Shown here: one piece after another, positions 1-64,000 of the stretch
How the letters are laid out: each line of letters starts with the position of its first letter
Position numbering within the stretch: the first letter of the stretch is position 1
Origin: an uncultured Dehalococcoidia bacterium
GTDB taxonomy: Bacteria; Chloroflexota; Dehalococcoidia; Lucifugimonadales; UBA3495
Assembly (NCBI GenBank): GCA_958296385.1
Contig: OY282494.1
Coordinates: 1,897,537 to 1,961,536 of the forward strand
Direction: 5' to 3'
Length of the DNA stretch: 64,000 nt
Notes under the pieces: model-generated
The model's input: the letters and a program-made list of their open reading frames with translations, nothing else
What the model was told of the DNA's origin: nothing
Database searches by the model: none
Made by a program: the position numbers and the translations under genes

Positions 1-479
1 TCAACGCCGGTTTCCTCCAGCACCTCGCGGACGATGGAATCAACGATGTTCTCGCCGGGTTCCAGCGCGCCGCCGGGCAGCTTGTAAAAGGGCGGGCGGT
101 TGTCGATGCGGTAGCGTTCGCAGACTACCAGCAGCTCATCGTGGTCGTTGACGACTACGCCGCCGGCGCCGACGTAGTGGGTAGCGTAGTTGGGGATGTA
201 GGAACCGGGGACTAGCGACAGGGTGGCAGTGAGGTAGTCGGCGCCGGCGTGGTGGTAGGCGAAGCCGCGCGCGGCGGCGATGGGGACGTGAGAGGCCAGG
301 GCGATGGGCAGGTCAACCCAGGCGACTTCGTAGCCGGCGGCGCGCCATTCGGCGATGGAGGCATCCAGCCGGGCGGTGAATTCGGCCGGGTCGGTGGGGA
401 GTTCAGCGGTATTGACCACCACCCCGCGAAAAGGGTTGGGAGCAGCGGCAAGCGGAGCAGCCAAAACGTACCTCGTCAA
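1..479 (-). CDS. Nudix hydrolase (NUDT6-like), 3' end cut by window edge
   Basis: The minus-strand frame starting at the TTG at 479 is open to the window edge and gives about 159 residues. The last 25 or so contain a clear Nudix box (GGALEPGEN, then REVLEETGV), the Mg-binding diphosphate-hydrolase motif. Upstream is a pre-Nudix region with FRGVVVN near residue 18, an AEFTARLD helix and an ASHVPIAAARGF stretch. This is the layout of NUDT6/NUDT8-type proteins rather than a bare MutT. No ATG is available; TTG at 479 is the only early start after the in-frame stop at 498-500. A -10-like TATACT lies at 545-550 on the same strand. The substrate cannot be told. The family call is firm; the start is less sure. 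Confidence 0.82.
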   Translation of the reverse strand, partial: MTRYVLAAPLAAAPNPFRGVVVNTAELPTDPAEFTARLDASIAEWRAAGYEVAWVDLPIALASHVPIAAARGFAYHHAGADYLTATLSLVPGSYIPNYATHYVGAGGVVVNDHDELLVVCERYRIDNRPPFYKLPGGALEPGENIVDSIVREVLEETGV

Positions 480-608
480 GCAGTAAGCGTTGCCGGTTCA
501 GCAGGCCCGTATCGCGCTAAGCGACGGGCCGGTGAGCCGGCGGCAGTATAGCACAACGGCGGCGGCGTTCCGTATGACGGGGAACGGAATGATGGGGGAT
601 GGACGGGG

Positions 609-983
609 CTAATACTCAAAGCCGGTTTCGGCGGCCCAAGCCTGGACGCCGCGGCGGAAGGCCAGGGCGCCCATGGGGGCGATTACGGCTTGCATGGCTT
701 CCAGTATTTCCCGGGGGGTGGCGCCTTCGTTGAGGGCGACGCGGATGTGGGCCTGGATTTGCTCCTGGTCGGCGCGGAGGGCGGTTTCGACGCAGATTTG
801 GAGGAGCTCTTTGGTTTTGCGGTCCAGCAGGCGCTGGCCGGTGTAGGTGGCTTCGATGAACTCGCCGTACTTGCGCGTCCATTCGGGGTCGGCGAGGGCG
901 TTGATGCGGTGCATCTCGAGGGTGTAGCCGCGGGTCTGGGCGGCTTCGTCGATGAGGCGTTGGGCGTCGGTGTTGTCGGGCAT
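609..983 (-). CDS. Carboxymuconolactone decarboxylase (CMD/AhpD-fold) family protein
   Basis: The product has 124 residues, the usual size of a single CMD domain. The central segment has the family pattern: LDRKTKELLQI at about 53-63, a helix with AHIRVALNEGATPREI around 78-93, and an Ala-rich C-terminal helix. The CxxC pair of AhpD-type peroxidase partners is absent; the only Cys sits in QICVETAL. A redox role is therefore doubtful, and a gamma-carboxymuconolactone-decarboxylase-like or related small-molecule role is more likely. The SIS-domain gene lies about 50 bp upstream on the same strand, so the two may be co-transcribed. The substrate is unknown. Confidence 0.8.
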   Translation of the reverse strand: MPDNTDAQRLIDEAAQTRGYTLEMHRINALADPEWTRKYGEFIEATYTGQRLLDRKTKELLQICVETALRADQEQIQAHIRVALNEGATPREILEAMQAVIAPMGALAFRRGVQAWAAETGFEY

Positions 984-1033
984 GGTTTAAAGTTCTCCGT
1001 GATATGCGGGATGGGAGCGGGATTGATTGGCGG

Positions 1034-2134
1034 TTAGAGGTCGTAGTGGGCGCGGGCGGCGGCCTGGCGGGGGTCGTCTTGCTGGAATAAATCGGGATGG
1101 CGGCCCCGGGCCAGGGCCAGGTGGTAGGTGAACAGCTGGAGGGGGATTACGCTGACGATGGGCATTAGCTCCGGCCGGCAGCGGGGCAGGGTGAAAATGC
1201 GCGCGCCGGTGGCGGCGATTGCGCCGGCGGTTTGGCGTTCCGCATCGGTGACGGGTTCGGACATTAGCGCCCACACCGGGGCGCCAAGTTCGGCGGCGGC
1301 GTGGGCCAGGTTGAGGGTGCGCTGGCGGTCGTCGCCGGGCGGGGCAATCAGGGTCAGCAGGCAATCGGCGTCCAGGGCGCAAAAGGGGCCGTGGAGCAGC
1401 TGCTCAATCTGAAAACCCTCGCAGTCGGCGCGGCTGGTTTCCTTGATTTTGAGGGCAACCTCGTAGGCGTTGGCGCGGTGGGCGCCCCAGCCGGCGGATA
1501 CGAACCGGCGGCGGGCGTGGTGCTCCTGGGCTACGGCTTTGATGTCAGCCTCGGCGTCTAACACTTGCTGCACGGGGGCGCACAAGTCGTCGTCCCAATC
1601 GGCATCGGCAGCGCCAGCGCCGGCCAGCGCGCGGTTGAGGATGGCGATGGCGGTCAGGGCGGTGGTGTAGCTGACGGTGAAGGCCGACGACAGCTCCGGC
1701 GGGACGGTGTGAATCAGGTCGTGGGCGGCCTGGATGCGGGGGCCGGGGTCGGTGGACGTGATGGCGACGGTGTAGGCGCCGGCGGCCAGGGCAGCGTCCA
1801 GGGCGTCGTAAGAGGAACGCTTGGTACCGCGATGGCTGAACACGATAACGGCGTCGTCGGGGGTGACGCGGGGCGGGGCGGTGCAGAACTCAAAGGAGTT
1901 GTACGCAAAAGTCTCCGGGCCGCTGGCCAGCATCCGCTGGCCGGCCAGAGCAGCGTGCCACGAGGTGCCAATGCCCACCAGATAGATGCGCCGCCGCCCG
2001 GCCAGCCGCGCCGCAACCGCAGCGCAACGCGCACGCTGGCCAGCGATGACGGACGCGATGGCCGACGGCTGGGACACGATGGCATCGTGCATATAGTAAG
2101 GATGGGCGGCGCGGAGGGTGGGGGTGGTGGTCAT
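1034..2134 (-). CDS. SIS-domain sugar isomerase-like protein (GlmS C-terminal type)
   Basis: About 366 residues with two sugar-isomerase (SIS) domains. The N-terminus has MHDAIVSQPSAIASVI, matching the E/D-I-x-x-QP helix that precedes the isomerase half of GlmS. Next comes the phosphosugar-binding segment YLVGIGTSWHAAL near residue 50, and FSHRGTKRSSYDAL near residue 105. No glutamine amidotransferase domain is present, so this is an AgaS/FrlB/GlmS-like isomerase or deaminase acting on a sugar or amino-sugar phosphate. The ATG at 2134 was chosen because the family's first helix starts right after it; the open frame runs 25 codons further up to 2209. The exact substrate is not predictable. Confidence 0.8.
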   Translation of the reverse strand: MTTTPTLRAAHPYYMHDAIVSQPSAIASVIAGQRARCAAVAARLAGRRRIYLVGIGTSWHAALAGQRMLASGPETFAYNSFEFCTAPPRVTPDDAVIVFSHRGTKRSSYDALDAALAAGAYTVAITSTDPGPRIQAAHDLIHTVPPELSSAFTVSYTTALTAIAILNRALAGAGAADADWDDDLCAPVQQVLDAEADIKAVAQEHHARRRFVSAGWGAHRANAYEVALKIKETSRADCEGFQIEQLLHGPFCALDADCLLTLIAPPGDDRQRTLNLAHAAAELGAPVWALMSEPVTDAERQTAGAIAATGARIFTLPRCRPELMPIVSVIPLQLFTYHLALARGRHPDLFQQDDPRQAAARAHYDL

Positions 2135-2313
2135 GGCAAGCGTTCCAAGTGGGTTGTACAGCAGGGGGCGGGATGGATGACGGTATGCTACCACCGCAAC
2201 GGCAAACACGCTACGGGGCGGGCGGTAGGGCGGGGTGTGGTAAGATTGGCCTCCGGCCGGCGGCTTGTCCCCGGCGGTTGTGATGATGCGAAACGAATCT
2301 GAGAGTGGGCCTG

Positions 2314-3693
2314 ATGCCAGGGTTGACTGCGCCGACGATGGCGCCCGAATTACCCCCCCCCCCCCCCCCCGAGAAAAGGGGTCTGGAAAGCAGGGTTGCT
2401 ATCTTTGGTGGGGTGTTTCTGTGTCTGAACGTGTTTGCCCTGGGCTGCCTTGCGGTTGCCGCTCCATCGTTTTACGACGTGCTGACGCGGGAGGACTATT
2501 GGGTTGAGTATCTTACGATGGTGTGGTTTCTGCTGACGGGCATTGTGCTGTTTGCTACGGCGCTGGCGGAGCGGAGTCCGGTGCGACGGGGCGTTTATAT
2601 TGTGGGGGCGGTGGCGTTTTTGTTTGCGGCCGGGGAGGAAATCAGCTGGGGGCAGCGTATAGTGGGGTTTGACACGCCCGGTCTTTTGCTGGTTTGGAAT
2701 GAGTCGAGGGAATTCAACGCTCACAATATCAGTAATATAACGTTTGACCGGGCCTATCGGGAGGGGACGCTGCTGCTGTGTATGGTGACCGGGGCGGCTT
2801 TCTTTTGCCGGAAGGATGCGCTGTTGGGGATACCGCTGCCGTCAATACTGCTGGCGCTGTGCTTTCTGGCGGTGCTGGTGATGCTGCCCCACCGTCTGGA
2901 GGCACTTGGGGCGCCGGTCTTTGAGGTTGCCAGTTTCATCACCAATCAAGGAAAAGGGCTGCTGCTGCTTTTTGCCATCTACACGATATTTGCCGGGCAG
3001 CGCAGGCTATTCGTTATCACTGCGGCGGCCATCGGGATAATTATAGCTTTCTCATACGTGAGCGAGCGCAACGACGTAGGATTTTCAAGTTTGTACGAGG
3101 TGCGGGAGTATCTGTTCGGCATCGTGTGCCTTTGCTATGCCGGCGAACTGCTGCTGGCTAAGGTACAGGCGCAGGCACAGACCGGGGCATTGGCGCGGAC
3201 GGCTTTCACTTTGCAGTGGTCAAGGTTAGCTACGATAGTCGGGCTGGCAGTAGGCTCGCTGCTGATTGCCGGCGTTATTGGGCTGGTGGCGGTTTTGCAG
3301 TATTTTAGCGCCGGGATTGAAATTGTTGGCTTTGAGGAAAGATACCGTTTAATCACGACCGGAGCGGCCGGCGAGCCGGTCGTTAGCGACGTCTTTGACG
3401 TGTATCTTAGCGGCAACGAATTGACCTACTTTAAGGAACCATGCGGCCGGGAGGACACGGAGGCGGCGTTCTTTCTGCACCTGATTCCCGGCAACGTAGA
3501 TGAATTGCCCGCAGTGCGCCGTCAGTACGGCTTTGACAACCTGGACTTTTACTTTGACAAGCAAGGCGAAACGCGGGATGGGGGGTGTATGGCGACCAGA
3601 TTGCTGCCGGACTATGCCATCACCGACATTCGCACCGGTCAGTATGTTCCCGACGATGGGGTCATCTGGCAAGGGGAGTTTCCGTTTCGGTAG
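2314..3693 (+). CDS. Polytopic membrane protein of unknown function
   Basis: About 459 residues with at least seven hydrophobic segments. The first begins after a Pro-rich N-terminus, at GGVFLCLNVFALG. A recognisable motif, FAAGEEISWGQRIVGF, follows the third segment and is kept in the decayed copy downstream (see 3930-4696). After a last membrane segment near residue 335 comes a soluble C-terminal domain of about 110 residues ending in IRTGQYVPDDG. The N-terminal frame runs through 18 consecutive C residues that code for six prolines, so expression may depend on tract length. Starts at GTG 2305, ATG 2314 or an internal GTG past the tract are all possible. I do not recognise a function. Confidence 0.65.
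   Translation: MPGLTAPTMAPELPPPPPPEKRGLESRVAIFGGVFLCLNVFALGCLAVAAPSFYDVLTREDYWVEYLTMVWFLLTGIVLFATALAERSPVRRGVYIVGAVAFLFAAGEEISWGQRIVGFDTPGLLLVWNESREFNAHNISNITFDRAYREGTLLLCMVTGAAFFCRKDALLGIPLPSILLALCFLAVLVMLPHRLEALGAPVFEVASFITNQGKGLLLLFAIYTIFAGQRRLFVITAAAIGIIIAFSYVSERNDVGFSSLYEVREYLFGIVCLCYAGELLLAKVQAQAQTGALARTAFTLQWSRLATIVGLAVGSLLIAGVIGLVAVLQYFSAGIEIVGFEERYRLITTGAAGEPVVSDVFDVYLSGNELTYFKEPCGREDTEAAFFLHLIPGNVDELPAVRRQYGFDNLDFYFDKQGETRDGGCMATRLLPDYAITDIRTGQYVPDDGVIWQGEFPFR
2353..2370. repeat. Poly-C tract (18 C) inside the 5' coding region
   Basis: An uninterrupted run of 18 C lies about 13 codons into the membrane-protein gene. A change not divisible by three would shift the frame. The tandem copy at the equivalent place (around 4050-4062) has the tract broken by TT. 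A phase-variation switch is one reading; a sequencing or assembly length error is the other. Confidence 0.8.
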
Positions 3694-3722
3694 CGTTCCG
3701 TTTCGGGTAATTTAGTTTCCCT

Positions 3723-3860
3723 AATGTCATTCTGAGCGCAGCGAAGAATCTCGATGACGTAGGGCACACTTTGAGGGCAACGCCGTTGCTACGCTTTCGA
3801 GATTCTTCGCTGCGCTCAGAATGACATTGAGGGAAAGGGCGCTCAGAATGACATTAGGGA
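3723..3860. repeat. Intergenic inverted-repeat element (copy A)
   Basis: Two perfectly complementary 32-bp arms lie at 3723-3754 and 3797-3828, separated by 42 bp. The arms carry CATTCTGAGCGCAGCGAAG on the left and its complement on the right. A third partial arm (GCGCTCAGAATGACATT) follows at about 3840-3856. Near-identical copies are at 21641-21801 and, as a half element, at 19041-19070. The element sits between the membrane-protein gene and its decayed duplicate. Translated by chance, the arms give the ILSAAKNL-type peptide known from spurious database proteins. Confidence 0.85.
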
Positions 3861-3929
3861 GGAGGACTGATTAAACCACCTAAAACGAAACGCTACCTCC
3901 GCTTCCCCAACGGTGAGTGAGCAGAATGG

Positions 3930-4696
3930 CCGGGTGTGGTAAGATCGGCGGGCCGGCGGCCAATGCCCGGCGGTTGTGATAATGCGAAACGAGGATGAGA
4001 GTGTGCCCAATGCCAGCGTTGACCGCGCCGCCGGCCGCGCCCGAATTACCCCCTTCCCCCCGAGAAAGGGGGTCTGGAAAGCAGGGTTGCCGTCGTGGGC
4101 GGGGTATTTTTGTGCCTGAACGTGTTTTGGTTTTGCGGGCTGGCCATTGCTAACCCGGAGCTTTACGAGGCGCTGACGCAGGAAGACCATTGGGTTGAGT
4201 ATCTGACGGCGGTTTGGTTTCTGGCGGGGGGCTGCTGCTGGTGGGTACGGCGCTGGCGGAGCGCAGTTGGTGGCGGCGGGGCGTTTATGTTTTGGGGGCG
4301 GCGGCGCTGCTGTTTGTTGCCGGGGAGGAAATCAGCTGGGGGCAGCGGATTTTGGGGTTTGCTACGCCGGATGCTTTGGCAGCCTTGAACAGGCAGGACG
4401 AATTCAACGTTCACAACATTAGGTATGTATCGTTTTATAAGGTCTATCGGGAAGAAGCGCTGCTGCTGTGTATGGTAACCGGCGCCGCTTTTATTTGCCG
4501 GAAAGATGCGCTTTGGGGGTTTCCGCTGCCGTCAATCCTGCTGGCGGTGGGCTTTCTGGTGACGCTGTACTATGCGCCAATTGCATCTAACGTACTCGGT
4601 TTTGGGGTTGTCGAAAGCATCCGCACCGGGCAGTACCTACCTGTGGAGGGGTGGGAGCGGGTATGGGCCGGGGAGATTAAGCTGGCGCAACCGTGA
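3930..4696 (+). pseudogene. Decayed tandem copy of the 2314-3693 membrane-protein gene
   Basis: From about 3930 the DNA repeats the 2230-2900 region, including the upstream sequence. Three lesions are visible. A small deletion puts the original start out of frame, with a TGA in the downstream frame near 4020. A run of only six G at 4226-4231 breaks the frame, and one more G would restore it exactly. About 230 codons are missing at about 4617, joining the sixth hydrophobic segment straight to the C-terminal IRTGQYLPVEG. The two remaining open pieces are 4095-4388 (GTG start) and 4214-4696, the latter keeping VAGEEISWGQRILGF. It is best read as a dead duplicate. The G-run lesion alone could be a sequencing error; the internal deletion could not. 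Confidence 0.8.
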
Positions 4697-4798
4697 CGCC
4701 GGGGCGCCCATCCCGCCTGTGTTATGATTGCGGCGGCCGGCGGCGGCAGGCTGTGCGAACCGCCGGGCGTTTTTACTACGCATTAGAGGAGGCTGATT

Positions 4799-5827
4799 AT
4801 GCCATTTGGCGGCAATGACTGGCTGGCGCTTCGTACCGAGGAGACTTTGGAGCCGGGGATTCCGATTTGTGACCCGCACCATCATTTTTGGGATTACCGC
4901 ACGGAGCGGATCCCGTATCAGCGCTATCTGCTGCACGAGCTGGCCGACGACATCAACAGCGGGCATAACGTTACATCGACGGTTTTTGTGGAGGCGCGGT
5001 CGATGTATCGCACTGCCGGGCCGGAGGAGATGCGGCCGGTGGGGGAGGTGGAGTTTGTGCAGGGGCTGGCGGCGGCGTCGGCCAGCGGGCTTTACGGGCC
5101 GGGGCGGGCGGCGGCGTCCATCGTGGGGCACGCCAATCTGAACCTGGGCGATGGCGTTAGGCCGGTGCTGGAGGCGTTGCAGGCGGCCAGTCCGAACCGA
5201 TTCCGGGGCATCCGACATTCGGTTACCTGGGACCCGCATCCGGAGGTGGAGAACACGGCGGCGCACAATATGGCGCAGCAGCTGGCAAGCGACAACTTCC
5301 GGGCCGGCGCCCGCGTGCTGGCGTCGATGGGGCTGTCGCTGGAGGGGTGGATGTACTTTCCGCAGCTGCCGGAGCTGGCCGACTTTGCGCGGGCGGTGCC
5401 GGACTTGACTATCATACTGAACCACATCGGTGGGCTGCTGCGGGTGGGGCCTTACGCCGGCAATGATGCGGAGGTGCTGGAAACCTGGCGCCAGGGCATC
5501 GCGGCCGCGGCGTCGGCGCCCAACGTGGTGGTCAAGCTGGGGGGCATCGGTATGCCGCGCACCGGGTTTGACTGGCACGAGCGGACGGTTCCGGCCAGTT
5601 CCTCCGAGCTGGCCGAGAGTATGGCGCCGTTGATGCACCATTGCATCGAGCAGTTCGGGCCGGAGCGGTGTATGTTTGAGAGCAACTTCCCGGTGGACAA
5701 GGTGTCGTACTCGTACAACGTGATGTACAACGCGTTCAAGCGGCTGTCGCAAGGGTATTCGGACAGCGAGCGGGCGGCGATGTTCCACGACACGGCGGTG
5801 CGGGTGTACCGGGTTGACGAGAGTTAG
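4799..5827 (+). CDS. Amidohydrolase 2 family metal-dependent hydrolase
   Basis: 342 residues in a TIM-barrel of the amidohydrolase-2/COG3618 type. The metal-binding HxH appears as CDPHHHFWD near residue 24. Later barrel signatures are RGIRHSVTWD near 139, LNHIGG near 205, and FESNFPVDK near 294, where the family's final Asp lies. Relatives include lactonases and decarboxylases of aromatic or sugar acids, so it most likely hydrolyses or decarboxylates a small organic acid in the cytoplasm. A strong ribosome site (AGAGGAGG) lies about 8 bp before the ATG. It stands alone, with a methyltransferase 50 bp downstream on the same strand. Confidence 0.85.
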   Translation: MPFGGNDWLALRTEETLEPGIPICDPHHHFWDYRTERIPYQRYLLHELADDINSGHNVTSTVFVEARSMYRTAGPEEMRPVGEVEFVQGLAAASASGLYGPGRAAASIVGHANLNLGDGVRPVLEALQAASPNRFRGIRHSVTWDPHPEVENTAAHNMAQQLASDNFRAGARVLASMGLSLEGWMYFPQLPELADFARAVPDLTIILNHIGGLLRVGPYAGNDAEVLETWRQGIAAAASAPNVVVKLGGIGMPRTGFDWHERTVPASSSELAESMAPLMHHCIEQFGPERCMFESNFPVDKVSYSYNVMYNAFKRLSQGYSDSERAAMFHDTAVRVYRVDES

Positions 5828-5877
5828 GCGGTGCGTCGTATGACGGCGCAAGACGACCGGCGCCGGCTGCTGCGGGT

Positions 5878-6621
5878 ATGAATTTGTCGGAGCCGGAGCG
5901 GGCGATTTATCCGGAGCGGGCCGGCGCGGTTGATGTCATCAGGAGGCTGGGTTTGGCGATGGATCCCCGGAGCTTTCCGCCGGATTTTTTCCAGCGGGAG
6001 GACGACAGCAGCGATGCGGAGTTTTACACGATGCCCCGTTTGGTGGTGCATATTGACGACGGGGCAATCCACGCGGTGGGGCAGCTGTTCCGGCGGCTGA
6101 TACCGGAGGGTGCGGAGGCGCTGGACTTGATGAGCAGCTGGCGCACGCACTGGCCGGAGGAGCATCCGCGCCGGCGCATCGTGGGGCTGGGGATGAACGC
6201 CGCGGAGATGGCCGACAACCCGCAGCTGGACGAGTATCTGGTGCAGGACATCAACGCTGACCCGTCCCTGCCTTTTGCGGACGAGTCGTTTGACGCGGTG
6301 GTGATAACGGTGTCGGTGCAGTACCTGACCAGGCCGGTGGAGGTGTTTGCGGAGGTGGCGCGCATCCTGCGGCCGGGCGGGGTGTTCGTGGTTACTTTCT
6401 CCAACCGCTGCTTTCCTACCAAAGCGGTGCGGGTTTGGCGGGCCACCGGGGACGCTGACCACGTGGAACTGGTGGCATCGTATATGCACCACGCCGGCGG
6501 GCTGGCCGGCATAAGGGGCGGGCTGGCCAACGCCGACGACTCGCCGCCGGCCGACCCGCTGTTTGCGGTGTTTGCTTATAAGCAGCCGGGCGGTGGGGGC
6601 GATGGCGATGGCGGGGGGTGA
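5878..6621 (+). CDS. Class I SAM-dependent methyltransferase
   Basis: 247 residues. The SAM-binding half begins with EALDLMSSWRTHWP near residue 80, a variant motif I used by a subgroup of Methyltransf_11 proteins in place of GxGxG. It continues with LPFADESFDAVVITVSVQYL near 136-155 and an RILRPGGVFVVTFSNR strand near 165-180. The acceptor is unknown. The C-terminus is a low-complexity Gly/Asp tail (GGGGDGDGGG). It follows the amidohydrolase by 50 bp and may share its transcript. Confidence 0.82.
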   Translation: MNLSEPERAIYPERAGAVDVIRRLGLAMDPRSFPPDFFQREDDSSDAEFYTMPRLVVHIDDGAIHAVGQLFRRLIPEGAEALDLMSSWRTHWPEEHPRRRIVGLGMNAAEMADNPQLDEYLVQDINADPSLPFADESFDAVVITVSVQYLTRPVEVFAEVARILRPGGVFVVTFSNRCFPTKAVRVWRATGDADHVELVASYMHHAGGLAGIRGGLANADDSPPADPLFAVFAYKQPGGGGDGDGGG

Positions 6622-6657
6622 TACACTGGTAGGGAGATTTTTACCGAGGCGGCACCA

Positions 6658-7284
6658 ATGAGCGGCGTATTTCTTTATCTGGACAATTCCAACATTTTTC
6701 ATGCGGCGCAAGATTTGGCCGATGAGCGTAACGGCGATCCAAACGCCCGTTACCGCGTCCGCATTGACTTTGCGAATTTGCTGCGCCTGGCCCACGCAGA
6801 CCGTCCCCTGACAAAGGCATTGGCCGCCGGTTCAATTCCCCCGGCTTTGAGTCTGCTCTGGAATCAACTGCGCCGGGCCGGGGTGGAAGTGCACCTGTAT
6901 GACCGGGGCGAACCCGGTCGTGGTGAACAGCAAACCCCGGATTACTGGCTCCAGCTGCGGATGCTGGAGGATGCGACAGATTACATCGACGACCCCGGCA
7001 TAGTGGTTCTGTTGACCGGCGATGGCGCAGGCTACAACGATGGGCGCGGGTTTCACCGGACGCTGGAGCGTATGCACCGAATGGGCTGGCGTGTGGAACT
7101 CTTGTCGTGGGAGCACTCCGCAAACCCGCGAATGATGGAATGGGCGGCGGCCAACGGGGTTTTTGTGCCGCTGGATGACTACTACGAGACCATCACTTAC
7201 ACCAACTCGCCGCGCATCGGCTACGAACCGGCTCCGTCGCGGGACGCAACGGAGCTGGACTTGTCAAACCGGCCGCTGGCGTGA
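6658..7284 (+). CDS. NYN-domain (PIN-like) nuclease family protein
   Basis: 208 residues. The first strand carries YLDNSNIF with the conserved acidic D at about residue 10. DDPGIVVLLTGDGAGY at about 118-133 supplies the second acidic cluster (TGDGD-like), and GWRVELLSWEHSANP follows. This is the pattern of LabA/NYN-type, Mg-dependent RNases of the PIN superfamily, which usually act on RNA. A GGCACC spacer rather than a good ribosome site precedes the ATG. The RidA gene converges on it with only 22 bp between the stops. The target is unknown. Confidence 0.78.
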   Translation: MSGVFLYLDNSNIFHAAQDLADERNGDPNARYRVRIDFANLLRLAHADRPLTKALAAGSIPPALSLLWNQLRRAGVEVHLYDRGEPGRGEQQTPDYWLQLRMLEDATDYIDDPGIVVLLTGDGAGYNDGRGFHRTLERMHRMGWRVELLSWEHSANPRMMEWAAANGVFVPLDDYYETITYTNSPRIGYEPAPSRDATELDLSNRPLA

Positions 7285-7306
7285 TTCTACCGCCGTTCCG
7301 GGCCGG

Positions 7307-7771
7307 TTAGTCGGCTACTTCGAATATCATTTCCACTTCTACGGGGGCGCCGCGGGGGAGGGCGGCCATGCCTACTGCGGAGCGGGCGTGGCGGCCGGAT
7401 TCGCCGAACAGTTCTACTAGGAGGTCGGAGGCGCCGTTGCCTACGGCGGGCTGCTGGTCGAAGTCCGGGTCGCTGTTGACCATTACGAGCAGTTTGACGA
7501 CGCGCTGGATTTTGTCGAGGTCGCCGATGATGCTTTTGGCGGCGGAGAGGCAGTTGACGGCGGATTGGCGGGCGGCGGCGTAGCCTTCCTCAACGCTCAC
7601 TTCGCGGCCCAGCTTGCCGGTGTGGGCCATGGAGCCGTCGGGCAGGCGGGGGAGGTTGCCGGACACGTACAGCAGGCTGCCCGTGCGCACGGCCGGCACG
7701 AAGTTGCCAATGGAGGGGTTGGGTTCGGTAACGGTAAGTCCCAGGTCGGCTAGTTTGCGTTCAACTTCCAT
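7307..7771 (-). CDS. RidA/YjgF family reactive enamine/imine deaminase
   Basis: 154 residues, a little longer than classic RidA (about 128). It carries the family signatures: LYVSGNLPR near 34, AAARQSAVNCLSAAKSIIGDLD in the middle, and the substrate-carboxylate-binding Arg in GRHARSAVGMAALPRGAPVEVE at about 126-147. The family hydrolyses 2-aminoacrylate-type enamines formed by PLP enzymes. A ribosome site (AGGAGC) precedes the ATG by about 9 bp. It is followed by 22 bp and then the end of the NYN gene on the other strand. The extended N-terminus places it in a RidA-like subgroup whose substrate may differ. Confidence 0.88.
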   Translation of the reverse strand: MEVERKLADLGLTVTEPNPSIGNFVPAVRTGSLLYVSGNLPRLPDGSMAHTGKLGREVSVEEGYAAARQSAVNCLSAAKSIIGDLDKIQRVVKLLVMVNSDPDFDQQPAVGNGASDLLVELFGESGRHARSAVGMAALPRGAPVEVEMIFEVAD

Positions 7772-7847
7772 GTCTATCAGCTCCTGTTCGGGTGTTGGTA
7801 TCGGGTGTTGACGTCCGGTTCGGGTTCGGGTGTGATGGCGGGCGCCG

Positions 7848-9605
7848 TCAGGCCGGGGGCGTGGGGCGGTAGCGGTTGACGATGGGGAGGCGGCGGTCTT
7901 TGCCGAAGGCGCGGGGGGTTATCTTGACGCCGGGGGGGGCCTGGCGGCGTTTGTACTCGTTGCGGTCAACGGCGGCCATCACCTGGCGCACCCAATCGGG
8001 GTGGTGGCCCATGTTCACCATGTCGGCGTAGCTGTGGTCATCCTCGACGTAGGCTTTGATGATGGGGTCGAGCAGTTCGTAGGGGGGGAGGGTGTCCTGG
8101 TCGGTTTGGTCGGGGCGCAGTTCGGCGCTGGGGGGCTTGCTGATGGTGGCCTGGGGAATCAGGGGGCGGCCGTCGGGGGTGCGGTCATTGCGCCAGCGGC
8201 AGAGGTCATAAACCAGGGTTTTCGGCACGTCTTTCAGCACGGCGAATCCGCCGGCCATATCGCCGTACAGGGTGGCATAGCCCATGGCCAGCTCGCTTTT
8301 GTTGCCGGTGGTCAAAACCAGCCAGCCGAACTTGTTGGATATGGTCATTAAGATGTTGCCCCGGATACGGGCCTGGACGTTTTCCTCGGCGACGTTGGGT
8401 TCGGTGCCGGCCATCTGCTCGGCCAGCATATCGGTAAAGGCGAGATGCGCGGGTTCGATGGGGACGCGCCAGAGTTTGATGCCGAGGTTGTCGGCCAGCT
8501 GGCGGGAGTCGGCAACGCTGCCCTCGGAGGAATAGCGGGACGGCATGGTTACGCCGATGACGTTGGCCGGGCCAAGGGCGTCAACGGCGACGGTGGCGGT
8601 GAGAGCGGAGTCGATGCCGCCGGACAGTCCAATCAGGGTGCGCTGAAAGCCGGACTTGCGCACGTAATCCCGCGTGCCGACGACGAGGGCTTGATAGACT
8701 TCCTCGGTTTCGTCAAGGATGGGTTGCAGGGGGGGGCGGGCGGCGACGTGACGGTTGTTGACCAGGCGATGCTCGGAGAGGTGAATTAGTTCGGGATGGC
8801 CTACTTCGCGCAGGATGTTGGGGTTCTCTTTGCGGGGACGGGGGTCGCGCAGACGCTGGCGGAACACGGATTCTACGTCGAGGTCGGCGACGATGAGTCG
8901 GTCCTCGAAAGCGGGGCCGCGGGCCAGGACGCTGCCGTCGGGGGCGCAGATGATGCTGGCGCCGTCGAATACGAGTTCATCCTGTCCGCCGACGGTGTTC
9001 AGATAAGCGACGAACAGGCCGTTGTCGGCGGCGCGGGTGGCAATCATGCGCTCGCGCTGGCCGGCTTTGCCGGCGTGAAAGGGTGAGGCGTTGATGTTGA
9101 CGATGACTTCGGCGCCGGCGTCGCGCTGGACGGCGATGGGGCCGACGGGATACCAGATGTCCTCGCAGATATTGACGCCGACGGGGGCGCCGTTGACGAC
9201 GTACACGGGGCAGGCGGCGCCGCGCTTGAAATAGCGATCCTCGTCAAAGACGCCGTAGTTGGGGAGGTACATTTTGCGATACCAGCCGGCGAGCCGGCGG
9301 TCATCAATGATGGCGGCGGCGTTGGCCAGGTCGCTGCCGACTTCCACGCAGCCGACGACGGCGGCGATGCCGCGGGTAGCGGCGGCGATGCGCTCCACGG
9401 CGGCGGCGTTATCGGCAAGGAAGGACGGCTTGAACAGCAAGTCCTCCGGGGGGTAGCCGGTAACGGCCAGTTCGGGAAAGGCCACGAGGTCGGCGTGAGC
9501 GGCCCGGGCTTCGCCAATCAAGTCAATGATGCGGGAAGTGTTGCCGGGGATGTCGCCCACGGTGGGGTTGAACTGGGCCAGGGCCAAACGGAAAGTGCGT
9601 TGCAT
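7848..9605 (-). CDS. nadE: Glutamine-dependent NAD+ synthetase
   Basis: 585 residues, the full two-domain form. The N-terminal nitrilase-type glutaminase has the Glu-Lys-Cys triad: E45 in FPELAVTGYPPEDLL, Lys in WYRKMYLPNYGVFDE, and Cys in VNICEDIWYP. The C-terminal synthetase has the ATP P-loop GLSGGIDSAL at about 325-334, TTGNKSELAMGYATLYGD, and the end region ITPRAFGKDRRLP. It makes NAD+ from deamido-NAD+, ATP and glutamine. A perfect TATAAT is at 9612-9617, only 6 bp before the ATG, so the mRNA may be leaderless. It is divergent from the MFS gene. Confidence 0.95.
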   Translation of the reverse strand: MQRTFRLALAQFNPTVGDIPGNTSRIIDLIGEARAAHADLVAFPELAVTGYPPEDLLFKPSFLADNAAAVERIAAATRGIAAVVGCVEVGSDLANAAAIIDDRRLAGWYRKMYLPNYGVFDEDRYFKRGAACPVYVVNGAPVGVNICEDIWYPVGPIAVQRDAGAEVIVNINASPFHAGKAGQRERMIATRAADNGLFVAYLNTVGGQDELVFDGASIICAPDGSVLARGPAFEDRLIVADLDVESVFRQRLRDPRPRKENPNILREVGHPELIHLSEHRLVNNRHVAARPPLQPILDETEEVYQALVVGTRDYVRKSGFQRTLIGLSGGIDSALTATVAVDALGPANVIGVTMPSRYSSEGSVADSRQLADNLGIKLWRVPIEPAHLAFTDMLAEQMAGTEPNVAEENVQARIRGNILMTISNKFGWLVLTTGNKSELAMGYATLYGDMAGGFAVLKDVPKTLVYDLCRWRNDRTPDGRPLIPQATISKPPSAELRPDQTDQDTLPPYELLDPIIKAYVEDDHSYADMVNMGHHPDWVRQVMAAVDRNEYKRRQAPPGVKITPRAFGKDRRLPIVNRYRPTPPA

Positions 9606-9611
9606 CGGCGT

Positions 9612-9617
9612 ATTATA
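9612..9617 (-). promoter_or_regulatory. -10 box of nadE (possible leaderless start)
   Basis: Perfect TATAAT on the minus strand ending 6 bp before the nadE ATG, so transcription would begin at or next to the start codon. No good -35 is seen 16-18 bp upstream, and no ribosome site fits between box and ATG. Confidence 0.45.
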
Positions 9618-9680
9618 ACGCAGGCCGGCAGCGGGTGGGGCGCCCGGAATGGCACCGGGGTAAAGGATAGCGGGGGTTGC

Positions 9681-9689
9681 TGTTATAAT
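9681..9689 (+). promoter_or_regulatory. Extended -10 promoter for the MFS gene
   Basis: TGTTATAAT matches the extended -10 consensus TGnTATAAT. It faces the MFS gene, giving a leader of about 150 bp, and is divergent from the nadE -10 70 bp away. Confidence 0.5.
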
Positions 9690-9843
9690 CGGCGGCGTTG
9701 CGTACCGGGCGGGTATTGTTTTGCCGGCGTTCCCATCTGAGGCGTCCCCGTCTGATTTGATTGCGGTTTGTGAGCTTTGTGGACAGGTTGTTTAGCGGCG
9801 GGTTTAGTTTGGCGCGCGCGTGGGGGCGGGGCGGCGGGTTTTG

Positions 9844-11130
9844 ATGCGCGCGCTGCAATTGCGGGCGGCCCGCGCCACGCCTTTTTACTACGGATGGGTA
9901 ATCCTGGCGCTGACCGGGCTGGCTTCGTACTCGTCCCGTCCGTTAATGTCGGTTGCGGTGCTGACGGTGTTCGTGGTGCCGATGGAGGCGCAGCTGGGGT
10001 GGACGCGGACGGAGATGTCCGGGGCGGTGAGCCTGGGCGGGGTGTTTGCGGTGGTGGCGGCGCCGCTGGTGGGGCCGCTCATCGACCGCTACGGTTCGGG
10101 GCTGGTGGTGGGCGTGTCGTCGGGGATTGCCGGGATTTGCGCGGTGGGACTGGGGATGGTCAATCAGGTGTGGCTGTTCTATCTGGTGTACGTGCCGGGG
10201 CGGACGGTGTTTGCCAGCCCGCTGGAGCTGGGGACGTCAACGGCGGTGAGCAACTGGTTCATCCGGCGGCGGCCGTTTGCGCTGGCGCTGAATCACGTGC
10301 TGCAAGGCTCCGGGCTGGCGGTGATGCCGCTGGTGGCGCAGCTGATTATCGGGGCGTGGAGCTGGCAAGCGGCATGGTACGGGCTGGGCATCTGGACGCT
10401 GGCGGTGGCGGTAGCGCCGGCCATCATGCTGATGGGGCGGCGTCCGGAGGACATCGGGCTGCTGCCGGATGGCGACCGGGCGATGCCGGCGCGGGAGAAC
10501 CGGGCGGGCGGCCGGCGTCCGCTGACGGCATCGGACGAGGTGAACTTTACGCTGCGGCAGGCGATGGCAACGCGGTCGTTCTGGCTGCTGATGCTGTTCG
10601 CCTTTGCCGGGTTCATCGTGCAGGCCGGGGTGTCGCTGCATCAGGTGCCGCATTTTATCGGCCAGGGGGTGCCGGGTGCGGTGGCAGTGTGGGCGGCCAG
10701 CACGTTTGCGATTTCGCAGGTGCCGGCGAGCCTGCTGTGGTCGGCGCTGTGCCAGCGGTTCCCGATGCGGCTGATGATGCCGGCGGCGGGGCTGGTGGTG
10801 AGCGCGGGGGCGATGATAACGGCGTTTGCGGACAACATTACGGTGGGAGTGGTGGGCGCTTTCACGCTGGGATTTGGCGTCGGGGGGCTGCACATCATCG
10901 GCCGGCTGACGTGGGCCGACTACTTCGGACGGCTGCATCTGGGGGCGATACGGGCGTGGGGGCTGGCGGCGCAGGTGGCCGGGCAAGCGCTGGGGCCAAC
11001 GGCGGCCGGCATGGTCTGGGACCGCACGGAAACCTACCTGTGGGTGTTTATGGCCTTTGGCATCAACCTGGCGGTGGTATCGCTGCTGATGATAACGGCA
11101 ACGACACCGACCAGACGACAGGACGGCTGA
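9844..11130 (+). CDS. MFS transporter
   Basis: About 428 residues with 12 predicted membrane segments and the major-facilitator layout. FYYGWVILALTGLASY is in TM1. A loop 2-3 motif of the G-x-L-x-D-R-x-G type appears as VGPLIDRYGSGLVVG at about 75-89. A central cytoplasmic loop containing RRPEDIGLLPDG and ARENRAGGRRP lies at about 200-225. The GRRPEDIGLLPDG segment is typical of OFA-like and other carboxylate-transporter relatives in this superfamily. It probably moves a small organic acid across the inner membrane. ATG 9844 is preferred; an in-frame GTG lies at 9820. It lies 660 bp before the P450 cluster with a repeat between, so a link to it is only suggested. Confidence 0.82.
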   Translation: MRALQLRAARATPFYYGWVILALTGLASYSSRPLMSVAVLTVFVVPMEAQLGWTRTEMSGAVSLGGVFAVVAAPLVGPLIDRYGSGLVVGVSSGIAGICAVGLGMVNQVWLFYLVYVPGRTVFASPLELGTSTAVSNWFIRRRPFALALNHVLQGSGLAVMPLVAQLIIGAWSWQAAWYGLGIWTLAVAVAPAIMLMGRRPEDIGLLPDGDRAMPARENRAGGRRPLTASDEVNFTLRQAMATRSFWLLMLFAFAGFIVQAGVSLHQVPHFIGQGVPGAVAVWAASTFAISQVPASLLWSALCQRFPMRLMMPAAGLVVSAGAMITAFADNITVGVVGAFTLGFGVGGLHIIGRLTWADYFGRLHLGAIRAWGLAAQVAGQALGPTAAGMVWDRTETYLWVFMAFGINLAVVSLLMITATTPTRRQDG

Positions 11131-11214
11131 CGGCGGGGGCGCGCGGGTGGATGGTGGCATGGCGGATTCTCCTTGTATCGGGCGGGTGTTTATCGGGCGG
11201 TGGGTTTGGTTTGG

Positions 11215-11615
11215 TGTCGGAGATTCAAGTCGTTGTCAGCCCTACGGCCGGAGGTTGGTACGCAACTATTTTGGACCTTCATTTTACGTGTCCTGCCCTA
11301 ATGAGAGGCAGCACGCGGGCTGAAGCTCGATACCCTGCGGAGGCAGCCCGCGCCGTGAAAGCGGGGTCGGGACTACCCTTGCCGATTGCGATTTTTTGCT
11401 GACTGGCCGTTTTGACTTGAATCTCCGGCGGTTGTGCTAGCGGTGTGATGTCCCCGATTCCCCAAGAGCGTCCTCTGGCTGGTAGCGGGGGTTGGTTTTT
11501 GCCCGATGGATGTATCTTACACGAACGGGTGTACCGTTTGGCAATAGGGGGAGTGTCGCTGATTTTGGGGATTTGGGGGTGACGCTGGGGGAAATCATTT
11601 CCCCCAGACCCCCTC
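11215..11615. repeat. MITE-like repeat R1, copy 1
   Basis: The 668-bp gap between the MFS and first P450 gene is filled largely by a sequence found again at 61037-61455. The core is bounded by perfect 14-bp terminal inverted repeats: CGGAGATTCAAGTC at 11218-11231 and its complement at 11414-11427, 210 bp in all. Inside is a hairpin with CGCGGGCTG / CAGCCCGCG arms at about 11313-11352. Homology continues past the right end to a perfect 11-bp-arm palindrome around 11586-11608. No credible gene lies inside. It could be a non-autonomous transposon relic or a structured RNA. Confidence 0.8.
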
Positions 11616-11692
11616 GTTGTGTGTTTGGGGGCGAGGGGGGTGCTGTGATTAGCTGGCATTTTGGGGTTGGTTTTGTTTGGGGGGTGGTGTTG

Positions 11693-11722
11693 TTGACCTG
11701 GTGTGTTGGGGGTTGTTACAAT
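11693..11722 (+). promoter_or_regulatory. Sigma70-type promoter of P450 gene 1
   Basis: TTGACC at 11693-11698, an 18-bp spacer, and TACAAT at 11717-11722, about 76 bp before the ATG at 11799. Confidence 0.6.
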
Positions 11723-11798
11723 GCGGGGGATATTTGCCGGGCCGTGGGCGGCGCTTGCGGCGACGGGCGGCCGTGAAAGAAATTAGGGGAGGGACGAA

Positions 11799-13049
11799 AT
11801 GGTTACTACTTTCAATGAAAACCTGTTTTCTCCTGAAGTCGTGCAGGACCCCTACTCGTACTTCGGGCGGATGCGGGAGGAAGACCCGGTTCACTGGAAC
11901 GACCCGTACAAGCTTTGGGTGATTACCAAGTACAAGGACCTGGTTTGGGTCACCCGGCACCCGGAGTTTTTCTCCTCCGAGGTGTTCCACCGGGATCCGC
12001 TGCCTCCGTACCCGGACATTGACGAGTCCGACATGGGGCTGTACGAGTACGTCAAGGACTTTTTCTCGCAGTGGTTCATCCAGCACGACCGCAAGGAAGT
12101 TACGGTGCACGAGGGGCCGGACCATACCGATATGCGGAAGGTGATTCACGGCTACTTTACGCCGAAGGCGATGGAGCTGTGGCGTCCGCTGGTGCAGTCG
12201 GCCATCAAGCAGCTGCTGGACGAGGCCGAAGAACGGGGCAGTATGGACGTGATGCGCGACTACGCGACGCCGCTGCCGCTGCTGGTCATCGCCGCGATGA
12301 TGGGGATTGACGTGACCGACCGGCAGTTTATCCGCTCGCTGGCGGAGAAGCTGCTGTTCATTGGCCGGGGCAACAACGACCGGATGCAGCCCCTGACCGA
12401 GGGGATTATGGGTCTGCAAGAGTACCTGGCGCCGATGGTGGCGGAGCGGGTCAAGAATCCCAACGGCGACCTGCTGGACCGGATGACCGACGCCCATCGC
12501 GTTGGCGTGATGAGCCAGGAGCAGGTGGTGGCCAACTCCATCCTGCTGCTGCTGGCGGGCCACGAGACGACCATCAATCTCATCTGCAACGGCACCCGCG
12601 CGTTTATGACGCACCCGGACCAGTGGGAGCTGTTTAAGTCTGACCCGGCCGGCCGGATGATCCGGGCGACGGAGGAATGTCTGCGCTACGACGCTCCGGT
12701 GAAGTCCATTACCCGCATCGCGGGGGACAACCTGGAGCTGGGCGGCAAGGAGATTCACACCAACGAGCGGATGCGGTGGTTCGTCACCAGCGCGAACCGG
12801 GATCCGGAGGTCTTTGACCGTCCCGACGACTTTGACATCGAGCGGTATCCGAATCCGCACGTGGCATTTGGCAGCGGCATCCACCACTGCCTGGGGGCGA
12901 CGCTGGCCCGGCTGGAAGGGCAAGAGGCGTTCAAGGCGCTGGCGGAGCGGTTCCCGGACGTCAACATGGCGTGCGACCCGGACACGCTGACGTACACCTC
13001 CAGCATCACGTTCCGCACGCTGGAACGGCTGCCGGTGAACCTGTCGTAG
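11799..13049 (+). CDS. Cytochrome P450 (soluble bacterial class), copy 1
   Basis: 416 residues, normal for a soluble bacterial P450. The oxygen-activating I-helix is LLLLAGHETTINL at about 247-259, the ExxR is in TEECLRYDAP at about 289-298, and the heme-Cys loop is [19 protein letters not shown] at about 351-369. It should be a monooxygenase fed by a ferredoxin; the 3-Cys ferredoxin at 16002 is the nearby candidate. AGGGGAGGG lies upstream of the ATG. The gene has its own promoter and a hairpin terminator, so it is a single transcription unit. Its closest relative here is the next P450. The substrate is unknown. Confidence 0.93.
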   Translation: MVTTFNENLFSPEVVQDPYSYFGRMREEDPVHWNDPYKLWVITKYKDLVWVTRHPEFFSSEVFHRDPLPPYPDIDESDMGLYEYVKDFFSQWFIQHDRKEVTVHEGPDHTDMRKVIHGYFTPKAMELWRPLVQSAIKQLLDEAEERGSMDVMRDYATPLPLLVIAAMMGIDVTDRQFIRSLAEKLLFIGRGNNDRMQPLTEGIMGLQEYLAPMVAERVKNPNGDLLDRMTDAHRVGVMSQEQVVANSILLLLAGHETTINLICNGTRAFMTHPDQWELFKSDPAGRMIRATEECLRYDAPVKSITRIAGDNLELGGKEIHTNERMRWFVTSANRDPEVFDRPDDFDIERYPNPHVAFGSGIHHCLGATLARLEGQEAFKALAERFPDVNMACDPDTLTYTSSITFRTLERLPVNLS

Positions 13050-13083
13050 CCGACGGGGTGCATCAAGGCGTCAAGTCTGACGA

Positions 13084-13122
13084 CGCCCGGGCGCTGGCTG
13101 ACCGGCCGCACCCGGGCGTTTT
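13084..13122 (+). terminator. Rho-independent terminator of P450 gene 1
   Basis: A stem of CGCCCGGG (13084-13091) and CCCGGGCG (13111-13118) followed by TTTT, 35 bp after the P450 stop codon. Confidence 0.75.
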
Positions 13123-13174
13123 GTCGTTGGGGTGGTTTAATCATTCCCTAATGTCATTCTGTGACATCTCTAAA

Positions 13175-13204
13175 TTGCACAATCCCTTGCCGCCGGGTTA
13201 TAAT
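13175..13204 (+). promoter_or_regulatory. Sigma70-type promoter of P450 gene 2
   Basis: TTGCAC at 13175-13180, an 18-bp spacer and TATAAT at 13199-13204, about 70 bp before the ATG. A 13-bp relic of the inverted-repeat family (TAATGTCATTCTG) lies just upstream at about 13149-13161. Confidence 0.65.
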
Positions 13205-13273
13205 CCCGCCATTGGAATCCGGCGCGGGGTGCGCCGGCGCAGTGGGTTACTACGGAACCGGAGGTTGTGACCA

Positions 13274-14533
13274 ATGGTAAGCACGATTAACGACAATCCG
13301 TTCTCGATGGAGGCGATTTACCAGCCTTACGATTTTTACAATCGTTTGCGGGAGTACCAGCCAGTGTACTACAACGAGGAGCTTGAGGTATGGATGATTA
13401 CCTCGTGGGAGCATCTGGTTTGGGTAACCCGCCACCCCGAAGCGTTCTCGTCCAGCGTGTACGCGCGGGACGTGCGGGCGCCGAATCCGCCCATTGATGA
13501 AGACGACATGGAGTTGTACAACTTCATCAAGAAGTGGCAGGTTTCGCGGTTCATCCAGCACGACCAGAGGCGGTACAACCCGGACGTGTCGGGGGCGGAC
13601 CACGTGGATATGCGGCGGGTGATGCACAGCTACTTCACGCCCAAGTCGATGGAGATGTGGCGTCCGCTGGTGCAGTCGGCGATTGACGAGCTGCTGGACG
13701 CGGTGGAGGAAAAGGGGCGGATGGACGTGATGGCCGACCTGGCGACGCCGCTGCCGCTGCTGGTCATCGCGCGGATGCTGGGCATACCGGACAGCGACCG
13801 GCCTATCCTGCGGGAGCTGGCCAAGGACTTGCGGTTCCTGAACCGGGAGGGGCCCGACCGGATTCGCCCGCTGACCAAAGCCGTCCAGAACCTGCAAGAC
13901 TACCTGAGCCCGCTGGTTGCGGAACGGGTGGACAGCCCCCGGGACGACCTTATATCGGTGGTGGCCGAGGGCGAGCGGCAGGGGATATTCAGCCGGGATA
14001 TGACGGTTAACAACGTGATGCTGCTGCTGTCGGCGGGTCACGAAACGACCATCAACCTGATTTGCAACGGCACGCTGGCCTTTACGCAGCACCCGGACCA
14101 GTGGGCAATCCTGAAGTCGGACCCGGAGGGCAAGACCGTGCGGGCCACCGAGGAATGTCTGCGCTACGACTCGCCGGTACGCTCAATCCAGCGCATCGCC
14201 ACGGACGACATCGAGCTGAACGACCAGACTATCCGCAAGAACGACCGGGTGCGGTGGTTTATTCCGGGGGCGAACCGGGATCCGAAGGTCTTTGACCGGG
14301 CCGACGACTTTGACATCGAGCGGTATCCCAATCAGCACGTGGCTTTCGGCAGCGGCATCCACCACTGCCTGGGGGCGACGCTGGCCCGGCTGGAGGGGCA
14401 GGAAATCTTTAGGAATCTGGCGAATCGGTTTGAGAAGCTGGAGCTGGAGATTCCCGTCGAGAACGTGGAGTACGACCGGGTGCTGACGTTCCGCGCGGTG
14501 GAGAGCCTGCCGGTTACGGTGACCAGCGCCTGA
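13274..14533 (+). CDS. Cytochrome P450, copy 2
   Basis: 419 residues with the same architecture as copy 1: I-helix LLLSAGHETTINLICNG, ExxR in TEECLRYDSPVRS, and the identical heme loop [19 protein letters not shown]. Long stretches match copy 1 (MEMWRPLVQSAIDELLD, ATPLPLLVIA), pointing to duplication of a shared ancestor. Differences cluster in the N-terminal third and the B-C and F-G regions that shape the pocket, so the substrate range has probably diverged. It has its own promoter and a downstream hairpin. Confidence 0.93.
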   Translation: MVSTINDNPFSMEAIYQPYDFYNRLREYQPVYYNEELEVWMITSWEHLVWVTRHPEAFSSSVYARDVRAPNPPIDEDDMELYNFIKKWQVSRFIQHDQRRYNPDVSGADHVDMRRVMHSYFTPKSMEMWRPLVQSAIDELLDAVEEKGRMDVMADLATPLPLLVIARMLGIPDSDRPILRELAKDLRFLNREGPDRIRPLTKAVQNLQDYLSPLVAERVDSPRDDLISVVAEGERQGIFSRDMTVNNVMLLLSAGHETTINLICNGTLAFTQHPDQWAILKSDPEGKTVRATEECLRYDSPVRSIQRIATDDIELNDQTIRKNDRVRWFIPGANRDPKVFDRADDFDIERYPNQHVAFGSGIHHCLGATLARLEGQEIFRNLANRFEKLELEIPVENVEYDRVLTFRAVESLPVTVTSA

Positions 14534-14563
14534 CGCAAGCGGAGGCGGTACGCCGTCAACAGC

Positions 14564-14605
14564 GGCCGCGCCGGGTCAACAGGCCCCGCGCGGCCATTTC
14601 GTTTG
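14564..14605 (+). terminator. Hairpin downstream of P450 gene 2
   Basis: GGCCGCGC (14564-14571) pairs with GCGCGGCC (14588-14595) and is followed by the T-rich ATTTCGTTTG, 30 bp after the stop codon. Confidence 0.55.
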
Positions 14606-14671
14606 TAATGTAGCATCGCTTGTGATAGTTTTGACGGCGATTAAGCCGGACGCTGTTTGAGGAATTACTTT

Positions 14672-15907
14672 ATGCCTGCAACCGTTGACGTTCACGACGA
14701 TATTTTTGCGCCCGACGTTATCAAAGACCCCTACGCCTACTTTGGGGCGCTGCGGGCGGCGCAGCCGGTGCGCTGGAACGAGCAGTACCGGATGTGGGTG
14801 GTGACCAGCTACGAGCGGCTGGTGTGGACGGCGCGGCACCCGGAGTATTTCTCGTCGGAGGTTGCGCTGCGGGATAACCAGCCGCCGGCGCCGGGCATAC
14901 CGGAAGAGGATATGGAGCTGTTCGGGGCGGTTCGGCAGTGGCTGGCGGCCCGGTTCACACAGAACGACGGCGCAAAGCACAAGGAAAAGCGCAAGGTGGT
15001 GCACGGCTTTTTTACGCCCAAGGCGATGGAAACCTGGCGGCCGCTGGTTCGGCAGACGGTCAACGACCTGCTGGACGAGTTGCAGGGCGCCGGGCGGTGG
15101 GACGTGATGCACGACTTTGCGACGCCGCTCACGTACAGCATCATCGCCGGGCTGATGGATATACCGGAGAGCGACCGGGGGTTTGTGAAAGAGCTGTCGG
15201 GGCGGATGTGCGGGTTTGACGGGAATGATCCCAACCGCATCCGCGACTACGCCGCCGGGGTGCAGGCGGTTACGGACTATCTGGCGCCAATCGTGGCGGA
15301 ACGGGTGCGGGAGCCGGGCGATGACCTGCTTTCGGTAATCTGCAAGGGCGAGATTATGGGCGCCTACACGCGGGACGAGGTGCTGGCCAACGCGCTGCTG
15401 CTGCTGGTGGCCGGCCACGAAACGACTAACGACCTGATTGCCAACGGCGTGCTGGCCTTTGCGGAGAACGCCGGCCAGTTTGACTTGCTGCGCAGCGACC
15501 CGGACGCGCATGTGGTGAACGCCGTTGAAGAGGCGCTGCGCTACGATTCGCCGCTGAAATCGGTGCAGCGGGTGGCTACGCAGGACGTTGACATGGGCGA
15601 CGGGCAGCGGGTTAGCAAGGACGACCGGGTGCGGTGGGTCATCGCGTCGGCGAACCGGGATCCGGCGGTTTTTGAGAACCCGGACGAGCTGGACATCACC
15701 CGCAATCCTAACCCGCACGTGTCCTTTGGCAGCGGCGTGCATCACTGCCTGGGGGCAACGCTGGCGCGGCTGGAAGGTCAGGAGGCGTTTGCGGAGCTGG
15801 CCCGGCGCTACGGCGGCTTTGAACTGGAAACGGACGCCGGCGCGCTGGAATACCTGCCCAGCATCGGGCAGCGCACGCTGCTCAATTTGCCAATCGCCAC
15901 CCGATAG
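14672..15907 (+). CDS. Cytochrome P450, copy 3
   Basis: 411 residues from the ATG at 14672, which has GAGGAA 8 bp upstream; an in-frame TTG at 14657 is less likely. I-helix [18 protein letters not shown], ExxR in [13 protein letters not shown], heme loop [19 protein letters not shown]. It is the most divergent of the three, for example [19 protein letters not shown] replaces the ATPLPLLVIA segment. It is followed by a weak hairpin and, 94 bp on, by the ferredoxin gene, so it is the likeliest to be co-expressed with it. The substrate is unknown. Confidence 0.92.
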
Positions 15908-15922
15908 CTCGTTATCTGACAG

Positions 15923-15956
15923 GCCGGATTCGATAAGCCGCAGCCGTCCGGCTTTT
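15923..15956 (+). terminator. Weak hairpin between P450 gene 3 and the ferredoxin gene
   Basis: A 6-bp stem, GCCGGA (15923-15928) and TCCGGC (15947-15952), with TTTT directly after. It may give partial read-through from the P450 into the ferredoxin gene rather than full termination. Confidence 0.4.
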
Positions 15957-16001
15957 ACGCCAACCGATAACATCCAGCAGTAACAAGAGGAGGTTACACT
16001 G

Positions 16002-16226
16002 ATGGCCCGTCAACTGAAGATTACCGTAGATTACAACGTGTGCGTGGGCAACGCGATGTGCGAAACCTTCGCGCAGAACACCTTTGGGCTGAACGAAGAC
16101 CGGCAGTCCTACGTTAAGGATGCTGCCGGCGATCCGGAGGAAACCATCATTGAGGCGGCGGAGAACTGCCCGGTGACGGCCATTACGGTGGAAGACGCCG
16201 AGACCGGGGAGATGCTGTTCCCGTAG
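16002..16226 (+). CDS. Small 3-cysteine ferredoxin (P450 redox partner type)
   Basis: 74 residues. The cluster ligands are C14 and C20 in VCVGNAMC and a third Cys in ENCPVTAI near residue 56. The spacing C-x5-C...CP with only three cysteines is that of the [3Fe-4S] ferredoxins found beside bacterial P450s. GNAMCETFAQNTFGLNED also matches that family. It would carry electrons from a ferredoxin reductase, not present in this window, to the P450s. A strong AGGAGG lies 8 bp before the ATG. It converges with the LLM gene, with 15 bp between the stops. Confidence 0.92.
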   Translation: MARQLKITVDYNVCVGNAMCETFAQNTFGLNEDRQSYVKDAAGDPEETIIEAAENCPVTAITVEDAETGEMLFP

Positions 16227-16241
16227 CACGGGGCCGGGCCA

Positions 16242-17240
16242 TCAGACTTGGGCGATTACTTCCTCGCCGAACCGCCGGATGATGTTGGCGGGGTCGTGGC
16301 TGATGGCGGTTATCTGCAAGACGTCCACGCCGGATTGGGCGATTTGCCGTACTTTGTCGCGGCATTCCTGCGGGGCGCCGGCTACTGCGAATCGGTCGGC
16401 CAGGTAGTCGGTTACGCCCAGCTCGTCGGAGATTGCGGCGTTGCGGGTGTCGCCCATCTGCTCGTGTTCGGCGGGCACGTACTCGCCCTGAATGGCCATC
16501 ATCGCCTCGTGGAGTTCCTCCGGCACGTGCTTGCCCGCGAGGGTGAAACGGAAAGCGTGATGAGCGCTGGCGGCCAGGGCCATTTTGATTTCGTCGATGG
16601 CGTCCTGGCGGCGGTCGGAAATGTTGCACTTGGCAAAGGCCCAGACTGCGGCGGGCTGGGATTTGCCGGCATCAGCCTCGCCGGCCCGGATGTGGGCAAC
16701 GGTGTCGTCGAGTACGTCGGGGGTTAGGCCGGTGTGAATCATTACGCGGTCGGCGATGGCGCCGGCCAGTTGCAGCGTGCGGGGGCCTTCGGCGGACAGC
16801 ATGATGGGGACGGGGGCGCTGCTCCAGCGGACGTGGCCCTCCCGCCCCAGGTACTCGGCGCTGTCGCCGGAGAGAAAGGCGCGGACGGCGGCGACGTATT
16901 CGCGCAAGGCGCGCAGCCGGGCGGGACGCAAGCCGAGGTTCAGGATGGCGCTGTCGCCGGTGCCGATGCCAAGGAAAGCGCGCCCGCCGGACAGCTCCTG
17001 CAACGAGGCGATGGCCGAGGCGGTAACGGCGGGGTGCCGGGTCAAGGGGTTGGTTACCGAGGGGCCGAGGTGGACGCGCGCGGTTTCCGTGGCAGCGACG
17101 GCCAGCGAAACGAACAGCTCGCGAAACAGCGACTGCGAATCCGCAACGCCGATGTAATCAAAGCCCACCGACTCGGCCAGGCGGACGTGGCGGCGGAACG
17201 AATCAAAGGACGTGGGGAGCAGGGTAACGCCGTATTGCAT
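16242..17240 (-). CDS. LLM class flavin-dependent oxidoreductase
   Basis: 332 residues of the luciferase-like (LLM) TIM barrel. It has VGFDYIGVADSQSLFRE near 24-40, HLGPSVTNPLTRHPAVTASA at about 60-79, and LSGGRAFLGIGTGDSAI near 84-100, the segment that holds the flavin or F420 phosphate. It is closer to F420-dependent reductase-like proteins than to two-component monooxygenases, but cofactor choice cannot be settled here. The ATG at 17240 was chosen because the open frame to 17342 would overlap the Uma2 gene and the family begins at MQYGV. Its position suggests a role with the P450s. Confidence 0.88.
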   Translation of the reverse strand: MQYGVTLLPTSFDSFRRHVRLAESVGFDYIGVADSQSLFRELFVSLAVAATETARVHLGPSVTNPLTRHPAVTASAIASLQELSGGRAFLGIGTGDSAILNLGLRPARLRALREYVAAVRAFLSGDSAEYLGREGHVRWSSAPVPIMLSAEGPRTLQLAGAIADRVMIHTGLTPDVLDDTVAHIRAGEADAGKSQPAAVWAFAKCNISDRRQDAIDEIKMALAASAHHAFRFTLAGKHVPEELHEAMMAIQGEYVPAEHEQMGDTRNAAISDELGVTDYLADRFAVAGAPQECRDKVRQIAQSGVDVLQITAISHDPANIIRRFGEEVIAQV

Positions 17241-17301
17241 GGATGGTGACGCCTCCGGAGCGGGTGTGGTTGGTTGGCGCAGGATTGATTGGAGGGCTGG
17301 G

Positions 17302-18162
17302 CTAGGGGTTCTGCAAGCGTTGGATTTGGGCTTCGAGGGCACGGCGGGCGGCGCGTTCGGCGGCTAGTTGGGTTGCGGTGTCGGAATGCGCGGCGCGTTC
17401 GGCGGCCAGTTGGGTTTCGGCGTTATCCCACCCGGCTTCGGCGGTAGCCCGCGCAGCTTCGGATACGGCCCGCGCAGCTTCGGATACGGCCAGTCGGTTT
17501 TCGGCTTCGGCCCACCCGGTTTCGGCGATGATGAGGCCCTCGGCAGTCTGGCGGCCGGTGGGCAGGTAGCGTCCCGTTGCCGGGTCGTACCAGCGCAGAT
17601 GGCCGTATTCCCAGCAGACGTACAGGCCCAGTACCGCGCTGTAGCCCCAATAGCGGGCGTGGCCGACTTCCTGGACAGGTATCGGCTCGTACCGGCCGTT
17701 AACCAGCCGGTCGCCGGCCAGATTGACGCTGTAAAACTGGCCGCCCGTGTTGTCAAAGCGCCAGTATTCCGGCACCCCGTAGTCCTCGTAGCCCTGGCGT
17801 TTGTCGATTTCATCCCGGCGGGCGGTGCCGCGGGAGGCGATTTCCAGCACGAAGTCCGGCGCCTTGCCGTGGTAGTCGATGGCATAGCCGTTGTCGTCGA
17901 TGATGGTGGACAGTTCAACGTCAAAGGCAATCAGCAAGTCGGGGGACAGCAGCCCCCGGCGCTGGCGGACGTTGCGACCGATAGGGTACTCGCTGAGTAC
18001 GGCGGTGGTTTCGGGAGCGGCGAGGTGGACGTCTAATACCGGGATGTAACCCGGACTGTTGAGGTGGCGGAGATTCTGCATATCCTCTTTGGGGGTGTCC
18101 GGGAAGCGGGTTTCGGGCAGCGATGGCGATGGCGACGGAGCCGGAACGGGTTTGGTAGTCAT
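17302..18162 (-). CDS. Uma2 family PD-(D/E)XK nuclease with coiled-coil tail (1 of 4)
   Basis: 286 residues. The Uma2/DUF820 core covers about 25-200, with LLSPDLLIAFDV near 72, KAPDFVLEIASRGTARRDEI near 99-118 (the PD...ExA nuclease strand), and GVPEYWRFD near 129. The usual family size is about 190. The extra C-terminus is an Ala/Glu-rich coiled coil with near-repeats of SEAARAVSEAARATAEA. Uma2 proteins are predicted endonucleases, common in multiple copies in Chloroflexota and cyanobacteria; their role is unknown. A TATAAT is at 18191-18196, and GAGG precedes the ATG. It forms a tandem pair with the next gene. Confidence 0.85.
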   Translation of the reverse strand: MTTKPVPAPSPSPSLPETRFPDTPKEDMQNLRHLNSPGYIPVLDVHLAAPETTAVLSEYPIGRNVRQRRGLLSPDLLIAFDVELSTIIDDNGYAIDYHGKAPDFVLEIASRGTARRDEIDKRQGYEDYGVPEYWRFDNTGGQFYSVNLAGDRLVNGRYEPIPVQEVGHARYWGYSAVLGLYVCWEYGHLRWYDPATGRYLPTGRQTAEGLIIAETGWAEAENRLAVSEAARAVSEAARATAEAGWDNAETQLAAERAAHSDTATQLAAERAARRALEAQIQRLQNP

Positions 18163-18190
18163 GGCGGCCTCACAGGTATCTTATGCCGAC

Positions 18191-18196
18191 ATTATA
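18191..18196 (-). promoter_or_regulatory. -10 box for the first Uma2 gene, overlapping the second gene's stop
   Basis: TATAAT on the minus strand 29 bp before the ATG at 18162. It overlaps the TAA stop (18192-18194) of the upstream Uma2 gene. No clear -35 is seen. Confidence 0.4.
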
Positions 18197-18959
18197 CGCC
18201 GGGGCGTTGTCGGATGTGGTCTTTAACGGCAAGGCGGACGGATTCAGGGGCGACGAGTTGGGCATCGATGGCGGCAAGTCGGGTTTTGGCGTTCTGCAAA
18301 GCTTTGGCGGCTGCTTGCACGGCTTCGGCAGCAATGCGGGCGTCGATTATCTGGTCGTGGGTGGGCAGATAGCATCCGGTTGCCGGGTTGTACCAGCGCA
18401 GGTGGCCGTATTCCCAGCAAACGTAGAGGCCCAGCGCGGCGCTGTATCCCCAATGGCGGGCGTTGCTTACTTCGGTGATGGGGATTGGCTGATACTGGCC
18501 GTTGATAAGCCGGTCGCCGGCCAGGTTGACGCTGTAAATATGGCTGTCGGTGTAGTCATAGCGCCAGTACTCGGATACGCCGTATGCTTCGTAGCCTTGT
18601 CGTTTGTGCACTTCGTCCCGGTGAGCTGCGCCGGGGAAGGCGATTTCCAGCACGAAATCGGGTGCTTTGCCGTGGTAGTCGATGGCGTAGCCGTTGTCGG
18701 CGATGATGGTTGCCGGTTCAACGTCAAAGGCAATCAGCAGGTCGGGGGAAAGCAGGCCCTGGCGCTGGTGGACGTTGCGCCCGATGGGGAACTCGCTGAG
18801 TACGGCGGTGGTGTCGCGGGCAGCGAAATGGCGGCTTAATATCGGGGGGTAGCCCGGACCGTGGAGATGGTTCAGATTTTGCATATCCACTTTTGGGGTG
18901 TCCGGGAAACGGGTTTCGGGCATGTATAAGTGCGCGTCCGGAACGGGTTTAGCAGTCAT
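18192..18959 (-). CDS. Uma2 family nuclease with short coiled-coil tail (2 of 4)
   Basis: 255 residues, clearly a duplicate of the neighbouring Uma2: both share PETRFPDTPK, DMQNL and NGYAIDYHGKAPDFVLEIA. The Cys- and Trp-containing segment LGLYVCWEYGHLRWY is also nearly identical. The C-terminal tail differs and is shorter (AAEAVQAAAKALQNAKTRLAA). The open frame extends to 19121 through a half copy of the intergenic repeat, but MTAKPVP at 18959 matches the start of copy 1. Spacing to copy 1 is 29 bp, so they could be co-transcribed. Confidence 0.85.
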   Translation of the reverse strand: MTAKPVPDAHLYMPETRFPDTPKVDMQNLNHLHGPGYPPILSRHFAARDTTAVLSEFPIGRNVHQRQGLLSPDLLIAFDVEPATIIADNGYAIDYHGKAPDFVLEIAFPGAAHRDEVHKRQGYEAYGVSEYWRYDYTDSHIYSVNLAGDRLINGQYQPIPITEVSNARHWGYSAALGLYVCWEYGHLRWYNPATGCYLPTHDQIIDARIAAEAVQAAAKALQNAKTRLAAIDAQLVAPESVRLAVKDHIRQRPGV

Positions 18960-19040
18960 AGCGGGCCTCTTGGGGCGGGATGACGGCGAATGATCTGGCG
19001 GGTACGGCGCAGACTTTGGGGGTAACGCCGCTGCTACGCT

Positions 19041-19070
19041 ATCGAGATTCTTCGCTGCGCTCAGAATGAC
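19041..19070. repeat. Half copy of the intergenic inverted-repeat element
   Basis: ATCGAGATTCTTCGCTGCG and the following CTCAGAATGAC match the right arm of the elements at 3723 and 21641. The preceding 20 bp (GTAACGCCGCTGCTACG) match their central spacer. The left arm is missing. It lies between rmuC and the second Uma2 gene. Confidence 0.75.
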
Positions 19071-19095
19071 AGACGATGAACGGAAACCGGCCTTG

Positions 19096-20328
19096 TTAAG
19101 CGGCCTCGGCGTCGGCGTCAACGGGCGTCAGGGTGTGGCGGGATTGGCGGGGTTCGGATTCGAGGAGTGGTGGGGTTGTGAATGTGTCGGCATCGCCTTT
19201 GGCTAGTTCGGCGAATTTGCGGCCCTGAGGAACTACGCGACTGTCGAAGGAACCAATCGAGCTGTTGTAGCTTTTAACGGCGTCGTCAAGCCCTTTGCCG
19301 ACTCGCTGGTAGTGATTGATGAAATTCAGCATACGCTGATGCATTTCCTCGCCGGCTTGGCGGATGTTTTCGGCGTTTTCGGCTAACCGGACGCGTTCCC
19401 AGCCGTTGGCGATGGCCCAGAGCATGGCGATTAGGGAGGCTGGCGTGGCAATGGCGACCCGCTTGTGAATGGCGTATTCAATCAAATCGGCATCGCCGTT
19501 GAGGGCCGAAGCCAGGAATTGGTCTCCGGGTACGAACATAACCACGAAATCGAGGGAGCCGGGGATGCCCTCGCCGTAGGATTTGCGGCTGAGGTTATCA
19601 ACTTGAGCCTTTAATGCTCTGGCGTGTTTCAGCCAGGCGGCGTTGGCCGCGGCATCGTCCGGGGCCTGGCTGGCCTCCAGATGGGCGGCAAGGGAGGCTT
19701 TGGCATCTACTACTACGGCGCGGTCATCGGGGAGTTTGATAATCAGGTCGGGGCGGTTGCCGTTGTAGGTTTGCTGTTCGGAGAAATCGGCGTAGTCGGT
19801 CATACTGGCCAGTTCTACGATTCGGCGCAGCTGTATTTCGCCCCAATTGCCGGCCTTTTGGTTGTCGGTGAGGGCCGACGACAGTTTGACGGTTTCCCTT
19901 ACTAATGTATGATTTTGCTGCGTTAGCGATTCAATCTGCGGGCTGAGCTTGCCGTAACTATCGGACAGGGGCTTTACCAGTTCTTGGAACTGCTGGTGCC
20001 GCTGGTGAAACTCGCTTTTGGCGGATTCCAGGGTCTTGCCGAGGTTCTCGTTGGCCAGTTGAACGAACTGCTCGTTGCTGCTTTGCAGGACTTTGCTGGC
20101 GGTGGCCTGAAACTCGGTGCTAAGCAGTTCTCTGGCGCTATTAATTATCTCCTCGGTGGTGTGAACCTGCTCCAGGCGCCCCTTCAACTCGGCTACCTCT
20201 GCGCGATGGTCGGCTTCCAGAGTGGCTGACTTGCGCGTATCCCGCGCTCCGTTTGCGATGTAGCCGATGACCACGCCGATGATGATGCCAACAATGGCGC
20301 CGGCGATTAGTCCAATCATCAATTCCAT
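19096..20328 (-). CDS. rmuC: DNA recombination protein RmuC
   Basis: 410 residues. One N-terminal membrane segment (LIAGAIVGIIIGVVIGYIA) is followed by a coiled coil to about residue 150 and then the RmuC nuclease-like core: NQKAGNWGEIQLRRIVELA at about 155-173, RPDLIIKLPDDRAVVVDAKA at about 193-212, and MFVPGDQFLASAL, all near-invariant in the family. RmuC is linked to limiting inversions and processing DNA at structured sites, probably at the membrane. The C-terminal 30 residues are low complexity. It is 33 bp downstream of aroC on the same strand; a functional link is not implied. Confidence 0.93.
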   Translation of the reverse strand: MELMIGLIAGAIVGIIIGVVIGYIANGARDTRKSATLEADHRAEVAELKGRLEQVHTTEEIINSARELLSTEFQATASKVLQSSNEQFVQLANENLGKTLESAKSEFHQRHQQFQELVKPLSDSYGKLSPQIESLTQQNHTLVRETVKLSSALTDNQKAGNWGEIQLRRIVELASMTDYADFSEQQTYNGNRPDLIIKLPDDRAVVVDAKASLAAHLEASQAPDDAAANAAWLKHARALKAQVDNLSRKSYGEGIPGSLDFVVMFVPGDQFLASALNGDADLIEYAIHKRVAIATPASLIAMLWAIANGWERVRLAENAENIRQAGEEMHQRMLNFINHYQRVGKGLDDAVKSYNSSIGSFDSRVVPQGRKFAELAKGDADTFTTPPLLESEPRQSRHTLTPVDADAEAA

Positions 20329-20361
20329 GAGTACGTCCTCCTGATTTGGCCTTTGCCGGCG

Positions 20362-21549
20362 TTAGCTGTAGCGCAGGCGGGGGCCGATGGTGGCTTGGTA
20401 GGCTTCGTAGTTGCGGCGGGTTTCGGGGATGCTGTCGCCGCCGAACTTTTCCATGAAGGCGTCGGCCAGCACCAGGGCCAGCATGGCCTCGCCGATTACG
20501 CCGGCGGGCGGGGCCTGGCAGACGTCGCTGCGCTCGAAGTGGGCTTGCACGGGTTCGCCGGTGTCCAAATCTACGGATGGCAGGGGGTTGTGGAGGGTGG
20601 CGATGGGCTTGATTACGAACCTGGCTACCAGGGGGGTGCCGCTGGTCATGCCGCCCTCGGTGCCGCCGGCCCGGTTGGTGCGGCGCTGCCAGGGCCGGTC
20701 GGGGTCGGTTACGGGCTCAATGACGTCCTGGAACTCGGAACCCCAGCGGTCGAGCAGCTCCCAGCCGGGGCCGATGCTGACGGCTTTGACGGCGTTAATG
20801 CTCATCAAAGCCTGGGCAACTTTGGCGTCAATTTTGCGGTCCCAATGGACGTGGGAGCCGAGGCCGATGGGGACGTTCTCGGCGATGACTTCGACGGTGC
20901 CGCCAACGGTATCGCCGGCGGCGCGGGCGGCGTCAACTTCGGCCATCATTGCGGCGGCGGCGGCGGTGTCGGCGCAGTGGACGGGGGATTCCTCGACGGC
21001 GTCCCAATCGATGGCGTCGTGCGGTATCTGGAGGGCGTTGACGCGTCCGATGGAGATGACGTGGCTGTGCAGTTGGATGCCGAACTCGGCCAGCAGTTTC
21101 ATCGCCACGGCGCCGGCGGCAACGCGGCCGGCGGTTTCACGGGCCGAGGCCCGTTCCAGCGAGTTGCGGACGTCGTGAAAGCCGTATTTCATGGCGCCGG
21201 GGAGGTCGGCGTGGCCGGGGCGGATGCGGGTAACGCGGGCGTTGCGCCCCTCCTGCGGGGGGTTGGCCACGTACTCAACGGCCATTGCGTCCTGCCAGTT
21301 GGCCCAGTCGCGGTTCTCAATCAGCATCCCGATGGGGCTGCCCAGGGTGTAGCCGTGGCGGACGCCGGTTTGGATGTGGGCGTGGTCGCGCTCAATCTGC
21401 TGGCGGCCGCCGCGCCCGTAGCCGCGCTGCCGCCGGCCCAGGTGGTGGGCAATGTAGCCCTCATCAAGATACAAGTAGGCGGGCACACCCTCTACAATCA
21501 CCATAAGCCCCTGGCCGTGAGACTCGCCGGCAGTGAACCACCGTATCAT
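20362..21549 (-). CDS. aroC: Chorismate synthase
   Basis: 395 residues. The three family signatures are present: GESHGQGLMVIVEGVPA at the start, with the catalytic His; the RxxRxRxxR-like GRRQRGYGRGGRQQIERD at about 38-55; and DVRNSLERASARETAGRVAAG at about 125-145. The C-terminal AHFERSDVCQAPPAGVIGEAM holds the last conserved Asp/Arg. It converts EPSP to chorismate using reduced FMN, closing the shikimate pathway. The length (about 390) fits the longer bacterial class. aroE lies 258 bp upstream on the same strand, separated by an inverted-repeat element. Confidence 0.96.
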   Translation of the reverse strand: MIRWFTAGESHGQGLMVIVEGVPAYLYLDEGYIAHHLGRRQRGYGRGGRQQIERDHAHIQTGVRHGYTLGSPIGMLIENRDWANWQDAMAVEYVANPPQEGRNARVTRIRPGHADLPGAMKYGFHDVRNSLERASARETAGRVAAGAVAMKLLAEFGIQLHSHVISIGRVNALQIPHDAIDWDAVEESPVHCADTAAAAAMMAEVDAARAAGDTVGGTVEVIAENVPIGLGSHVHWDRKIDAKVAQALMSINAVKAVSIGPGWELLDRWGSEFQDVIEPVTDPDRPWQRRTNRAGGTEGGMTSGTPLVARFVIKPIATLHNPLPSVDLDTGEPVQAHFERSDVCQAPPAGVIGEAMLALVLADAFMEKFGGDSIPETRRNYEAYQATIGPRLRYS

Positions 21550-21640
21550 CGTTGCTGTGCCTCCTGTGCGTAATTTGCTGCGTAATTTGCGGAATTGGGT
21601 TTGGATGCGGGTATGATTGGCGCTATCCCCAAAGTCGTTT

Positions 21641-21801
21641 TGAGCGCCCTTTTATCCCCAATGTCATTCTGAGCGCAGCGAAGAATCTCGATGCCGTAGC
21701 TTACACTTTGGAGGGCAACGCCGCTGCTGCGCTTTCGAGATTCTTCGCTGCGCTCAGAATGACATTAGGGGTAAAAGGGCGCTCAGAATGACATTGGGGA
21801 T
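21641..21801. repeat. Intergenic inverted-repeat element (copy B)
   Basis: Perfect 32-bp arms at 21661-21692 and 21736-21767, the same as copy A. The pairing extends outwards through TGAGCGCCCTTTTA on the left and its near-complement on the right, so the nearly palindromic arms reach about 50 bp. A further partial arm follows at about 21780-21796. It fills most of the aroC-aroE gap and would fold into a long hairpin in RNA, which could separate expression of the two genes. Confidence 0.85.
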
Positions 21802-21807
21802 AAAGAT

Positions 21808-22737
21808 TTAGGTGTCGTTGTCGCTGCCGGTGCGGGTTTGCATGGCGGCGATGGCGGCATCCGTCATCACTGCGACGGGGGCGGGTTGGTTCAGCCAGAT
21901 TTCGAATGAGGCGGCGCCCTGGTGGACGAGCATGGCGATGCCGCCGATGGTGGTTGCGCCGGCGGCGGCGGCGGCTTGCAGCAGGGGGGTTAGCAGCGGA
22001 TTATACACCAGGTCATAGACCAGGGCGGCCGGCGGGATTGCGGCGGCGGTTAGGGGGCTGGCGTGTTCGTCCGGGCCGTGGGCCATGCCTAGCGAGGTGC
22101 AGTTGACTATCAGATGAGCGTTGGCGGCGGCTTGGGCGAGGGCGTCGGAGGGCAGTTGCAGGGCGGTTGCCGGCACGTTGCGGCTGGCGGCGAGGTTGGC
22201 GAGGGATTCGGCGCGGGCCAGGGTGCGGTTGGCGATGTACAGCTCGGCGATGCCGGCGCGCAGCAGGGCTTGCACTACCCCGCGGGCCGAGCCGCCGGCG
22301 CCGAGAATCAGCGCGCGCTGGCCGGCCGGGTCAAATCCGCCGGGTTCGCGTTCGCCGGATGCGCGTTCGCCCGAATCACGTTCGCCCGAATCGCGGAGGG
22401 CGCGCAGGAATCCGTAGCCGTCGGTGTTGTAGCCGAGGAGCCGGCCGTTGCGGTTGACGATGGTGTTGACGGCGCCGGCCTCCGCAGCCCAATCGTCAAC
22501 CTCGTCAAGATGGGGGATGACGGCTTCCTTGTGCGGGACGGTTACGTTGATGCCGATGGCGTCGTCGGAACGTAAAGCGTTCACGAATTGGCCCACCGAA
22601 TCGGGCGGCACGGCGTAGGCGCGGTATTCGGCGGCGATGCCGAGGTGGGCCAGGGCGGCCTGCTGAAAGGCGGGCGATATGGAGTGCCCGATGGGGTAGC
22701 CGATGATGCCTAACGGGGTGGTGGGAATCATGTTCAT
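21808..22737 (-). CDS. aroE: Shikimate dehydrogenase
   Basis: About 309 residues, longer than the usual 270. The catalytic Lys is in NVTVPHKEAVIPHL at about 64-77 and the partner Asp in LLGYNTDGYGFLRAL. The NADP domain begins at ALILGAGGSARGVVQALL. The C-terminal helix keeps MLVHQGAASFEIW. It reduces 3-dehydroshikimate to shikimate. The extra length is partly an insert in the inter-domain linker, made of three in-frame 15-bp repeats (SGER units). The start at 22737 (MNMIPTTP) is chosen by homology; MIP at 22731 is equally possible. Confidence 0.93.
   Translation of the reverse strand: MNMIPTTPLGIIGYPIGHSISPAFQQAALAHLGIAAEYRAYAVPPDSVGQFVNALRSDDAIGINVTVPHKEAVIPHLDEVDDWAAEAGAVNTIVNRNGRLLGYNTDGYGFLRALRDSGERDSGERASGEREPGGFDPAGQRALILGAGGSARGVVQALLRAGIAELYIANRTLARAESLANLAASRNVPATALQLPSDALAQAAANAHLIVNCTSLGMAHGPDEHASPLTAAAIPPAALVYDLVYNPLLTPLLQAAAAAGATTIGGIAMLVHQGAASFEIWLNQPAPVAVMTDAAIAAMQTRTGSDNDT
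22348..22392. repeat. 15-bp tandem repeat (3 units) inside aroE
   Basis: Three 15-bp units at 22348-22362, 22363-22377 and 22378-22392, with unit 2 GCGTTCGCCCGAATC. They encode DSGER-like pentapeptides on the minus strand, in the linker between the substrate and NADP domains. Confidence 0.8.
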
Positions 22738-22810
22738 CAGTACGCTGGATTGGCGGCGCTGGCACGGGGGCGATGGGCGGGCCGGGTTGCGCCATTGTAG
22801 CAGATACGAC

Positions 22811-22843
22811 AAAACGCCCCGGCGGTTGCGGGCCGGGGCGCTT
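22811..22843 (-). terminator. Rho-independent terminator of the lipoprotein gene
   Basis: A 9-bp perfect stem, CGCCCCGGC (22815-22823) and GCCGGGGCG (22832-22840), with an 8-base loop. On the minus strand it ends in TTTT, about 30 bp after the lipoprotein stop; AAAG on the other side gives a short T run for the plus strand too. Confidence 0.8.
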
Positions 22844-22870
22844 TGGGGTGCGGGCAGGTGCGTGCGTGCG

Positions 22871-23512
22871 TTACTGCGCTACGGAGAGGGCTATCCCTTG
22901 CAGTCCACCGCGCTTGGTGAGTGCGGTATCTTTTTCGGAGTCGGTTCCGCCGACCCACAGGTCATAAACCTCCTCGTAGAAAAAGATTTGGATGTTGTAG
23001 ATTCCCTTGTCATTGGTTTCAGCGGAGATGGCCTTGAGGCCGGCGCTCTTGGGCTTGGCGTACACAACGGTCTTGGCCGGAGCGGTGGCGCCGCCAATCG
23101 TAACCTTGCCGGTGATGACGGCCGGCGGGCCACTGGCCGGGCTGCGGTCGGCTGGTGCGGCGGTTGGCGCCGGTTCGGGGGTGGCCGTTGGCGCGGGCAC
23201 GGGGGTTGCCGTGGGGGGCGGCACGGGGGTTGCCGTGGGCGGAGGCACGGGCGTTGCCGTGGGGGGCGCCGGCGTCGGCTGCTGCGCCGCGAGCATCGCG
23301 GCCAACGTCGCCTGTATGTTGGGCGTGGGCTCCGGCGTGGGCGGCGGCGTGGGCGTTACCGTGGGGATGGACGCTTGTATCGTTAGCTGTATGTTAGGGG
23401 TGGGCGTCGCATCTGCGGTGTCGTCGCTGGCCCCGCCGCAGCCGGCTACGAGGGCGGCCAGCAGAATTGCGGCCAGGCCCAAGGTTGTAAATCGTGCAAT
23501 CTTACGCGTCAT
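22871..23512 (-). CDS. Lipoprotein with Pro/Thr-rich linker and a small C-terminal domain
   Basis: 213 residues. A lipoprotein signal peptide ends in the lipobox LVAGC at about residues 21-25. A long low-complexity linker follows with repeated TATPVPPP units at about 78-115, typical of extracellular spacers in Chloroflexota. The last 80 residues (ITGKVTIGGATAPAKTVVYA...) look like a carboxypeptidase-regulatory-like or CNA-B-type beta-sandwich, which often binds or modifies surface polymers. TAGGAG lies 8 bp before the ATG. Its linker is similar to the Pro/Thr stalk of the giant protein at 26496-46508, so both may be surface proteins. No enzyme motif is seen. Confidence 0.78.
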   Translation of the reverse strand: MTRKIARFTTLGLAAILLAALVAGCGGASDDTADATPTPNIQLTIQASIPTVTPTPPPTPEPTPNIQATLAAMLAAQQPTPAPPTATPVPPPTATPVPPPTATPVPAPTATPEPAPTAAPADRSPASGPPAVITGKVTIGGATAPAKTVVYAKPKSAGLKAISAETNDKGIYNIQIFFYEEVYDLWVGGTDSEKDTALTKRGGLQGIALSVAQ

Positions 23513-23612
23513 CGGAGCACTCCTACCAAATTGTTGGTGTCGTTCTTATATTTTGCCAGTTCCTGGGCGATATGTCATCGTGCCGGATTGCCGGATTCGC
23601 CGGGATTAAGCC

Positions 23613-26330
23613 CTATGCGCCCAGTTGGGCGATGATTTCGGCGAGGCGCTGGCGCTGTTCGGAGAGGCCGTCAAAGCGGCTGCGTTCTTTCTCCACCACT
23701 TCGGGGCGGGCTTTGGCGATAAAGTTGGGGTTGTCCAGAAGGCGCTGCACGCGCTGCTGATTGGTGTCGATGTCGTCCAGTTCCTTGTTGAGCCGCTCCG
23801 CTTCGGCGGCGACGTCAACGCCGGTGAGGGGGAGGCGGATGACCAGGGGGTTGACCACCAGGCTGACGCCGGCGGCGGGCGGCTCCGGGTCGCTGGCGGC
23901 GGCGATGCGCAGGGGGGCGATGCGGGCCAGGGCGCCGATGACGGCCTTTTCCTCTTGTACGACGGCATCCAGGCCGTTGGATTCAATGACGGCGGCGAGC
24001 TGCTGGCCGGCGGGGATGCGGAGCTGCGCCCGCATATTGCGGACGGTGCGGACGGCCTGCATCACCACGTCAACCTCGGCCTCGGCGGCGGCGTCAAGGC
24101 GCGGTTCGGCGGCCGGCGGGTAGGGGGCAATCATGATGGAATCGGGCAGTTCGCCGGCCGGGGCGGGCAGGTGGGCAATCAGATTTTGCCAGATTTCCTC
24201 GGTGACGAAAGGCATGAAAGGATGCAGCAGGCGCAGGGCGCGTTCCAGCACGTGGACGAGGGTAGTTGCGGCGGCGGCGGCGTCAGCGTTGTCGTCGCTG
24301 CGCAGGCGCACTTTGGCCATCTCGATGTACCAGTCGCAAAAGTCGTTCCAGATAAAATCGTAGAGCTTTTGCTGGGCCTCGCCCAGTTCGTAGGCGTCCA
24401 GGCCGGCGTTGGCGGCGGCGGCGGCGGCGTCCAGCCGGCTGACAATCCAGCGGTCTGCGCGATGGGCGGGCCGCCGGAGTTCGTGCCAGCCGTCCAGGTC
24501 ATCCCGACCGGCGACGGCGCTGATGACGAACCGGGCGGCGTTCCAGACCTTGTTGGCAAAGTTGCGGCCGGACTCCAGCTTCTCCTCGGTGAGGCGCAGG
24601 TTGTTGCCGGGGGCGGTGCCGGTGGTGAGGGCAAACCGCACGGCGTCGGTGCCGTACTGCTCCACCAGGTCCAGGGGGTCCATGGTGTTGCCCCGGGTCT
24701 TGCTCATCTTTTGACCCTGCGCGTCCAGCACCATGCCGTGCAGATAGACGGAGCGGAAGGGGATGTCGCCGGTGTTCTCGATGCCGAGCATAATCATCCG
24801 GGCCACCCAGAAAAAGAGGATGTCGTACCCGGTTTCCATAACGGCGTTGGGGTAGAAATACTGCAAGTCGGCGGCGTCGGCGTCGGGCCAGCCCAGGGTG
24901 GAATGAGGCCACAGGCCGCTGCTGAACCACGTATCCAGCACGTCGCCGTCCTGCTCGATGCGGTCGCTGCCGCAGTGGACGCAGGCGGGGGGGTCGTCAA
25001 CGCTGGCGGCGTGCTGCCCGCAGGCGGCGCAGTACCACACGGGGATGCGGTGTCCCCACCACAGCTGGCGGCTGATGCACCAGTCGCGGATGTTCTCCAG
25101 CCAGTTGAGATAAACGCGGGTGAAACGGTCGGGGACGATGGCGATGGCGCCGTCGGCAACGGCGGCGTAGGCCCGGCCGGCGATGCTGTCGGGGTCGGTG
25201 TGCCGGCCCACGTTGAGGAACCATTGCAGGCTGATGAGGGGTTCAATCACCTCATCGCACCGCTGGCAATGGCCGACGGAATGATGGTAGTCCTCGACTT
25301 TCTCCAGGACGCCCAGGGCATCCAGCTCGGCGGCAACGGCAGCGCGGGCCTCAAATCGCTCCATGCCGGCGTAGCGCGGGCCGGCGGCGTCGGTCATGCA
25401 GCCGTCAAAGCCGATTATATTGATGATGGGCAGGTTGTGCCGCTCGCCGATTTCGAAGTCAACGACGTCGTGGCCGGGGGTGACTTTCAGCGCGCCGGTG
25501 CCAAACTCCATCTCGATGGCGGCGTCGGCGACGACGGGGATGTGACGCCCCACGATGGGCAGTATCACCGGCTGGCCGATTTTGCCGGCGTAGCGGGCGT
25601 CGTCGGGGTGCACCGCCACGCCGGTATCGCCGAGCATGGACTCCGGGCGGGTGGTGGCAACGACGACGTAATCAGCGGGGTTGTCGGCCATCGGATAGCG
25701 GATGTGGTAGAGCTTGCCGTCCTGCTCGGCGTACTCCACTTCCAGGTCGGACAGGGCGGTAGCGCAGCGGGGACACCAGTTGATGATGCGCTCGTGGCGG
25801 TAAATCAGCCCCTTGTTGAACAGGTTGACGAAAGTGGTGCGGACGGCGTGCACGGGGCCGGGATCCAGCGTGAACCGCAAGCGCGACCAGTCGCAGGAAA
25901 CGCCCAGACGACGATGCTGCTCGTCAATGGTATCGCCGTAGCGCGAGACCCACTCCCAGACGCGGGCCTCAAAGAGCTCGCGTCCCAGCTCGTGCCGGTT
26001 AGTGCCCTCCTCAGCCAGCATCCGCTCCACCACCCACTGCGTAGCGATGCCGGCGTGGTCTTTGCCGGGCAGCCACAGCGTAGGATCGCCGCACATCCGA
26101 TGCCAGCGGGTAAGCGAGTCTTGCAGACTGGCGCCCAGAGCGTGGCCGAGGTGCAGTTCGCCGGTTACGTTGGGCGGCGGCATCACCACGCAAAAAGGCG
26201 TGCGGGAGTGGTCAACGCGGGGCGCAAAGTAGCCGGAATCCCACCAGGTTTGGTAAATACGCTGCTCAACAGCAGCGGCATCATAAGCGCGGGCCATGGC
26301 GGCAGGGGTATCGCTCATAGTTACATCCAT
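23613..26330 (-). CDS. valS: Valyl-tRNA synthetase
   Basis: About 905 residues. The class I signature HIGH is HLGH in [16 protein letters not shown] near residue 56, and KMSKS is [10 protein letters not shown]. The CP1 editing domain ([18 protein letters not shown], then [12 protein letters not shown]) and the C-terminal coiled coil ([17 protein letters not shown]) are complete. The SQWFLNV-type and [18 protein letters not shown] segments are diagnostic for ValRS. A Zn-like knuckle (CAAC...CVHC) lies in the insertion after WWGHR. It charges tRNA-Val. The start is MDVTM at 26330 or MSDTP at 26318; neither has a strong ribosome site. Confidence 0.96.
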
Positions 26331-26434
26331 TAGAGGAAAAGGACGGATACAGGTTATGTTGTGCCAAAAAATGGTAGCACCGCCCCCGCCCAATTGTCCA
26401 CACACGGCGGGGTGGAATACGACGGCAACTAAAT

Positions 26435-26475
26435 GCCCCCCGTCATTCTTTGCGGCGCTCAGAATGGCGGGGGGC
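26435..26475 (-). terminator. Long hairpin after the giant gene, derived from the repeat family
   Basis: Arms GCCCCCCGTCATTCT (26435-26449) and AGAATGGCGGGGGGC (26461-26475) pair over 15 bp with one G-T pair and an 11-base loop. The CATTCT / AGAATG parts match the ends of the intergenic repeat arms. It starts 20 bp after the giant gene's stop and lacks a long T tract. Confidence 0.55.
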
Positions 26476-26495
26476 GCAGATGTGGACGGTTGGAA

Positions 26496-29400
26496 TCAGG
26501 CGCGGCGGCGCATAAGCAGGGCGATGCCGCCGCCGATGATGGCCAGGGCGATTACGGCGATAATGCCAATCAGCAGCCAGGGCGCGCCGCCGCCGGCCGG
26601 CTCAACGGCCGGCGTCGTAACAACGGTTTCGCCTCCGGCAGCGGGCGTAGGCGCAGCCATCGCCGGCGTCAGTATTGCGATTTGGGATTGGCCGTCCACC
26701 CTGAGCGTTACCTCGGAGCGTACACTTGGCGCTACGATGGGGAGCTGTACGGTTTGGGTTACGCCGGCTGGCACGGTTAGCGTCTGGCGCTGTACGACTT
26801 CGCCGGCGATTTCCAGCACCAGTTGGTACTCGGCGGTTACCGCTCCGGGGTTGGTTACGGGGAACTCTACCATTAGCGCGCTGCCGGGTTGCGGATTGGG
26901 GTTGCTGAAGGTTATATCTCCGATTACCGCCGGCTGCGGAACTATGGCGGCTACCGGGGGCGGTTGCGTTGGCGGCATCGCGGTTGGCGGGGCGGCCGGC
27001 GTTGGTGTGGGGGCCAACGTTGGCATCGGCGTGGGTGCGGGCGCCGGGGTTGGCGTGGGTTGGGGCGCCGGTGTTGTTGTCGGCGTTGGGGCCGGTGTGG
27101 GTTTGGGGGCCGGCGTTGGCGTGGGCCGCGGGGCCGGAGTAGTGCCGCCGCCGCCGCCGGAACCGCCGCTGGGAGTACCGCCGCCGGTGCTGCCGTTGCC
27201 GTTGTCGTCCTCCTCGTCGGGCGGCGGGGGTGGGCCGGCGGTGGTTGCGGCTAGGCGGGCGGCGATGTAGGGGGAGAAGTCGGTTGCGGTGCCGCAGACT
27301 TGGCTGCCGATTTGCCGGGAGCCGGACACGGGCCGCCAGCGGCTGCCATCGTAGTGCAGCATCCGGGGGCCGCCGCTGCCGCCGGCCTGGGGCAGCGGCA
27401 GGCAGACTTGCAGGCCGATTGCTGGCACCGGCTCTACGGTGATGTCCACCAGTGTATCCGGGTCCAGGGTGTAGCCGGAATGTGTGGCTGGGGTGCTGCC
27501 GTCCGGCACGATGCCGATGGTTATGGTGGTGCTTGAGGCCAGGCCCACGCCGCCGGCTGACCGGATGGTTACGCCCTCGGGGATGCCGGCGTTGGTGGTT
27601 ATCGTGTGCGTTGTTGAGGCGTCAACGACGTAGATTGCGGGGTTGCCGGGCGGGGGCGACAGGAATTCGATGGGGGTTGTCGTTGCGCCGCCGCCGGGGG
27701 GAACCGGCTCCAGGAATAGCAGGGGCAGCGGCGTGGTCGGGCTGGCAACGCCCCGGATGGTGGGCGTGTGCGTTATCCCGAACGCGTTATGCACCGTGTC
27801 GCTGTCGGTGGTTGTGGTTACCGTTACCGTCTTGAGAGCGCCGTAGTCGGCAGCGGTAAAGCTCAGGGTGTCCGGGGAAACGGTGACGCCGGGGTTGCTG
27901 CTGGCGATGGCGACGGTGGTATCGGCCGGGGGCGGGTCATTCAGCACCACCGTGTAGCGGGCGCTGCTGTTCTCCAGCAGGGTTATGGTGGTGGTGCTCA
28001 GGGTGATGACCGGCGCGGTGGTGTCCAGGATGGTTACGGATACGTCGGCGGTTTCGCTGGACAGGTAGCCGCCGGTTGCGCTGGGCGTGTGCGTTAGCGT
28101 GTCGCTGCCGATGGTACGGTCGGCGTCGGTTAGGCCCTTGACGGTTACCGTTTGCGGCGTGTTCCAGTTGCCGGCGTTGAAGGTCAGGGTGGGCCGTGTT
28201 GTGGTGGCCAGGCCGGTGTCGTTGGCGATGGTTACGGTTACCGCTGCATCGGGCTGGTGGCTCAGCCTGACGTCGTAGGTGGTTCCGGTGTCATCGCCCT
28301 CAATTACCGCGATGGTGGTGGTTGCCGACGGTAGGATGCTGCCGGTGTCGTTGTCGGTAACGGTTACGGTGAGGGTTGCCGTCTTGCCGGCGAAGTCCCG
28401 GTCGTCGCTGGCCGCGCGGTGGGTAATCCTGATGTCGTTGTGGGCCAGGTTGTCGTCTGCCAGCCCGCGCACGTATATCGTCTTTGCCGCGTAGTCCGCA
28501 TTGGTGAAAGTCAGCGTTTCGCTGCTGGTGAAATCGGTACCGCTGTCGGGGCCGTCAATGGTCAAGCCGTCGTTTGCGGTTATCGTTACGGTTACGTCGG
28601 ACGCGGGCTGGGTGCCCAGGCGCACGGTGTAGCTCCCGCCGCCGCCGCCCTCGCTGTCGTCCTCCTCTCTTACGGTCAGCGTGGGGGCGGACAGCTTGAT
28701 GTCGGGCGTGTCGTCGTCGGTAACGGTTACCGTCAGCGCTTTGCTGATGCCGGCGTAGCCGCTGGCCGTGCCCATCGTCGCATCGCTGGCGGCGTGCGTC
28801 AGCGTGACGGTTTCGTTGTCGTCGTCGCCGTCGGCCGGCGCCCATAGGGTTATCGTTTGCGCCGTGGTGGTGCCGGCGTCGAAATTCAACAGTCGGCTGC
28901 TGACGAAATCGGCGTCGTCGTAAGTTGCGCCGCCGTCGTGGATTGCTGCGGCGTCGGCGTCGCTGCTGCTCACGAGTACGCTTACCCGGGCCAGCGGCGG
29001 GTTGCTCAGGGCTACCTGGTAGGTGACCTGGCTGCCCTCCTCGGCCAGCCCCAGCGTGGTGATGGCCGCGCTGTTTTTCGTCAGGACGATGGTCGGCGTG
29101 GTGGTGTCGGTTACGGTTACGTCCAAGTCAACGTCGGCGGCGGTGCTGAACAGGCTGTCGGTAGCCGTCGTGTTGCTGGCGGCGTGGGTTAGGGTGTTGC
29201 CCGTGCTGGTGGCCAGGTCGTCGTCGGTCAGGCCGCGCACGGTTACCGTTTGCGGCGAGTTCCAGTTGCCGGTTGAGAAACGCAGCGTTTCCTCGTTGCT
29301 GTAATTGAGGCCGCTGTCGGGGCCGTCGATTTCCACGTCGTCGGACGTGCTGCTGGTGATGGTTATGGTTACGCCGGCGGCGGGCTGGTTGCTCAGTTTG

Positions 29401-32400
29401 ACGGTGTAGGTGCCGGTGCCGCCCTCGTCCACCGATAGGGCGGTTTCGGAGAGGATGATGGCTGGGGTGTCGTTGTCAATAATCGGTACGGACAGGGACT
29501 TGCTGACGCCGGCGTAGGCGCTGTCGTCGGGGCCGGCGTTGGAGGCGGTGTGGGACAGGCTGGAGGTGTCGGGGGCCAGGTCGTCGTCGGCCGTGGCGCG
29601 TATCGTTACCGCTTGCGCCGTGGTCCAGTTAGTCGTTGAGAAACTCAGCGTGCGGGTGCTGCCGTAGTTGCCGCTGCCGTCGTTGATTTGCAGGCCGTTG
29701 CCTGCGTCGATGCGGACGCTGACGGCCGCCGTGGGTTCGGTGTTCAGGAGCACGCGGTAGGTGGTGGTGTTCTCCTCGGTTACGGGCAGCGTGGTGATGG
29801 CGGCGTTGTTGGTGCCGTGCCACAGCAGGATTTCCGGGTCGTCGTTGTCGTCAATGGTTACGGTCAGGGTTACGCTGCTGACGCCGGCGTAGCCGCCGCC
29901 GGTGGCCGAGTGGGCCAGCATGGCCGTTTCGCTTTGTGAGTTAGCGTCGTGCGACGGCGCCTGTATCGTTACCATCTGCGCCGTTTGCCAGTTGGAAGTA
30001 GTGAAGCTTATCGTTTCGCTGGCGCTGAACACGGCGCCGGTGTCGGGGCCGTCAATCAGCAGGCCGGTAGCGGCTACGGTTACGGTCACTGTGCCCGTCG
30101 GTTCGTGGCTCAGGGCTACGCCGTAGGTGATGTCGCTGCCCTGCTCATGCACCGTCAGCGCGGTTACGGGGTCGCTGTCGGAATCGGTCAGGAGGAATGT
30201 GGGCGCGGTGGTGTCGGTTACGGTTACGGGGCGGGATACGTCTTCGAGGGCGTGGTAGTTGGCGTCGCCGGCGCTGGTGATGGCGTGGGTGATGGCGGTG
30301 GTTTCGTCGGCCAGGTTGGTGTCGCTCGCCGCGCGGGCCCGGATGGTTTGCGGGCCGTAGTTGTCGGAGGTGAAGGTTAGCGTTTCGGTGATGGTGAAAT
30401 CATTGCCGGTGTTTTTGTCAACGGTTACGCCGGCGGTCGCGGTGACGGTTACGGTTACGGGGGCCGCCGGCCGGTGGCTCAGCGCTACGGTGTAGCTTTC
30501 GGGGCTGCCGCCCTCGATGAGGGCCAGCGTGCTGGTTGCGGACAGGATGATGCTGGCTTCGTCGATGTCCCTAATCGTTACGGGCAGGTTTCGGCTGAGG
30601 CCCTGGTAGGCGCTGTCCGTGCTGCCGGCGACGTGGGTAATCGTGCCGCCGGTTTCGTGGGTCAGGTCGTCGTCGGCAAGGGCCCGCACGGTTACCGTTT
30701 GCAGCGTGTCCCAGGCAGTTGCCGGGAAACTCAGCGTGCGGGTGCTGCCGTAGTTGCCGTTGCCGTCGTTGATTTCCAGGCCGGACGGGGCGGTGACGGT
30801 TACGCTGACGGCGGCCGTGGGCTGGGTGTTCAGGCGCACCCGGTAGGATGCGGTGCCCTCCTCATCTACCGGCAGCGTGCTTAGCGTGGTGGTGGCAGTG
30901 GTGGGGTGCAGCAGGATGTTGGCCGAGTTGATGTCGATAACGGTTACGGGCAGGTCTTTGCTGACGCCGGCGTAGCCGTGGCCCGTGCCGGCGATGGTGT
31001 GGCTCAGGTTGAACCTTTCGCCGATGCCGTCGATGTCGTTCAGCGCCCGCACGGTTATCGTTTGCGCCGCATAGTCCGTCGGGGTGAAAGTGAGCGTCTG
31101 GGTGTTGCCGAGAGTGCCGCTGTCTTTGTTGATTTGTACCGCGTCGGTGTAGTCGCTGGGGACGGTTACGGTTACGGTTACGTTGTCCAGCGGGGCCTGG
31201 TCCAGCGCCACGTCGTAAGTGACTTCGCTGGCCTCCTCGGTTACGGACAGGGCGATGATGTCCACGCTGTTTTGCGTGAGCAGGATGCGGCCCCGGTCGT
31301 TGTCGGTGGTGGTTACGGCCAGCGTGGTGGTGGCGGTGTTCTCAAAGCCGCTGCCCGTGCCGGCGACGGCGAGGTGCGTCAAAGTTGCCGTGTCGTCGGC
31401 CAAGTTGGGGTCGCCGGGGGCGCTGACCGTTACTGTGCGCGGCGAATTGTAGTTGCCGGCATTGAAAGTCAGCGGGGGGTGGCTGGTGGTTACGGCGGCG
31501 TTGTCGCTGGCCACGGTTACGGTTACGGTATTCCCCGCTTTGGGCGCGCCGCCCAGCCGCACGGTGTAGGTGTCGCTGGATCCCTCGTTCACCGACAACG
31601 CGTCGGGAACCAGCACGATGGTATCCCGCCCCTGCGTCAGCAAATCCAGCCCGCCGTATTGCAGTACCGGGTATTGGACGGCGTAGCCAAAGTCCCAGGG
31701 GTCGTCGTTGCCGTTTGCGCCGTCAACGTCCACGTTCCAGGCGGAGTAAATGTCGGTGTAGCCGGTGGGGGATTGCAGCGCGCTAGTCGTCCGGCCGCCG
31801 GTGATGCCGGTGGTTTCGGTGTCCCAATAGCTGTTGACCGCCGTAGCGCCGGAGAACAACCGCCCGGCCAGCCCGCCGGTGTTGACGCTGGCGCCGGCCG
31901 TAACCGCTCCCGTTGCATAAGACGCCGTGATGACGGACGTGCTGCCGGCGAACAGACCGACCAGGCCGCCGGCGTAAGAGTTCGAGCTGTAGCCGCCGGA
32001 TACCGCGCCGGTAGCATAGCTGGCCGTTACCGAGGCGGCGATAGTATGCCCAGCCAGGCCGCCGATTATAACACTTATGGCAGTAGCGGCCTGGGATGCG
32101 GTTACCGTCACGTCGGCATAGCTGGCCCGCACGTTGCCCAGAGAATAACCCACCAGCCCGCCGACGCGTTTGGCGGCGGCGGTGGTACTGGTGGAAGTTA
32201 CGCTGCCGGTAGCCCAGCTGGAAGTTACCGACCCGGTGGCTGTTACGTAGCCGGCCAGGGCGCCGGCACGAATTCCATGGGCGGCCCCGGTCACGTTGAC
32301 GTCAGGCAGGCCCACGCCGGAGATGTCGCCGCTGACGGTAGCGAACAGCCCCACGTTAGTAACGCTGGCGGCGGCGTTAATAGTCAGGTTGGCGATGGTG

Positions 32401-35400
32401 TGGTTGTTGCCGTCAAAGTCACCCGTGTAAGTTCCTCCGATGGGCGACCAGTTGGCGTAGGGGTCGTTGCTGTCCACCGTACCGTCGTCGTTGGTGTCAA
32501 AGTCCAGGTCGGCCGTCAGTTCGTAGCCGGCGCAGGTGCCGGGGCAGCCCATCCGCCCGGTAGCGGTGGTTATGCGGCCGGGGAACGCGGACGCATAGTC
32601 GGCGTGGGTAGCATCGCCGTTGCCGTTCAAGTCGTAACGGATGGCGTTGAGCTGGGCCAGGTTGGACACGTCAATCAGGTTGTTGTCGTCCCGGTCGTAG
32701 TCCACGGTAATGCCGACGGCCAGTGTGGTGGTGGCGGTGTCCTCAAAGCCGCTGCCGGGGCCGGTTGCGGTGTGGGTCAGCGTGGCCGCGCCCAGGGACG
32801 CGGCGGCGTCCACCCGGACGGTTATCGTTTGCGCGTCATCCCAGCCGGTGGTTGAGAAACTCAGCGATTCGTCGATGGCAAAGGTGCTGTCGTCATCGTC
32901 AATGGTTACGCTGGTGTTGTTGCTGAGGATGTCCACCGTTACCGCCGCTGTGGGCTGCGCGCCCAGCCGCACCGAGTAGGATGCCGATTCCCCCGCCTCC
33001 ATATCCAGCGCGGCCGGCGTCAGCACGATGGTATCCCGCTCCTGTTGCAGGGGGGACAGCCCGTCGTATTGCAGTACCGGGTATTGGGAATCGTAGCCGA
33101 AGTGCCAGGGGTCGTCGTCAGCGGAGGTGCCGCCAACGTCCACGTTCCAATCGGAGTAAATGCCGGTGGCTCCGTAGGCGGTGGGGGATTGCAGTTCGGC
33201 GGTGGTTTTGCCGAGGCCGGCGCCCGTGCCGGTGATGCCGCTGGTAGTCGTGTCCCAATAGCTGTTGACCACCGTAGCGCCGAAGAGCAGCCCCCCGGCC
33301 AGCCCGCCGGTGTTGGCGCCCGTGCCGGCCGTAACCGCCCCCGTCGCATAAGACGCCGTGATGACGGAGGCGCCGTTGGTGGCCAGTCCGACCAGGCCGC
33401 CGGCGTAAGAGGAGATGCTGGTGCCGCCGGCTACCGCGCCGGTAGCATAGCTGGCCGTCAGCGCGCTGGAGCTCAGAAGGCCCACCAGGCCGCCGGCCCG
33501 CACCGCGATGGCAGTATTGGCGGCAGTTACATCCACCCCGGCATAGCTGGCCCGCACTGGGCCCAAGGCGTAACCCACCAGCCCGCCGATAATTCTGATC
33601 TCTAAGCCGGTACTGGTACTGGTGGAAGTTACGCTGCCGGTAGCCCAGCTGGACGTTACCGTCCCGCCGGTGTCAAGCCGGCCGGCCAGCGCGCCGATGC
33701 GGATTATATTGGCGGCCCCGGTCACGCTGGCATCGGGCAGTCCGATGCCGGAGATGTCGCCGCCGACGGTAGCGAACAGCCCCACGTTAGTAACGCTGCT
33801 GGCGGCGTCAATAGTCAGGTTGGCGATGGTGTGGTTGTTGCCGTCAAAGGTGGACGTGTAGGTTCCTCCGATGGGCGTCCAGTTGGGGTAGGTGTCGCTG
33901 CTGTCCACCATGCCGTTGTCGTTGGTGTCAAAGTCCAGGTCGGCCGTCAGTTCGTAGCCGGCGCAGGTGGTTTGGCAGCCCATGCTGGCGGCGCGGCCGG
34001 GGAACGCCATGGTGTAGGCGGCTGCGTCGCTGGCAAGTACCGTGCCATCGCCGTTCAAGTCGTAGCGGATGGCGTTGAGCTGGGCCAGGGTGGTGATGTC
34101 AATGAGGTTGTTGTCGTCGCGGTCGTAGTCGATGGTAATGCCGACGGCCAGTGTGGTGGTGGCGGTGTCCTCAAAGCGGCTGCCGGGGCCGGCGACGGTG
34201 TGGGTCAGCGTGGCCGCGCCCAGGGATGCGGCGGCGTCCACCTGGACGGTTATCCTTTGCGCCGTGAGCCAGTCGGTAGTTGAGAAGTCCAGCGTTTCGC
34301 TGCCGGTGAACGCAGCAGCGGCGTCGGGGCCGTCAAAGGTTACGTCGGCGCTGTCGCTGGCGATGGCTACCATTACCGCCGCTGTGGGCTGCGCGCCCAG
34401 CCGCACGGTGTAGGTTGCGGTGTCTCCCGCCTCCAGATCCAGCGCGGCGGGCACCAGCACGATGTTATCCCGGCCCTGCCGGAACACGTCCATCCCGTCG
34501 TACTTTAGCGCCGGGTACTGCACTTCATAGCCAAAGTGCCAGGGGTCGTCGTTAGCGGAGGTGCCGCCAACGTCCACGTTCCAATCGGCGTAGATGCCGG
34601 TTCCGTAGTCGGTGGGGGATTGCAGGGCGGCGGTGGTTTGGCCGCCGGTGATGCCGCCGGTGTCGCTGTCCCAATAGCTGTTGACCGGGGCTGGGGCGCC
34701 GATGTTCAACTCCCCGACTACGCCGCCGGTGCGGGCGCCCGCGCCGCCGGTAACCGTTCCGGTGGCATAAGAGGCCGTGATGGTGGACGGGGCGCCCCGG
34801 GCCCGGCCGGCCAGCCCGCCGACGCGGGAGGCTGCGCCGACGCCGCCGGATACCGGGCCGGTAGCATAGCTGGCCGTTATCTGGCCCAGGTTCAGCGAAC
34901 CCACCAGCCCGCCGGTGTACGTCCACACCGCCGCCGAGTTGGTGCTTACCGCTGCCTCGGAATAGCTGGCCCGTACCGCGCCCTGGGCCGTGCCCAGCAG
35001 CCCGCCGGCCCGTTTGGTCAGGCCGCTGCCGCTGACGCTGCTGGTGGAGGTTACCGAACCCGTACTCCACGCGGCGGTTACCGTCCCGCCGGTGTTCAGC
35101 CGGCCGGCCAGCGCGCCGGCGTAGATGTTACTGGCCGCCCCGCTCACGCTGGCATCGGGCAGTCCGATGCCGGACACGTCGCCGCTGATTTGGCCGAACA
35201 GCCCCACGTAGCCCACGCTGGCGGCGGCGTTGATAGTCAGGTTGGCGATGGTGCGGTTGTTGCCGTCAAAGTCGCCCGCGTAAGTTCCTCCGATGGGCGT
35301 CCAGTTGGGATATTCGTCGCCGGCGCCTACGCCGGGGGTGCCGTCGGTGTCAAAGTCCAGGTCGGCGGTTAGTTCGTAGCCGGCGCAGGTTGCGGGGCAG

Positions 35401-38400
35401 CCCATGTCGGCGGGGCGGTTGGGGTAGGCGGTGGTGTAGGCGGCGGCGTCGGCAGCAAGTACGGTGCCGTTGCCGTCCAGGTCGTAGCGGATGGCGTCGA
35501 GCTGGGCCAGGCTGGTGACGTCAATGAGGTTGTTGTTGTTGACGTCGTAGTCTGCGGTGACGGTTACCGTTAGCGTGGTGGTGGCGGTGTTCTCAAAGCC
35601 GCTGCCCGTGCCGGCGGCGGCGGTGTGGGTTAGCGCGGCGGCAGCGCCCAGGGTGACGCCGCTGTCCACGCTGACGGTTACGTTTTGCTCCGTAGCGTAG
35701 GTGCTGTCGGTAAAGTTCAGCGTGGCCCGGTTGATGGTTACGTCCGGGTTGTCGCTGGCTAGGGTTATCGCTACCGGCGCCGTGGGCGCGGCCCCCAGCC
35801 GCACCGAGTAGGATGCCGTTTCCCCCGGCTCCAGGTCCAGCGCGGCCGGCACCAGCACGATGGTATCCCGGGCCTGCGTCAGCAAGTCCAGCCCGTCGTA
35901 TTGCAGTACCGGGTACTGGACGGCGTAGCCGAAGTGCCAGGGGTCGTCGTTGCCGTCAGCGTCCCCGGTGCTGGTATCGCCGTCAACGTCCACGTTCCAG
36001 GCGGCGTAGATGTCGGTGGTGGTGCTGGTGCCGTAGGCGGTGGGCGTGCGCAGCTCGTTGGTGGTTTTGCCGAGGCCGGCGCCCGTGCCGGTGATGCGGC
36101 TGGCGTCGGTGTCCCAATAGCTGTTGGTGATGACGGCGCTGCCGGGATTATTGCCGGCCAGCCCGCCAACGTTGGCGTTGGGGCCGGAGCTGGGCGTTCC
36201 TATCGCGTAGGACGCGGTGATGCCGGGGGTGGTGCCGCCCATGGAGCCCACCAGGCCGCCGACGTAAGAGGAGTTGCCGGTGCCGCCGGTGACGCTGCCG
36301 GTGGCATAGCTGGCGATGATGTTGCCGCCGGTGAGCGACCCGGCCAGCCCGCCGGCGCCGATGCTGATGGCGCTGTCGGATGCGGTTACCGCGGCGGTAG
36401 AATAGCTGGCCCGCACCGTGCCATAGACGAAACCCGCCAGCCCGCCAACGTATTTAACGGAGGCGCCGGTGTCGGTCGAGGTTACGCGGCCCGTACTCCA
36501 GCTGGAGGTTACCGTGCCGGCCGCCTGCACCGTGCCGACCAGCGCGCCGGCGGCGGCGGTGGTGCCGGCGCTGGTTACGGTGGCATTGTCCAGTCCGATG
36601 CCGGAGATGGCGCCGGTTATGGTGCCGAACAGCCCCACGGTGCTGACGCTGGCGCCGGCGGCGATGTTCAGGTTGGCTATGGTATGCCCGTTGCCGTCAA
36701 AGGTGGACGCGTAGGTTGCGATGGGCGTCCAGTTGGGGTATTCGTCGCCGCTGCCTACGCCGGGGATGCCGTCGGTGTCAAAGTCCAGGTCGTTCCGCAG
36801 TTCGTAGCCGGCGCAGGCGCCGGGGCAGCCCATGCGGGCGGTGGGGGTGGTGATGCGGCCGGGGAACGCGGCTATGTAGTCGGCGTGGGTGGCATCGCCG
36901 TTGCCGTCCGGGTCGTGGCGGATGGCGTTGAGCTGGGCCAGGGTGGTAATGTCAATGAGGTTGTTGTCGTTGCGGTCGTAGTCGATGGTGATGCCGACGG
37001 GGAGGTTGGCGCTGAAGCCGTCAAAGCGGCTGCCGGGGCCGGTGGCGCTGTGGGCCAGCGTGGCATCGCCCAGGGTTGCGCCGCTGGCGACACGGACGGT
37101 TATCGTGCGCGGCGTGAGCCAGTCGGTGGTTGAGAAGTTCAGCGTTTCGCCGATGGCAAAGCCGCCGTCGTCGTGGTCAATGGTTACGCTGGCGCTGTTG
37201 CTGCCGATGTTCACCGTTACCGCCGCCGTGGGCGCCGCGCCCAGCCGCACGGTGTAGGTTGCCGTTTCCCCGGCCTCCATGTTCAGCACGGCGGGCGCCA
37301 GCACGATGTTATCCCGCCCCTGCCGGAACACGTCCAGCCCGTCGTACTTTAGCGCCGGGTACTGCACCGCGTAGCCAAAGTCCCAGGGGTCATCGCCCCC
37401 CGTAACGCCGTCAACGTCCACGTTCCAACCGGCGTAAATGCTGGTGGTGGTGCTGGTGCCGTAGGCGATGGGGGATTGCAGCTCGGCGGTGGTTTTGCCC
37501 ACGCCGGCGCCCGTGCCGGTGATGCCGCTGGTAGTCGTGTCCCAATAGCTGTTGACCACCGTAGCGCCGGAGAGCAGAAAACCGACCAGCCCGCCGATGC
37601 TGTTCGCGTCCGACGTAACCGTTCCCGTTGCATAAGACGCCGTGATGACGGACGCGCCGGTTTGGGCCACTCCGACCAGGCCGCCGACTTGAGAGTTGCC
37701 GCCGGCGCCGCCGGCTACCGCGCCGGTAGCATAGCTGGCCGTCAGCGTGCCGCCGAACAGATAGCCCACCAAGCCGCCGGCCGCCACCGAGGTGGCAGTA
37801 TTGGCGGCAGTTACATCCACCCGGGCATAGCTGGCCTGCACTGGGCCCGCGGCGTAACCCACCAGCCCGCCGATAAGTTTGTTAGCGGAGCCGGTACTGG
37901 TATTGGTGGAAGTTACGCTGCCGGTAGCCCAGCTGGACGTTACCGCCCCGCCGGTACTCACCTGACCGGCCAGGACGCCGGCGTTGATTGTAGCAGCGGC
38001 CCCGGTAATGCTGGCGTCAGGCAGGCCCACGCCGGACACGTCGCCGCTGATTTGGCCGAACAGCCCCACGTAGCTCACGCTGCCGGCGGCGTTAATCGTC
38101 AGGTTGGCGATGGTGTGGTTGTTGCCGTCAAAGTTGCCGGTGTAAGTTCCGCCGATGGGCGTCCAGTTGGGGTAGGTGTCGCTGCTGTCCACCATGCCGT
38201 TGTCGTCGGTGTCAAAGTCCAGGTTGGCGGTTAGTTCGTAGCCGGTGCATCCGGTGGGGCAGCCCATGCCGGGGGTGAGGCCGGGGAAGGCGGCGGCGTA
38301 TTGCGCGGCGTCTGGGCCCGTTGCCGTTGCCCCGTCGCCATCCAGGTCGTAGCGGATGGCGTCCAGCCGGGCCAGGGTGGCCACGTCGATGAGGTTGTTG

Positions 38401-41400
38401 CCGTTGGCGTCGTAGTTGACGGCGGCGGCGTTGGGGGTGCGCTGCCGCTGGATGCCCCGGGCATCCTGGCCGAATTGCAGGATGGGATATTGCGCGTTGG
38501 TGCCAAAGTTCCAGGGGTCGTCGTTGCCGCCCGCGCCGTCAACGTTCACGTTCCATCCGGAGTAAAGGCCGGTGGTTCCGTAGTCGGTGGGCGATTGCAG
38601 GACCGAGGTGCTGCGGCCCTCCGGCCCGGTAGTGTCGGCGTCGTCGTTGATGCCGGTGGTGGTGGTATCCCAATAGCTGGCGGTGGTGGTGGGCGGGTCG
38701 AGGCTGTTAAAGTTGAACAGGCCGTTGATGTTGACGCCGGCGCCGCCGGTAACGGTTCCGGTGGCATAAGAGGCGATGACGTTGCTGGTGGCGCCGTCCA
38801 CGTAACTGGTCAGCCCGCCGATGAAAGAGAAGTTGGCGCCGCCGCCGGTTACGCTGCCGGTGGCATAGCTGGCGATGATGTCGGCGTTGCTCAGGTAGCC
38901 CGCCAGCCCGCCGGCAAAGACGTTGACGGTGGTGGTGGCGGTGGCTGCGGTGGTGGTGGCGGTGGAGTAGCTGGCCCGGATGTTGCCGCTGGCAACGCCC
39001 ACCAGCCCGCCGAGGGTTTTAGTGCCCCGGCCGGTGTCGGTAGCGGCGATGCGGCCGGTACTCCAGCTGGCCGTTACCGAGCCGGCCGCGTCCACCTGGC
39101 CGGCCAGCGCGCCGACGTCCAGCGCGCCGCTGCCGGCGGCGGCAATGCTGGCGTTGGGCAGTCCTACGCCGGAGATGGCGCCGCTGGCCCGGCCAAACAG
39201 CCCCACGTCGTCAACGGTGGCGCCGGCGTTGATGGTCAGGTTGTCGATGACGTGGTTGTTGCCCTGGAACGTGCCGCTGTACGCATTTGCGCCGCCGCCG
39301 ATGGGCGTCCAGTTGGGATACTGGTCGTCGCTGTCCACCATGCCGCTGTCGTTGTCGTCAAAGTCCAGGTCGTTCCGCAGTTCGTAGCCGGTGCAGGCGG
39401 CGGCGCAGCCCATGCCGGGGGACGGGTAGAGGTAGGCGGCGGCGTAGGCGAGGGCGCCGGCGCCGGCGGTGTTGTCGGCGGCCCCATCGCCGTTCAAGTC
39501 GTAGCGGATGGCGTTGAGCTGGGCCAGGGTGGTTACGTCGATGAGGTTGTCGTCGTCGGTATCGTAGTCGTGCTCCGGCACGGCGATGGTGACGGTGTAG
39601 CTTTGGGCAATGCCGTTCTGGGGGGTGACGGTGATGGTGATTACGGTGCTGGGGCCGCCGAGGATGACCTGATGGTCGGCGGTGTCGGCATCGGCGTCGG
39701 CGGTAACGGGGGCGGCGGTGCCGGCCACGGCGCGGTAGGACACCGCAGCGGTGGGGTTGGTGGAGGTGGCCGCTACGGTGACGGTGATGCCGGTTGGGTC
39801 GTCGGGCAGCGTTGCGGTGTAGGTGAGGTTTGCCGTGGCAAAGGGGGCCGACAGCGCCGCCCCGGTTACCGTGAGCGTGGCCAGCGCGCCCACGGAGGGC
39901 TGGAGGTTCACCTGCATGACGGTGTCCATCCCGTCGTACTGCAAGACGGGATATTCGTCGTAGGCGCCGAAATCCCAGGGGTCGTCGTTGCCGCCAGCGT
40001 CCCCGGTGCCGGTATTGCCGTCAACGTTCACGTTCCAGGCGGCGTAGATGCTGGTAGTGGTGCTGGTGCCGTAGGCGGTGGGCGTGCGCAGTTCGTTGGT
40101 GGTTTTGCCGAGGCCGGCGCCCGTGCCGGTAATGCCGCTGGCCTCGGTGTCCCAATAGCTGTAGGTTACCGCCCCGGCCGCCACCTGCCCGGCCAGCCCG
40201 CCGACGATGGTGAGGACGTCCGCGCCGGCCGTAACCGCCCCGGTTGCATAAGACGCCGTTATTACCGACCCGGCGCCGGTTACTTGTCCGACCAGTCCGC
40301 CGACGTAAGAGAAAAAGCTGCCGGCGCTGCCACCGCCGGCTACCGCGCCGGTAGCATAGCTGGCCGTTATCCGGCCCTGGTTCAGCGTACCCACCAGCCC
40401 GCCGGTGTACGTCCGGAGCGCCCCCGAGTTGACGCTTACCGCGGCCGCGGAATAGCTGGCCCGCACCGCGCCCTGGGCCGTGCCCAGCAGCCCGCCGGCC
40501 CGTTTGATCCGGCTGCTGCTGTTGACGCTGCTGGTGGAGGCTACCGTACCCGTACTCCAGCTGGCGGTTACCGTCCCGCCGGTGTTCAGCCGGCCGGCCA
40601 GCGCTCCGATGTTGATTGTATCGGCGGCCCCGGTCACGCTGGCGTTGGGCAGTCCGATGCCGGAGATGTTGCCGCTGACGGTAGCGAACAGCCCCACGTC
40701 ATTAACGGTGCCGGCGGCGTCAATAGTCAGGTTGGATATGGTGTGGTTGTTGCCGTCAAAGTTAGCCGAGTAAGTTCCGCCGATGGGCGTCCAGTTGTCG
40801 TAGGGTGCGTCGGCTACGTTATCATCGCCGGTAGTGTCAAAGTCCAGGTTCCGGCGCAGTTCGTAGCCGGCGCATCCGGTGGGGCAGCCCATGCCGGTGC
40901 TCAGGCCGGGGAAAGCGGCCAGGTAGCGGGCGCTGGCGCTGCCCTGGGCCACGGCCCCATCGCCGTTCAAGTCATAGCGGATGGCGTCCAGCTGGGCCGG
41001 CGACCGGACGTCAATCAGATTGTCGTCGTCGTCGTCATAGTCCATCGGGCTGGCGGCGGGGCGCTGCTGCTGGATGCCGCTGACGTCCTGCTGGTATTGC
41101 AGGACGGGGTATTGGGAGGCCGTGCCAAAGTCCCAGGGGTCGTCGTTGCCGGCGGCGCCGTCCAGGTTCAGGTTCCAGGTGGAGTAGATGCCGGTAGTGC
41201 CGTAGGCGGTGGGGGATTGCAGGGCGGTGGTGAGCAGTCCCTCAGGGGCGTTGGTGTCGGTGTCGTCGGCAACGGTAGTGGTGGTGGTGTCCCAATAGCT
41301 GGCGGTGATGGCGGTGCGGCTTTCGCCGGCGTTAGTGCCGCCGGTAACGGTATGGTTGGCCCGGTTCTCACCCACCAGGCCGCCAATGGCGGCGGCGCTG

Positions 41401-44400
41401 GCGCCGGTAACCCGTCCGGTAGCGTAGCTGGCGTTGATGGTAGCGGTAGTGATGCCGTGCACGCCGACGCCCTCAACGCCCTGGGTTGAGGTAAAAGGCG
41501 TGCGGTCGCTGTTGTTGTAGCCGACCAGCCCGCCCAGCCGGTTGCTGGCGCCGGTGCCGCCGTTGACGGCGCCGGTAGCGTAGCTGGCCCGGATGTTGGA
41601 GTTGGCCCGGTTGGCGGCGCGCCCGTCGTTGGTCAGGTAGGCGAGGTTTTCGCCGACCAGCCCGCCGGCGCGGGCGTTGTTGCCGGTAACGCTGACGGCG
41701 CCGGTAGCGTAGCTGGCGGTAAGGTTGCTGGTGGTGGTGACCGCGGAGGTTCCGCCGCCGTCGGCCGAGCCCTGGAACCAGCCCACCAGCCCGCCGACCC
41801 GGGCGTTGTTGCTGGCGGAGCTGACGGCGCCGGTGGCGTAGCTGGAGGTGATGTTGCCGGGCGCGACGCGGCCCACCAGCCCGCCGGCGTTGGTAGTGGC
41901 GCTAACGGTGCCGGCGGCGTAGCTGGAGGTGATGCTGGCGTAGTTGTCGTTGAGGCCAATCAGGGTAGCCGTCAGCCCGCCGGCCTCGCCGCCCTGGGCC
42001 GCAACGTTGACGGTGGAATAGCTGTCGGCGATGGTGCCGGGGTGGTTGACCTGCCCGGCCAGCCCGCCGGCCCGGTCGCCGGTAACGGTGACGCTGCCGC
42101 CGGTAGAGTAGCTGTTGGCAATAGTGCCGCCGCCGGCGTGGCCCACCAGCGCGCCGGCCCGGTGCTCCGCGCGGATGTTCACGTCCTCCAGCGCGATGTT
42201 GCGCAGGGTTGCGCCGGCAGTCTGCCCGAACAGGCCCACCCGGTTACCGGACGGGCGGTTGATGTAGAGATTGGAGATGGCGTAGTCGGCGCTGTTGCCC
42301 TCAAAGGTAGAGGTAAATTGCACGCTATTATCGCCGATGGGCAGCCAGCCCAGGCCGCCGTTGGAATAGGCGTCGTCGGTGCGGTCGTTGACGGTGTTAG
42401 TGTCAAAGTCCAGGTCGGCCCGCAGCTCGTAGCCGGCGCAGGTTCCGGCGCAGCGATTCCCGCCGGAGGGGTAGGGAAAGGCGGCCCGGTAGGCGGCGGC
42501 GTTGGCCGTGCGGTCCGCGGCCCCATCGCCGTTCAAGTCGTAGCGGATGGCGTTCAGCTGGGCCAGCGTCTTGACGTCAATCAGATTGTCGCGGTCGTCA
42601 TCGTAATTGTTCACGGGGACGCGGATGGTGACGATGTAGTCGGTGGCCGAGCCGTCCGGGGCGCTGACGGTAATAGTGATGTACGTTTCGGGGCCGGCGA
42701 TATTGACCTGGTAGCCGGGGGCGGAATCGGCGTCGGTAGTCACGGCGGCGGCCGTGCCGGCGATGGCGCTGATGGCCACCGTAGAGCTGGCGCCGGAGAG
42801 GTAGGTCACGGTGACGCTGTCGATGGGGGCGGCGGGCAAGTTTGCAGTGTAGGCGGTAGTGCCCGGCGTAAAGGTCGTGGCCAGCGTGGCGGGGGTAACG
42901 AGGAGCACGGACAGGGTGTCGTCGTTAGCGATGAACGGCTGCGCGCGGAACTGCCGCCCGGTGTCCAGCCCGCCGTATTGCAGAACCGGGTACTGGCTGA
43001 TGGTGCCAAAGTTCCAGGGGTCGTCGTTGCCGTCGGCGTCTCCGGTGCCGGTATTGCCGTCAACGTTCACGTTCCAGGCGGAGTAAATGCTGCCGGTGGT
43101 TCCGTAGGCGGTGGGGTTGCGCAGCTCGTAGGTCTTTTGGCCCGTGCCGGGGCTGTTGGCCTGGTCAGTATCGGCGCGGCCGCTGGCGGTGGTGTCCCAA
43201 TAGCTGTTGGTTACCCGGCCGGGCTGATTGCCGGCCAGCCCGCCGATGTTGGCGCCGGGGCCGCCGCTGGGCCGGCCCCGGGCGTAGGACGTGGTGATGC
43301 TGGCGCTGCTGTGCATGGAGCCCACCAGGCCGCCGACGTAAGAGGCGCTGCTGGTGCCGCCGGCGACGTTGCCGGTGGCATAGCTGGCCGACAGCGTGGT
43401 GCCTTGCAGACGGCCGGCCAGACCGCCGGCGTGCACCGTAGTGGCAGTCGGGGCGGCCGTTACGTCCACCCCGGCATAGCTGGCCCGCACCGCCGGACCG
43501 GAAGCGAAGGAGAAACCCACCAGCCCGCCGAGATATTTAGTACCGGCGGTGGCACTGGTGGAAGTTACGCTGCCGGTAGCCCAGCTGGAACTTACCGACC
43601 CGCCGGCAAGCAGCTGGCCGGCGATGACGCCGATGCGGACCCCATCGTTGGCCCCGCGCACGCTGGCATCGGGCAGTCCGATGCCGGAGATGTTACCGCT
43701 GACGCTGGTGAACAGCCCCACGTTACTCTGGTGGGGGGCGTCAATAGTCAGGTTGGCGATAGTGTGGTTGTTGCCTTTAAGAATGCCGCTGTACCAACCG
43801 TCGATGGGCGTCCAGTTGGCAAAGGGGGCGTCGGCGATGCCGTCGTTGCCGGTAGTGTCAAAGTCCAGGTTCTGCCGCAGTTCGTAGCCGGTGCAGGTAT
43901 CCGGGCAGCCCATGCCGATGCTCAGGCCGGGGAACGCCGGCGCGTAGCCGGCGCTCTCCCGCCCCCGGGGCAGCAGCCCATCGCCGTTCAGGTCATAGCG
44001 GATGGCGTCCAGCTGGGCCGGCGACCGGACGTCAATCAGATTGTCGTCGTCGTCGTCATAGTCCAACGGGGTGGCGCCGGGGTTGCGCTGCCACTGGATG
44101 CCGATGACGTCCCGGTTGAATTGCAGGATGGGGTACTGGGAGGCCGAGCCAAAGCTCCAGGGGTCATCGGCGGCGCCGGTGTCAACGTTGATATTCCAGC
44201 CGGAGTAGATGCCGGAGTAGCCGGTGGGCGTTTGCAGGGCGCTGGCGGTTTGGGCCGTGCCGCCGCCGCCGGTGTGGGTGCAGACGCCGGTGCTCCAGTA
44301 GCTGTTGGTTACGGTGCCGTTGGTATCGGCCGACGTCAGGCAGTTCGTAGTGCCGCTGCCGGTAACGGCGCCGGCGGCGTAGCTGGCGATGATGGTACCG

Positions 44401-46508
44401 CCGGCATTGCTGTTGGCCAGCCCGCCGGCGCTGCCGGCCGCGCTGACGGCAGCGGTGGAATAAGCCGCGCGGATGGTTCCCGCGTTCCAGCCGACCAGCC
44501 CGCCGGCAAAGGAGTTGTTGCCGGGGGCGCTAACGGAGCCGCCGCGGACAAAGACGGCGCTAATCGTGCCGTCGTTTTTGTCCGCCAGCGCACCGACGGC
44601 CGAACTGAAACCCGAAACGCTCACCCTGGGGTTAATCAGTCCCAATGCGGTGACCGTACTGCCACTGCCCAAATTCGTGAATAGCCCGCGCTGTTCACGA
44701 AGCGACTGGCTCCCGCTGCTGGCCAGGTTGGAGATGGTATGGCCGTTGCCCTGGAAAGTGGACGTGTAAGTTCCGAGGGGCGACCAGTTGGCATAGGGGG
44801 CGTCGGCGCTGTTATCGCTGCTGCCGTCGGTATTGAAGTCCAGGTCGGCCCGCAGCTCGTAGCCGGCGCAGGCGCTGGCGCAGCCCATCCGCCCCGTGGC
44901 CAGTACCTGGTGGTGCGGAAAGGCGGCAACGTAACCGGCGTGGGTCGCATCGCCGTTGCCGTTCAGGTCATGGCGGATGGCGTTCAGCTGGGCCAGCGTC
45001 CGGATGTCAATCAGATTGTCGTTGTCGTCGTCGTAGTCGTTGAGCAGGTATTGCAGGACGGGGTATTGCGATGCCGTGCCAAACGCCCAAGGGTCATCGT
45101 TGCCGGCTACGCCGTCCAGGTTCCGGTTCCAGCTGGTGTAGGGGCCGGAGTAGTCCGTCGGCGTTTGCAGCTGGGTGGCGGTGCGACTGCCGTCGCCGCC
45201 GGCCGAGCAGACGTCAGAACTGTAATAACTGGCGGTGATGGTGCCGCGGATAGCCCCAGCAGTGTTGCGCGTCAGGCAGCCGGCCCTGGCGTTGGCGCCG
45301 GTAGCGGTAACGGCGCTGGCCGCGTAGCTGTATTCAATAGTTGCGTTGCGATTGATGTTGCTGCCCACCAGCCCGCCAACAATATCGCGCGTGCCGGTGC
45401 TGCTCACCGTGGTTCCGGAGGCGTAAGACGCCCGTACCATCTTGCGATTAATCCCCACCAGCCCGCCGACGCCCCCGTCCCCCCCGCTAGAGGTAACAGA
45501 GCCGCCCCGGACGTAAGAGGCGCTGATGATGCCGTGGTTATCCCCCACCAGCCCGGCGGCAAAGCCGCCGTTCCTCGTGGACACCACAGTAGGATTAATC
45601 AGACCCACTGCGGTGACGACGCCGGAACCGCCCAGCGTGGAGAACAGCCCGGCGTTCCGGGCGTTGATGTTCAGGTTGGAAATGGTATGGCCGTTGCCCT
45701 GGAAAGTAGTCTCAAAGGTATTGATGGGCGACCAGTTGGCATACTCGCTGCTGCCGGAAAAGTCCAGGTCGGCCATCAACTCATAGCCGGCGCAGGTACC
45801 CGGACAGCCCATGCGCCCGGTAGCGCCGGATACACGGCCCCGAAAAGCGGCGTTGTAAGCAGCAGCGCCGCCGGCAGATGGATCGCCGTCGCCATCCCGG
45901 TCATGCTCCATAGCCGCCAGCTGCGCCAGCGTAGTAACGTCAATCAGGTTGTCGTCATCAGCATCGTAATCGAAATAGTTAACTCTATGATTGGCCTGAG
46001 GGGTAGCCAGATCGTTGGGGAGAGTAGGGCTGCCGTGGGTGTGTACGGCCGAGTTGCAGTTAGAGACGCTATCGGAGCTAGCCCAGGTGCCGGAAAGGGC
46101 GTTCGGGGCCACCGTAATGCCGTCGGCGTCCAGATCGTCGGCAACGACCGTATAACTGAATTGCACGTGCCAGGAGGTTGGGTTCTGTCTAGTCGGCGAG
46201 CTGGCGCGCCCGCTGGGAGAGACGGGGCGGACGTTGTCGCCAATAGTAATGGCCAGCGAGCCGTTGCCGTGGCCGCTAATGCAGTGGTCGGCAAAGATCT
46301 CCACGAGGATGGTATCGCCGGTATCATACTTCTGGTCTGGGCCGGGATTGCTGGTGATTTCGACGCTATAGACCGTAAGAGTGCCGGTTGCGGCGGCCGG
46401 CCGGGCCTCCGGCAGCAGCCAGCCGGCCAGCCCCGCCAGCACGACAAAGAGGGCCAGCGCAACGCCGGCCAGCGCAAAGCGGCGGCGGCGACGGCGGCGG
46501 CGGGGCAT
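26496..46508 (-). CDS. Giant multi-repeat surface protein: GLUG blocks, Calx-beta-like domains, C-terminal membrane anchor
   Basis: About 6,670 residues in one frame over 20 kb. Residues 1-40 are an Arg-rich start plus a hydrophobic signal or anchor. Residues 40-175 are a beta-rich head. Residues 177-4960 are 11 blocks of 310-520 residues, each opening with D-x-[DN]-x-[DN]-N-L-I-D and holding several GLUG-type strands (GGLVG...SYATG). Two cadherin-like beta domains follow blocks 3 and 5, and Calx-beta-like domains follow blocks 7-10. Residues 4960-6246 are 11 further Calx-beta-like domains. A Pro/Thr stalk (about 6453-6516), a CARDB-like domain (about 6531-6606) and a membrane helix ending LLMRRRA complete it. 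It is probably an adhesin or matrix protein. ATG 46508 follows a G8 run; an in-frame TTG at 46634 would add a hydrophobic extension. Confidence 0.9.
27770..31630 (-). repeat. Stack of 11 Calx-beta-like domains in the giant protein
   Basis: Eleven consecutive domains of about 117 residues. Each starts like SIILS...[14 protein letters not shown], continues with a TVTVRA strand and a LTHTA segment, and ends in VTDNDTP or VTDTTAP. Calx-beta domains commonly bind Ca2+ and form rods. Four more of the same type sit between blocks in the upstream region. Sequence identity between units is moderate, so this stack looks older than the GLUG blocks. Confidence 0.8.
31640..45980 (-). repeat. Eleven GLUG-containing blocks in the giant protein
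   Basis: Block starts lie near 45978, 45045, 44070, 42613, 41045, 39573, 38420, 36987, 35556, 34135 and 32704. Each block opens with the NLIDV/I segment and an [14 protein letters not shown] loop. MGCPxxCAGYEL with two Cys, DLDFDT with an EF-hand-like loop, and NWTPIGG follow. The body is 3-6 GLUG strands, then SYWDT and DDPWxFGxxxQYPVLQY. Blocks 7-11 are alike at the DNA level, with a period of about 1.43 kb. Confidence 0.85.
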
Positions 46509-46753
46509 CAAACTACCCCCCCCGTTCCGAACATTCGCACTAAGCAGCATAACCACACCCCAGCCGGCAAGCATCGGCCAAACCTCCGAGCCCAACAAGT
46601 ACCATAAGCCAGCCACCAACGCAAAGCATAACAACCGCAGATTTTACCACAAAAGCGGCGGCCTAACGCAACCTACCTACCCACCACGCAGCCGCCGGCG
46701 GGTTTGAGCAATACCCCGCAGGATAGATGCTTACGCCGGCCGGCGTCCCAAAG

Positions 46754-47578
46754 CTAACCGCCCCGCAGCCGCCGCAACTCCGCCTCCAACTCCCGATTGC
46801 GCGCCTCAGCCTGCAAGCGCGCATCGCGCTCCTGCTCAGCGCGGGCCTGTTCCTGCTCAGCGCGGGCCTCGGCCCGGAGGCGGGCCTCCCGTTCCCGGAG
46901 GCGGGCCTCCCGCTCATCGAGCAGCGTCGGGATGTGCTGCCCGGTTTCCGGGTCGTACCAGCCCAGCAGACCCTGCTCCCCCTGCACGCGCTCCCACCGC
47001 AGGTACAGGTTCAGTACAGCGCTGTATCCCTGCAAAGAACCATCCGGCAGTTCCTCAATGGGGATGGGCTCATACTGTCCATCCACCAGCCGGTCACCGG
47101 CCAGCCGCGTGTGGTGAAACGCCCCCGTTTCGTCAAAACGCCAGTACTCCGGGATGCCCAACGCGGCGTACTCTACCCGCTTTTGCAACACGTCAACGCT
47201 GGCCGTACTTACCGAAGCAACCTCCATCACAAAATCCGGCGGCTTGCCCTGCTCCGTGATTAGATAACCCCCGGTAGCCTTGTAAGCGGCCGGATTCACG
47301 TCAAAAGCGATGAGCAAGTCAGGCCGGCGCAGTCCGGTAGTGCCAGGGCGCGGTCCTTGGGCAAGCCAAAAATCGGCGGTTACCAGAGTAGTCTCCGGGT
47401 TGCCCAGGTACTGGATTAGATGGTAGCTGCTACCCGTCTGGTGCAGCTGTATGTAGTTAGTCATCTCATCAGGCTCACGTTGGGGCGGCTCCGGAAACCG
47501 GAAACGGACCGGGGCTGGCGGTGGCGCGGACGTTGGCGGTGGCGGCGTTTTGGCGGCGGTGATGGTGGCGGTAGTCAT
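46754..47578 (-). CDS. Uma2 family nuclease with Arg/Glu coiled-coil tail (3 of 4)
   Basis: 274 residues. The core has RRPDLLIAFDVNP near 86, QGKPPDFVMEVASVSTASVD near 110-129 and GIPEYWRFDETG near 141. The tail (EREARLREREARLRAEARAE...) is a long charged coiled coil. It belongs to a different Uma2 subgroup from the pair at 17-19 kb: FRFPEPPQRE opens the core here and PETRFPDTPK there. A -10 (TATAAT) at 47643-47648 and GAGG just before the ATG give it its own promoter. Its start lies 119 bp from the stop of Uma2 copy 4. Confidence 0.85.
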   Translation of the reverse strand: MTTATITAAKTPPPPTSAPPPAPVRFRFPEPPQREPDEMTNYIQLHQTGSSYHLIQYLGNPETTLVTADFWLAQGPRPGTTGLRRPDLLIAFDVNPAAYKATGGYLITEQGKPPDFVMEVASVSTASVDVLQKRVEYAALGIPEYWRFDETGAFHHTRLAGDRLVDGQYEPIPIEELPDGSLQGYSAVLNLYLRWERVQGEQGLLGWYDPETGQHIPTLLDEREARLREREARLRAEARAEQEQARAEQERDARLQAEARNRELEAELRRLRGG

Positions 47579-47642
47579 ACTGAACCTCTGAACCCGGCGG
47601 GACGGGCTGCTGCGCCGGGATGGGACACGATGCTTGCGGCGT

Positions 47643-47648
47643 ATTATA
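47643..47648 (-). promoter_or_regulatory. -10 box of Uma2 gene 3
   Basis: TATAAT on the minus strand, about 65 bp before the ATG at 47578. No convincing -35. Confidence 0.35.
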
Positions 47649-47697
47649 ACGGGTTTTTGCGGCTGGCAGATGCTGATGCGGAGTTGGTTACCGGGGG

Positions 47698-48543
47698 TTA
47701 GTCTTTCTGCGGCCAGGGGATTTCCAGTCGCCGTTCGCGAATCCGGGCTTTGGCCTTGACGATGCCGGCTTCAGCCCGGAGGCGGGCCGCGCGGTTCTCG
47801 GCGATGAGGGCTTCGTCCCAGAAGCGGGCCGCGAGGTGCTCGGCGGCGCGGGCATCAGCCCGGAGGCGGGCCGCGCAGATGGCGGCGGTGCGGGCCTTGG
47901 CCCGGAGGCGGGCTTCCTTTGCGGCGTCAAAGGTTAGGATGTGCCGTCCGGTGGCCGGGTCGTGCCAGGTCAGCCGGCCGCGCTCCCACCGGAGGTACAG
48001 GTGCAGCGCGGGGCTGTAACCCTGCAACACGCCGTCCGGCAGTTCATCAATATGGATTGGCTCATAGTGGTCGTCCACCAGACGGTCTCCGGTCAGCCGG
48101 GAGCCGTAATACTCGCCGGTCTGGTCAAAGCGCCAGTACTCTGCAATACCCAGCGCCGCGTAATCAAGCGGCTTAGCCACCATATCAAGATAAACGGTGC
48201 TTTCCGATGCCACCTCAATAACAAAATCCGGCGGCTTGCCCTGCTCCGTAATTAGATAACCCCGGGTAGCATGGTAAGCCTCCGGGTCAACGTCAAAAGC
48301 GACGAGCAAATCGGGCCGGCGCAGTCCGTCAACGCCGGGGCGCGGAGCCAGGGCCATCCAGCCGTCGGCGGCTACCAGGGTGGTTTCGGGCTTGCCGAGG
48401 TGCATGATGAGGAAGTGGGTATTGCCCGTCAGGTGCAGCTGTTCGAAGACGGTCACCTCATCAAGCTCACGTTGGGGCGGCTCCGGGAACCGGAAACGAA
48501 CCTTGTCTGGCGGCGTTTTGGCGGCGGTATCTGGAGTGGTCAT
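47698..48543 (-). CDS. Uma2 family nuclease with coiled-coil tail (4 of 4)
   Basis: 281 residues, paired with copy 3: both have VRFRFPEPPQRE and GYLITEQGKPPDFVxEVAS. The PD-(D/E)XK core has RRPDLLVAFDVDP and GIAEYWRFDQTG. The tail contains imperfect RAARLRAEA units. The start at 48543 (MTTPDTAAK) matches copy 3; the open frame upstream to 48675 is discarded. A TATAAT is at 48581-48586, and GAGGTTCAGCATG resembles the start region of copy 3. The two pairs frame the giant-gene region but not immediately. Confidence 0.85.
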   Translation of the reverse strand: MTTPDTAAKTPPDKVRFRFPEPPQRELDEVTVFEQLHLTGNTHFLIMHLGKPETTLVAADGWMALAPRPGVDGLRRPDLLVAFDVDPEAYHATRGYLITEQGKPPDFVIEVASESTVYLDMVAKPLDYAALGIAEYWRFDQTGEYYGSRLTGDRLVDDHYEPIHIDELPDGVLQGYSPALHLYLRWERGRLTWHDPATGRHILTFDAAKEARLRAKARTAAICAARLRADARAAEHLAARFWDEALIAENRAARLRAEAGIVKAKARIRERRLEIPWPQKD

Positions 48544-48580
48544 GCTGAACCTCTGGAGGCCGGTGGGGTGCGTGGGGCGC

Positions 48581-48586
48581 ATTATA
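48581..48586 (-). promoter_or_regulatory. -10 box of Uma2 gene 4
   Basis: TATAAT on the minus strand about 38 bp before the ATG at 48543, in the same relative setting as the box for gene 3. Confidence 0.35.
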
Positions 48587-48695
48587 CCTGTTCTGAGCTC
48601 GGGCTGGCGTGCTGGATTGGGGGCTTTAGGGCGGAAAGACCGGGTGGGTTGGGGCTGATATAATCTGGGGAGCATTTTTGTTTGGAGGGTGGGTT

Positions 48696-49487
48696 ATGGA
48701 TTTGCAGTTGCAGGGGAAGGTGGCTGTGGTGGGCGGCGCCAGCAAGGGGCTGGGGCGCGCTTGCGCTGAGGTGCTGGCCGAGGAGGGCGCGCGGGTTGCC
48801 ATCTGCTCGCGCACCGCTGCCGATTTGGAACGCGCCGCCGATGAGATCCGGTCGGCTACCGGCGCCGAGATTTTTACCTTTGCCGGCGATTTGGACAAAG
48901 AGGAAGTCATCGACGAACTGGTGGCCGCTGCTGCCGGGCATTTCGGTCAAATTGACATTATGGTGAACAACTCCGGCGGGCCGCCGCAAGCCTACGCCAA
49001 AGACTCTACCGAGGACTTGTGGCAGGTGTCGGCCAATCGCTCGCTGTTCTTTTTTGCCCGGATGACCCGCGCGGCGCTGCCCCATCTGCGCGCCCAGGGC
49101 GGCGGGCGCATCATCAACATCCTGGCCAGCACCGTCTATACGCCCATCCCCAACCTGGCGCTGTCGGCGGCCACGCGCATGGGCGTCATCGGCTTTATGA
49201 AGAACCTGGCCGACGACATCGGACGGGAGAACATCCTTATTAACAACGTTTGCCCCGGCAGCATTATGTCGGAGCGGATGATGGAGAACGTGGCAGACCG
49301 GGCGCGCACGCAGGGCATTCCCATCGAGGACGCATTGGCCCAGCGGGCCGAGCAGACGGCACTCAAGCGCATCGGCGAACCGCGGGAACTGGCCTACCTG
49401 GTGGCGTTTCTGGCGTCGTCCCGCTCCAGCTACATGACCGGCACCACTATGCTGGTGGACGGCGGGCTGGTGCGGTCGGTGATGTAG
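48696..49487 (+). CDS. Short-chain dehydrogenase/reductase with altered active site
   Basis: 263 residues. The Rossmann start is VAVVGGASKGLGRACAEVLA and NNSGGPPQ follows near 91, as in FabG-like SDRs. The usual YxxxK catalytic pair is missing: after the Ser strand NILASTVY the sequence reads PNLALSAATRMGVIG, with Leu/Ser for Tyr and Arg for Lys. A known SDR subgroup annotated as 3-oxoacyl-ACP reductase has a similar LSxxxR pattern. It ends with GTTMLVDGGLVRS. GGAGG precedes the ATG, and TATAAT at 48659-48664 is a likely -10. The TPR gene follows after 9 bp. Confidence 0.87.
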   Translation: MDLQLQGKVAVVGGASKGLGRACAEVLAEEGARVAICSRTAADLERAADEIRSATGAEIFTFAGDLDKEEVIDELVAAAAGHFGQIDIMVNNSGGPPQAYAKDSTEDLWQVSANRSLFFFARMTRAALPHLRAQGGGRIINILASTVYTPIPNLALSAATRMGVIGFMKNLADDIGRENILINNVCPGSIMSERMMENVADRARTQGIPIEDALAQRAEQTALKRIGEPRELAYLVAFLASSRSSYMTGTTMLVDGGLVRSVM

Positions 49488-49496
49488 GTAGCCGGA

Positions 49497-49856
49497 GTGA
49501 CCACGCCGCGCCGGACGCCGCCGCCGGAGCCGACCACCGCCGCCGAGTACGTGGAGCGGGGCAACCGCTACAGCCGCAACGGGGTGTACGAGCGGGCCAT
49601 CGCCGACTACACCGCCGCCATCGCGCTGGACGCCGGCCATGCCGACGCCTGGTTCAACCGGGGCATATCCTGGTACGAAGTAGGCGACTACCCCCAATCC
49701 ATCGCCGACCTGACCGAAGCCATCCGCATCGACCCCAACGACGACAACTACTACTCCCGCCGTTCGCTGTCTCACCTGTTCAACGACCAGCCGGCAGCCG
49801 CGCAAGCCGACATGGACGCCAGCGAGGAAATACGACTGCGGGCGTGGGGCAACTGA
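49497..49856 (+). CDS. Small TPR-repeat protein
   Basis: 119 residues with three tetratricopeptide repeats: AAEYVERGNRYSRNGVYERAIADY, then ADAWFNRGISWYEVGDYPQSIADL, then NYYSRRSLSHLFNDQPAAAQADM. TPRs form protein-binding scaffolds; no other domain is present. It starts at GTG 49497, 9 bp after the SDR stop, so it is probably translated from the same mRNA. Its last seven codons (LRAWGN and stop) and the next 80 bp are duplicated at 50480-50570 ahead of the orphan antitoxin. Confidence 0.82.
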   Translation: MTTPRRTPPPEPTTAAEYVERGNRYSRNGVYERAIADYTAAIALDAGHADAWFNRGISWYEVGDYPQSIADLTEAIRIDPNDDNYYSRRSLSHLFNDQPAAAQADMDASEEIRLRAWGN

Positions 49857-49935
49857 CACCCCGCCGCCGCCGATACACGCCACCCACTGCAAACGAGGTG
49901 CATTATGGTTGACGCAGCATCAGCATCAAAACCCC
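49836..49935. repeat. Direct repeat, copy 1 (duplicated at 50480-50570)
   Basis: The end of the TPR gene, the spacer with CGATACACGCCACCCACT, the ribosome site (CGAGGTGCATT) and the first codons of the antitoxin recur at 50480-50570. This shows that a TPR-end/antitoxin segment was duplicated in tandem. Confidence 0.85.
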
Positions 49936-50216
49936 AAACCGCGCCCCACCCCCACCACCGCGACCCGGAAGTGGTACGCAAAGCCGAGGCGATATTCGCC
50001 AGTATGGGAATGACGCCGGAGGACGCCATCTCCATATTCTACAAACAAACCACCCTGCACGGAGATTTTCCAATCACCGAGCTGATTCCCAACGAGAAAA
50101 CGCAGGAAGTCGTCCGCAAAGCGCGCGCCGGCATCGGCATCATCAGGTATGGTAGCGTTGACGAGATGATGGCGGAGTTTGACGATGCGCGAGCTAATCC
50201 TCACAACCAGGTATAG
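49905..50216 (+). CDS. RelB/DinJ family antitoxin
   Basis: 103 residues. It has the RelB pattern: DPEVVRKAEAIFASMGMTPEDAISIFYKQ at about 21-49, a Pro/Asn turn (ELIPNEKTQEVV), and the C-terminal toxin-binding SVDEMMAEFDDA. The N-terminal ribbon-helix-helix half would bind DNA for autoregulation, and the C-terminal tail would wrap the toxin. GAGGTG lies 7 bp before the ATG. The toxin start overlaps its 3' end by 32 bp, the usual coupled arrangement. Confidence 0.85.
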   Translation: MVDAASASKPQTAPHPHHRDPEVVRKAEAIFASMGMTPEDAISIFYKQTTLHGDFPITELIPNEKTQEVVRKARAGIGIIRYGSVDEMMAEFDDARANPHNQV

Positions 50217-50457
50217 ACGTGAACTCCGCAGGGCCGCCAGGCGCGGGAAAGACCGTGCGAAAATCAAGGAAATCACCGACCAACTCATCGCTGGCGAACC
50301 TTTGGACCCGCGGTACGGAGCCCATCAACTGGTGGGCAATATGGCTCCACTTTGGGAATGCCGCATTGAATTTGACTGGCTGCTGGTTTGGGATGAAGAC
50401 GATACTACGGTAACCCTGATGCGGACGGGCACCCACGCCGATATTTTCGGCGATTGA
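50185..50457 (+). CDS. YafQ/RelE-superfamily mRNA interferase toxin
   Basis: 90 residues from ATG 50185 (an in-frame TTG lies at 50179). It follows YafQ closely: TTRYRRELRRAARRGKD at the N-terminus, DPRYGAHQLVG with the first catalytic His, ECRIEFDWLLVW, and RTGTHADIFGD with the last catalytic His. In E. coli YafQ the middle segment has His (AHVEPDW); here it is Arg (CRIEFDW), so one of the catalytic histidines is replaced. It should cleave mRNA in the ribosome if still active. Confidence 0.87.
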   Translation: MRELILTTRYRRELRRAARRGKDRAKIKEITDQLIAGEPLDPRYGAHQLVGNMAPLWECRIEFDWLLVWDEDDTTVTLMRTGTHADIFGD

Positions 50458-50479
50458 TACCTTAACAATAACAATTCGG

Positions 50480-50570
50480 CTGCGGGCGTGGGGCAACTAA
50501 CACCCCGCAGCCGATACACGCCACCCACTACAAGCGAGGTGCATTATGGTTGACGCAGCATCAAAACCCC
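50480..50570. repeat. Direct repeat, copy 2 (of 49836-49935)
   Basis: Nearly the same as copy 1, from CTGCGGGCGTGGGGCAACT through the antitoxin start codon to GCATCAAAACCCC, with a few indels. It places the orphan antitoxin behind a copied leader. Confidence 0.85.
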
Positions 50571-50854
50571 ATCACGGCGACCCGGAAGTGGTTCGGCGAG
50601 CTGAGGCGAACCTTGCCCTAATGGGTATCACACCTGATGAGGCCATTGCCAAACTTTACGAGGCGATTGCGGCGCACTGCGAGCTTTGCCTGGAAACGGG
50701 ACGAGTTCCTAATGCGGAAACGCTGGCGGCGTTGCGTGAACCGCCGGAAGACCATATCATCTACGCCAGCGTTGACGAGATGATGGCGGAATTCTACGGT
50801 GCGAACCCCACGCACTTTAGCCCGCCCCCGACACGGCTTGTGACGGACGGTTAG
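50546..50854 (+). CDS. Orphan RelB/DinJ-like antitoxin (duplicate)
   Basis: 102 residues, a paralogue of the 49905 antitoxin: shared MVDAAS, DPEVVRRAEANLALMGITPDEAI, PNAETLAAL and ASVDEMMAEFYGA. The C-terminus ends in a different tail (SPPPTRLVTDG). No toxin follows. Instead a PD-(D/E)XK nuclease gene starts 6 bp after its stop. It may have lost its toxin after duplication, or may act as a regulator of the nuclease gene. Confidence 0.8.
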   Translation: MVDAASKPHHGDPEVVRRAEANLALMGITPDEAIAKLYEAIAAHCELCLETGRVPNAETLAALREPPEDHIIYASVDEMMAEFYGANPTHFSPPPTRLVTDG

Positions 50855-50860
50855 CGAACA

Positions 50861-51634
50861 ATGACTACGCAGGACATGAGCAAAAAGCAGACGGTCATTG
50901 CCCGTTTGTACGATGTCTGCAAGTCGCGCGGCAACCTCGTTTTTACCAACGACGAAGTGCGGGAAGTCGCGGCTTCGGTAGATTTCAGGAATCATTTTGA
51001 CGCCACTAAAATTGACAACTCGGCGGGATTGCCGAACCTGCTGGCTGCCGATGACGTTTTTGTAGTGCATTTGGGGCAAGGCCGCCATCAGTTCGTCTAT
51101 GGCATCGCAAGCGGCTATCACCAATTCGAGCCGATTCCCGAGGAACGACGCTACCAGTGGCGCTACCGGCTCAGCATCCTGAACAACATCAACACCAGCG
51201 AAAGCAATATCCTTTCCGTAGGCTACAATCAGCGCATCATTCACGATTTCCTTTACGAAGATATTGCGGCGTCGCCCAACCTGCACCTCTCCCATTGCCC
51301 TCAAGTACCGCTGGATTATCGTATTGGCGCAGATGAAATCAGCGTCAGCCAAGTACAGGTTGAAATCGATTTTACGCTGGAGCATCTTGGCGTGATAACC
51401 GTCTTTGAGGCCAGGAATGGGGAACCAGCGGATTTTAACGTACTCCAACTGTTCAACCCGTACCGTTATTATCGCCGGGTCACGCAAAGCCCGCCTGTAA
51501 CCGCCATCAATTGCTGTTATCTGCTGCGACAAGGCGACCGCTTGCGCCTTTACCTCTATTCGTTTGCCGACCCGCAAAACCCCGGTTCAATCCAACTCGA
51601 GCGCAACGCCGAGTACACCCTGGTTCCCAGATAA
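50861..51634 (+). CDS. PD-(D/E)XK nuclease-like protein A of a restriction-type cassette
   Basis: 257 residues. A winged-helix-like N-terminus covers about 7-85. The nuclease core follows: VQVEID at 165-170, VFEARNG at 181-187 and QLFNPYRYY at 196-204. It aligns along the second half with protein B (52851-53648), including the ends SIQLERNAEYTLV and SIRLLKSARYSIA. The catalytic triple would be D170, E183 and R185, so Arg sits where Lys is expected. This suggests weak or absent cleavage and perhaps a partner or recognition role. Start options are ATG 50861 or 50876. The DNA is less GC-rich than the flanks, consistent with transfer. Confidence 0.68.
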   Translation: MTTQDMSKKQTVIARLYDVCKSRGNLVFTNDEVREVAASVDFRNHFDATKIDNSAGLPNLLAADDVFVVHLGQGRHQFVYGIASGYHQFEPIPEERRYQWRYRLSILNNINTSESNILSVGYNQRIIHDFLYEDIAASPNLHLSHCPQVPLDYRIGADEISVSQVQVEIDFTLEHLGVITVFEARNGEPADFNVLQLFNPYRYYRRVTQSPPVTAINCCYLLRQGDRLRLYLYSFADPQNPGSIQLERNAEYTLVPR

Positions 51635-51664
51635 TCGCTTTGCCCCTTTAACTGCCTCAACTAC

Positions 51665-51686
51665 GTCATCACCACGACGTGATGAC
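51665..51686. promoter_or_regulatory. Inverted repeat between nuclease A and the methyltransferase
   Basis: GTCATCAC and GTGATGAC are perfect 8-bp arms around a 6-bp spacer. Three GTCCGG direct repeats at about 9-10-bp spacing follow at 51704-51728. With no T tract a terminator is unlikely; an operator for the cassette is possible. Apart from this and the promoter downstream, I see nothing else in 51635-51943. Confidence 0.4.
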
Positions 51687-51836
51687 CGTCCTGCTGGGCT
51701 TGCCGTCCGGGGTGTCCGGACTGTCCGGGCTGATTTGCGGCGCTCCCGGGCTATAACGCCGGCATTTAGCTACGGCGGCGCCTCCACGACTACATCGCCA
51801 GTGCGACGTAGCCGTGATTTCTCGCAGGACGGTTGA

Positions 51837-51865
51837 TTGATCTTTATGTTCTAATCCCGTATATT
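51837..51865 (+). promoter_or_regulatory. Sigma70-type promoter of the methyltransferase gene
   Basis: TTGATC at 51837-51842, a 17-bp spacer, and TATATT at 51860-51865, about 80 bp before the ATG. This would give the methyltransferase its own transcript, separate from nuclease A. Confidence 0.6.
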
Positions 51866-51943
51866 GCGCCGAAGTCGTGATCGAAATTCGCGCTCCGGTT
51901 GTTGCGCTGTTTCGGTCACGACAGACGCAGCAGGATAGACGGG

Positions 51944-52837
51944 ATGATGACGATCGACAATCCGCAAATCGCCTGGCAGTCTGACGATGGGCAATCATCG
52001 CTGCATTGCCGGGACGGGCTCGCTTTGCTGGGGACATTGCCGGATGCCAGCGTGGATTGCATCTGGACCGACCCGCCTTATTTTCTGTCCAACGATGGCA
52101 TGACCTGCGTTGCCGGCAAGCAGGTCAGCGTGAACAAAGGGGAGTGGGACCGGGGGGATGATCTCGAGGCGGTCTTTGAATTCAACCGGGTTTGGTTGCA
52201 GGAATGCTACCGGGTGCTCAAGCCGGCTGGCACTATCTGGGTGTCCGGTACTCATCACGTGTACCTCATAGTCGGCATGGCGATGATGCAGCTGGGCTTT
52301 CGTATCCTGAATGACATAGTTTGGGAAAAGAACAATCCGCCGCCCAATCTAGGCTGTCGCTGCTTTACGCATTCCACCGAGACAATTCTGTGGGCTACCA
52401 AAGCGCCCAAAGGCAGCAAGCACAAGTACACCTTCCACTACCAGGAGATGAAGGCCGAGAACGGCGGCAGGCAGATGAAAACCGTTTGGCGTCTTTCCAC
52501 CGCCGGACGAGCGGAAAAGAAGTTCGGCAAGCATCCGACGCAAAAGCCGGTAGCCCTGATTGACCGCTGCCTGCGCGCCAGCACAAATCCCGGTGATTTG
52601 GTGCTGGATCCCTTTGCCGGTTCAGCAACTACCGGCTGCGCGGCGATTGCGCTGGGCCGCCGGTTCATCGGCAGCGAAATTGATCGGGAGTACGCAGACA
52701 TTGGCGTACTCCGGTTGACGGCGGTCTCCGGCGAATCCGCTCCGCAAGTTGCCCTGCCAAAAGATAAAGATGCCCTTGTAAAGACGCAAGGCTATCTGTT
52801 GGATTCAGTAAAAGAATATGTCGTAGCAGCCGACTAA
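51944..52837 (+). CDS. DNA methyltransferase (beta-class N6A/N4C type)
   Basis: 297 residues. The catalytic motif IV is TDPPYFLSNDG at about 42-52 and precedes the SAM motif I, DPFAGSATTGCAAIALGRRF near 225-244, as in the beta class. The FLSN after DPPY resembles DpnA-type and other adenine methyltransferases. HPTQKPVALIDRCLRAS is the typical approach to motif I. The start is one of two tandem ATGs at 51944 and 51947 with AGGA upstream; the open frame to 51899 starts with TTG. It would protect the site cut by the flanking nucleases. The recognition sequence is unknown. Confidence 0.9.
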   Translation: MMTIDNPQIAWQSDDGQSSLHCRDGLALLGTLPDASVDCIWTDPPYFLSNDGMTCVAGKQVSVNKGEWDRGDDLEAVFEFNRVWLQECYRVLKPAGTIWVSGTHHVYLIVGMAMMQLGFRILNDIVWEKNNPPPNLGCRCFTHSTETILWATKAPKGSKHKYTFHYQEMKAENGGRQMKTVWRLSTAGRAEKKFGKHPTQKPVALIDRCLRASTNPGDLVLDPFAGSATTGCAAIALGRRFIGSEIDREYADIGVLRLTAVSGESAPQVALPKDKDALVKTQGYLLDSVKEYVVAAD

Positions 52838-52850
52838 AACGGAAACCCTG

Positions 52851-53648
52851 ATGACACCTGACGCTATTACCGAATCAAGCAATACGCCTAGCTGGAATGC
52901 CATTTTCGAACGATACAGAATTGACCTACATAATTTTGACGCTGAACCGTTTCTACTTTCTGCGGCGCAGATTGGTGAAGCCTGTCAGCATTTCCGACGC
53001 CCCAGCGAAAAGGAAGCGCGGATACTGTGCAAGCAGGATAGTAGAGCCGACCGACCTCGTGCCTTTCAAGAGAGAGGGCTATTCATCCTGCCGGTCAGGA
53101 ACGGTCATTATGCCATCGTCAAGGGCGAAGGCTACGTTGATATTCCGCCTATTACGTCGCCCTTGCAGGAGTATCAAAGCGATTTTCCATTTGAATTGGA
53201 GACTGCCCAAGCCGGCAATTCAGAAATGCAGCACCTGGACCGCGCTTACGCGTTGAGCCTAATCCGGCATTTCACTGCTGATGAGTCGCTGGTGCTTACT
53301 ATCCGGGGACGGAAGTACACACCGCCTTTTGATTTCGTAGTTGGCGAATTTGAGATAGAGACTGATGGTGTCCAAACCGAAGTTGACGGTGGTTATGAGG
53401 GGGCAAATCAGGTTGTATTGATTGAGGCCAAAGGCGGGAACGCCACCAATACAATCATCAGGCAGCTCTATTATCCGTTTCGCCAATGGCAGAGCTACAC
53501 GGCAAAGCCCGTATCTACGCTTTTCTTTCAGCGTACCAATGACAACGAATACCGCCTCTGGCATTTCGGCTTTGACGACCGGCAGGATTACAACAGCATC
53601 CGCTTGCTGAAGTCGGCCCGATATAGCATTGCCCTGCCATATAGATGA
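52851..53648 (+). CDS. PD-(D/E)XK restriction-type nuclease protein B
   Basis: 265 residues, starting 13 bp after the methyltransferase stop. The catalytic core is VQTEVD at 174-179, LIEAKGG at 190-196 (a complete D...E-x-K) and RQLYYPFRQW at 204-213. The overall order matches protein A: wing-like N-terminal half, EV/ID strand, EAK strand, QL-P-R helix, then SIRL...YSIAL. It is probably the active cleaving subunit of a type II-like enzyme. The coding DNA is distinctly AT-richer than the neighbourhood. Confidence 0.75.
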   Translation: MTPDAITESSNTPSWNAIFERYRIDLHNFDAEPFLLSAAQIGEACQHFRRPSEKEARILCKQDSRADRPRAFQERGLFILPVRNGHYAIVKGEGYVDIPPITSPLQEYQSDFPFELETAQAGNSEMQHLDRAYALSLIRHFTADESLVLTIRGRKYTPPFDFVVGEFEIETDGVQTEVDGGYEGANQVVLIEAKGGNATNTIIRQLYYPFRQWQSYTAKPVSTLFFQRTNDNEYRLWHFGFDDRQDYNSIRLLKSARYSIALPYR

Positions 53649-53747
53649 TTTAGCGCGTCATTCACGCCGTCCGGCCGCTATTGTTGATACCAGCCGGGCT
53701 TACATTCGCGAACTGGTTGGTAAAATCCTCAGCCTGGTTGAATAGCA

Positions 53748-53779
53748 AACCCCGCCGGCCTGGTTGTTCCGGCGGGGTT
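53748..53779 (-). terminator. Hairpin terminator of the thiolase/DUF35 operon
   Basis: An 11-bp perfect stem, AACCCCGCCGG (53748-53758) and CCGGCGGGGTT (53769-53779), lies 29 bp after the stop of the DUF35 gene on the minus strand and is followed by TTGCTATT there. It sits between the restriction cassette and this operon and may serve both sides. Confidence 0.65.
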
Positions 53780-53808
53780 CGGGTTCGGGCTGGCGGTGGG
53801 CGGTTCGG

Positions 53809-54222
53809 TTACCCGGCCGGTTTGAAGTAGGGGATGGTGATTTGGGGGGTGGCGGTTTGGAAGGTTACTTCTACCGCCATTCCGATGTGCACGTCTTGCG
53901 GGTTGCAGTCCACTATGTTGGTGAACATTCGGACGCCCTCCTCCAGCTCGACCAGGGCCAGCACGTAGGGCACCATGTCGGCAAAGCCGGTGGTGCGGTT
54001 TTGGTGGGTTACGGTGTACGTCCACACTGTGCCGCGCCCGCTGGACTGCACCCAGCGGATGTTCTCGCTCCAGCAGTTGGCGCAGATGCCGCGCGGGTAC
54101 CACTGGTATTCGTTGCAGTCGTCGCAAATCTGGATGACCAGTTGGCCCCGGCGGCAGGAATCCCAGAAAGCTCGGGTTTCGCCCACCACGGAGGGCAGGG
54201 GTTTGTTCCAGGCAGTAGTCAT
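53809..54222 (-). CDS. DUF35 (Zn-ribbon plus OB-fold) acyl-CoA-associated protein
   Basis: 137 residues. An N-terminal helix (FWDSCRRGQLVIQ) precedes a zinc ribbon with C-x2-C and C-x2-C pairs (ICDDCNEYQW, ICANCWSE) at about 32-55. An OB-fold follows with GRGTVWTYTVTHQN at about 63-76. Such proteins pair with thiolase-like partners; in steroid side-chain breakdown ChsH2 DUF35 domains support both hydratase and Ltp2 aldolase activity. It starts 2 bp after the thiolase-like stop, so they are translationally coupled. Complex formation with the neighbour is inferred. Confidence 0.88.
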   Translation of the reverse strand: MTTAWNKPLPSVVGETRAFWDSCRRGQLVIQICDDCNEYQWYPRGICANCWSENIRWVQSSGRGTVWTYTVTHQNRTTGFADMVPYVLALVELEEGVRMFTNIVDCNPQDVHIGMAVEVTFQTATPQITIPYFKPAG

Positions 54223-54224
54223 GG

Positions 54225-55406
54225 CTAATCCCTCGCAAGAATGACGGTGCCGCCGCTGTGACGGGAACCCAGCGCGCCGCCGGTGCCGTGGGCCAAAGCA
54301 ATTTTGCAGTCGGGCACCTGGCGTCCGGTGCCGTCGAACTGATGGCGCAGCTGGCGGGTGGCCTCCAGCAGCAGGAATATCCCGCGCATACCGGGGTGGT
54401 TGGACGACAGGCCGCCGCCGTCGGTGTTGGTGGGCAGGCGTCCGCCGACTTTCAGCTGCCCGTCGCTGACGAATTGTCCGCCCTCCCCTTTCTTGCAAAA
54501 GCCCAAATCCTCCAGCGTCTCCACGACGGTGATGGTGAACGAGTCGTACACCATCGCCATATCAATGTCGTCGTGGGTAACGCCGGCCATCTCAAAGGCG
54601 CGGGGGGCGCTCTGGTGGGCGGCGATGTAGATGAGGTCGCGGCGGCCGGCGCCCTGGTGGGCGATGGCCTCGCCGGCGCCCAGCACCCAAACCGGCGTGT
54701 GGCGGCAGTTGCGGGCCACCTCCGGCGATGCGACGACCACGGCGCCGCCGCCGTCGGTGATGACGCAGCAATCCATCAGATGCAGCGGGTCGGATATGAC
54801 CCGCGAGCCTACCACGTCGGCAACGGTAACCGGGTCCCGGAACAGGGCCTCCGGGTTCATTGCGGCGTGATGACGCATCGCGACGGACACCTCGGCCAGC
54901 TGTTCGGACGTGGTGCCGTACAGGTGCATATGCCGGCGCGCAATCATCGCGTAGAGGCCCACCGTCGTGAGGCCGTAGAGTTCCTCAAAGCTGTCCGGGG
55001 ACGGCTCCAGGATGGGGTGGCCAAAGCGCCCCACGCCGCCGGTGCCTACCGACACGCCGCCGGAACGGGCCAGGCTGCTGTACGTGATAACCGCCACGTT
55101 GATGCGCCCGGCGGCGATGGCGGTCAAGGCGTGGGAAAGGTGAAACTCAAAGGACCCGCCGCCCACGGTGGTGTTGTCCACGTAGCGCGGGTACATATTA
55201 AGGTAGTCGGCCAGGTTCATACCGCTGTTGCGGGCGCTGCTGGACGCAGTAAAAAGGCCGTCCACGTCGTCCTTGCTCAGGCCGGCGTCGGCCAACGCCT
55301 TGATGACGCTCTCGCCCTGAATTTGCAGCTCGCTCTTGTCGGGAGCGTAACGGGTGACGTGCTCGTGGATGCCTACAATGGCGGCGGCGCGCCTCAGGTC
55401 AACCAT
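54225..55406 (-). CDS. Thiolase-like (SCP-x/Ltp type) protein
   Basis: 393 residues of the thiolase fold. GESVIKALADAGLSKDDVDGLF is at about 31-52. DNTTVGGGSFEFHLSHAL at about 77-94 is where thiolases have the nucleophilic Cys, and it reads Ser here. MVYDSFTITVVETLEDLGFC is near 284, and NTDGGGLSSNHPGMRG is near 328. Loss of the Cys and the DUF35 partner fit the lipid-transfer (Ltp2-like) class that does retro-aldol cleavage of acyl-CoAs rather than thiolysis. The function on a sterol-like or branched acyl-CoA is inferred. Confidence 0.85.
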   Translation of the reverse strand: MVDLRRAAAIVGIHEHVTRYAPDKSELQIQGESVIKALADAGLSKDDVDGLFTASSSARNSGMNLADYLNMYPRYVDNTTVGGGSFEFHLSHALTAIAAGRINVAVITYSSLARSGGVSVGTGGVGRFGHPILEPSPDSFEELYGLTTVGLYAMIARRHMHLYGTTSEQLAEVSVAMRHHAAMNPEALFRDPVTVADVVGSRVISDPLHLMDCCVITDGGGAVVVASPEVARNCRHTPVWVLGAGEAIAHQGAGRRDLIYIAAHQSAPRAFEMAGVTHDDIDMAMVYDSFTITVVETLEDLGFCKKGEGGQFVSDGQLKVGGRLPTNTDGGGLSSNHPGMRGIFLLLEATRQLRHQFDGTGRQVPDCKIALAHGTGGALGSRHSGGTVILARD

Positions 55407-55532
55407 GCCGTGTGCACCTCCATAAGGGGTTTGGAGAATCGGGGGTTTCGGTAAATCGGATGGGGTTCGGAAAGGCCGGAGCCGATTTTGACCGCCCCAT
55501 TATGCCACAAACGGGCCGGTGCGGGTAACCGG

Positions 55533-55577
55533 GCGGGCGTCATCATTGCGGGCGTCATCATTGCGGGCGTCATAATT
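55533..55577. repeat. 15-bp tandem repeat (3 units)
   Basis: Units at 55533-55547, 55548-55562 and 55563-55577 (GCGGGCGTCATCATT; the last has CATAATT). They overlap the stop codon of the 55570-56700 gene. The rest of the 55407-55569 gap holds nothing I can name. Confidence 0.75.
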
Positions 55578-56700
55578 GCAGCAGCCGGTTCAGGCGGGAG
55601 TGCTGCGCCGGGTCCAGTTCCCGGCCGGCCAGCGCGGGATGGTCGGGGCCGTAGCGGTGGGCGCGGAAGGTGGCGTTGCTGTACTCCATTCCGCCGGCGC
55701 CGCCGGCCGCCGCGCTGTTCATGAAAAACGGGTTGATGTACTCCCACACGATTTCGCCGCGCGGCGTAACCTCAAAGAGGCGGCCGGGGGCGCCCTCGCA
55801 AATCAGGGTGTTGCCGTTGGGCTGCCGCTCGGCGCTGCTGATGTTGTAGCTGTAAAAGGAGATGGCCGGCGCACCCTGGTACTGCCAGCGGATTTCGCTG
55901 CTGGCCGGGTCAACCTCCACAATCCGGGAGTAGCTGACGCCGCGCCGGTGGCCGCCGTTGTCAAAGATGAGCACGTTCCCGTTGTCCAGCCAGGTGGGAT
56001 GGTGCTGGTGGTAAATCTCGCCCGGCCCCCACTTCCACTTGAAAGCGCCGCTGGCCCGGTCAACGATGCCGACGGTGCTGGTGAGACGGTAGCTGACCAG
56101 CAAATCGCCGTCGGGGGTAACGTTCAGGCAGTTGCCGTGCGTCCACTCCCGGCGCGCTTCCAGAGGGCAGATGACGTCCTCGGATAAGTCCAGATGCTCC
56201 CAGGAACGCCATTCCCAGACGGTGGCGCCGTCGGGGGTAACCTCGCGCACCACGTCGCCCAGCATACCGGGGGCAAAGTCCACGTCAAACCCGCCCTGCA
56301 CCTGGGCGGCCAGACCGTCGGGCAGGGGTTCCCACAGCAGCAGCAGGGTGTTGCCGTTGGGCAGGCGCTCGTAATCGTGGTGCAGCATCGGGTCGCGGTA
56401 CGCCCAAACCAGGTTGCCGTCCCAGTCCAGCTCGATAATGCTGGCCGAGGAGCCGCCGACGGTTTCCACGCCGCCAGCATCCTCCGGCGGGGCCGTGCGG
56501 CACAGCAGGTTGCCGTTGTCCAGCAGGTAGGCGTAATGGATGCCCTCGTCGGAATGCCAGCGGTGCACGACGTCGCCGTGCAGGTCAATCAGGTAAGCAT
56601 CGCGCCCGCCCCGCGTGGTGGAGAACAGGGTGTAGCCCGGATAGCAGGCCGGCGGCGTGTAATGAATCAACCCCACCGGATGATGAATTGACCAGCCCAT
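55570..56700 (-). CDS. Arylsulfotransferase-like (ASST) beta-propeller protein
   Basis: 376 residues built from repeated propeller blades with DxxGNxVWxY-type strands: LDWDGNLVWAYRD, VTPDGATVWEWRS, SGAFKWKWGPG, PRGEIVWEYINP. It has HDYERLPNGNTLLLLW near 109 and HHPTWLDNGNVLIFDNGG near 238, the His-containing strands of ASST/PF14269-type proteins. Classic ASST is periplasmic, yet no signal peptide is seen here; the protein starts MGWSIHHPVGL. It may act on an intracellular sulfate ester or be a binding propeller. GGGAGGG lies about 7 bp before the ATG. Confidence 0.78.
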   Translation of the reverse strand: MGWSIHHPVGLIHYTPPACYPGYTLFSTTRGGRDAYLIDLHGDVVHRWHSDEGIHYAYLLDNGNLLCRTAPPEDAGGVETVGGSSASIIELDWDGNLVWAYRDPMLHHDYERLPNGNTLLLLWEPLPDGLAAQVQGGFDVDFAPGMLGDVVREVTPDGATVWEWRSWEHLDLSEDVICPLEARREWTHGNCLNVTPDGDLLVSYRLTSTVGIVDRASGAFKWKWGPGEIYHQHHPTWLDNGNVLIFDNGGHRRGVSYSRIVEVDPASSEIRWQYQGAPAISFYSYNISSAERQPNGNTLICEGAPGRLFEVTPRGEIVWEYINPFFMNSAAAGGAGGMEYSNATFRAHRYGPDHPALAGRELDPAQHSRLNRLLQL

Positions 56701-56845
56701 AACGCGCCCTCCCGAATAGACATCTAGAATGATGCCGGATTATAGCAGGATGCGGCGCAGTTGACCGGCAAGGCGATTGGAATATACTGCCTGCGTTACC
56801 GGAGCATCGCCGATTGCCGGATGTTCCGTACCGGGAGGTGAAACT

Positions 56846-57103
56846 GTGACCCAAACGCGTATTGAAACCAGCCTGGCGCAAAACGACCTTGACCAATTGC
56901 AAAAGTGGGTTGCCGACGGGCAATTTACCGACCTGGCCGACGCTATCCAATGCGCGGTGCACGCCGCAATTGATTTATGGCGGTACGATGAGTTCGTCAA
57001 GTGGGAAAAAGAGAAGTACGGCGGGATGACCGATGATGAATTCGACAAAGCCCTTGCTGAGGAAGGGTTGGGGGATTACTTGAAACTATGCCCATCGTAT
57101 TAA
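56846..57103 (+). CDS. Ribbon-helix-helix (ParD/CopG-like) small protein
   Basis: 85 residues from GTG 56846, which has GGGAGGTG about 5 bp before it; the frame open from 56777 is less likely. The start TRIETSLAQNDLDQLQKWVADG followed by a helix FTDLADAIQCAVHAAIDLW is an RHH-type DNA-binding fold. The acidic tail (EFVKWEKEKYGGMTDDEFDKAL) is like toxin-binding tails of ParD antitoxins. No toxin gene follows; the next gene is a transporter. It may be an orphan antitoxin or a free regulator. Confidence 0.65.
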   Translation: MTQTRIETSLAQNDLDQLQKWVADGQFTDLADAIQCAVHAAIDLWRYDEFVKWEKEKYGGMTDDEFDKALAEEGLGDYLKLCPSY

Positions 57104-57161
57104 GAGTCAGGGACGCCCCGATGCGGCTGCTGGCGTAATACTGCATCCGGCCTAAATCAGT

Positions 57162-58061
57162 ATGTGGATTTTGCTTGCCATTTGCAGCGCGGCTTCTTTG
57201 GGGCTGGCTAACATTGCGCATAAGCGGCTGCTGGATAATTACCTGCCGGGCGTGGGGGTGTTGGGCGCCGGCTCGGTTTTGACGCGGCTGACTTGTGCCG
57301 TTGTCGTGCTGGCGGTGGTGGGTTGGCCGTCGGATGCGCCGCTGCTGGCGGTGGGCATTGGGCTGGTGTCCGGGGTCAGCCTGGGGGCGGGACTGGCGTT
57401 TTTGTTTCTGGGGTTGAAACTTGGCGAGGCGTCCCGGGCCGTTGCGGTTAGCCAGACTTATCCGATACTGGTGGCGCTGCTGGCGCTGCTGTTTCTTGGC
57501 GAACGGGTGGCGCTGCCGCAGTGGGCGGCCATCGGATTGGTCATCGGCGGGGCGGCGCTCATCTCGGTAGAGGGCTGGGGGCGGCGGCTGTTGCAGTTGA
57601 CGCCGGGGCTGGGCGCATTGTTCGCCAGCTCGGTCGGGCTGGGGCTGGCGTTCTTTCTGGCCGATTTCGTCCTGCAAGACCTTACTCCCTGGGAGGTGTT
57701 CGGGCTGCAAGAGTTGGGGATGGCGCCGGTGTTCGCCATATTCGGGCGGCCGGACAACTGGCGGCGATTGTTCCGGGGTATTCGCACGCCGGGCGGTTTC
57801 TGGACTTTTCTCATCGGCGAGGGCATCCTGCCGCAGCTGGCGATAATCCTGTTCGTCTGGTCGTTCAGCATCGGGCCGGTTGCGCTGGCGGCGGCGCTGC
57901 TGGCGACGCGTCCGCTGTTCGTGTTCGTGGTGGGGACGCTGCTGAGCTGGCGCACGCTGGGGCTGTTGCAGGAATCGCTGAAACCGTCGGCGCTGGCCGT
58001 CAAGTTCGCCGGCATCGGGGCGATCGTTGCCGGCACCGTCGTGCTGGCGTTGTCCGGATGA
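57162..58061 (+). CDS. EamA/DMT-family transporter
   Basis: 299 residues with about ten hydrophobic helices in two EamA halves. EASRAVAVSQTYPILVALLALLFLGERV at about 90-117 is the typical end of half 1, and VALAAALLATRPLFVFVVGTLLSW near 245-268 that of half 2. The family exports small metabolites such as amino acids across the inner membrane. The ATG at 57162 follows the stop of the RHH gene by 58 bp. Substrate unknown. Confidence 0.85.
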   Translation: MWILLAICSAASLGLANIAHKRLLDNYLPGVGVLGAGSVLTRLTCAVVVLAVVGWPSDAPLLAVGIGLVSGVSLGAGLAFLFLGLKLGEASRAVAVSQTYPILVALLALLFLGERVALPQWAAIGLVIGGAALISVEGWGRRLLQLTPGLGALFASSVGLGLAFFLADFVLQDLTPWEVFGLQELGMAPVFAIFGRPDNWRRLFRGIRTPGGFWTFLIGEGILPQLAIILFVWSFSIGPVALAAALLATRPLFVFVVGTLLSWRTLGLLQESLKPSALAVKFAGIGAIVAGTVVLALSG

Positions 58062-58101
58062 AAGCCGGGCCGTCATCAAAGCCGGGCCGTCATCCCGGAG
58101 G

Positions 58102-58770
58102 TCAGGCGGCGGGCGTAGTCTCCGGCGCCGGGCGGCGGAACCGCACCGTCCAGAAATGCACCAGTCCTACCGCTACGAATATGCCCAGGCAGTACCAGAC
58201 GGGGGCCCAGTCGATGTTAAAGATGGCTTTGGCGACGACCAGCGACGACAGGTACATAAAGGTTAGCGTAACGGTGGTGCTGCGGGTGATGGCGAGTATG
58301 GCGGCGGCGGGCAGGGCCAGCAGCAGGGCCGGGCCGGGCAGTATGGCGGCGGTTACGCCGACGGCGGTTGCCGCGCCGCGCCCGCCCCGGAACCGCACCC
58401 ACGCCGGCCAGACTTGCCCGGCCAGCGCCGCCGCGCCAGCCAGCATCCCCGGCCGGGATATGGTGAACAGCCCGGCCAGCAAGTCCGGCGCGGCGGCCGG
58501 GTTATCTATGCCGGGCGGCTTGAGCCAGTGGGCCAGCAGGTTGAAAATCAGCACCGCCGCAACGCCCTTGGCCAGGTCAACGCCGCCGACTAAGAACGCC
58601 CAGCGGCGGCCCAAGAGGCGGCCGACGTTGTTGGCGCCGGCGTTGCCATCGCCGGAACGCCGGACGTCAATGACGCCGGCGGAGGCCCGTTTGACGGCCA
58701 GATAAGCGACGGGGATGCTGCCCAGCAGGTAGCCGAAAACGACCGCCGCGCCGGAGAGCAGGAGTATCAT
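58102..58770 (-). CDS. plsY: Acyl-phosphate glycerol-3-phosphate acyltransferase PlsY
   Basis: 222 residues with five or so membrane helices. Motif 1 is LLGSIPVAYLAVK and RSGDGNAGANNVGRLLG. Motif 2 is GQVWPAWVRFRGGRGAATAVG at about 118-138, and the C-terminal helix has a late Trp/His segment. In other PlsY proteins the second motif reads GHxFPxxxxFKGGKGVAT; here Gln replaces His and Trp replaces Phe. It transfers acyl groups from acyl-phosphate to glycerol-3-phosphate in phospholipid synthesis. Confidence 0.9.
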   Translation of the reverse strand: MILLLSGAAVVFGYLLGSIPVAYLAVKRASAGVIDVRRSGDGNAGANNVGRLLGRRWAFLVGGVDLAKGVAAVLIFNLLAHWLKPPGIDNPAAAPDLLAGLFTISRPGMLAGAAALAGQVWPAWVRFRGGRGAATAVGVTAAILPGPALLLALPAAAILAITRSTTVTLTFMYLSSLVVAKAIFNIDWAPVWYCLGIFVAVGLVHFWTVRFRRPAPETTPAA

Positions 58771-58807
58771 CTAACGGAGCAGCAAGTCGCCGGGCGCCGG
58801 GGCGCCG

Positions 58808-59773
58808 TCAGGCTTGCACGAGGCTGGGTTTTACCTGGGTGCACCAGTGGCGGTACTTGGGGTTGTTGCCAACCACGATGTCAAAGTACATCCGCTGTAA
58901 TTCGTTGGAAATCGGGCCCGGCTCGCCGTCGCCGATGGGACGGCGGTCCAGTTCCACTACCGGCGTCAAGTGGGCCGCCGTGCCGCTGAGGAACACTTCA
59001 TCGGCCAGGTACAGCTCGCTGCGGTCGATGGTGCGCGTTACCACGTCCATCCCGAACTCAGCGCGGGAGAGCTGCATCACGGTATCCCGGGTAATCCCGC
59101 TGAGGACGTTATCCTCCAGCGGCGGGGTGTAGATGCGGCCGTCCTTGACCATAAAGATGTTCTCGCCGGAACCCTCGGAGACGTGGCCGTCGTGGTTGAG
59201 CAGGATGGCCTCGTCAAACCCGTTCAGCGTAGCCTCGGTTTTGGCGAGGATGCTGTTGACGTAGATGCCGCACGCCTTGATGCGGGCGGGTATCATCGGG
59301 TCGTCAACGCGGCGCCAGGACGAGGTGCAGCAGCGCAGACGGTCGCTGCCCAGGTAGTTGCCGAAGGGTACGGTGATGAGGGTAAAGTCGGACGCCAAGT
59401 CCTGCAACTTCAGGTTGGCCACCAGCTCCTCGCTCTTGTAAGCCAGGGGCCGGATGTAGATGTCGCTGTCGTGGTTGTTGCGCTCCACCAGTTCCGTGGT
59501 GATGCGGCAGAGGTCGTCGGCGGAGTAGGGGATGTTGAGCATGAGGATGCGGCAGCCGTCGAGGAGCCGTTCGTAATGCTCGCGCATCCGAAAGATGTTG
59601 ATGGCGCCCTGCTCGGCGTTCCAGTTGCCGCGGATGCCCTCAAACACGCCGGTGCCGTAGTGGAGGGCGTGGGTCATTACGCTTACGTTGGCCTCGCTTA
59701 CCGGGACAAAGCTGCCGCGGAAGAACACCTGAAGCTGATTGACGTTGAACGAAGCCTGGCCGTTAGTAGTCAC
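58808..59773 (-). CDS. ilvE: Branched-chain amino acid aminotransferase
   Basis: 321 residues, a fold-type IV PLP enzyme. VMTHALHYGTGVFEGIRGNW is near 32-51. The PLP Lys is in RIKACGIYVNSILAKTEA at about 166, and EGSGENIFMVKDGRIYTPP and the PLP-phosphate loop LSGITRDTVMQL follow. It interconverts Val/Leu/Ile and their 2-oxo acids. The start is GTG 59773 with AGGGGG 8 bp upstream; the upstream open frame to 59998 is not family-like. plsY follows 37 bp after its stop. Confidence 0.93.
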   Translation of the reverse strand: MTTNGQASFNVNQLQVFFRGSFVPVSEANVSVMTHALHYGTGVFEGIRGNWNAEQGAINIFRMREHYERLLDGCRILMLNIPYSADDLCRITTELVERNNHDSDIYIRPLAYKSEELVANLKLQDLASDFTLITVPFGNYLGSDRLRCCTSSWRRVDDPMIPARIKACGIYVNSILAKTEATLNGFDEAILLNHDGHVSEGSGENIFMVKDGRIYTPPLEDNVLSGITRDTVMQLSRAEFGMDVVTRTIDRSELYLADEVFLSGTAAHLTPVVELDRRPIGDGEPGPISNELQRMYFDIVVGNNPKYRHWCTQVKPSLVQA

Positions 59774-60061
59774 GTAATGCCCCCTGTATGGAGAAAAATC
59801 TAGCCTATTATACCGCCCCGCACACCCGTTGCCAATTTGCAAATTGCGGCAATTCAGCCGGTGTTGTCGGGGCCTGCGGAACGGCGGCGCTGGCGCAGTT
59901 CTCAAAAATCTCCGAAATTCGTCAACGGGACATAATCCGACGGATGGCTGGGGTTTGCTATAAACACGGCATCCTGATGGCGGTGAACATCGCCGCATGG
60001 ATCCGGCCCGGAATCAGTCCGGCCCGGAATCTACCCGTGCCGGGAATTGAGGAAAGATTTT

Positions 60062-60751
60062 ATGGCGGACGAACTTAGCAACGAGTTGGCGAAGAAACTA
60101 CGCAAGGCGGAGGAAGCCGCCAACTATATGGAGCAGCTGGAGTCGCTGGCCTCTCAGGCGCCGTCCCTGCGGGAGCAGGTTAGCCTGCTGCAACGGATGC
60201 AGGAGCGGGAAGACCTGCGCGCCGACTCGATGGGGCGGGCGCAAATTGCGCTGTCGGCGGCGTCCGAGGCGCAGCAGAACTTGCCCAGCCTGATTGCCGA
60301 CGCCGCGCGTCTGGTGGACCAGCTGGCCCGCACGCTGCGGGAAGTGGATACGTTCCGCCGGGAGGCTACCGTTGCGCTGAGCGTGGTGGACCGGATGGAC
60401 TACGAGGACGAGATTGACCAGGCGCTGGAGCAGGCCGATGATGCGGATTCGCCGTTGCAGCGGGATGCTCAATCCATCCGGATGATTGTAGGCTCGCGCC
60501 ACGGCAGCACGCGGGTGCGGCAGCTGATGGAGCAACTCACGCCCGGCTTTGAGGTGTTCGCCGGGTGCCGGCTGGACGATACCCCGATGCGCCGGGAGCT
60601 GACCAATCTAATCATGGCGCAGCTGGCGGCGGAGGCCGAGGCGAACCGGGCGCAGCAGCAGCGTCGGATGCCGCCCCCTCCGCCGCCTGCCCCGGCGTTC
60701 CAGGCGCCGCCGGCAACGACCGTTGCGGAATCGGCGGGGGAACCGGCGTAA
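60062..60751 (+). CDS. Coiled-coil protein of unknown function
   Basis: 229 residues from ATG 60062 with GAGGAAAG before it. Almost all of 1-130 is predicted coiled coil (AKKLRKAEEAANYMEQLESLA, then REVDTFRREATVALSV). A small globular part near 135-185 contains RMIVGSRHGSTRVRQLMEQ and GFEVFAGCRLDD. The tail is Pro-rich (MPPPPPPAPAFQAPPA) after a Gln-rich stretch. It could be a structural or cell-division-related scaffold, but no family is recognised. The tRNA gene lies 25 bp after it on the other strand. Confidence 0.7.
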   Translation: MADELSNELAKKLRKAEEAANYMEQLESLASQAPSLREQVSLLQRMQEREDLRADSMGRAQIALSAASEAQQNLPSLIADAARLVDQLARTLREVDTFRREATVALSVVDRMDYEDEIDQALEQADDADSPLQRDAQSIRMIVGSRHGSTRVRQLMEQLTPGFEVFAGCRLDDTPMRRELTNLIMAQLAAEAEANRAQQQRRMPPPPPPAPAFQAPPATTVAESAGEPA

Positions 60752-60776
60752 GCCAGCCAGGGGAAGGGGCACAAAA

Positions 60777-60850
60777 TGGCACCGGCGGAAGGAATCGAAC
60801 CCACACCTTCGGTTTTGGAGACCGATGAGCTACCATTACACCACGCCGGT
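60777..60850 (-). tRNA. tRNA-Trp (anticodon CCA)
   Basis: 74 bases including an encoded CCA. The acceptor stem is ACCGGCG with CGCCGGT, and the anticodon stem TCGGT with ACCGA. The anticodon loop is CTCCAAA, giving CCA for Trp. The T-loop TTCGATT and D-loop AATGGTA are normal. Under this folding both the D-stem and the T-stem contain one T-T mismatch. Confidence 0.93.
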
Positions 60851-60860
60851 GCGTCCAACA

Positions 60861-60889
60861 ATTGTAGCAACCCGCCGCCATAACCGCAA
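60861..60889 (-). promoter_or_regulatory. Promoter of the tRNA-Trp gene
   Basis: On the minus strand: TTGCGG (60884-60889), a 17-bp spacer and TACAAT (60861-60866), ending 10 bp before the tRNA 5' end. Confidence 0.55.
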
Positions 60890-61036
60890 CCGTTCCCGGA
60901 AACCGGGCGGCGGCGATTACGGCAGCGTTCCGTTTTGGGTCAAGTCATAATCGTTCATCCTGTGGGAGAGAGTTTGGGGTTGGCTGGTATCGGGCGGTGT
61001 CGTATCGGGCTATCGGGTGGTTGGTTTGGCGTTGGT

Positions 61037-61455
61037 TGTCGGAGATTCAAGTCGTTGTCAGCCCTACGGCCGGAGGTTGGTACGCAACTATTTTGGACCT
61101 TCATTTTACGTGTCCTACCTTTTTAGGGGCTGCACGCGGGCTGAAGCTCGATACCCAGCGGAGGCAGCCCACGCCGTGTAAGCGGGGATGGGAATACCCT
61201 TGCCGATTGCGGTTTTGCTGACTGGCCGTTTTTGACTTGAATCTCCGGCGGTTGTGCTAGCGGTGTGATGGCTCCGGTTCACCAGGGGACGTTCCTGGCC
61301 GGGAACGGCTGGAGGCCGGGGGTTGGTTGATTGCCCGATGGATGTATATTACACGAACGGGTGTACCGTTTGGCAATAGGGGGAGTGTCATTGATTTTTT
61401 GGGATTTGGGGAGGGGTGACGCTGGGGGAAATGATTTCCCCCAGACCCCCTGCGA
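61037..61455. repeat. MITE-like repeat R1, copy 2
   Basis: Same element and orientation as 11215-11615. Terminal inverted repeats lie at 61040-61053 and 61234-61247, 208 bp apart end to end, with the internal hairpin and the downstream palindrome preserved. It fills most of the gap between the tRNA and the CocE gene; only the 61388-61636 reading frame is worth calling there. Confidence 0.8.
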
Positions 61456-61636
61456 AGGGTTTGCCCGGTGGGGATGGCATTATTTGGGCCGACGTTATCT
61501 GGGCCGGAGTCGGAACGACGCCGCCGGATTGTCCTGGGCCGGGGCGTTCGTACCATCCGGACCAGAGGTACACAATCCCGAACAGGATAATCAGGGCGAC
61601 TACTACGCTGATGGCGAGGCATCCGTAGCGGGCCAT
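61388..61636 (-). CDS. Small membrane protein whose C-terminus runs into repeat R1
   Basis: 82 residues from ATG 61636, with GAGGACG about 8 bp before it. The first half is one membrane helix (YGCLAISVVVALIILFGIVY). A Pro/Gln-rich segment follows (TPAQITSAQIMPSPP), and the last 25 residues (GEIISPSVTPPQIPKNQ) are encoded by the palindrome part of R1. So the gene either pre-dates the repeat and was fused to it, or is a chance frame. No family is recognised. Confidence 0.45.
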   Translation of the reverse strand: MARYGCLAISVVVALIILFGIVYLWSGWYERPGPGQSGGVVPTPAQITSAQIMPSPPGKPFAGGLGEIISPSVTPPQIPKNQ

Positions 61637-61678
61637 GGCGTCCGTCCTCAATTGCGGCGTTAGTTAGCGCCGGGGCGT

Positions 61679-63433
61679 TTAGTTGGGGATTACCGGCAGG
61701 CGCAGGCGGGAGGGATGCTGGCGGTTGTGGTGGATGGTTTGCACCGCCGGCACGCTTTCACGCGCTGCCCAGGGGTCGTCGCCGGTGTTGAAGTTGCGGT
61801 CAAAGCGGGGGAAGTTGCTGCTGCTTACTTCCAGCCGGATGCGGTGGCCGGCCTGGAACACGTTGCTGGTGGCCACCAGGTCGATGCTGTACTCGTGCAC
61901 CGCGCCGGGCGTTACCGGGCGGGACTGGTCGGTTCCTTGCCGGTAGCGGGCGCGGATGATGCCGTCGGTGAGGTTGCGGGCGGCGCCGCAGGGTTCTACG
62001 TCAACCAGCTTGGCGGTAAAGTCGGTGTCGGCCGCCGAGGTGGAGGCGTACAGAGTGAGGGTAACCGGGCCGGTGACTTCTATATCCCCGGCCAGCGGGG
62101 GGGTGGTGTAGCAGAGGACGTCGCTGCGGGATTCCAGCCCCTGCTGGTCGTAAGCGCCGCCGGGGACGAAAGAGGGGCCGCAGCACAGTGGGCCGCCCCG
62201 GGTCGGCACCGGGTCTTGCGGGTTATAGAGGAAAACGTCGGGGGTCGCGTCATCATCCGGGGCGGCGGTGGACAGGCTGCCATCGCCGGCGGCGGTGTTG
62301 GCCCGGCCGCTGCTGTGGAGGTAATAGTCGGTGTACTGCGTGCGGGCCAGGGGCCATTCCTGCTCGTCGCGCCAGCGGTTGGCGCCCATCACAAAGATGC
62401 GCACCGGCGGGTCGGCGTCGGCGCCGTTGGGCGCGTCTTTGAGCCAGTAGTCAAACCAGCGCAGCTGCGCGCCGTCGGTATCAATGGCCGCGCCGGACGC
62501 CGCCAGTCCAAAGAAGTAGTCGCCGGAAGTCTCGCCAAAAGGCCCGTGATGCCACGGGCCGACGATGAGCTGCTGGCCATTCCGCGCCGCAGCGTCGGCG
62601 GCCTGCTGGCGCATACCGGCGAAGTTGCGCAGGGTGCCGAGCAGAAAAATGTCGTGCCAGCCGCCCATGTGCAGCGCCGGCGTCGTTACGCGGGCGTAGT
62701 GGTCGGAGATGCGCCAGCGCCGCCAGTAATCGTCGCTGGACGAATGGCGAATCCAGTCGTAAAAGTAGCCGGCCAGGGGTTCTTTAAGATGGGGCAGCTC
62801 CACGATGGGCTGGTGGCGCATGGTGCAGTCCAGCTGATTGAAAGCGTCCAGCAGGGCCTCCCGCGTTCCGTCGGGCAAGTCGTGGCGGCTGCTGATGGCG
62901 CCGAGATTGGCCATGGTGAGCTGGCGCATCGTCCAGGACAGGGCAAAGCCCCAGGCCAGCGCGCCGCCCTGGTAAGTCCAGCCCTCGTAGTAATCCGACG
63001 CCGTGATGCCGGGCGCAATGGCGGTCAGCGCCGGCGGGTTGGCGATGGCGCAGAGCCATTGGGTTGCGCCCACGTAAGAGCGGCCAAACATCCCCGTCCG
63101 GCCGGCGCTCCACGGCTGGGCGGCGCACCACTGCACGGTGTCGTAGCCGTCGTTAGACTCGTCAAGGAAAGGATAGAACTCGCCCTCGGAGGCGTAGCGT
63201 CCGCGCGTATCCTGCACCACCACCGCGTAGCCGTGGGAGGCGGCGCGCATCACGTCCAGGCTGCCGGTGCGCCCCTGGGATTTGTCGTAAGGGGTGCGTT
63301 GCAGCAGCACGGGAACGGGCGCGTCGGTATCGGGGCGGTACACGTCGGCGTACAGCGTAACGCCATCGCGCATCACAACCGGCACGCCAAACTCACTGCG
63401 GATAGCGGTGTAAGGGCCCATCAAATCTGGCAT
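61679..63433 (-). CDS. CocE/NonD family (Xaa-Pro dipeptidyl-peptidase-like) hydrolase
   Basis: 584 residues. Alpha/beta-hydrolase part: PVLLQRTPYDKSQGR near 42-56 and VVVQDTRGRYASEGEFYPF near 73-91. The nucleophile Ser is in MFGRSYVGATQW near 117, LHMGGWHDIFLLG near 256 carries a conserved Asp, and VGPWHHGPFGE has the catalytic His. The C-terminal jelly-roll (ITGPVTLTLYASTSAADTDF-type, then HRIRLEVSSSNFPRFDRN) completes the S15/CocE layout. It probably cleaves esters or amides. ATG 63433 has GGAGGTGA before it and was preferred to GTG 63442. Confidence 0.92.
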   Translation of the reverse strand: MPDLMGPYTAIRSEFGVPVVMRDGVTLYADVYRPDTDAPVPVLLQRTPYDKSQGRTGSLDVMRAASHGYAVVVQDTRGRYASEGEFYPFLDESNDGYDTVQWCAAQPWSAGRTGMFGRSYVGATQWLCAIANPPALTAIAPGITASDYYEGWTYQGGALAWGFALSWTMRQLTMANLGAISSRHDLPDGTREALLDAFNQLDCTMRHQPIVELPHLKEPLAGYFYDWIRHSSSDDYWRRWRISDHYARVTTPALHMGGWHDIFLLGTLRNFAGMRQQAADAAARNGQQLIVGPWHHGPFGETSGDYFFGLAASGAAIDTDGAQLRWFDYWLKDAPNGADADPPVRIFVMGANRWRDEQEWPLARTQYTDYYLHSSGRANTAAGDGSLSTAAPDDDATPDVFLYNPQDPVPTRGGPLCCGPSFVPGGAYDQQGLESRSDVLCYTTPPLAGDIEVTGPVTLTLYASTSAADTDFTAKLVDVEPCGAARNLTDGIIRARYRQGTDQSRPVTPGAVHEYSIDLVATSNVFQAGHRIRLEVSSSNFPRFDRNFNTGDDPWAARESVPAVQTIHHNRQHPSRLRLPVIPN

Positions 63434-63585
63434 AACGCTCACCTCCCGGATGGCTGCGGTGATTATACACTGCGGCGGCGCCTGGGGCGCCCGGAATGGC
63501 GGCGGGCTGGTGTCGGTGATACACTAGCGACTGGTTTGAGATTGACGGCTGGTTTGAGATTGACGCTTTGCGGGAGGCGATGGCG

Positions 63586-64000
63586 ATGGCTATGGACGTG
63601 GTTGACAAGGTTGCGCTGATACGGCGGCTGTCGGGGGATATACACCGGCGGCTGGCCGCGGGGACGGCGGCGGCGCTGGATGGGCCGTCGGCCTGCTCGG
63701 AGTGGGACGTGGGGACGGTGGCGGCGCATCTGGCCGGCGGCGCGGTTCGCCAGCGGGAGGCGATGCTGCGGGGGTTGGCCGGCGAGGGCGGGCCGCCGGA
63801 CGACGGAGCGCCGTCCACGCCGGACCAGGTGCAGCAGTCCAACGCCGTCAACAACGTGCAGATGCGCGCCGAGCTGGGCGATGGCCTGCTGGACAATTTT
63901 CAGCAGCGCTATCAGGAGCTGGACGAGCTGCTGCGGGGGTGGAGCGACTGGTCAATCGGCTGCTGGCACCGGCGCCGGGGCACGATGCCGGCCGGCAGCT
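63586..64000 (+). CDS. MDMPI-N/DinB-like (TIGR03083-type) protein, 3' end beyond window
   Basis: About 138 residues are visible. The four-helix DinB-like start (ALIRRLSGDIHRRLAAGTAAAL) leads to CSEWDVGTVAAHLAGGAVRQREAML, where the W-x-V-x-x-x-x-AHL metal-site His is typical of MDMPI-N and related mycothiol-type proteins. CWHRRRGTMPAG comes last before the edge. ATG 63586 is 8 bp after GGGAGG; the ATGs at 63580 and 63592 are in frame too. Two 18-bp direct repeats (CTGGTTTGAGATTGACGG type) lie just upstream at 63531-63566. Function unknown. Confidence 0.75.
   Translation, partial: MAMDVVDKVALIRRLSGDIHRRLAAGTAAALDGPSACSEWDVGTVAAHLAGGAVRQREAMLRGLAGEGGPPDDGAPSTPDQVQQSNAVNNVQMRAELGDGLLDNFQQRYQELDELLRGWSDWSIGCWHRRRGTMPAGS

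Follow-up and report, generated by a model that had tools for sequence, protein, structure and literature searches.

The question raised by this locus is whether an exceptionally long open frame on the minus strand is a genuine gene and what its product may do at the cell surface. In the window (the whole stretch of 64,000 nucleotides analysed), the frame at 26496..46634 (−) is open from a TTG over 6,712 codons. The ATG at 46508 yields a product of exactly 6,670 aa from a gene at 26496-46508, the length which a sequence-only reading had proposed. The G+C content is 0.84 at the third, 0.59 at the first and 0.57 at the second codon positions, which is a coding signature. When compared with a congener (also an 'uncultured Dehalococcoidia bacterium'), omega was below 1 in all GLUG blocks tested. 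Maximum-likelihood estimation with codon frequencies provided values of 0.25–0.58, each below 1 (LR 7–43), whereas NG86 gave 0.67–0.94; positive selection on the GLUG blocks was considered and dropped. In the same kind of comparison, core genes gave omega of about 0.01–0.05 and the antisense shadow frames of core genes 2–4.5. The giant gene is unbroken and subject to purifying selection, and its earlier description as a single uninterrupted true gene is borne out by the open frame, codon-position G+C and omega. Since the longest exact repeat within the ORF is 74 bp and DNA identity between blocks does not exceed 82%, block collapse during assembly is unlikely. The features of the locus are as follows.

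47698..48675 (−), second Uma2-family gene, in tandem
46754..47578 (−), Uma2-family (PF05685) gene directly upstream of the giant gene
46516..46523 (−), poly-G tract G8, separated from the ATG by 7 nt (SD spacing); homologous paralogue tracts are G8 to G20
26496..46508 (−), giant surface protein gene, 6,670 aa and stop; ORF, omega <1 vs congener blocks
46395..46508 (−), Sec-type signal peptide, residues ~1-38, a ten-residue segment and hydrophobic core; hydropathy, similar paralogue N termini
45975..46391 (−), N-terminal domain, residues 40-178; several paralogues have related domains at their N termini
45048..45974 (−), GLUG block 1
44118..45041 (−), GLUG block 2
42975..44066 (−), GLUG block 3
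42612..42974 (−), cadherin-like beta sandwich 1 (PF12733); Pfam, two stretches in the protein
41094..42611 (−), GLUG block 4, long, residues 1300-1805
39936..41045 (−), GLUG block 5
39573..39935 (−), cadherin-like beta sandwich 2 (PF12733); best Pfam stretch at residues 2210-2308
38472..39572 (−), GLUG block 6
37344..38420 (−), GLUG block 7
36990..37310 (−), Ig-like (Calx-beta-like) domain 1, flanked by GLUG 7 and 8
35898..36986 (−), GLUG block 8
35559..35864 (−), Ig-like domain 2
34500..35555 (−), GLUG block 9
34137..34466 (−), Ig-like domain 3
33066..34133 (−), GLUG block 10, modelled as the first part of m5bd69c104ba4 (AF2)
32709..33032 (−), Ig-like domain 4
31656..32705 (−), GLUG block 11
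27726..31622 (−), tail, 11 Ig-like (Calx-beta-like) domains in tandem
27264..27713 (−), C-terminal beta domain, two Cys, ZU5-like on visual inspection; alignment, conserved in paralogues
26928..27263 (−), Gly-rich and Pro/Thr stalk
26664..26927 (−), CARDB-like domain, without Pfam support; alignment with paralogues
26505..26600 (−), C-terminal transmembrane helix and RRR tail, membrane anchor; hydropathy, conserved in paralogues
23613..26405 (−), valS, downstream neighbour of the giant gene

The 11 GLUG blocks proposed earlier were located at residues 179, 490, 815, 1300, 1822, 2313, 2697, 3175, 3652, 4126 and 4602, with Pfam matches to Glug (PF07581) of 65.6 and 45.3 bits against a cut-off of 20.5 (9 + 6 stretches). 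The AF2 model of a block (pLDDT 86.9) matched 3n6z with VIA Z 32.1 (rmsd 3.1 over 285 residues, for a predicted model) and the IgA1 proteases with Z 24–27, the next match reaching only 12.0; the block profile matched 3n6z with E 5.7e-14. Each block is thus predicted to form a beta-helix as in the M26 IgA1 metalloproteases (3n6z, 6xja; PMC7695701), which it resembles in both fold and sequence; here the helix occurs 11 times. The two cadherin-like domains were also recovered (PF12733, 26.1 bits, cut-off 24.2, two stretches). The number of 15 Calx-beta-like domains stood, and their assignment and order were refined. Four of these Ig-like domains alternate with GLUG blocks 7–11, which leaves an unbroken tail of 11. 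Pfam Calx-beta (PF03160) was not found by hmmscan in the 6,670 aa at E≤1, and the tandem had no sequence match in the PDB. In the model of the tandem (pLDDT 89.1), however, the top Foldseek matches were the Calx-beta tandems CBD12 of NCX1/CALX (NCX1, E 6.4e-9), with which it has conserved acidic positions in common, while its VIA Z of 10.7 was tied with other Ig-like folds. The VIA matches also included the S-layer proteins SbsB and SbsC. By Foldseek, the predicted fold of the Ig-like domains comes closest to tandem Calx-beta domains. The conserved residues E12, D82 and D120 in their alignment are only suggestive of Ca2+ sites; Asp-rich loops occur in every block, and calcium sites in the protein are probable from models and alignment.

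Hydropathy showed just two hydrophobic segments in the protein, residues 9-35 and 6637-6668, which agrees with the signal or anchor and the C-terminal membrane helix described before. The protein has the signal peptide and the single C-terminal transmembrane helix with a basic tail expected of a membrane-anchored surface protein, and the C-terminal module is common to the paralogues in alignment. The CARDB label stays a resemblance, because no Pfam family exceeded its cut-off in that stretch. A LapA-type adhesin was not indicated (LapA domain 16.5 bits, cut-off 27).

The implied uniqueness of the protein did not hold. At least 12 family loci occupy 170,961 bp (~171 kb), i.e. 5.2% of the complete 3.3-Mb genome, with open frames of up to 8,579 codons, two paralogues being longer than the 6,670-aa protein. 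The congener carries its own giant set, partly colinear block by block, and the synonymous divergence between the two sets is far below that of the core genome, which suggests exchange of giant genes between species. The exact anchored architecture, the search for which had been recommended, was not found in 146 other genomes of the order. GLUG was found in 30 of 294 genomes of the class sample, and far fewer candidates were detected elsewhere. Several paralogues have frame breaks away from long homopolymers, so a part of the family may be decaying. A phage or plasmid origin was rejected, as no relatives were found in viral contigs or plasmids.

Large surface-protein genes have been counted in the phylum as 'Giant genes' (PMC10608941), and other multi-GLUG proteins of Chloroflexota occur in another family, where the frames reach 3,665 codons, but neither was described as a family with the present architecture. 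A close parallel is Giant1-5 of Apilactobacillus kunkeei (PMC12863079), i.e. several paralogous extracellular proteins of 3,000-8,000 aa making up about 6% of the genome, which contain beta-solenoid domains and whose genes have been exchanged between species and have recombined internally. These proteins of another phylum, however, combine one N-terminal solenoid with alpha-helical repeats and are encoded in a single gene cluster, whereas here the GLUG beta-helix is repeated 11 times in the 6,670-aa protein and combined with Ig tails and a TM anchor, and the family has dispersed loci with poly-G tracts.

We favour, with moderate confidence, a giant surface rod that is anchored in the membrane and stabilised by calcium, most likely acts as an adhesin and belongs to a probably switchable paralogous repertoire. 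Of the rod-like, calcium-dependent adhesin or matrix protein proposed earlier, the rod, the surface anchor and the probable calcium sites stood; the adhesive or matrix role, like the switching described below, is inferred. The protein would be exported by Sec and would stay attached through its C-terminal helix. The Ig tail and the Pro/Thr stalk would keep the GLUG beta-helices away from the cell, and these beta-helices might bind glycans or glycoproteins. The blocks may have diversified by intragenic duplication and exchange between species.

Runs of G8-G20 are located 4–18 nt before the start codon in most family members. The 5'-end runs are G8, G8, G12, G13, G14, G15, G17 and G20, as read from a MAG assembly, in which homopolymers can be misread; the 15-nt left flanks of the G8, G8 and G12 runs are identical. 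No clean G run ≥8 was found at four of the 12 loci (g598, g627, g2203 and g2980). If a poly-G/C tract ≥9 lying no more than 200 bp from the 5' ATG is taken as phase-variable, with ≥9 as used for Neisseria phasomes (PMC5953494), six paralogous loci with runs ≥12 qualify and the 6,670-aa gene itself, at G8, falls one short. In 487 kb, nine runs ≥12 were observed (0.6 expected), six of them at giant genes. By analogy with well-known host-associated bacteria, the runs at the starts of many giant genes look like genetic on/off switches. Slipped-strand mispairing would alter the G tract at a ribosome-binding or promoter position, and single cells would show different subsets of giants after such a change.

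The main alternative is a constitutive surface layer or matrix, in which the giants would form a protective coat or an S-layer-like lattice and the G tracts would be strong ribosome-binding sites without any switch. In most members 4–7 nt separate the G run from the ATG, which is good SD spacing, a wall resembling an S-layer instead of peptidoglycan has been discussed for Dehalococcoidia (PMC10608941), and SbsB and SbsC appear among the matches mentioned above. However, G13-G20 are not needed for a ribosome-binding site, and the run lengths in the 487 kb are bimodal, with none of 10-11 and an excess at ≥12. Similar tracts lie inside PMT-like coding frames, where an SD function is no explanation, and twelve divergent paralogues fit a repertoire better than a single lattice. 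We regard the constitutive layer as rather unlikely. Less likely still is a selfish unit, with the giant gene as cargo of an element driven by Uma2 nuclease and copying itself around the genome. At 10 of the 12 loci, one to three Uma2 genes immediately precede the giant gene on its own strand, with DNA 75-90% identical over about 500-700 bp, and at the valS locus of the congeners no giant gene was seen. Nevertheless, no Uma2 of matching type precedes the giants of the congener, for which reason Uma2 was rejected as an obligate partner; Uma2 is abundant across the genus irrespective of giants, hitchhiking in segmental duplications accounts for the pairing, and purifying selection means that the giant has a function of its own. 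A surface-tethered IgA1P-type enzyme, with the GLUG helices as the substrate-gating part of a hydrolase, is very improbable, since in spite of the M26 beta-helix, which as the NTD gates the active site in those proteases (PMC7695701), and a Peptidase_M26_N match of 28.0 bits (cut-off 27.7), the 6,670 aa contain no catalytic zinc motif HExxH (on which ground a protease was rejected), no LPxTG anchor (LPxT[GA]) and no catalytic domain from Pfam or NCBIfam.

The switchable repertoire of surface rods may be part of something wider. Genome-wide, 23 G/C runs ≥10 were found, most of them at genes for giants, glycosyltransferases, PMT, LRR proteins and DNA methyltransferase; the non-giant genes with tracts include LRR, PMT, GT1, GT2, sulfotransferase and N6/N4 DNA methylase. 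The pathogenic Neisseria species and N. lactamica were reported to have about 15-20 such poly-G tracts in each genome (PMC5953494), likewise upstream of or in frame within surface-protein and glycosyltransferase genes; in the Dehalococcoidia genome, switching by the tracts is putative. It seems reasonably probable to us that this bacterium has a Neisseria-like phasome, in which more than 20 hypermutable poly-G/C tracts would switch giants, glycosyltransferases (PMT-type and others), LRR proteins and a DNA methyltransferase, the last being a possible phasevarion. No report of phase variation in Chloroflexota was found in the literature searched. Uncultured Chloroflexota are usually viewed through their metabolism. 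A putative giant adhesin repertoire taking up 5% of the genome, with candidate contingency tracts at the gene starts, would mean combinatorial surface variation in a Dehalococcoidia lineage and a selection on the surface, through host immunity, phages or predators, that is sufficient to preserve stochastic switching; literature searches on the host or habitat of the MAG gave no link to a host.

Poly-G tracts are not special to giant-bearing genomes, an idea rejected on counts of 0–68 among 40 relatives; the congener G010 has no run ≥10. Frame-setting homopolymer tracts also occur in other envelope-related families of the same two genomes. The PMT-like copies form three groups, with three copies in frame (run lengths 14, 12 and 13) and five out of frame (16, 13, 10, 16 and 24), and within each group the frame state fits the run length modulo 3, which indirectly supports length-controlled expression.

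The giant surface protein gene (window 26496-46508, minus strand) is a single gene of 6,670 codons open from its ATG, and its GC content at codon positions 1, 2 and 3 (0.59, 0.57 and 0.84) is a coding signature. With the homologous congener blocks as reference, every tested GLUG block showed an omega of 0.25-0.58, with likelihood ratios against omega = 1 of 7-43. The contrast is informative, since antisense shadow frames of core genes gave omega values of 2-4.5. The open frame, the GC signature and the block omega below 1 bear out the sequence-only reading of a real, uninterrupted 20-kb gene. An assembly miscount of blocks is unlikely, because exact repeats within the gene reach 74 bp at most and DNA identity between blocks does not exceed 82%. 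The encoded protein is arranged as follows:

N-terminal end, signal peptide
Residues 40-178, N-terminal domain
GLUG blocks, 11 in number
After GLUG blocks 3 and 5, two Cadherin-like PF12733 domains (Pfam)
Ig-like domains, 15 in number: four alternating with GLUG blocks 7-11 and 11 forming a tail
C-terminal region, a beta domain with Cys, then a Gly/Pro/Thr stalk, then a CARDB-like stretch
C-terminus, a single transmembrane helix with RRRA at its end

Sequence analysis thus recovered the 11 GLUG blocks, two cadherin-like domains and C-terminal membrane helix that had been claimed. Every block starts with a loop rich in Asp (typical sequence DYDxDxDNLIDV), and a CxxxC pair is conserved within the blocks. 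Hydropathy revealed no hydrophobic segment besides the signal peptide and the C-terminal helix, so the prediction places nearly the whole protein outside the membrane.

The AF2 model of block 10 with its Ig domain (pLDDT 86.9) matched the putative IgA1 protease of B. ovatus (3n6z) with Z 32.1 and the M26 IgA1 proteases with Z 24-27, the next match having Z 12; a profile search agreed (E 5.7e-14). In the S. pneumoniae IgA1 protease, the N-terminal beta-helix moves and thereby controls whether the substrate hinge can reach the active site (PMC7695701). The beta-helix is common to the M26 enzymes and the window protein, whereas HExxH occurs only on the protease side and is absent from all 6,670 residues; the window protein therefore retains the predicted IgA1P-type helix but not the enzyme. 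The 15 domains described earlier as Calx-beta-like were found in that number as Ig-like domains, without a Pfam Calx-beta match in the protein. For the Ig tandem model (pLDDT 89.1), the Calx-beta tandem CBD12 of NCX1/CALX headed the Foldseek list, and the VIA Z values tied between this tandem and other Ig-like folds.

The implied uniqueness of the gene did not hold. More than 150 places in the complete 3.3-Mb chromosome of the source genome match the GLUG block, and they form 12 loci that occupy 171 kb in total (5.2% of the genome). These include open frames of 8,579, 7,915, 6,715, 5,597, 4,279 and 3,437 codons, smaller ones and broken clusters. Most of the paralogues have the signal peptide and C-terminal anchor module in common with the window gene. 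GLUG was present in 30 of 294 sampled genomes of the class, the source genome having the most candidates by far, and among 147 genomes of the order it alone has the full-length anchor module. Multi-GLUG frames also occur in another Chloroflexota family, where the longest has 3,665 codons. The 7,915-codon paralogue (chromosome positions 2203960-2227704, loci L026-L027) lacks an Ig tail of the window-gene type, differs in its C-terminal region and starts without Uma2 or poly-G. In two more tandem giants (2948699-2991424, L032-L034), frame changes or a stop interrupt the genes away from long homopolymers, and the frame of paralogue g2853 (L031) breaks directly after the signal peptide. A 1,367-aa protein (271159-275259; L094:3160-7260, minus strand) joins another repeat ectodomain to the giants' CARDB-like/TM anchor, and a similar protein follows at 268002-271052.

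At ten of the 12 loci the giant gene is immediately preceded, on its own strand, by one to three Uma2 (PF05685) genes, with DNA identity of 75-90%. A functional pair of Uma2 and giant gene is not the reading we prefer: Uma2 is abundant throughout the genus, and the giants of the congener G006 have no upstream Uma2 of the source-genome type. We regard the pairing as probable hitchhiking in segmental duplication. Uma2 is expanded across the genus, with 6-127 matches in each genome (91 in the source genome and 127 in G006), and the genes often form tandem arrays.

A relative of 5,546 codons in G006 is colinear with the window gene, block for block, at blocks 1, 3, 5, 6 and 7 (identity 71-79%). 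By our reading of the flanking ORFs, it adjoins pdxS/pdxT-like genes, not valS, and no giant gene was seen upstream of valS in the fetched valS loci of congeners. Between the window gene and G006, synonymous divergence of the blocks was 0.26-0.53, against at least 1.7, often saturated, for syntenic core genes. Because of this far lower value, the simplest reading is that blocks were probably exchanged between species after their split; codon constraint could be part of the cause.

A G8 run (window 46516-46523) ends 7 nt upstream of the ATG, and homologous positions in the paralogues hold G8, G12, G13, G14, G15, G17 and G20. The 15-nt left flank is identical in the window gene, g1979 and g2152, with tracts of G8, G8 and G12, respectively. 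Several G006 relatives carry G8-G16 or C6-C18 near the corresponding position. In 487 kb of fetched sequence, nine runs of at least 12 were observed (0.6 expected), six of them at giant-gene starts, and none of 10-11. Genome-wide, runs of at least 10 number 23 in the source genome, 20 in G006 and 0 in the congener G010. The G8 of the window gene is short for slippage switching. In Neisseria, pathogenic species and N. lactamica have about 15-20 poly-G tracts per genome, under a criterion of at least 9 (PMC5953494). Among open-licence PMC papers, the search found none that reports phase variation in Chloroflexota.

The sequence suggests that the protein would be exported by Sec and retained by its C-terminal helix, as a predicted rod of beta-helices and Ig domains. 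The Asp loops and the Calx-beta-like fold point to calcium stabilisation, and the GLUG blocks may bind ligand by analogy with IgA1P and with beta-solenoid adhesins, among them the A. kunkeei giants (PMC12863079). Where the tracts lie, how widely their lengths vary and which frame states result point to probable switching by slippage. In the searched literature, no description was found of giant surface proteins of the beta-solenoid type combined with tracts of the contingency type.

Many other tracts adjoin genes for PMT-type membrane transferases, LRR proteins, glycosyltransferases (GT1 and GT2), a sulfotransferase, a surface protein of Ig-like type or an N6/N4 DNA methylase, and a few sit at genes of other kinds. 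Three PMT-like groups, two of them with weak Pfam support, have the tract inside the frame, and frame state fits length modulo 3 within each group (14, 12 and 13 in frame; 16, 13, 10, 16 and 24 out). PMT-like families with in-frame poly-C tracts occur at L125, L138, L142, L145, L146 and L032. A membrane-type protein without a Pfam match (ORF 2305-3693, plus strand) has, close to its N-terminus, a PPPPPP stretch encoded by a C18 run (window 2353-2370), and homologues carry the same tract at L134 (27) and L141 (12 and 13). At the 5' end of the N6/N4 DNA methylase gene of the source genome (L135:506-1492, minus strand) lies a G26 run, and the apparent G006 homologue (L136:11558-12553, plus strand) has a 12-base run; this is a candidate phasevarion. 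Window 50861-53648, of low GC (0.55), holds two DUF6996/DUF6997 proteins either side of an N6/N4 DNA methylase and resembles a recently acquired restriction-modification locus.
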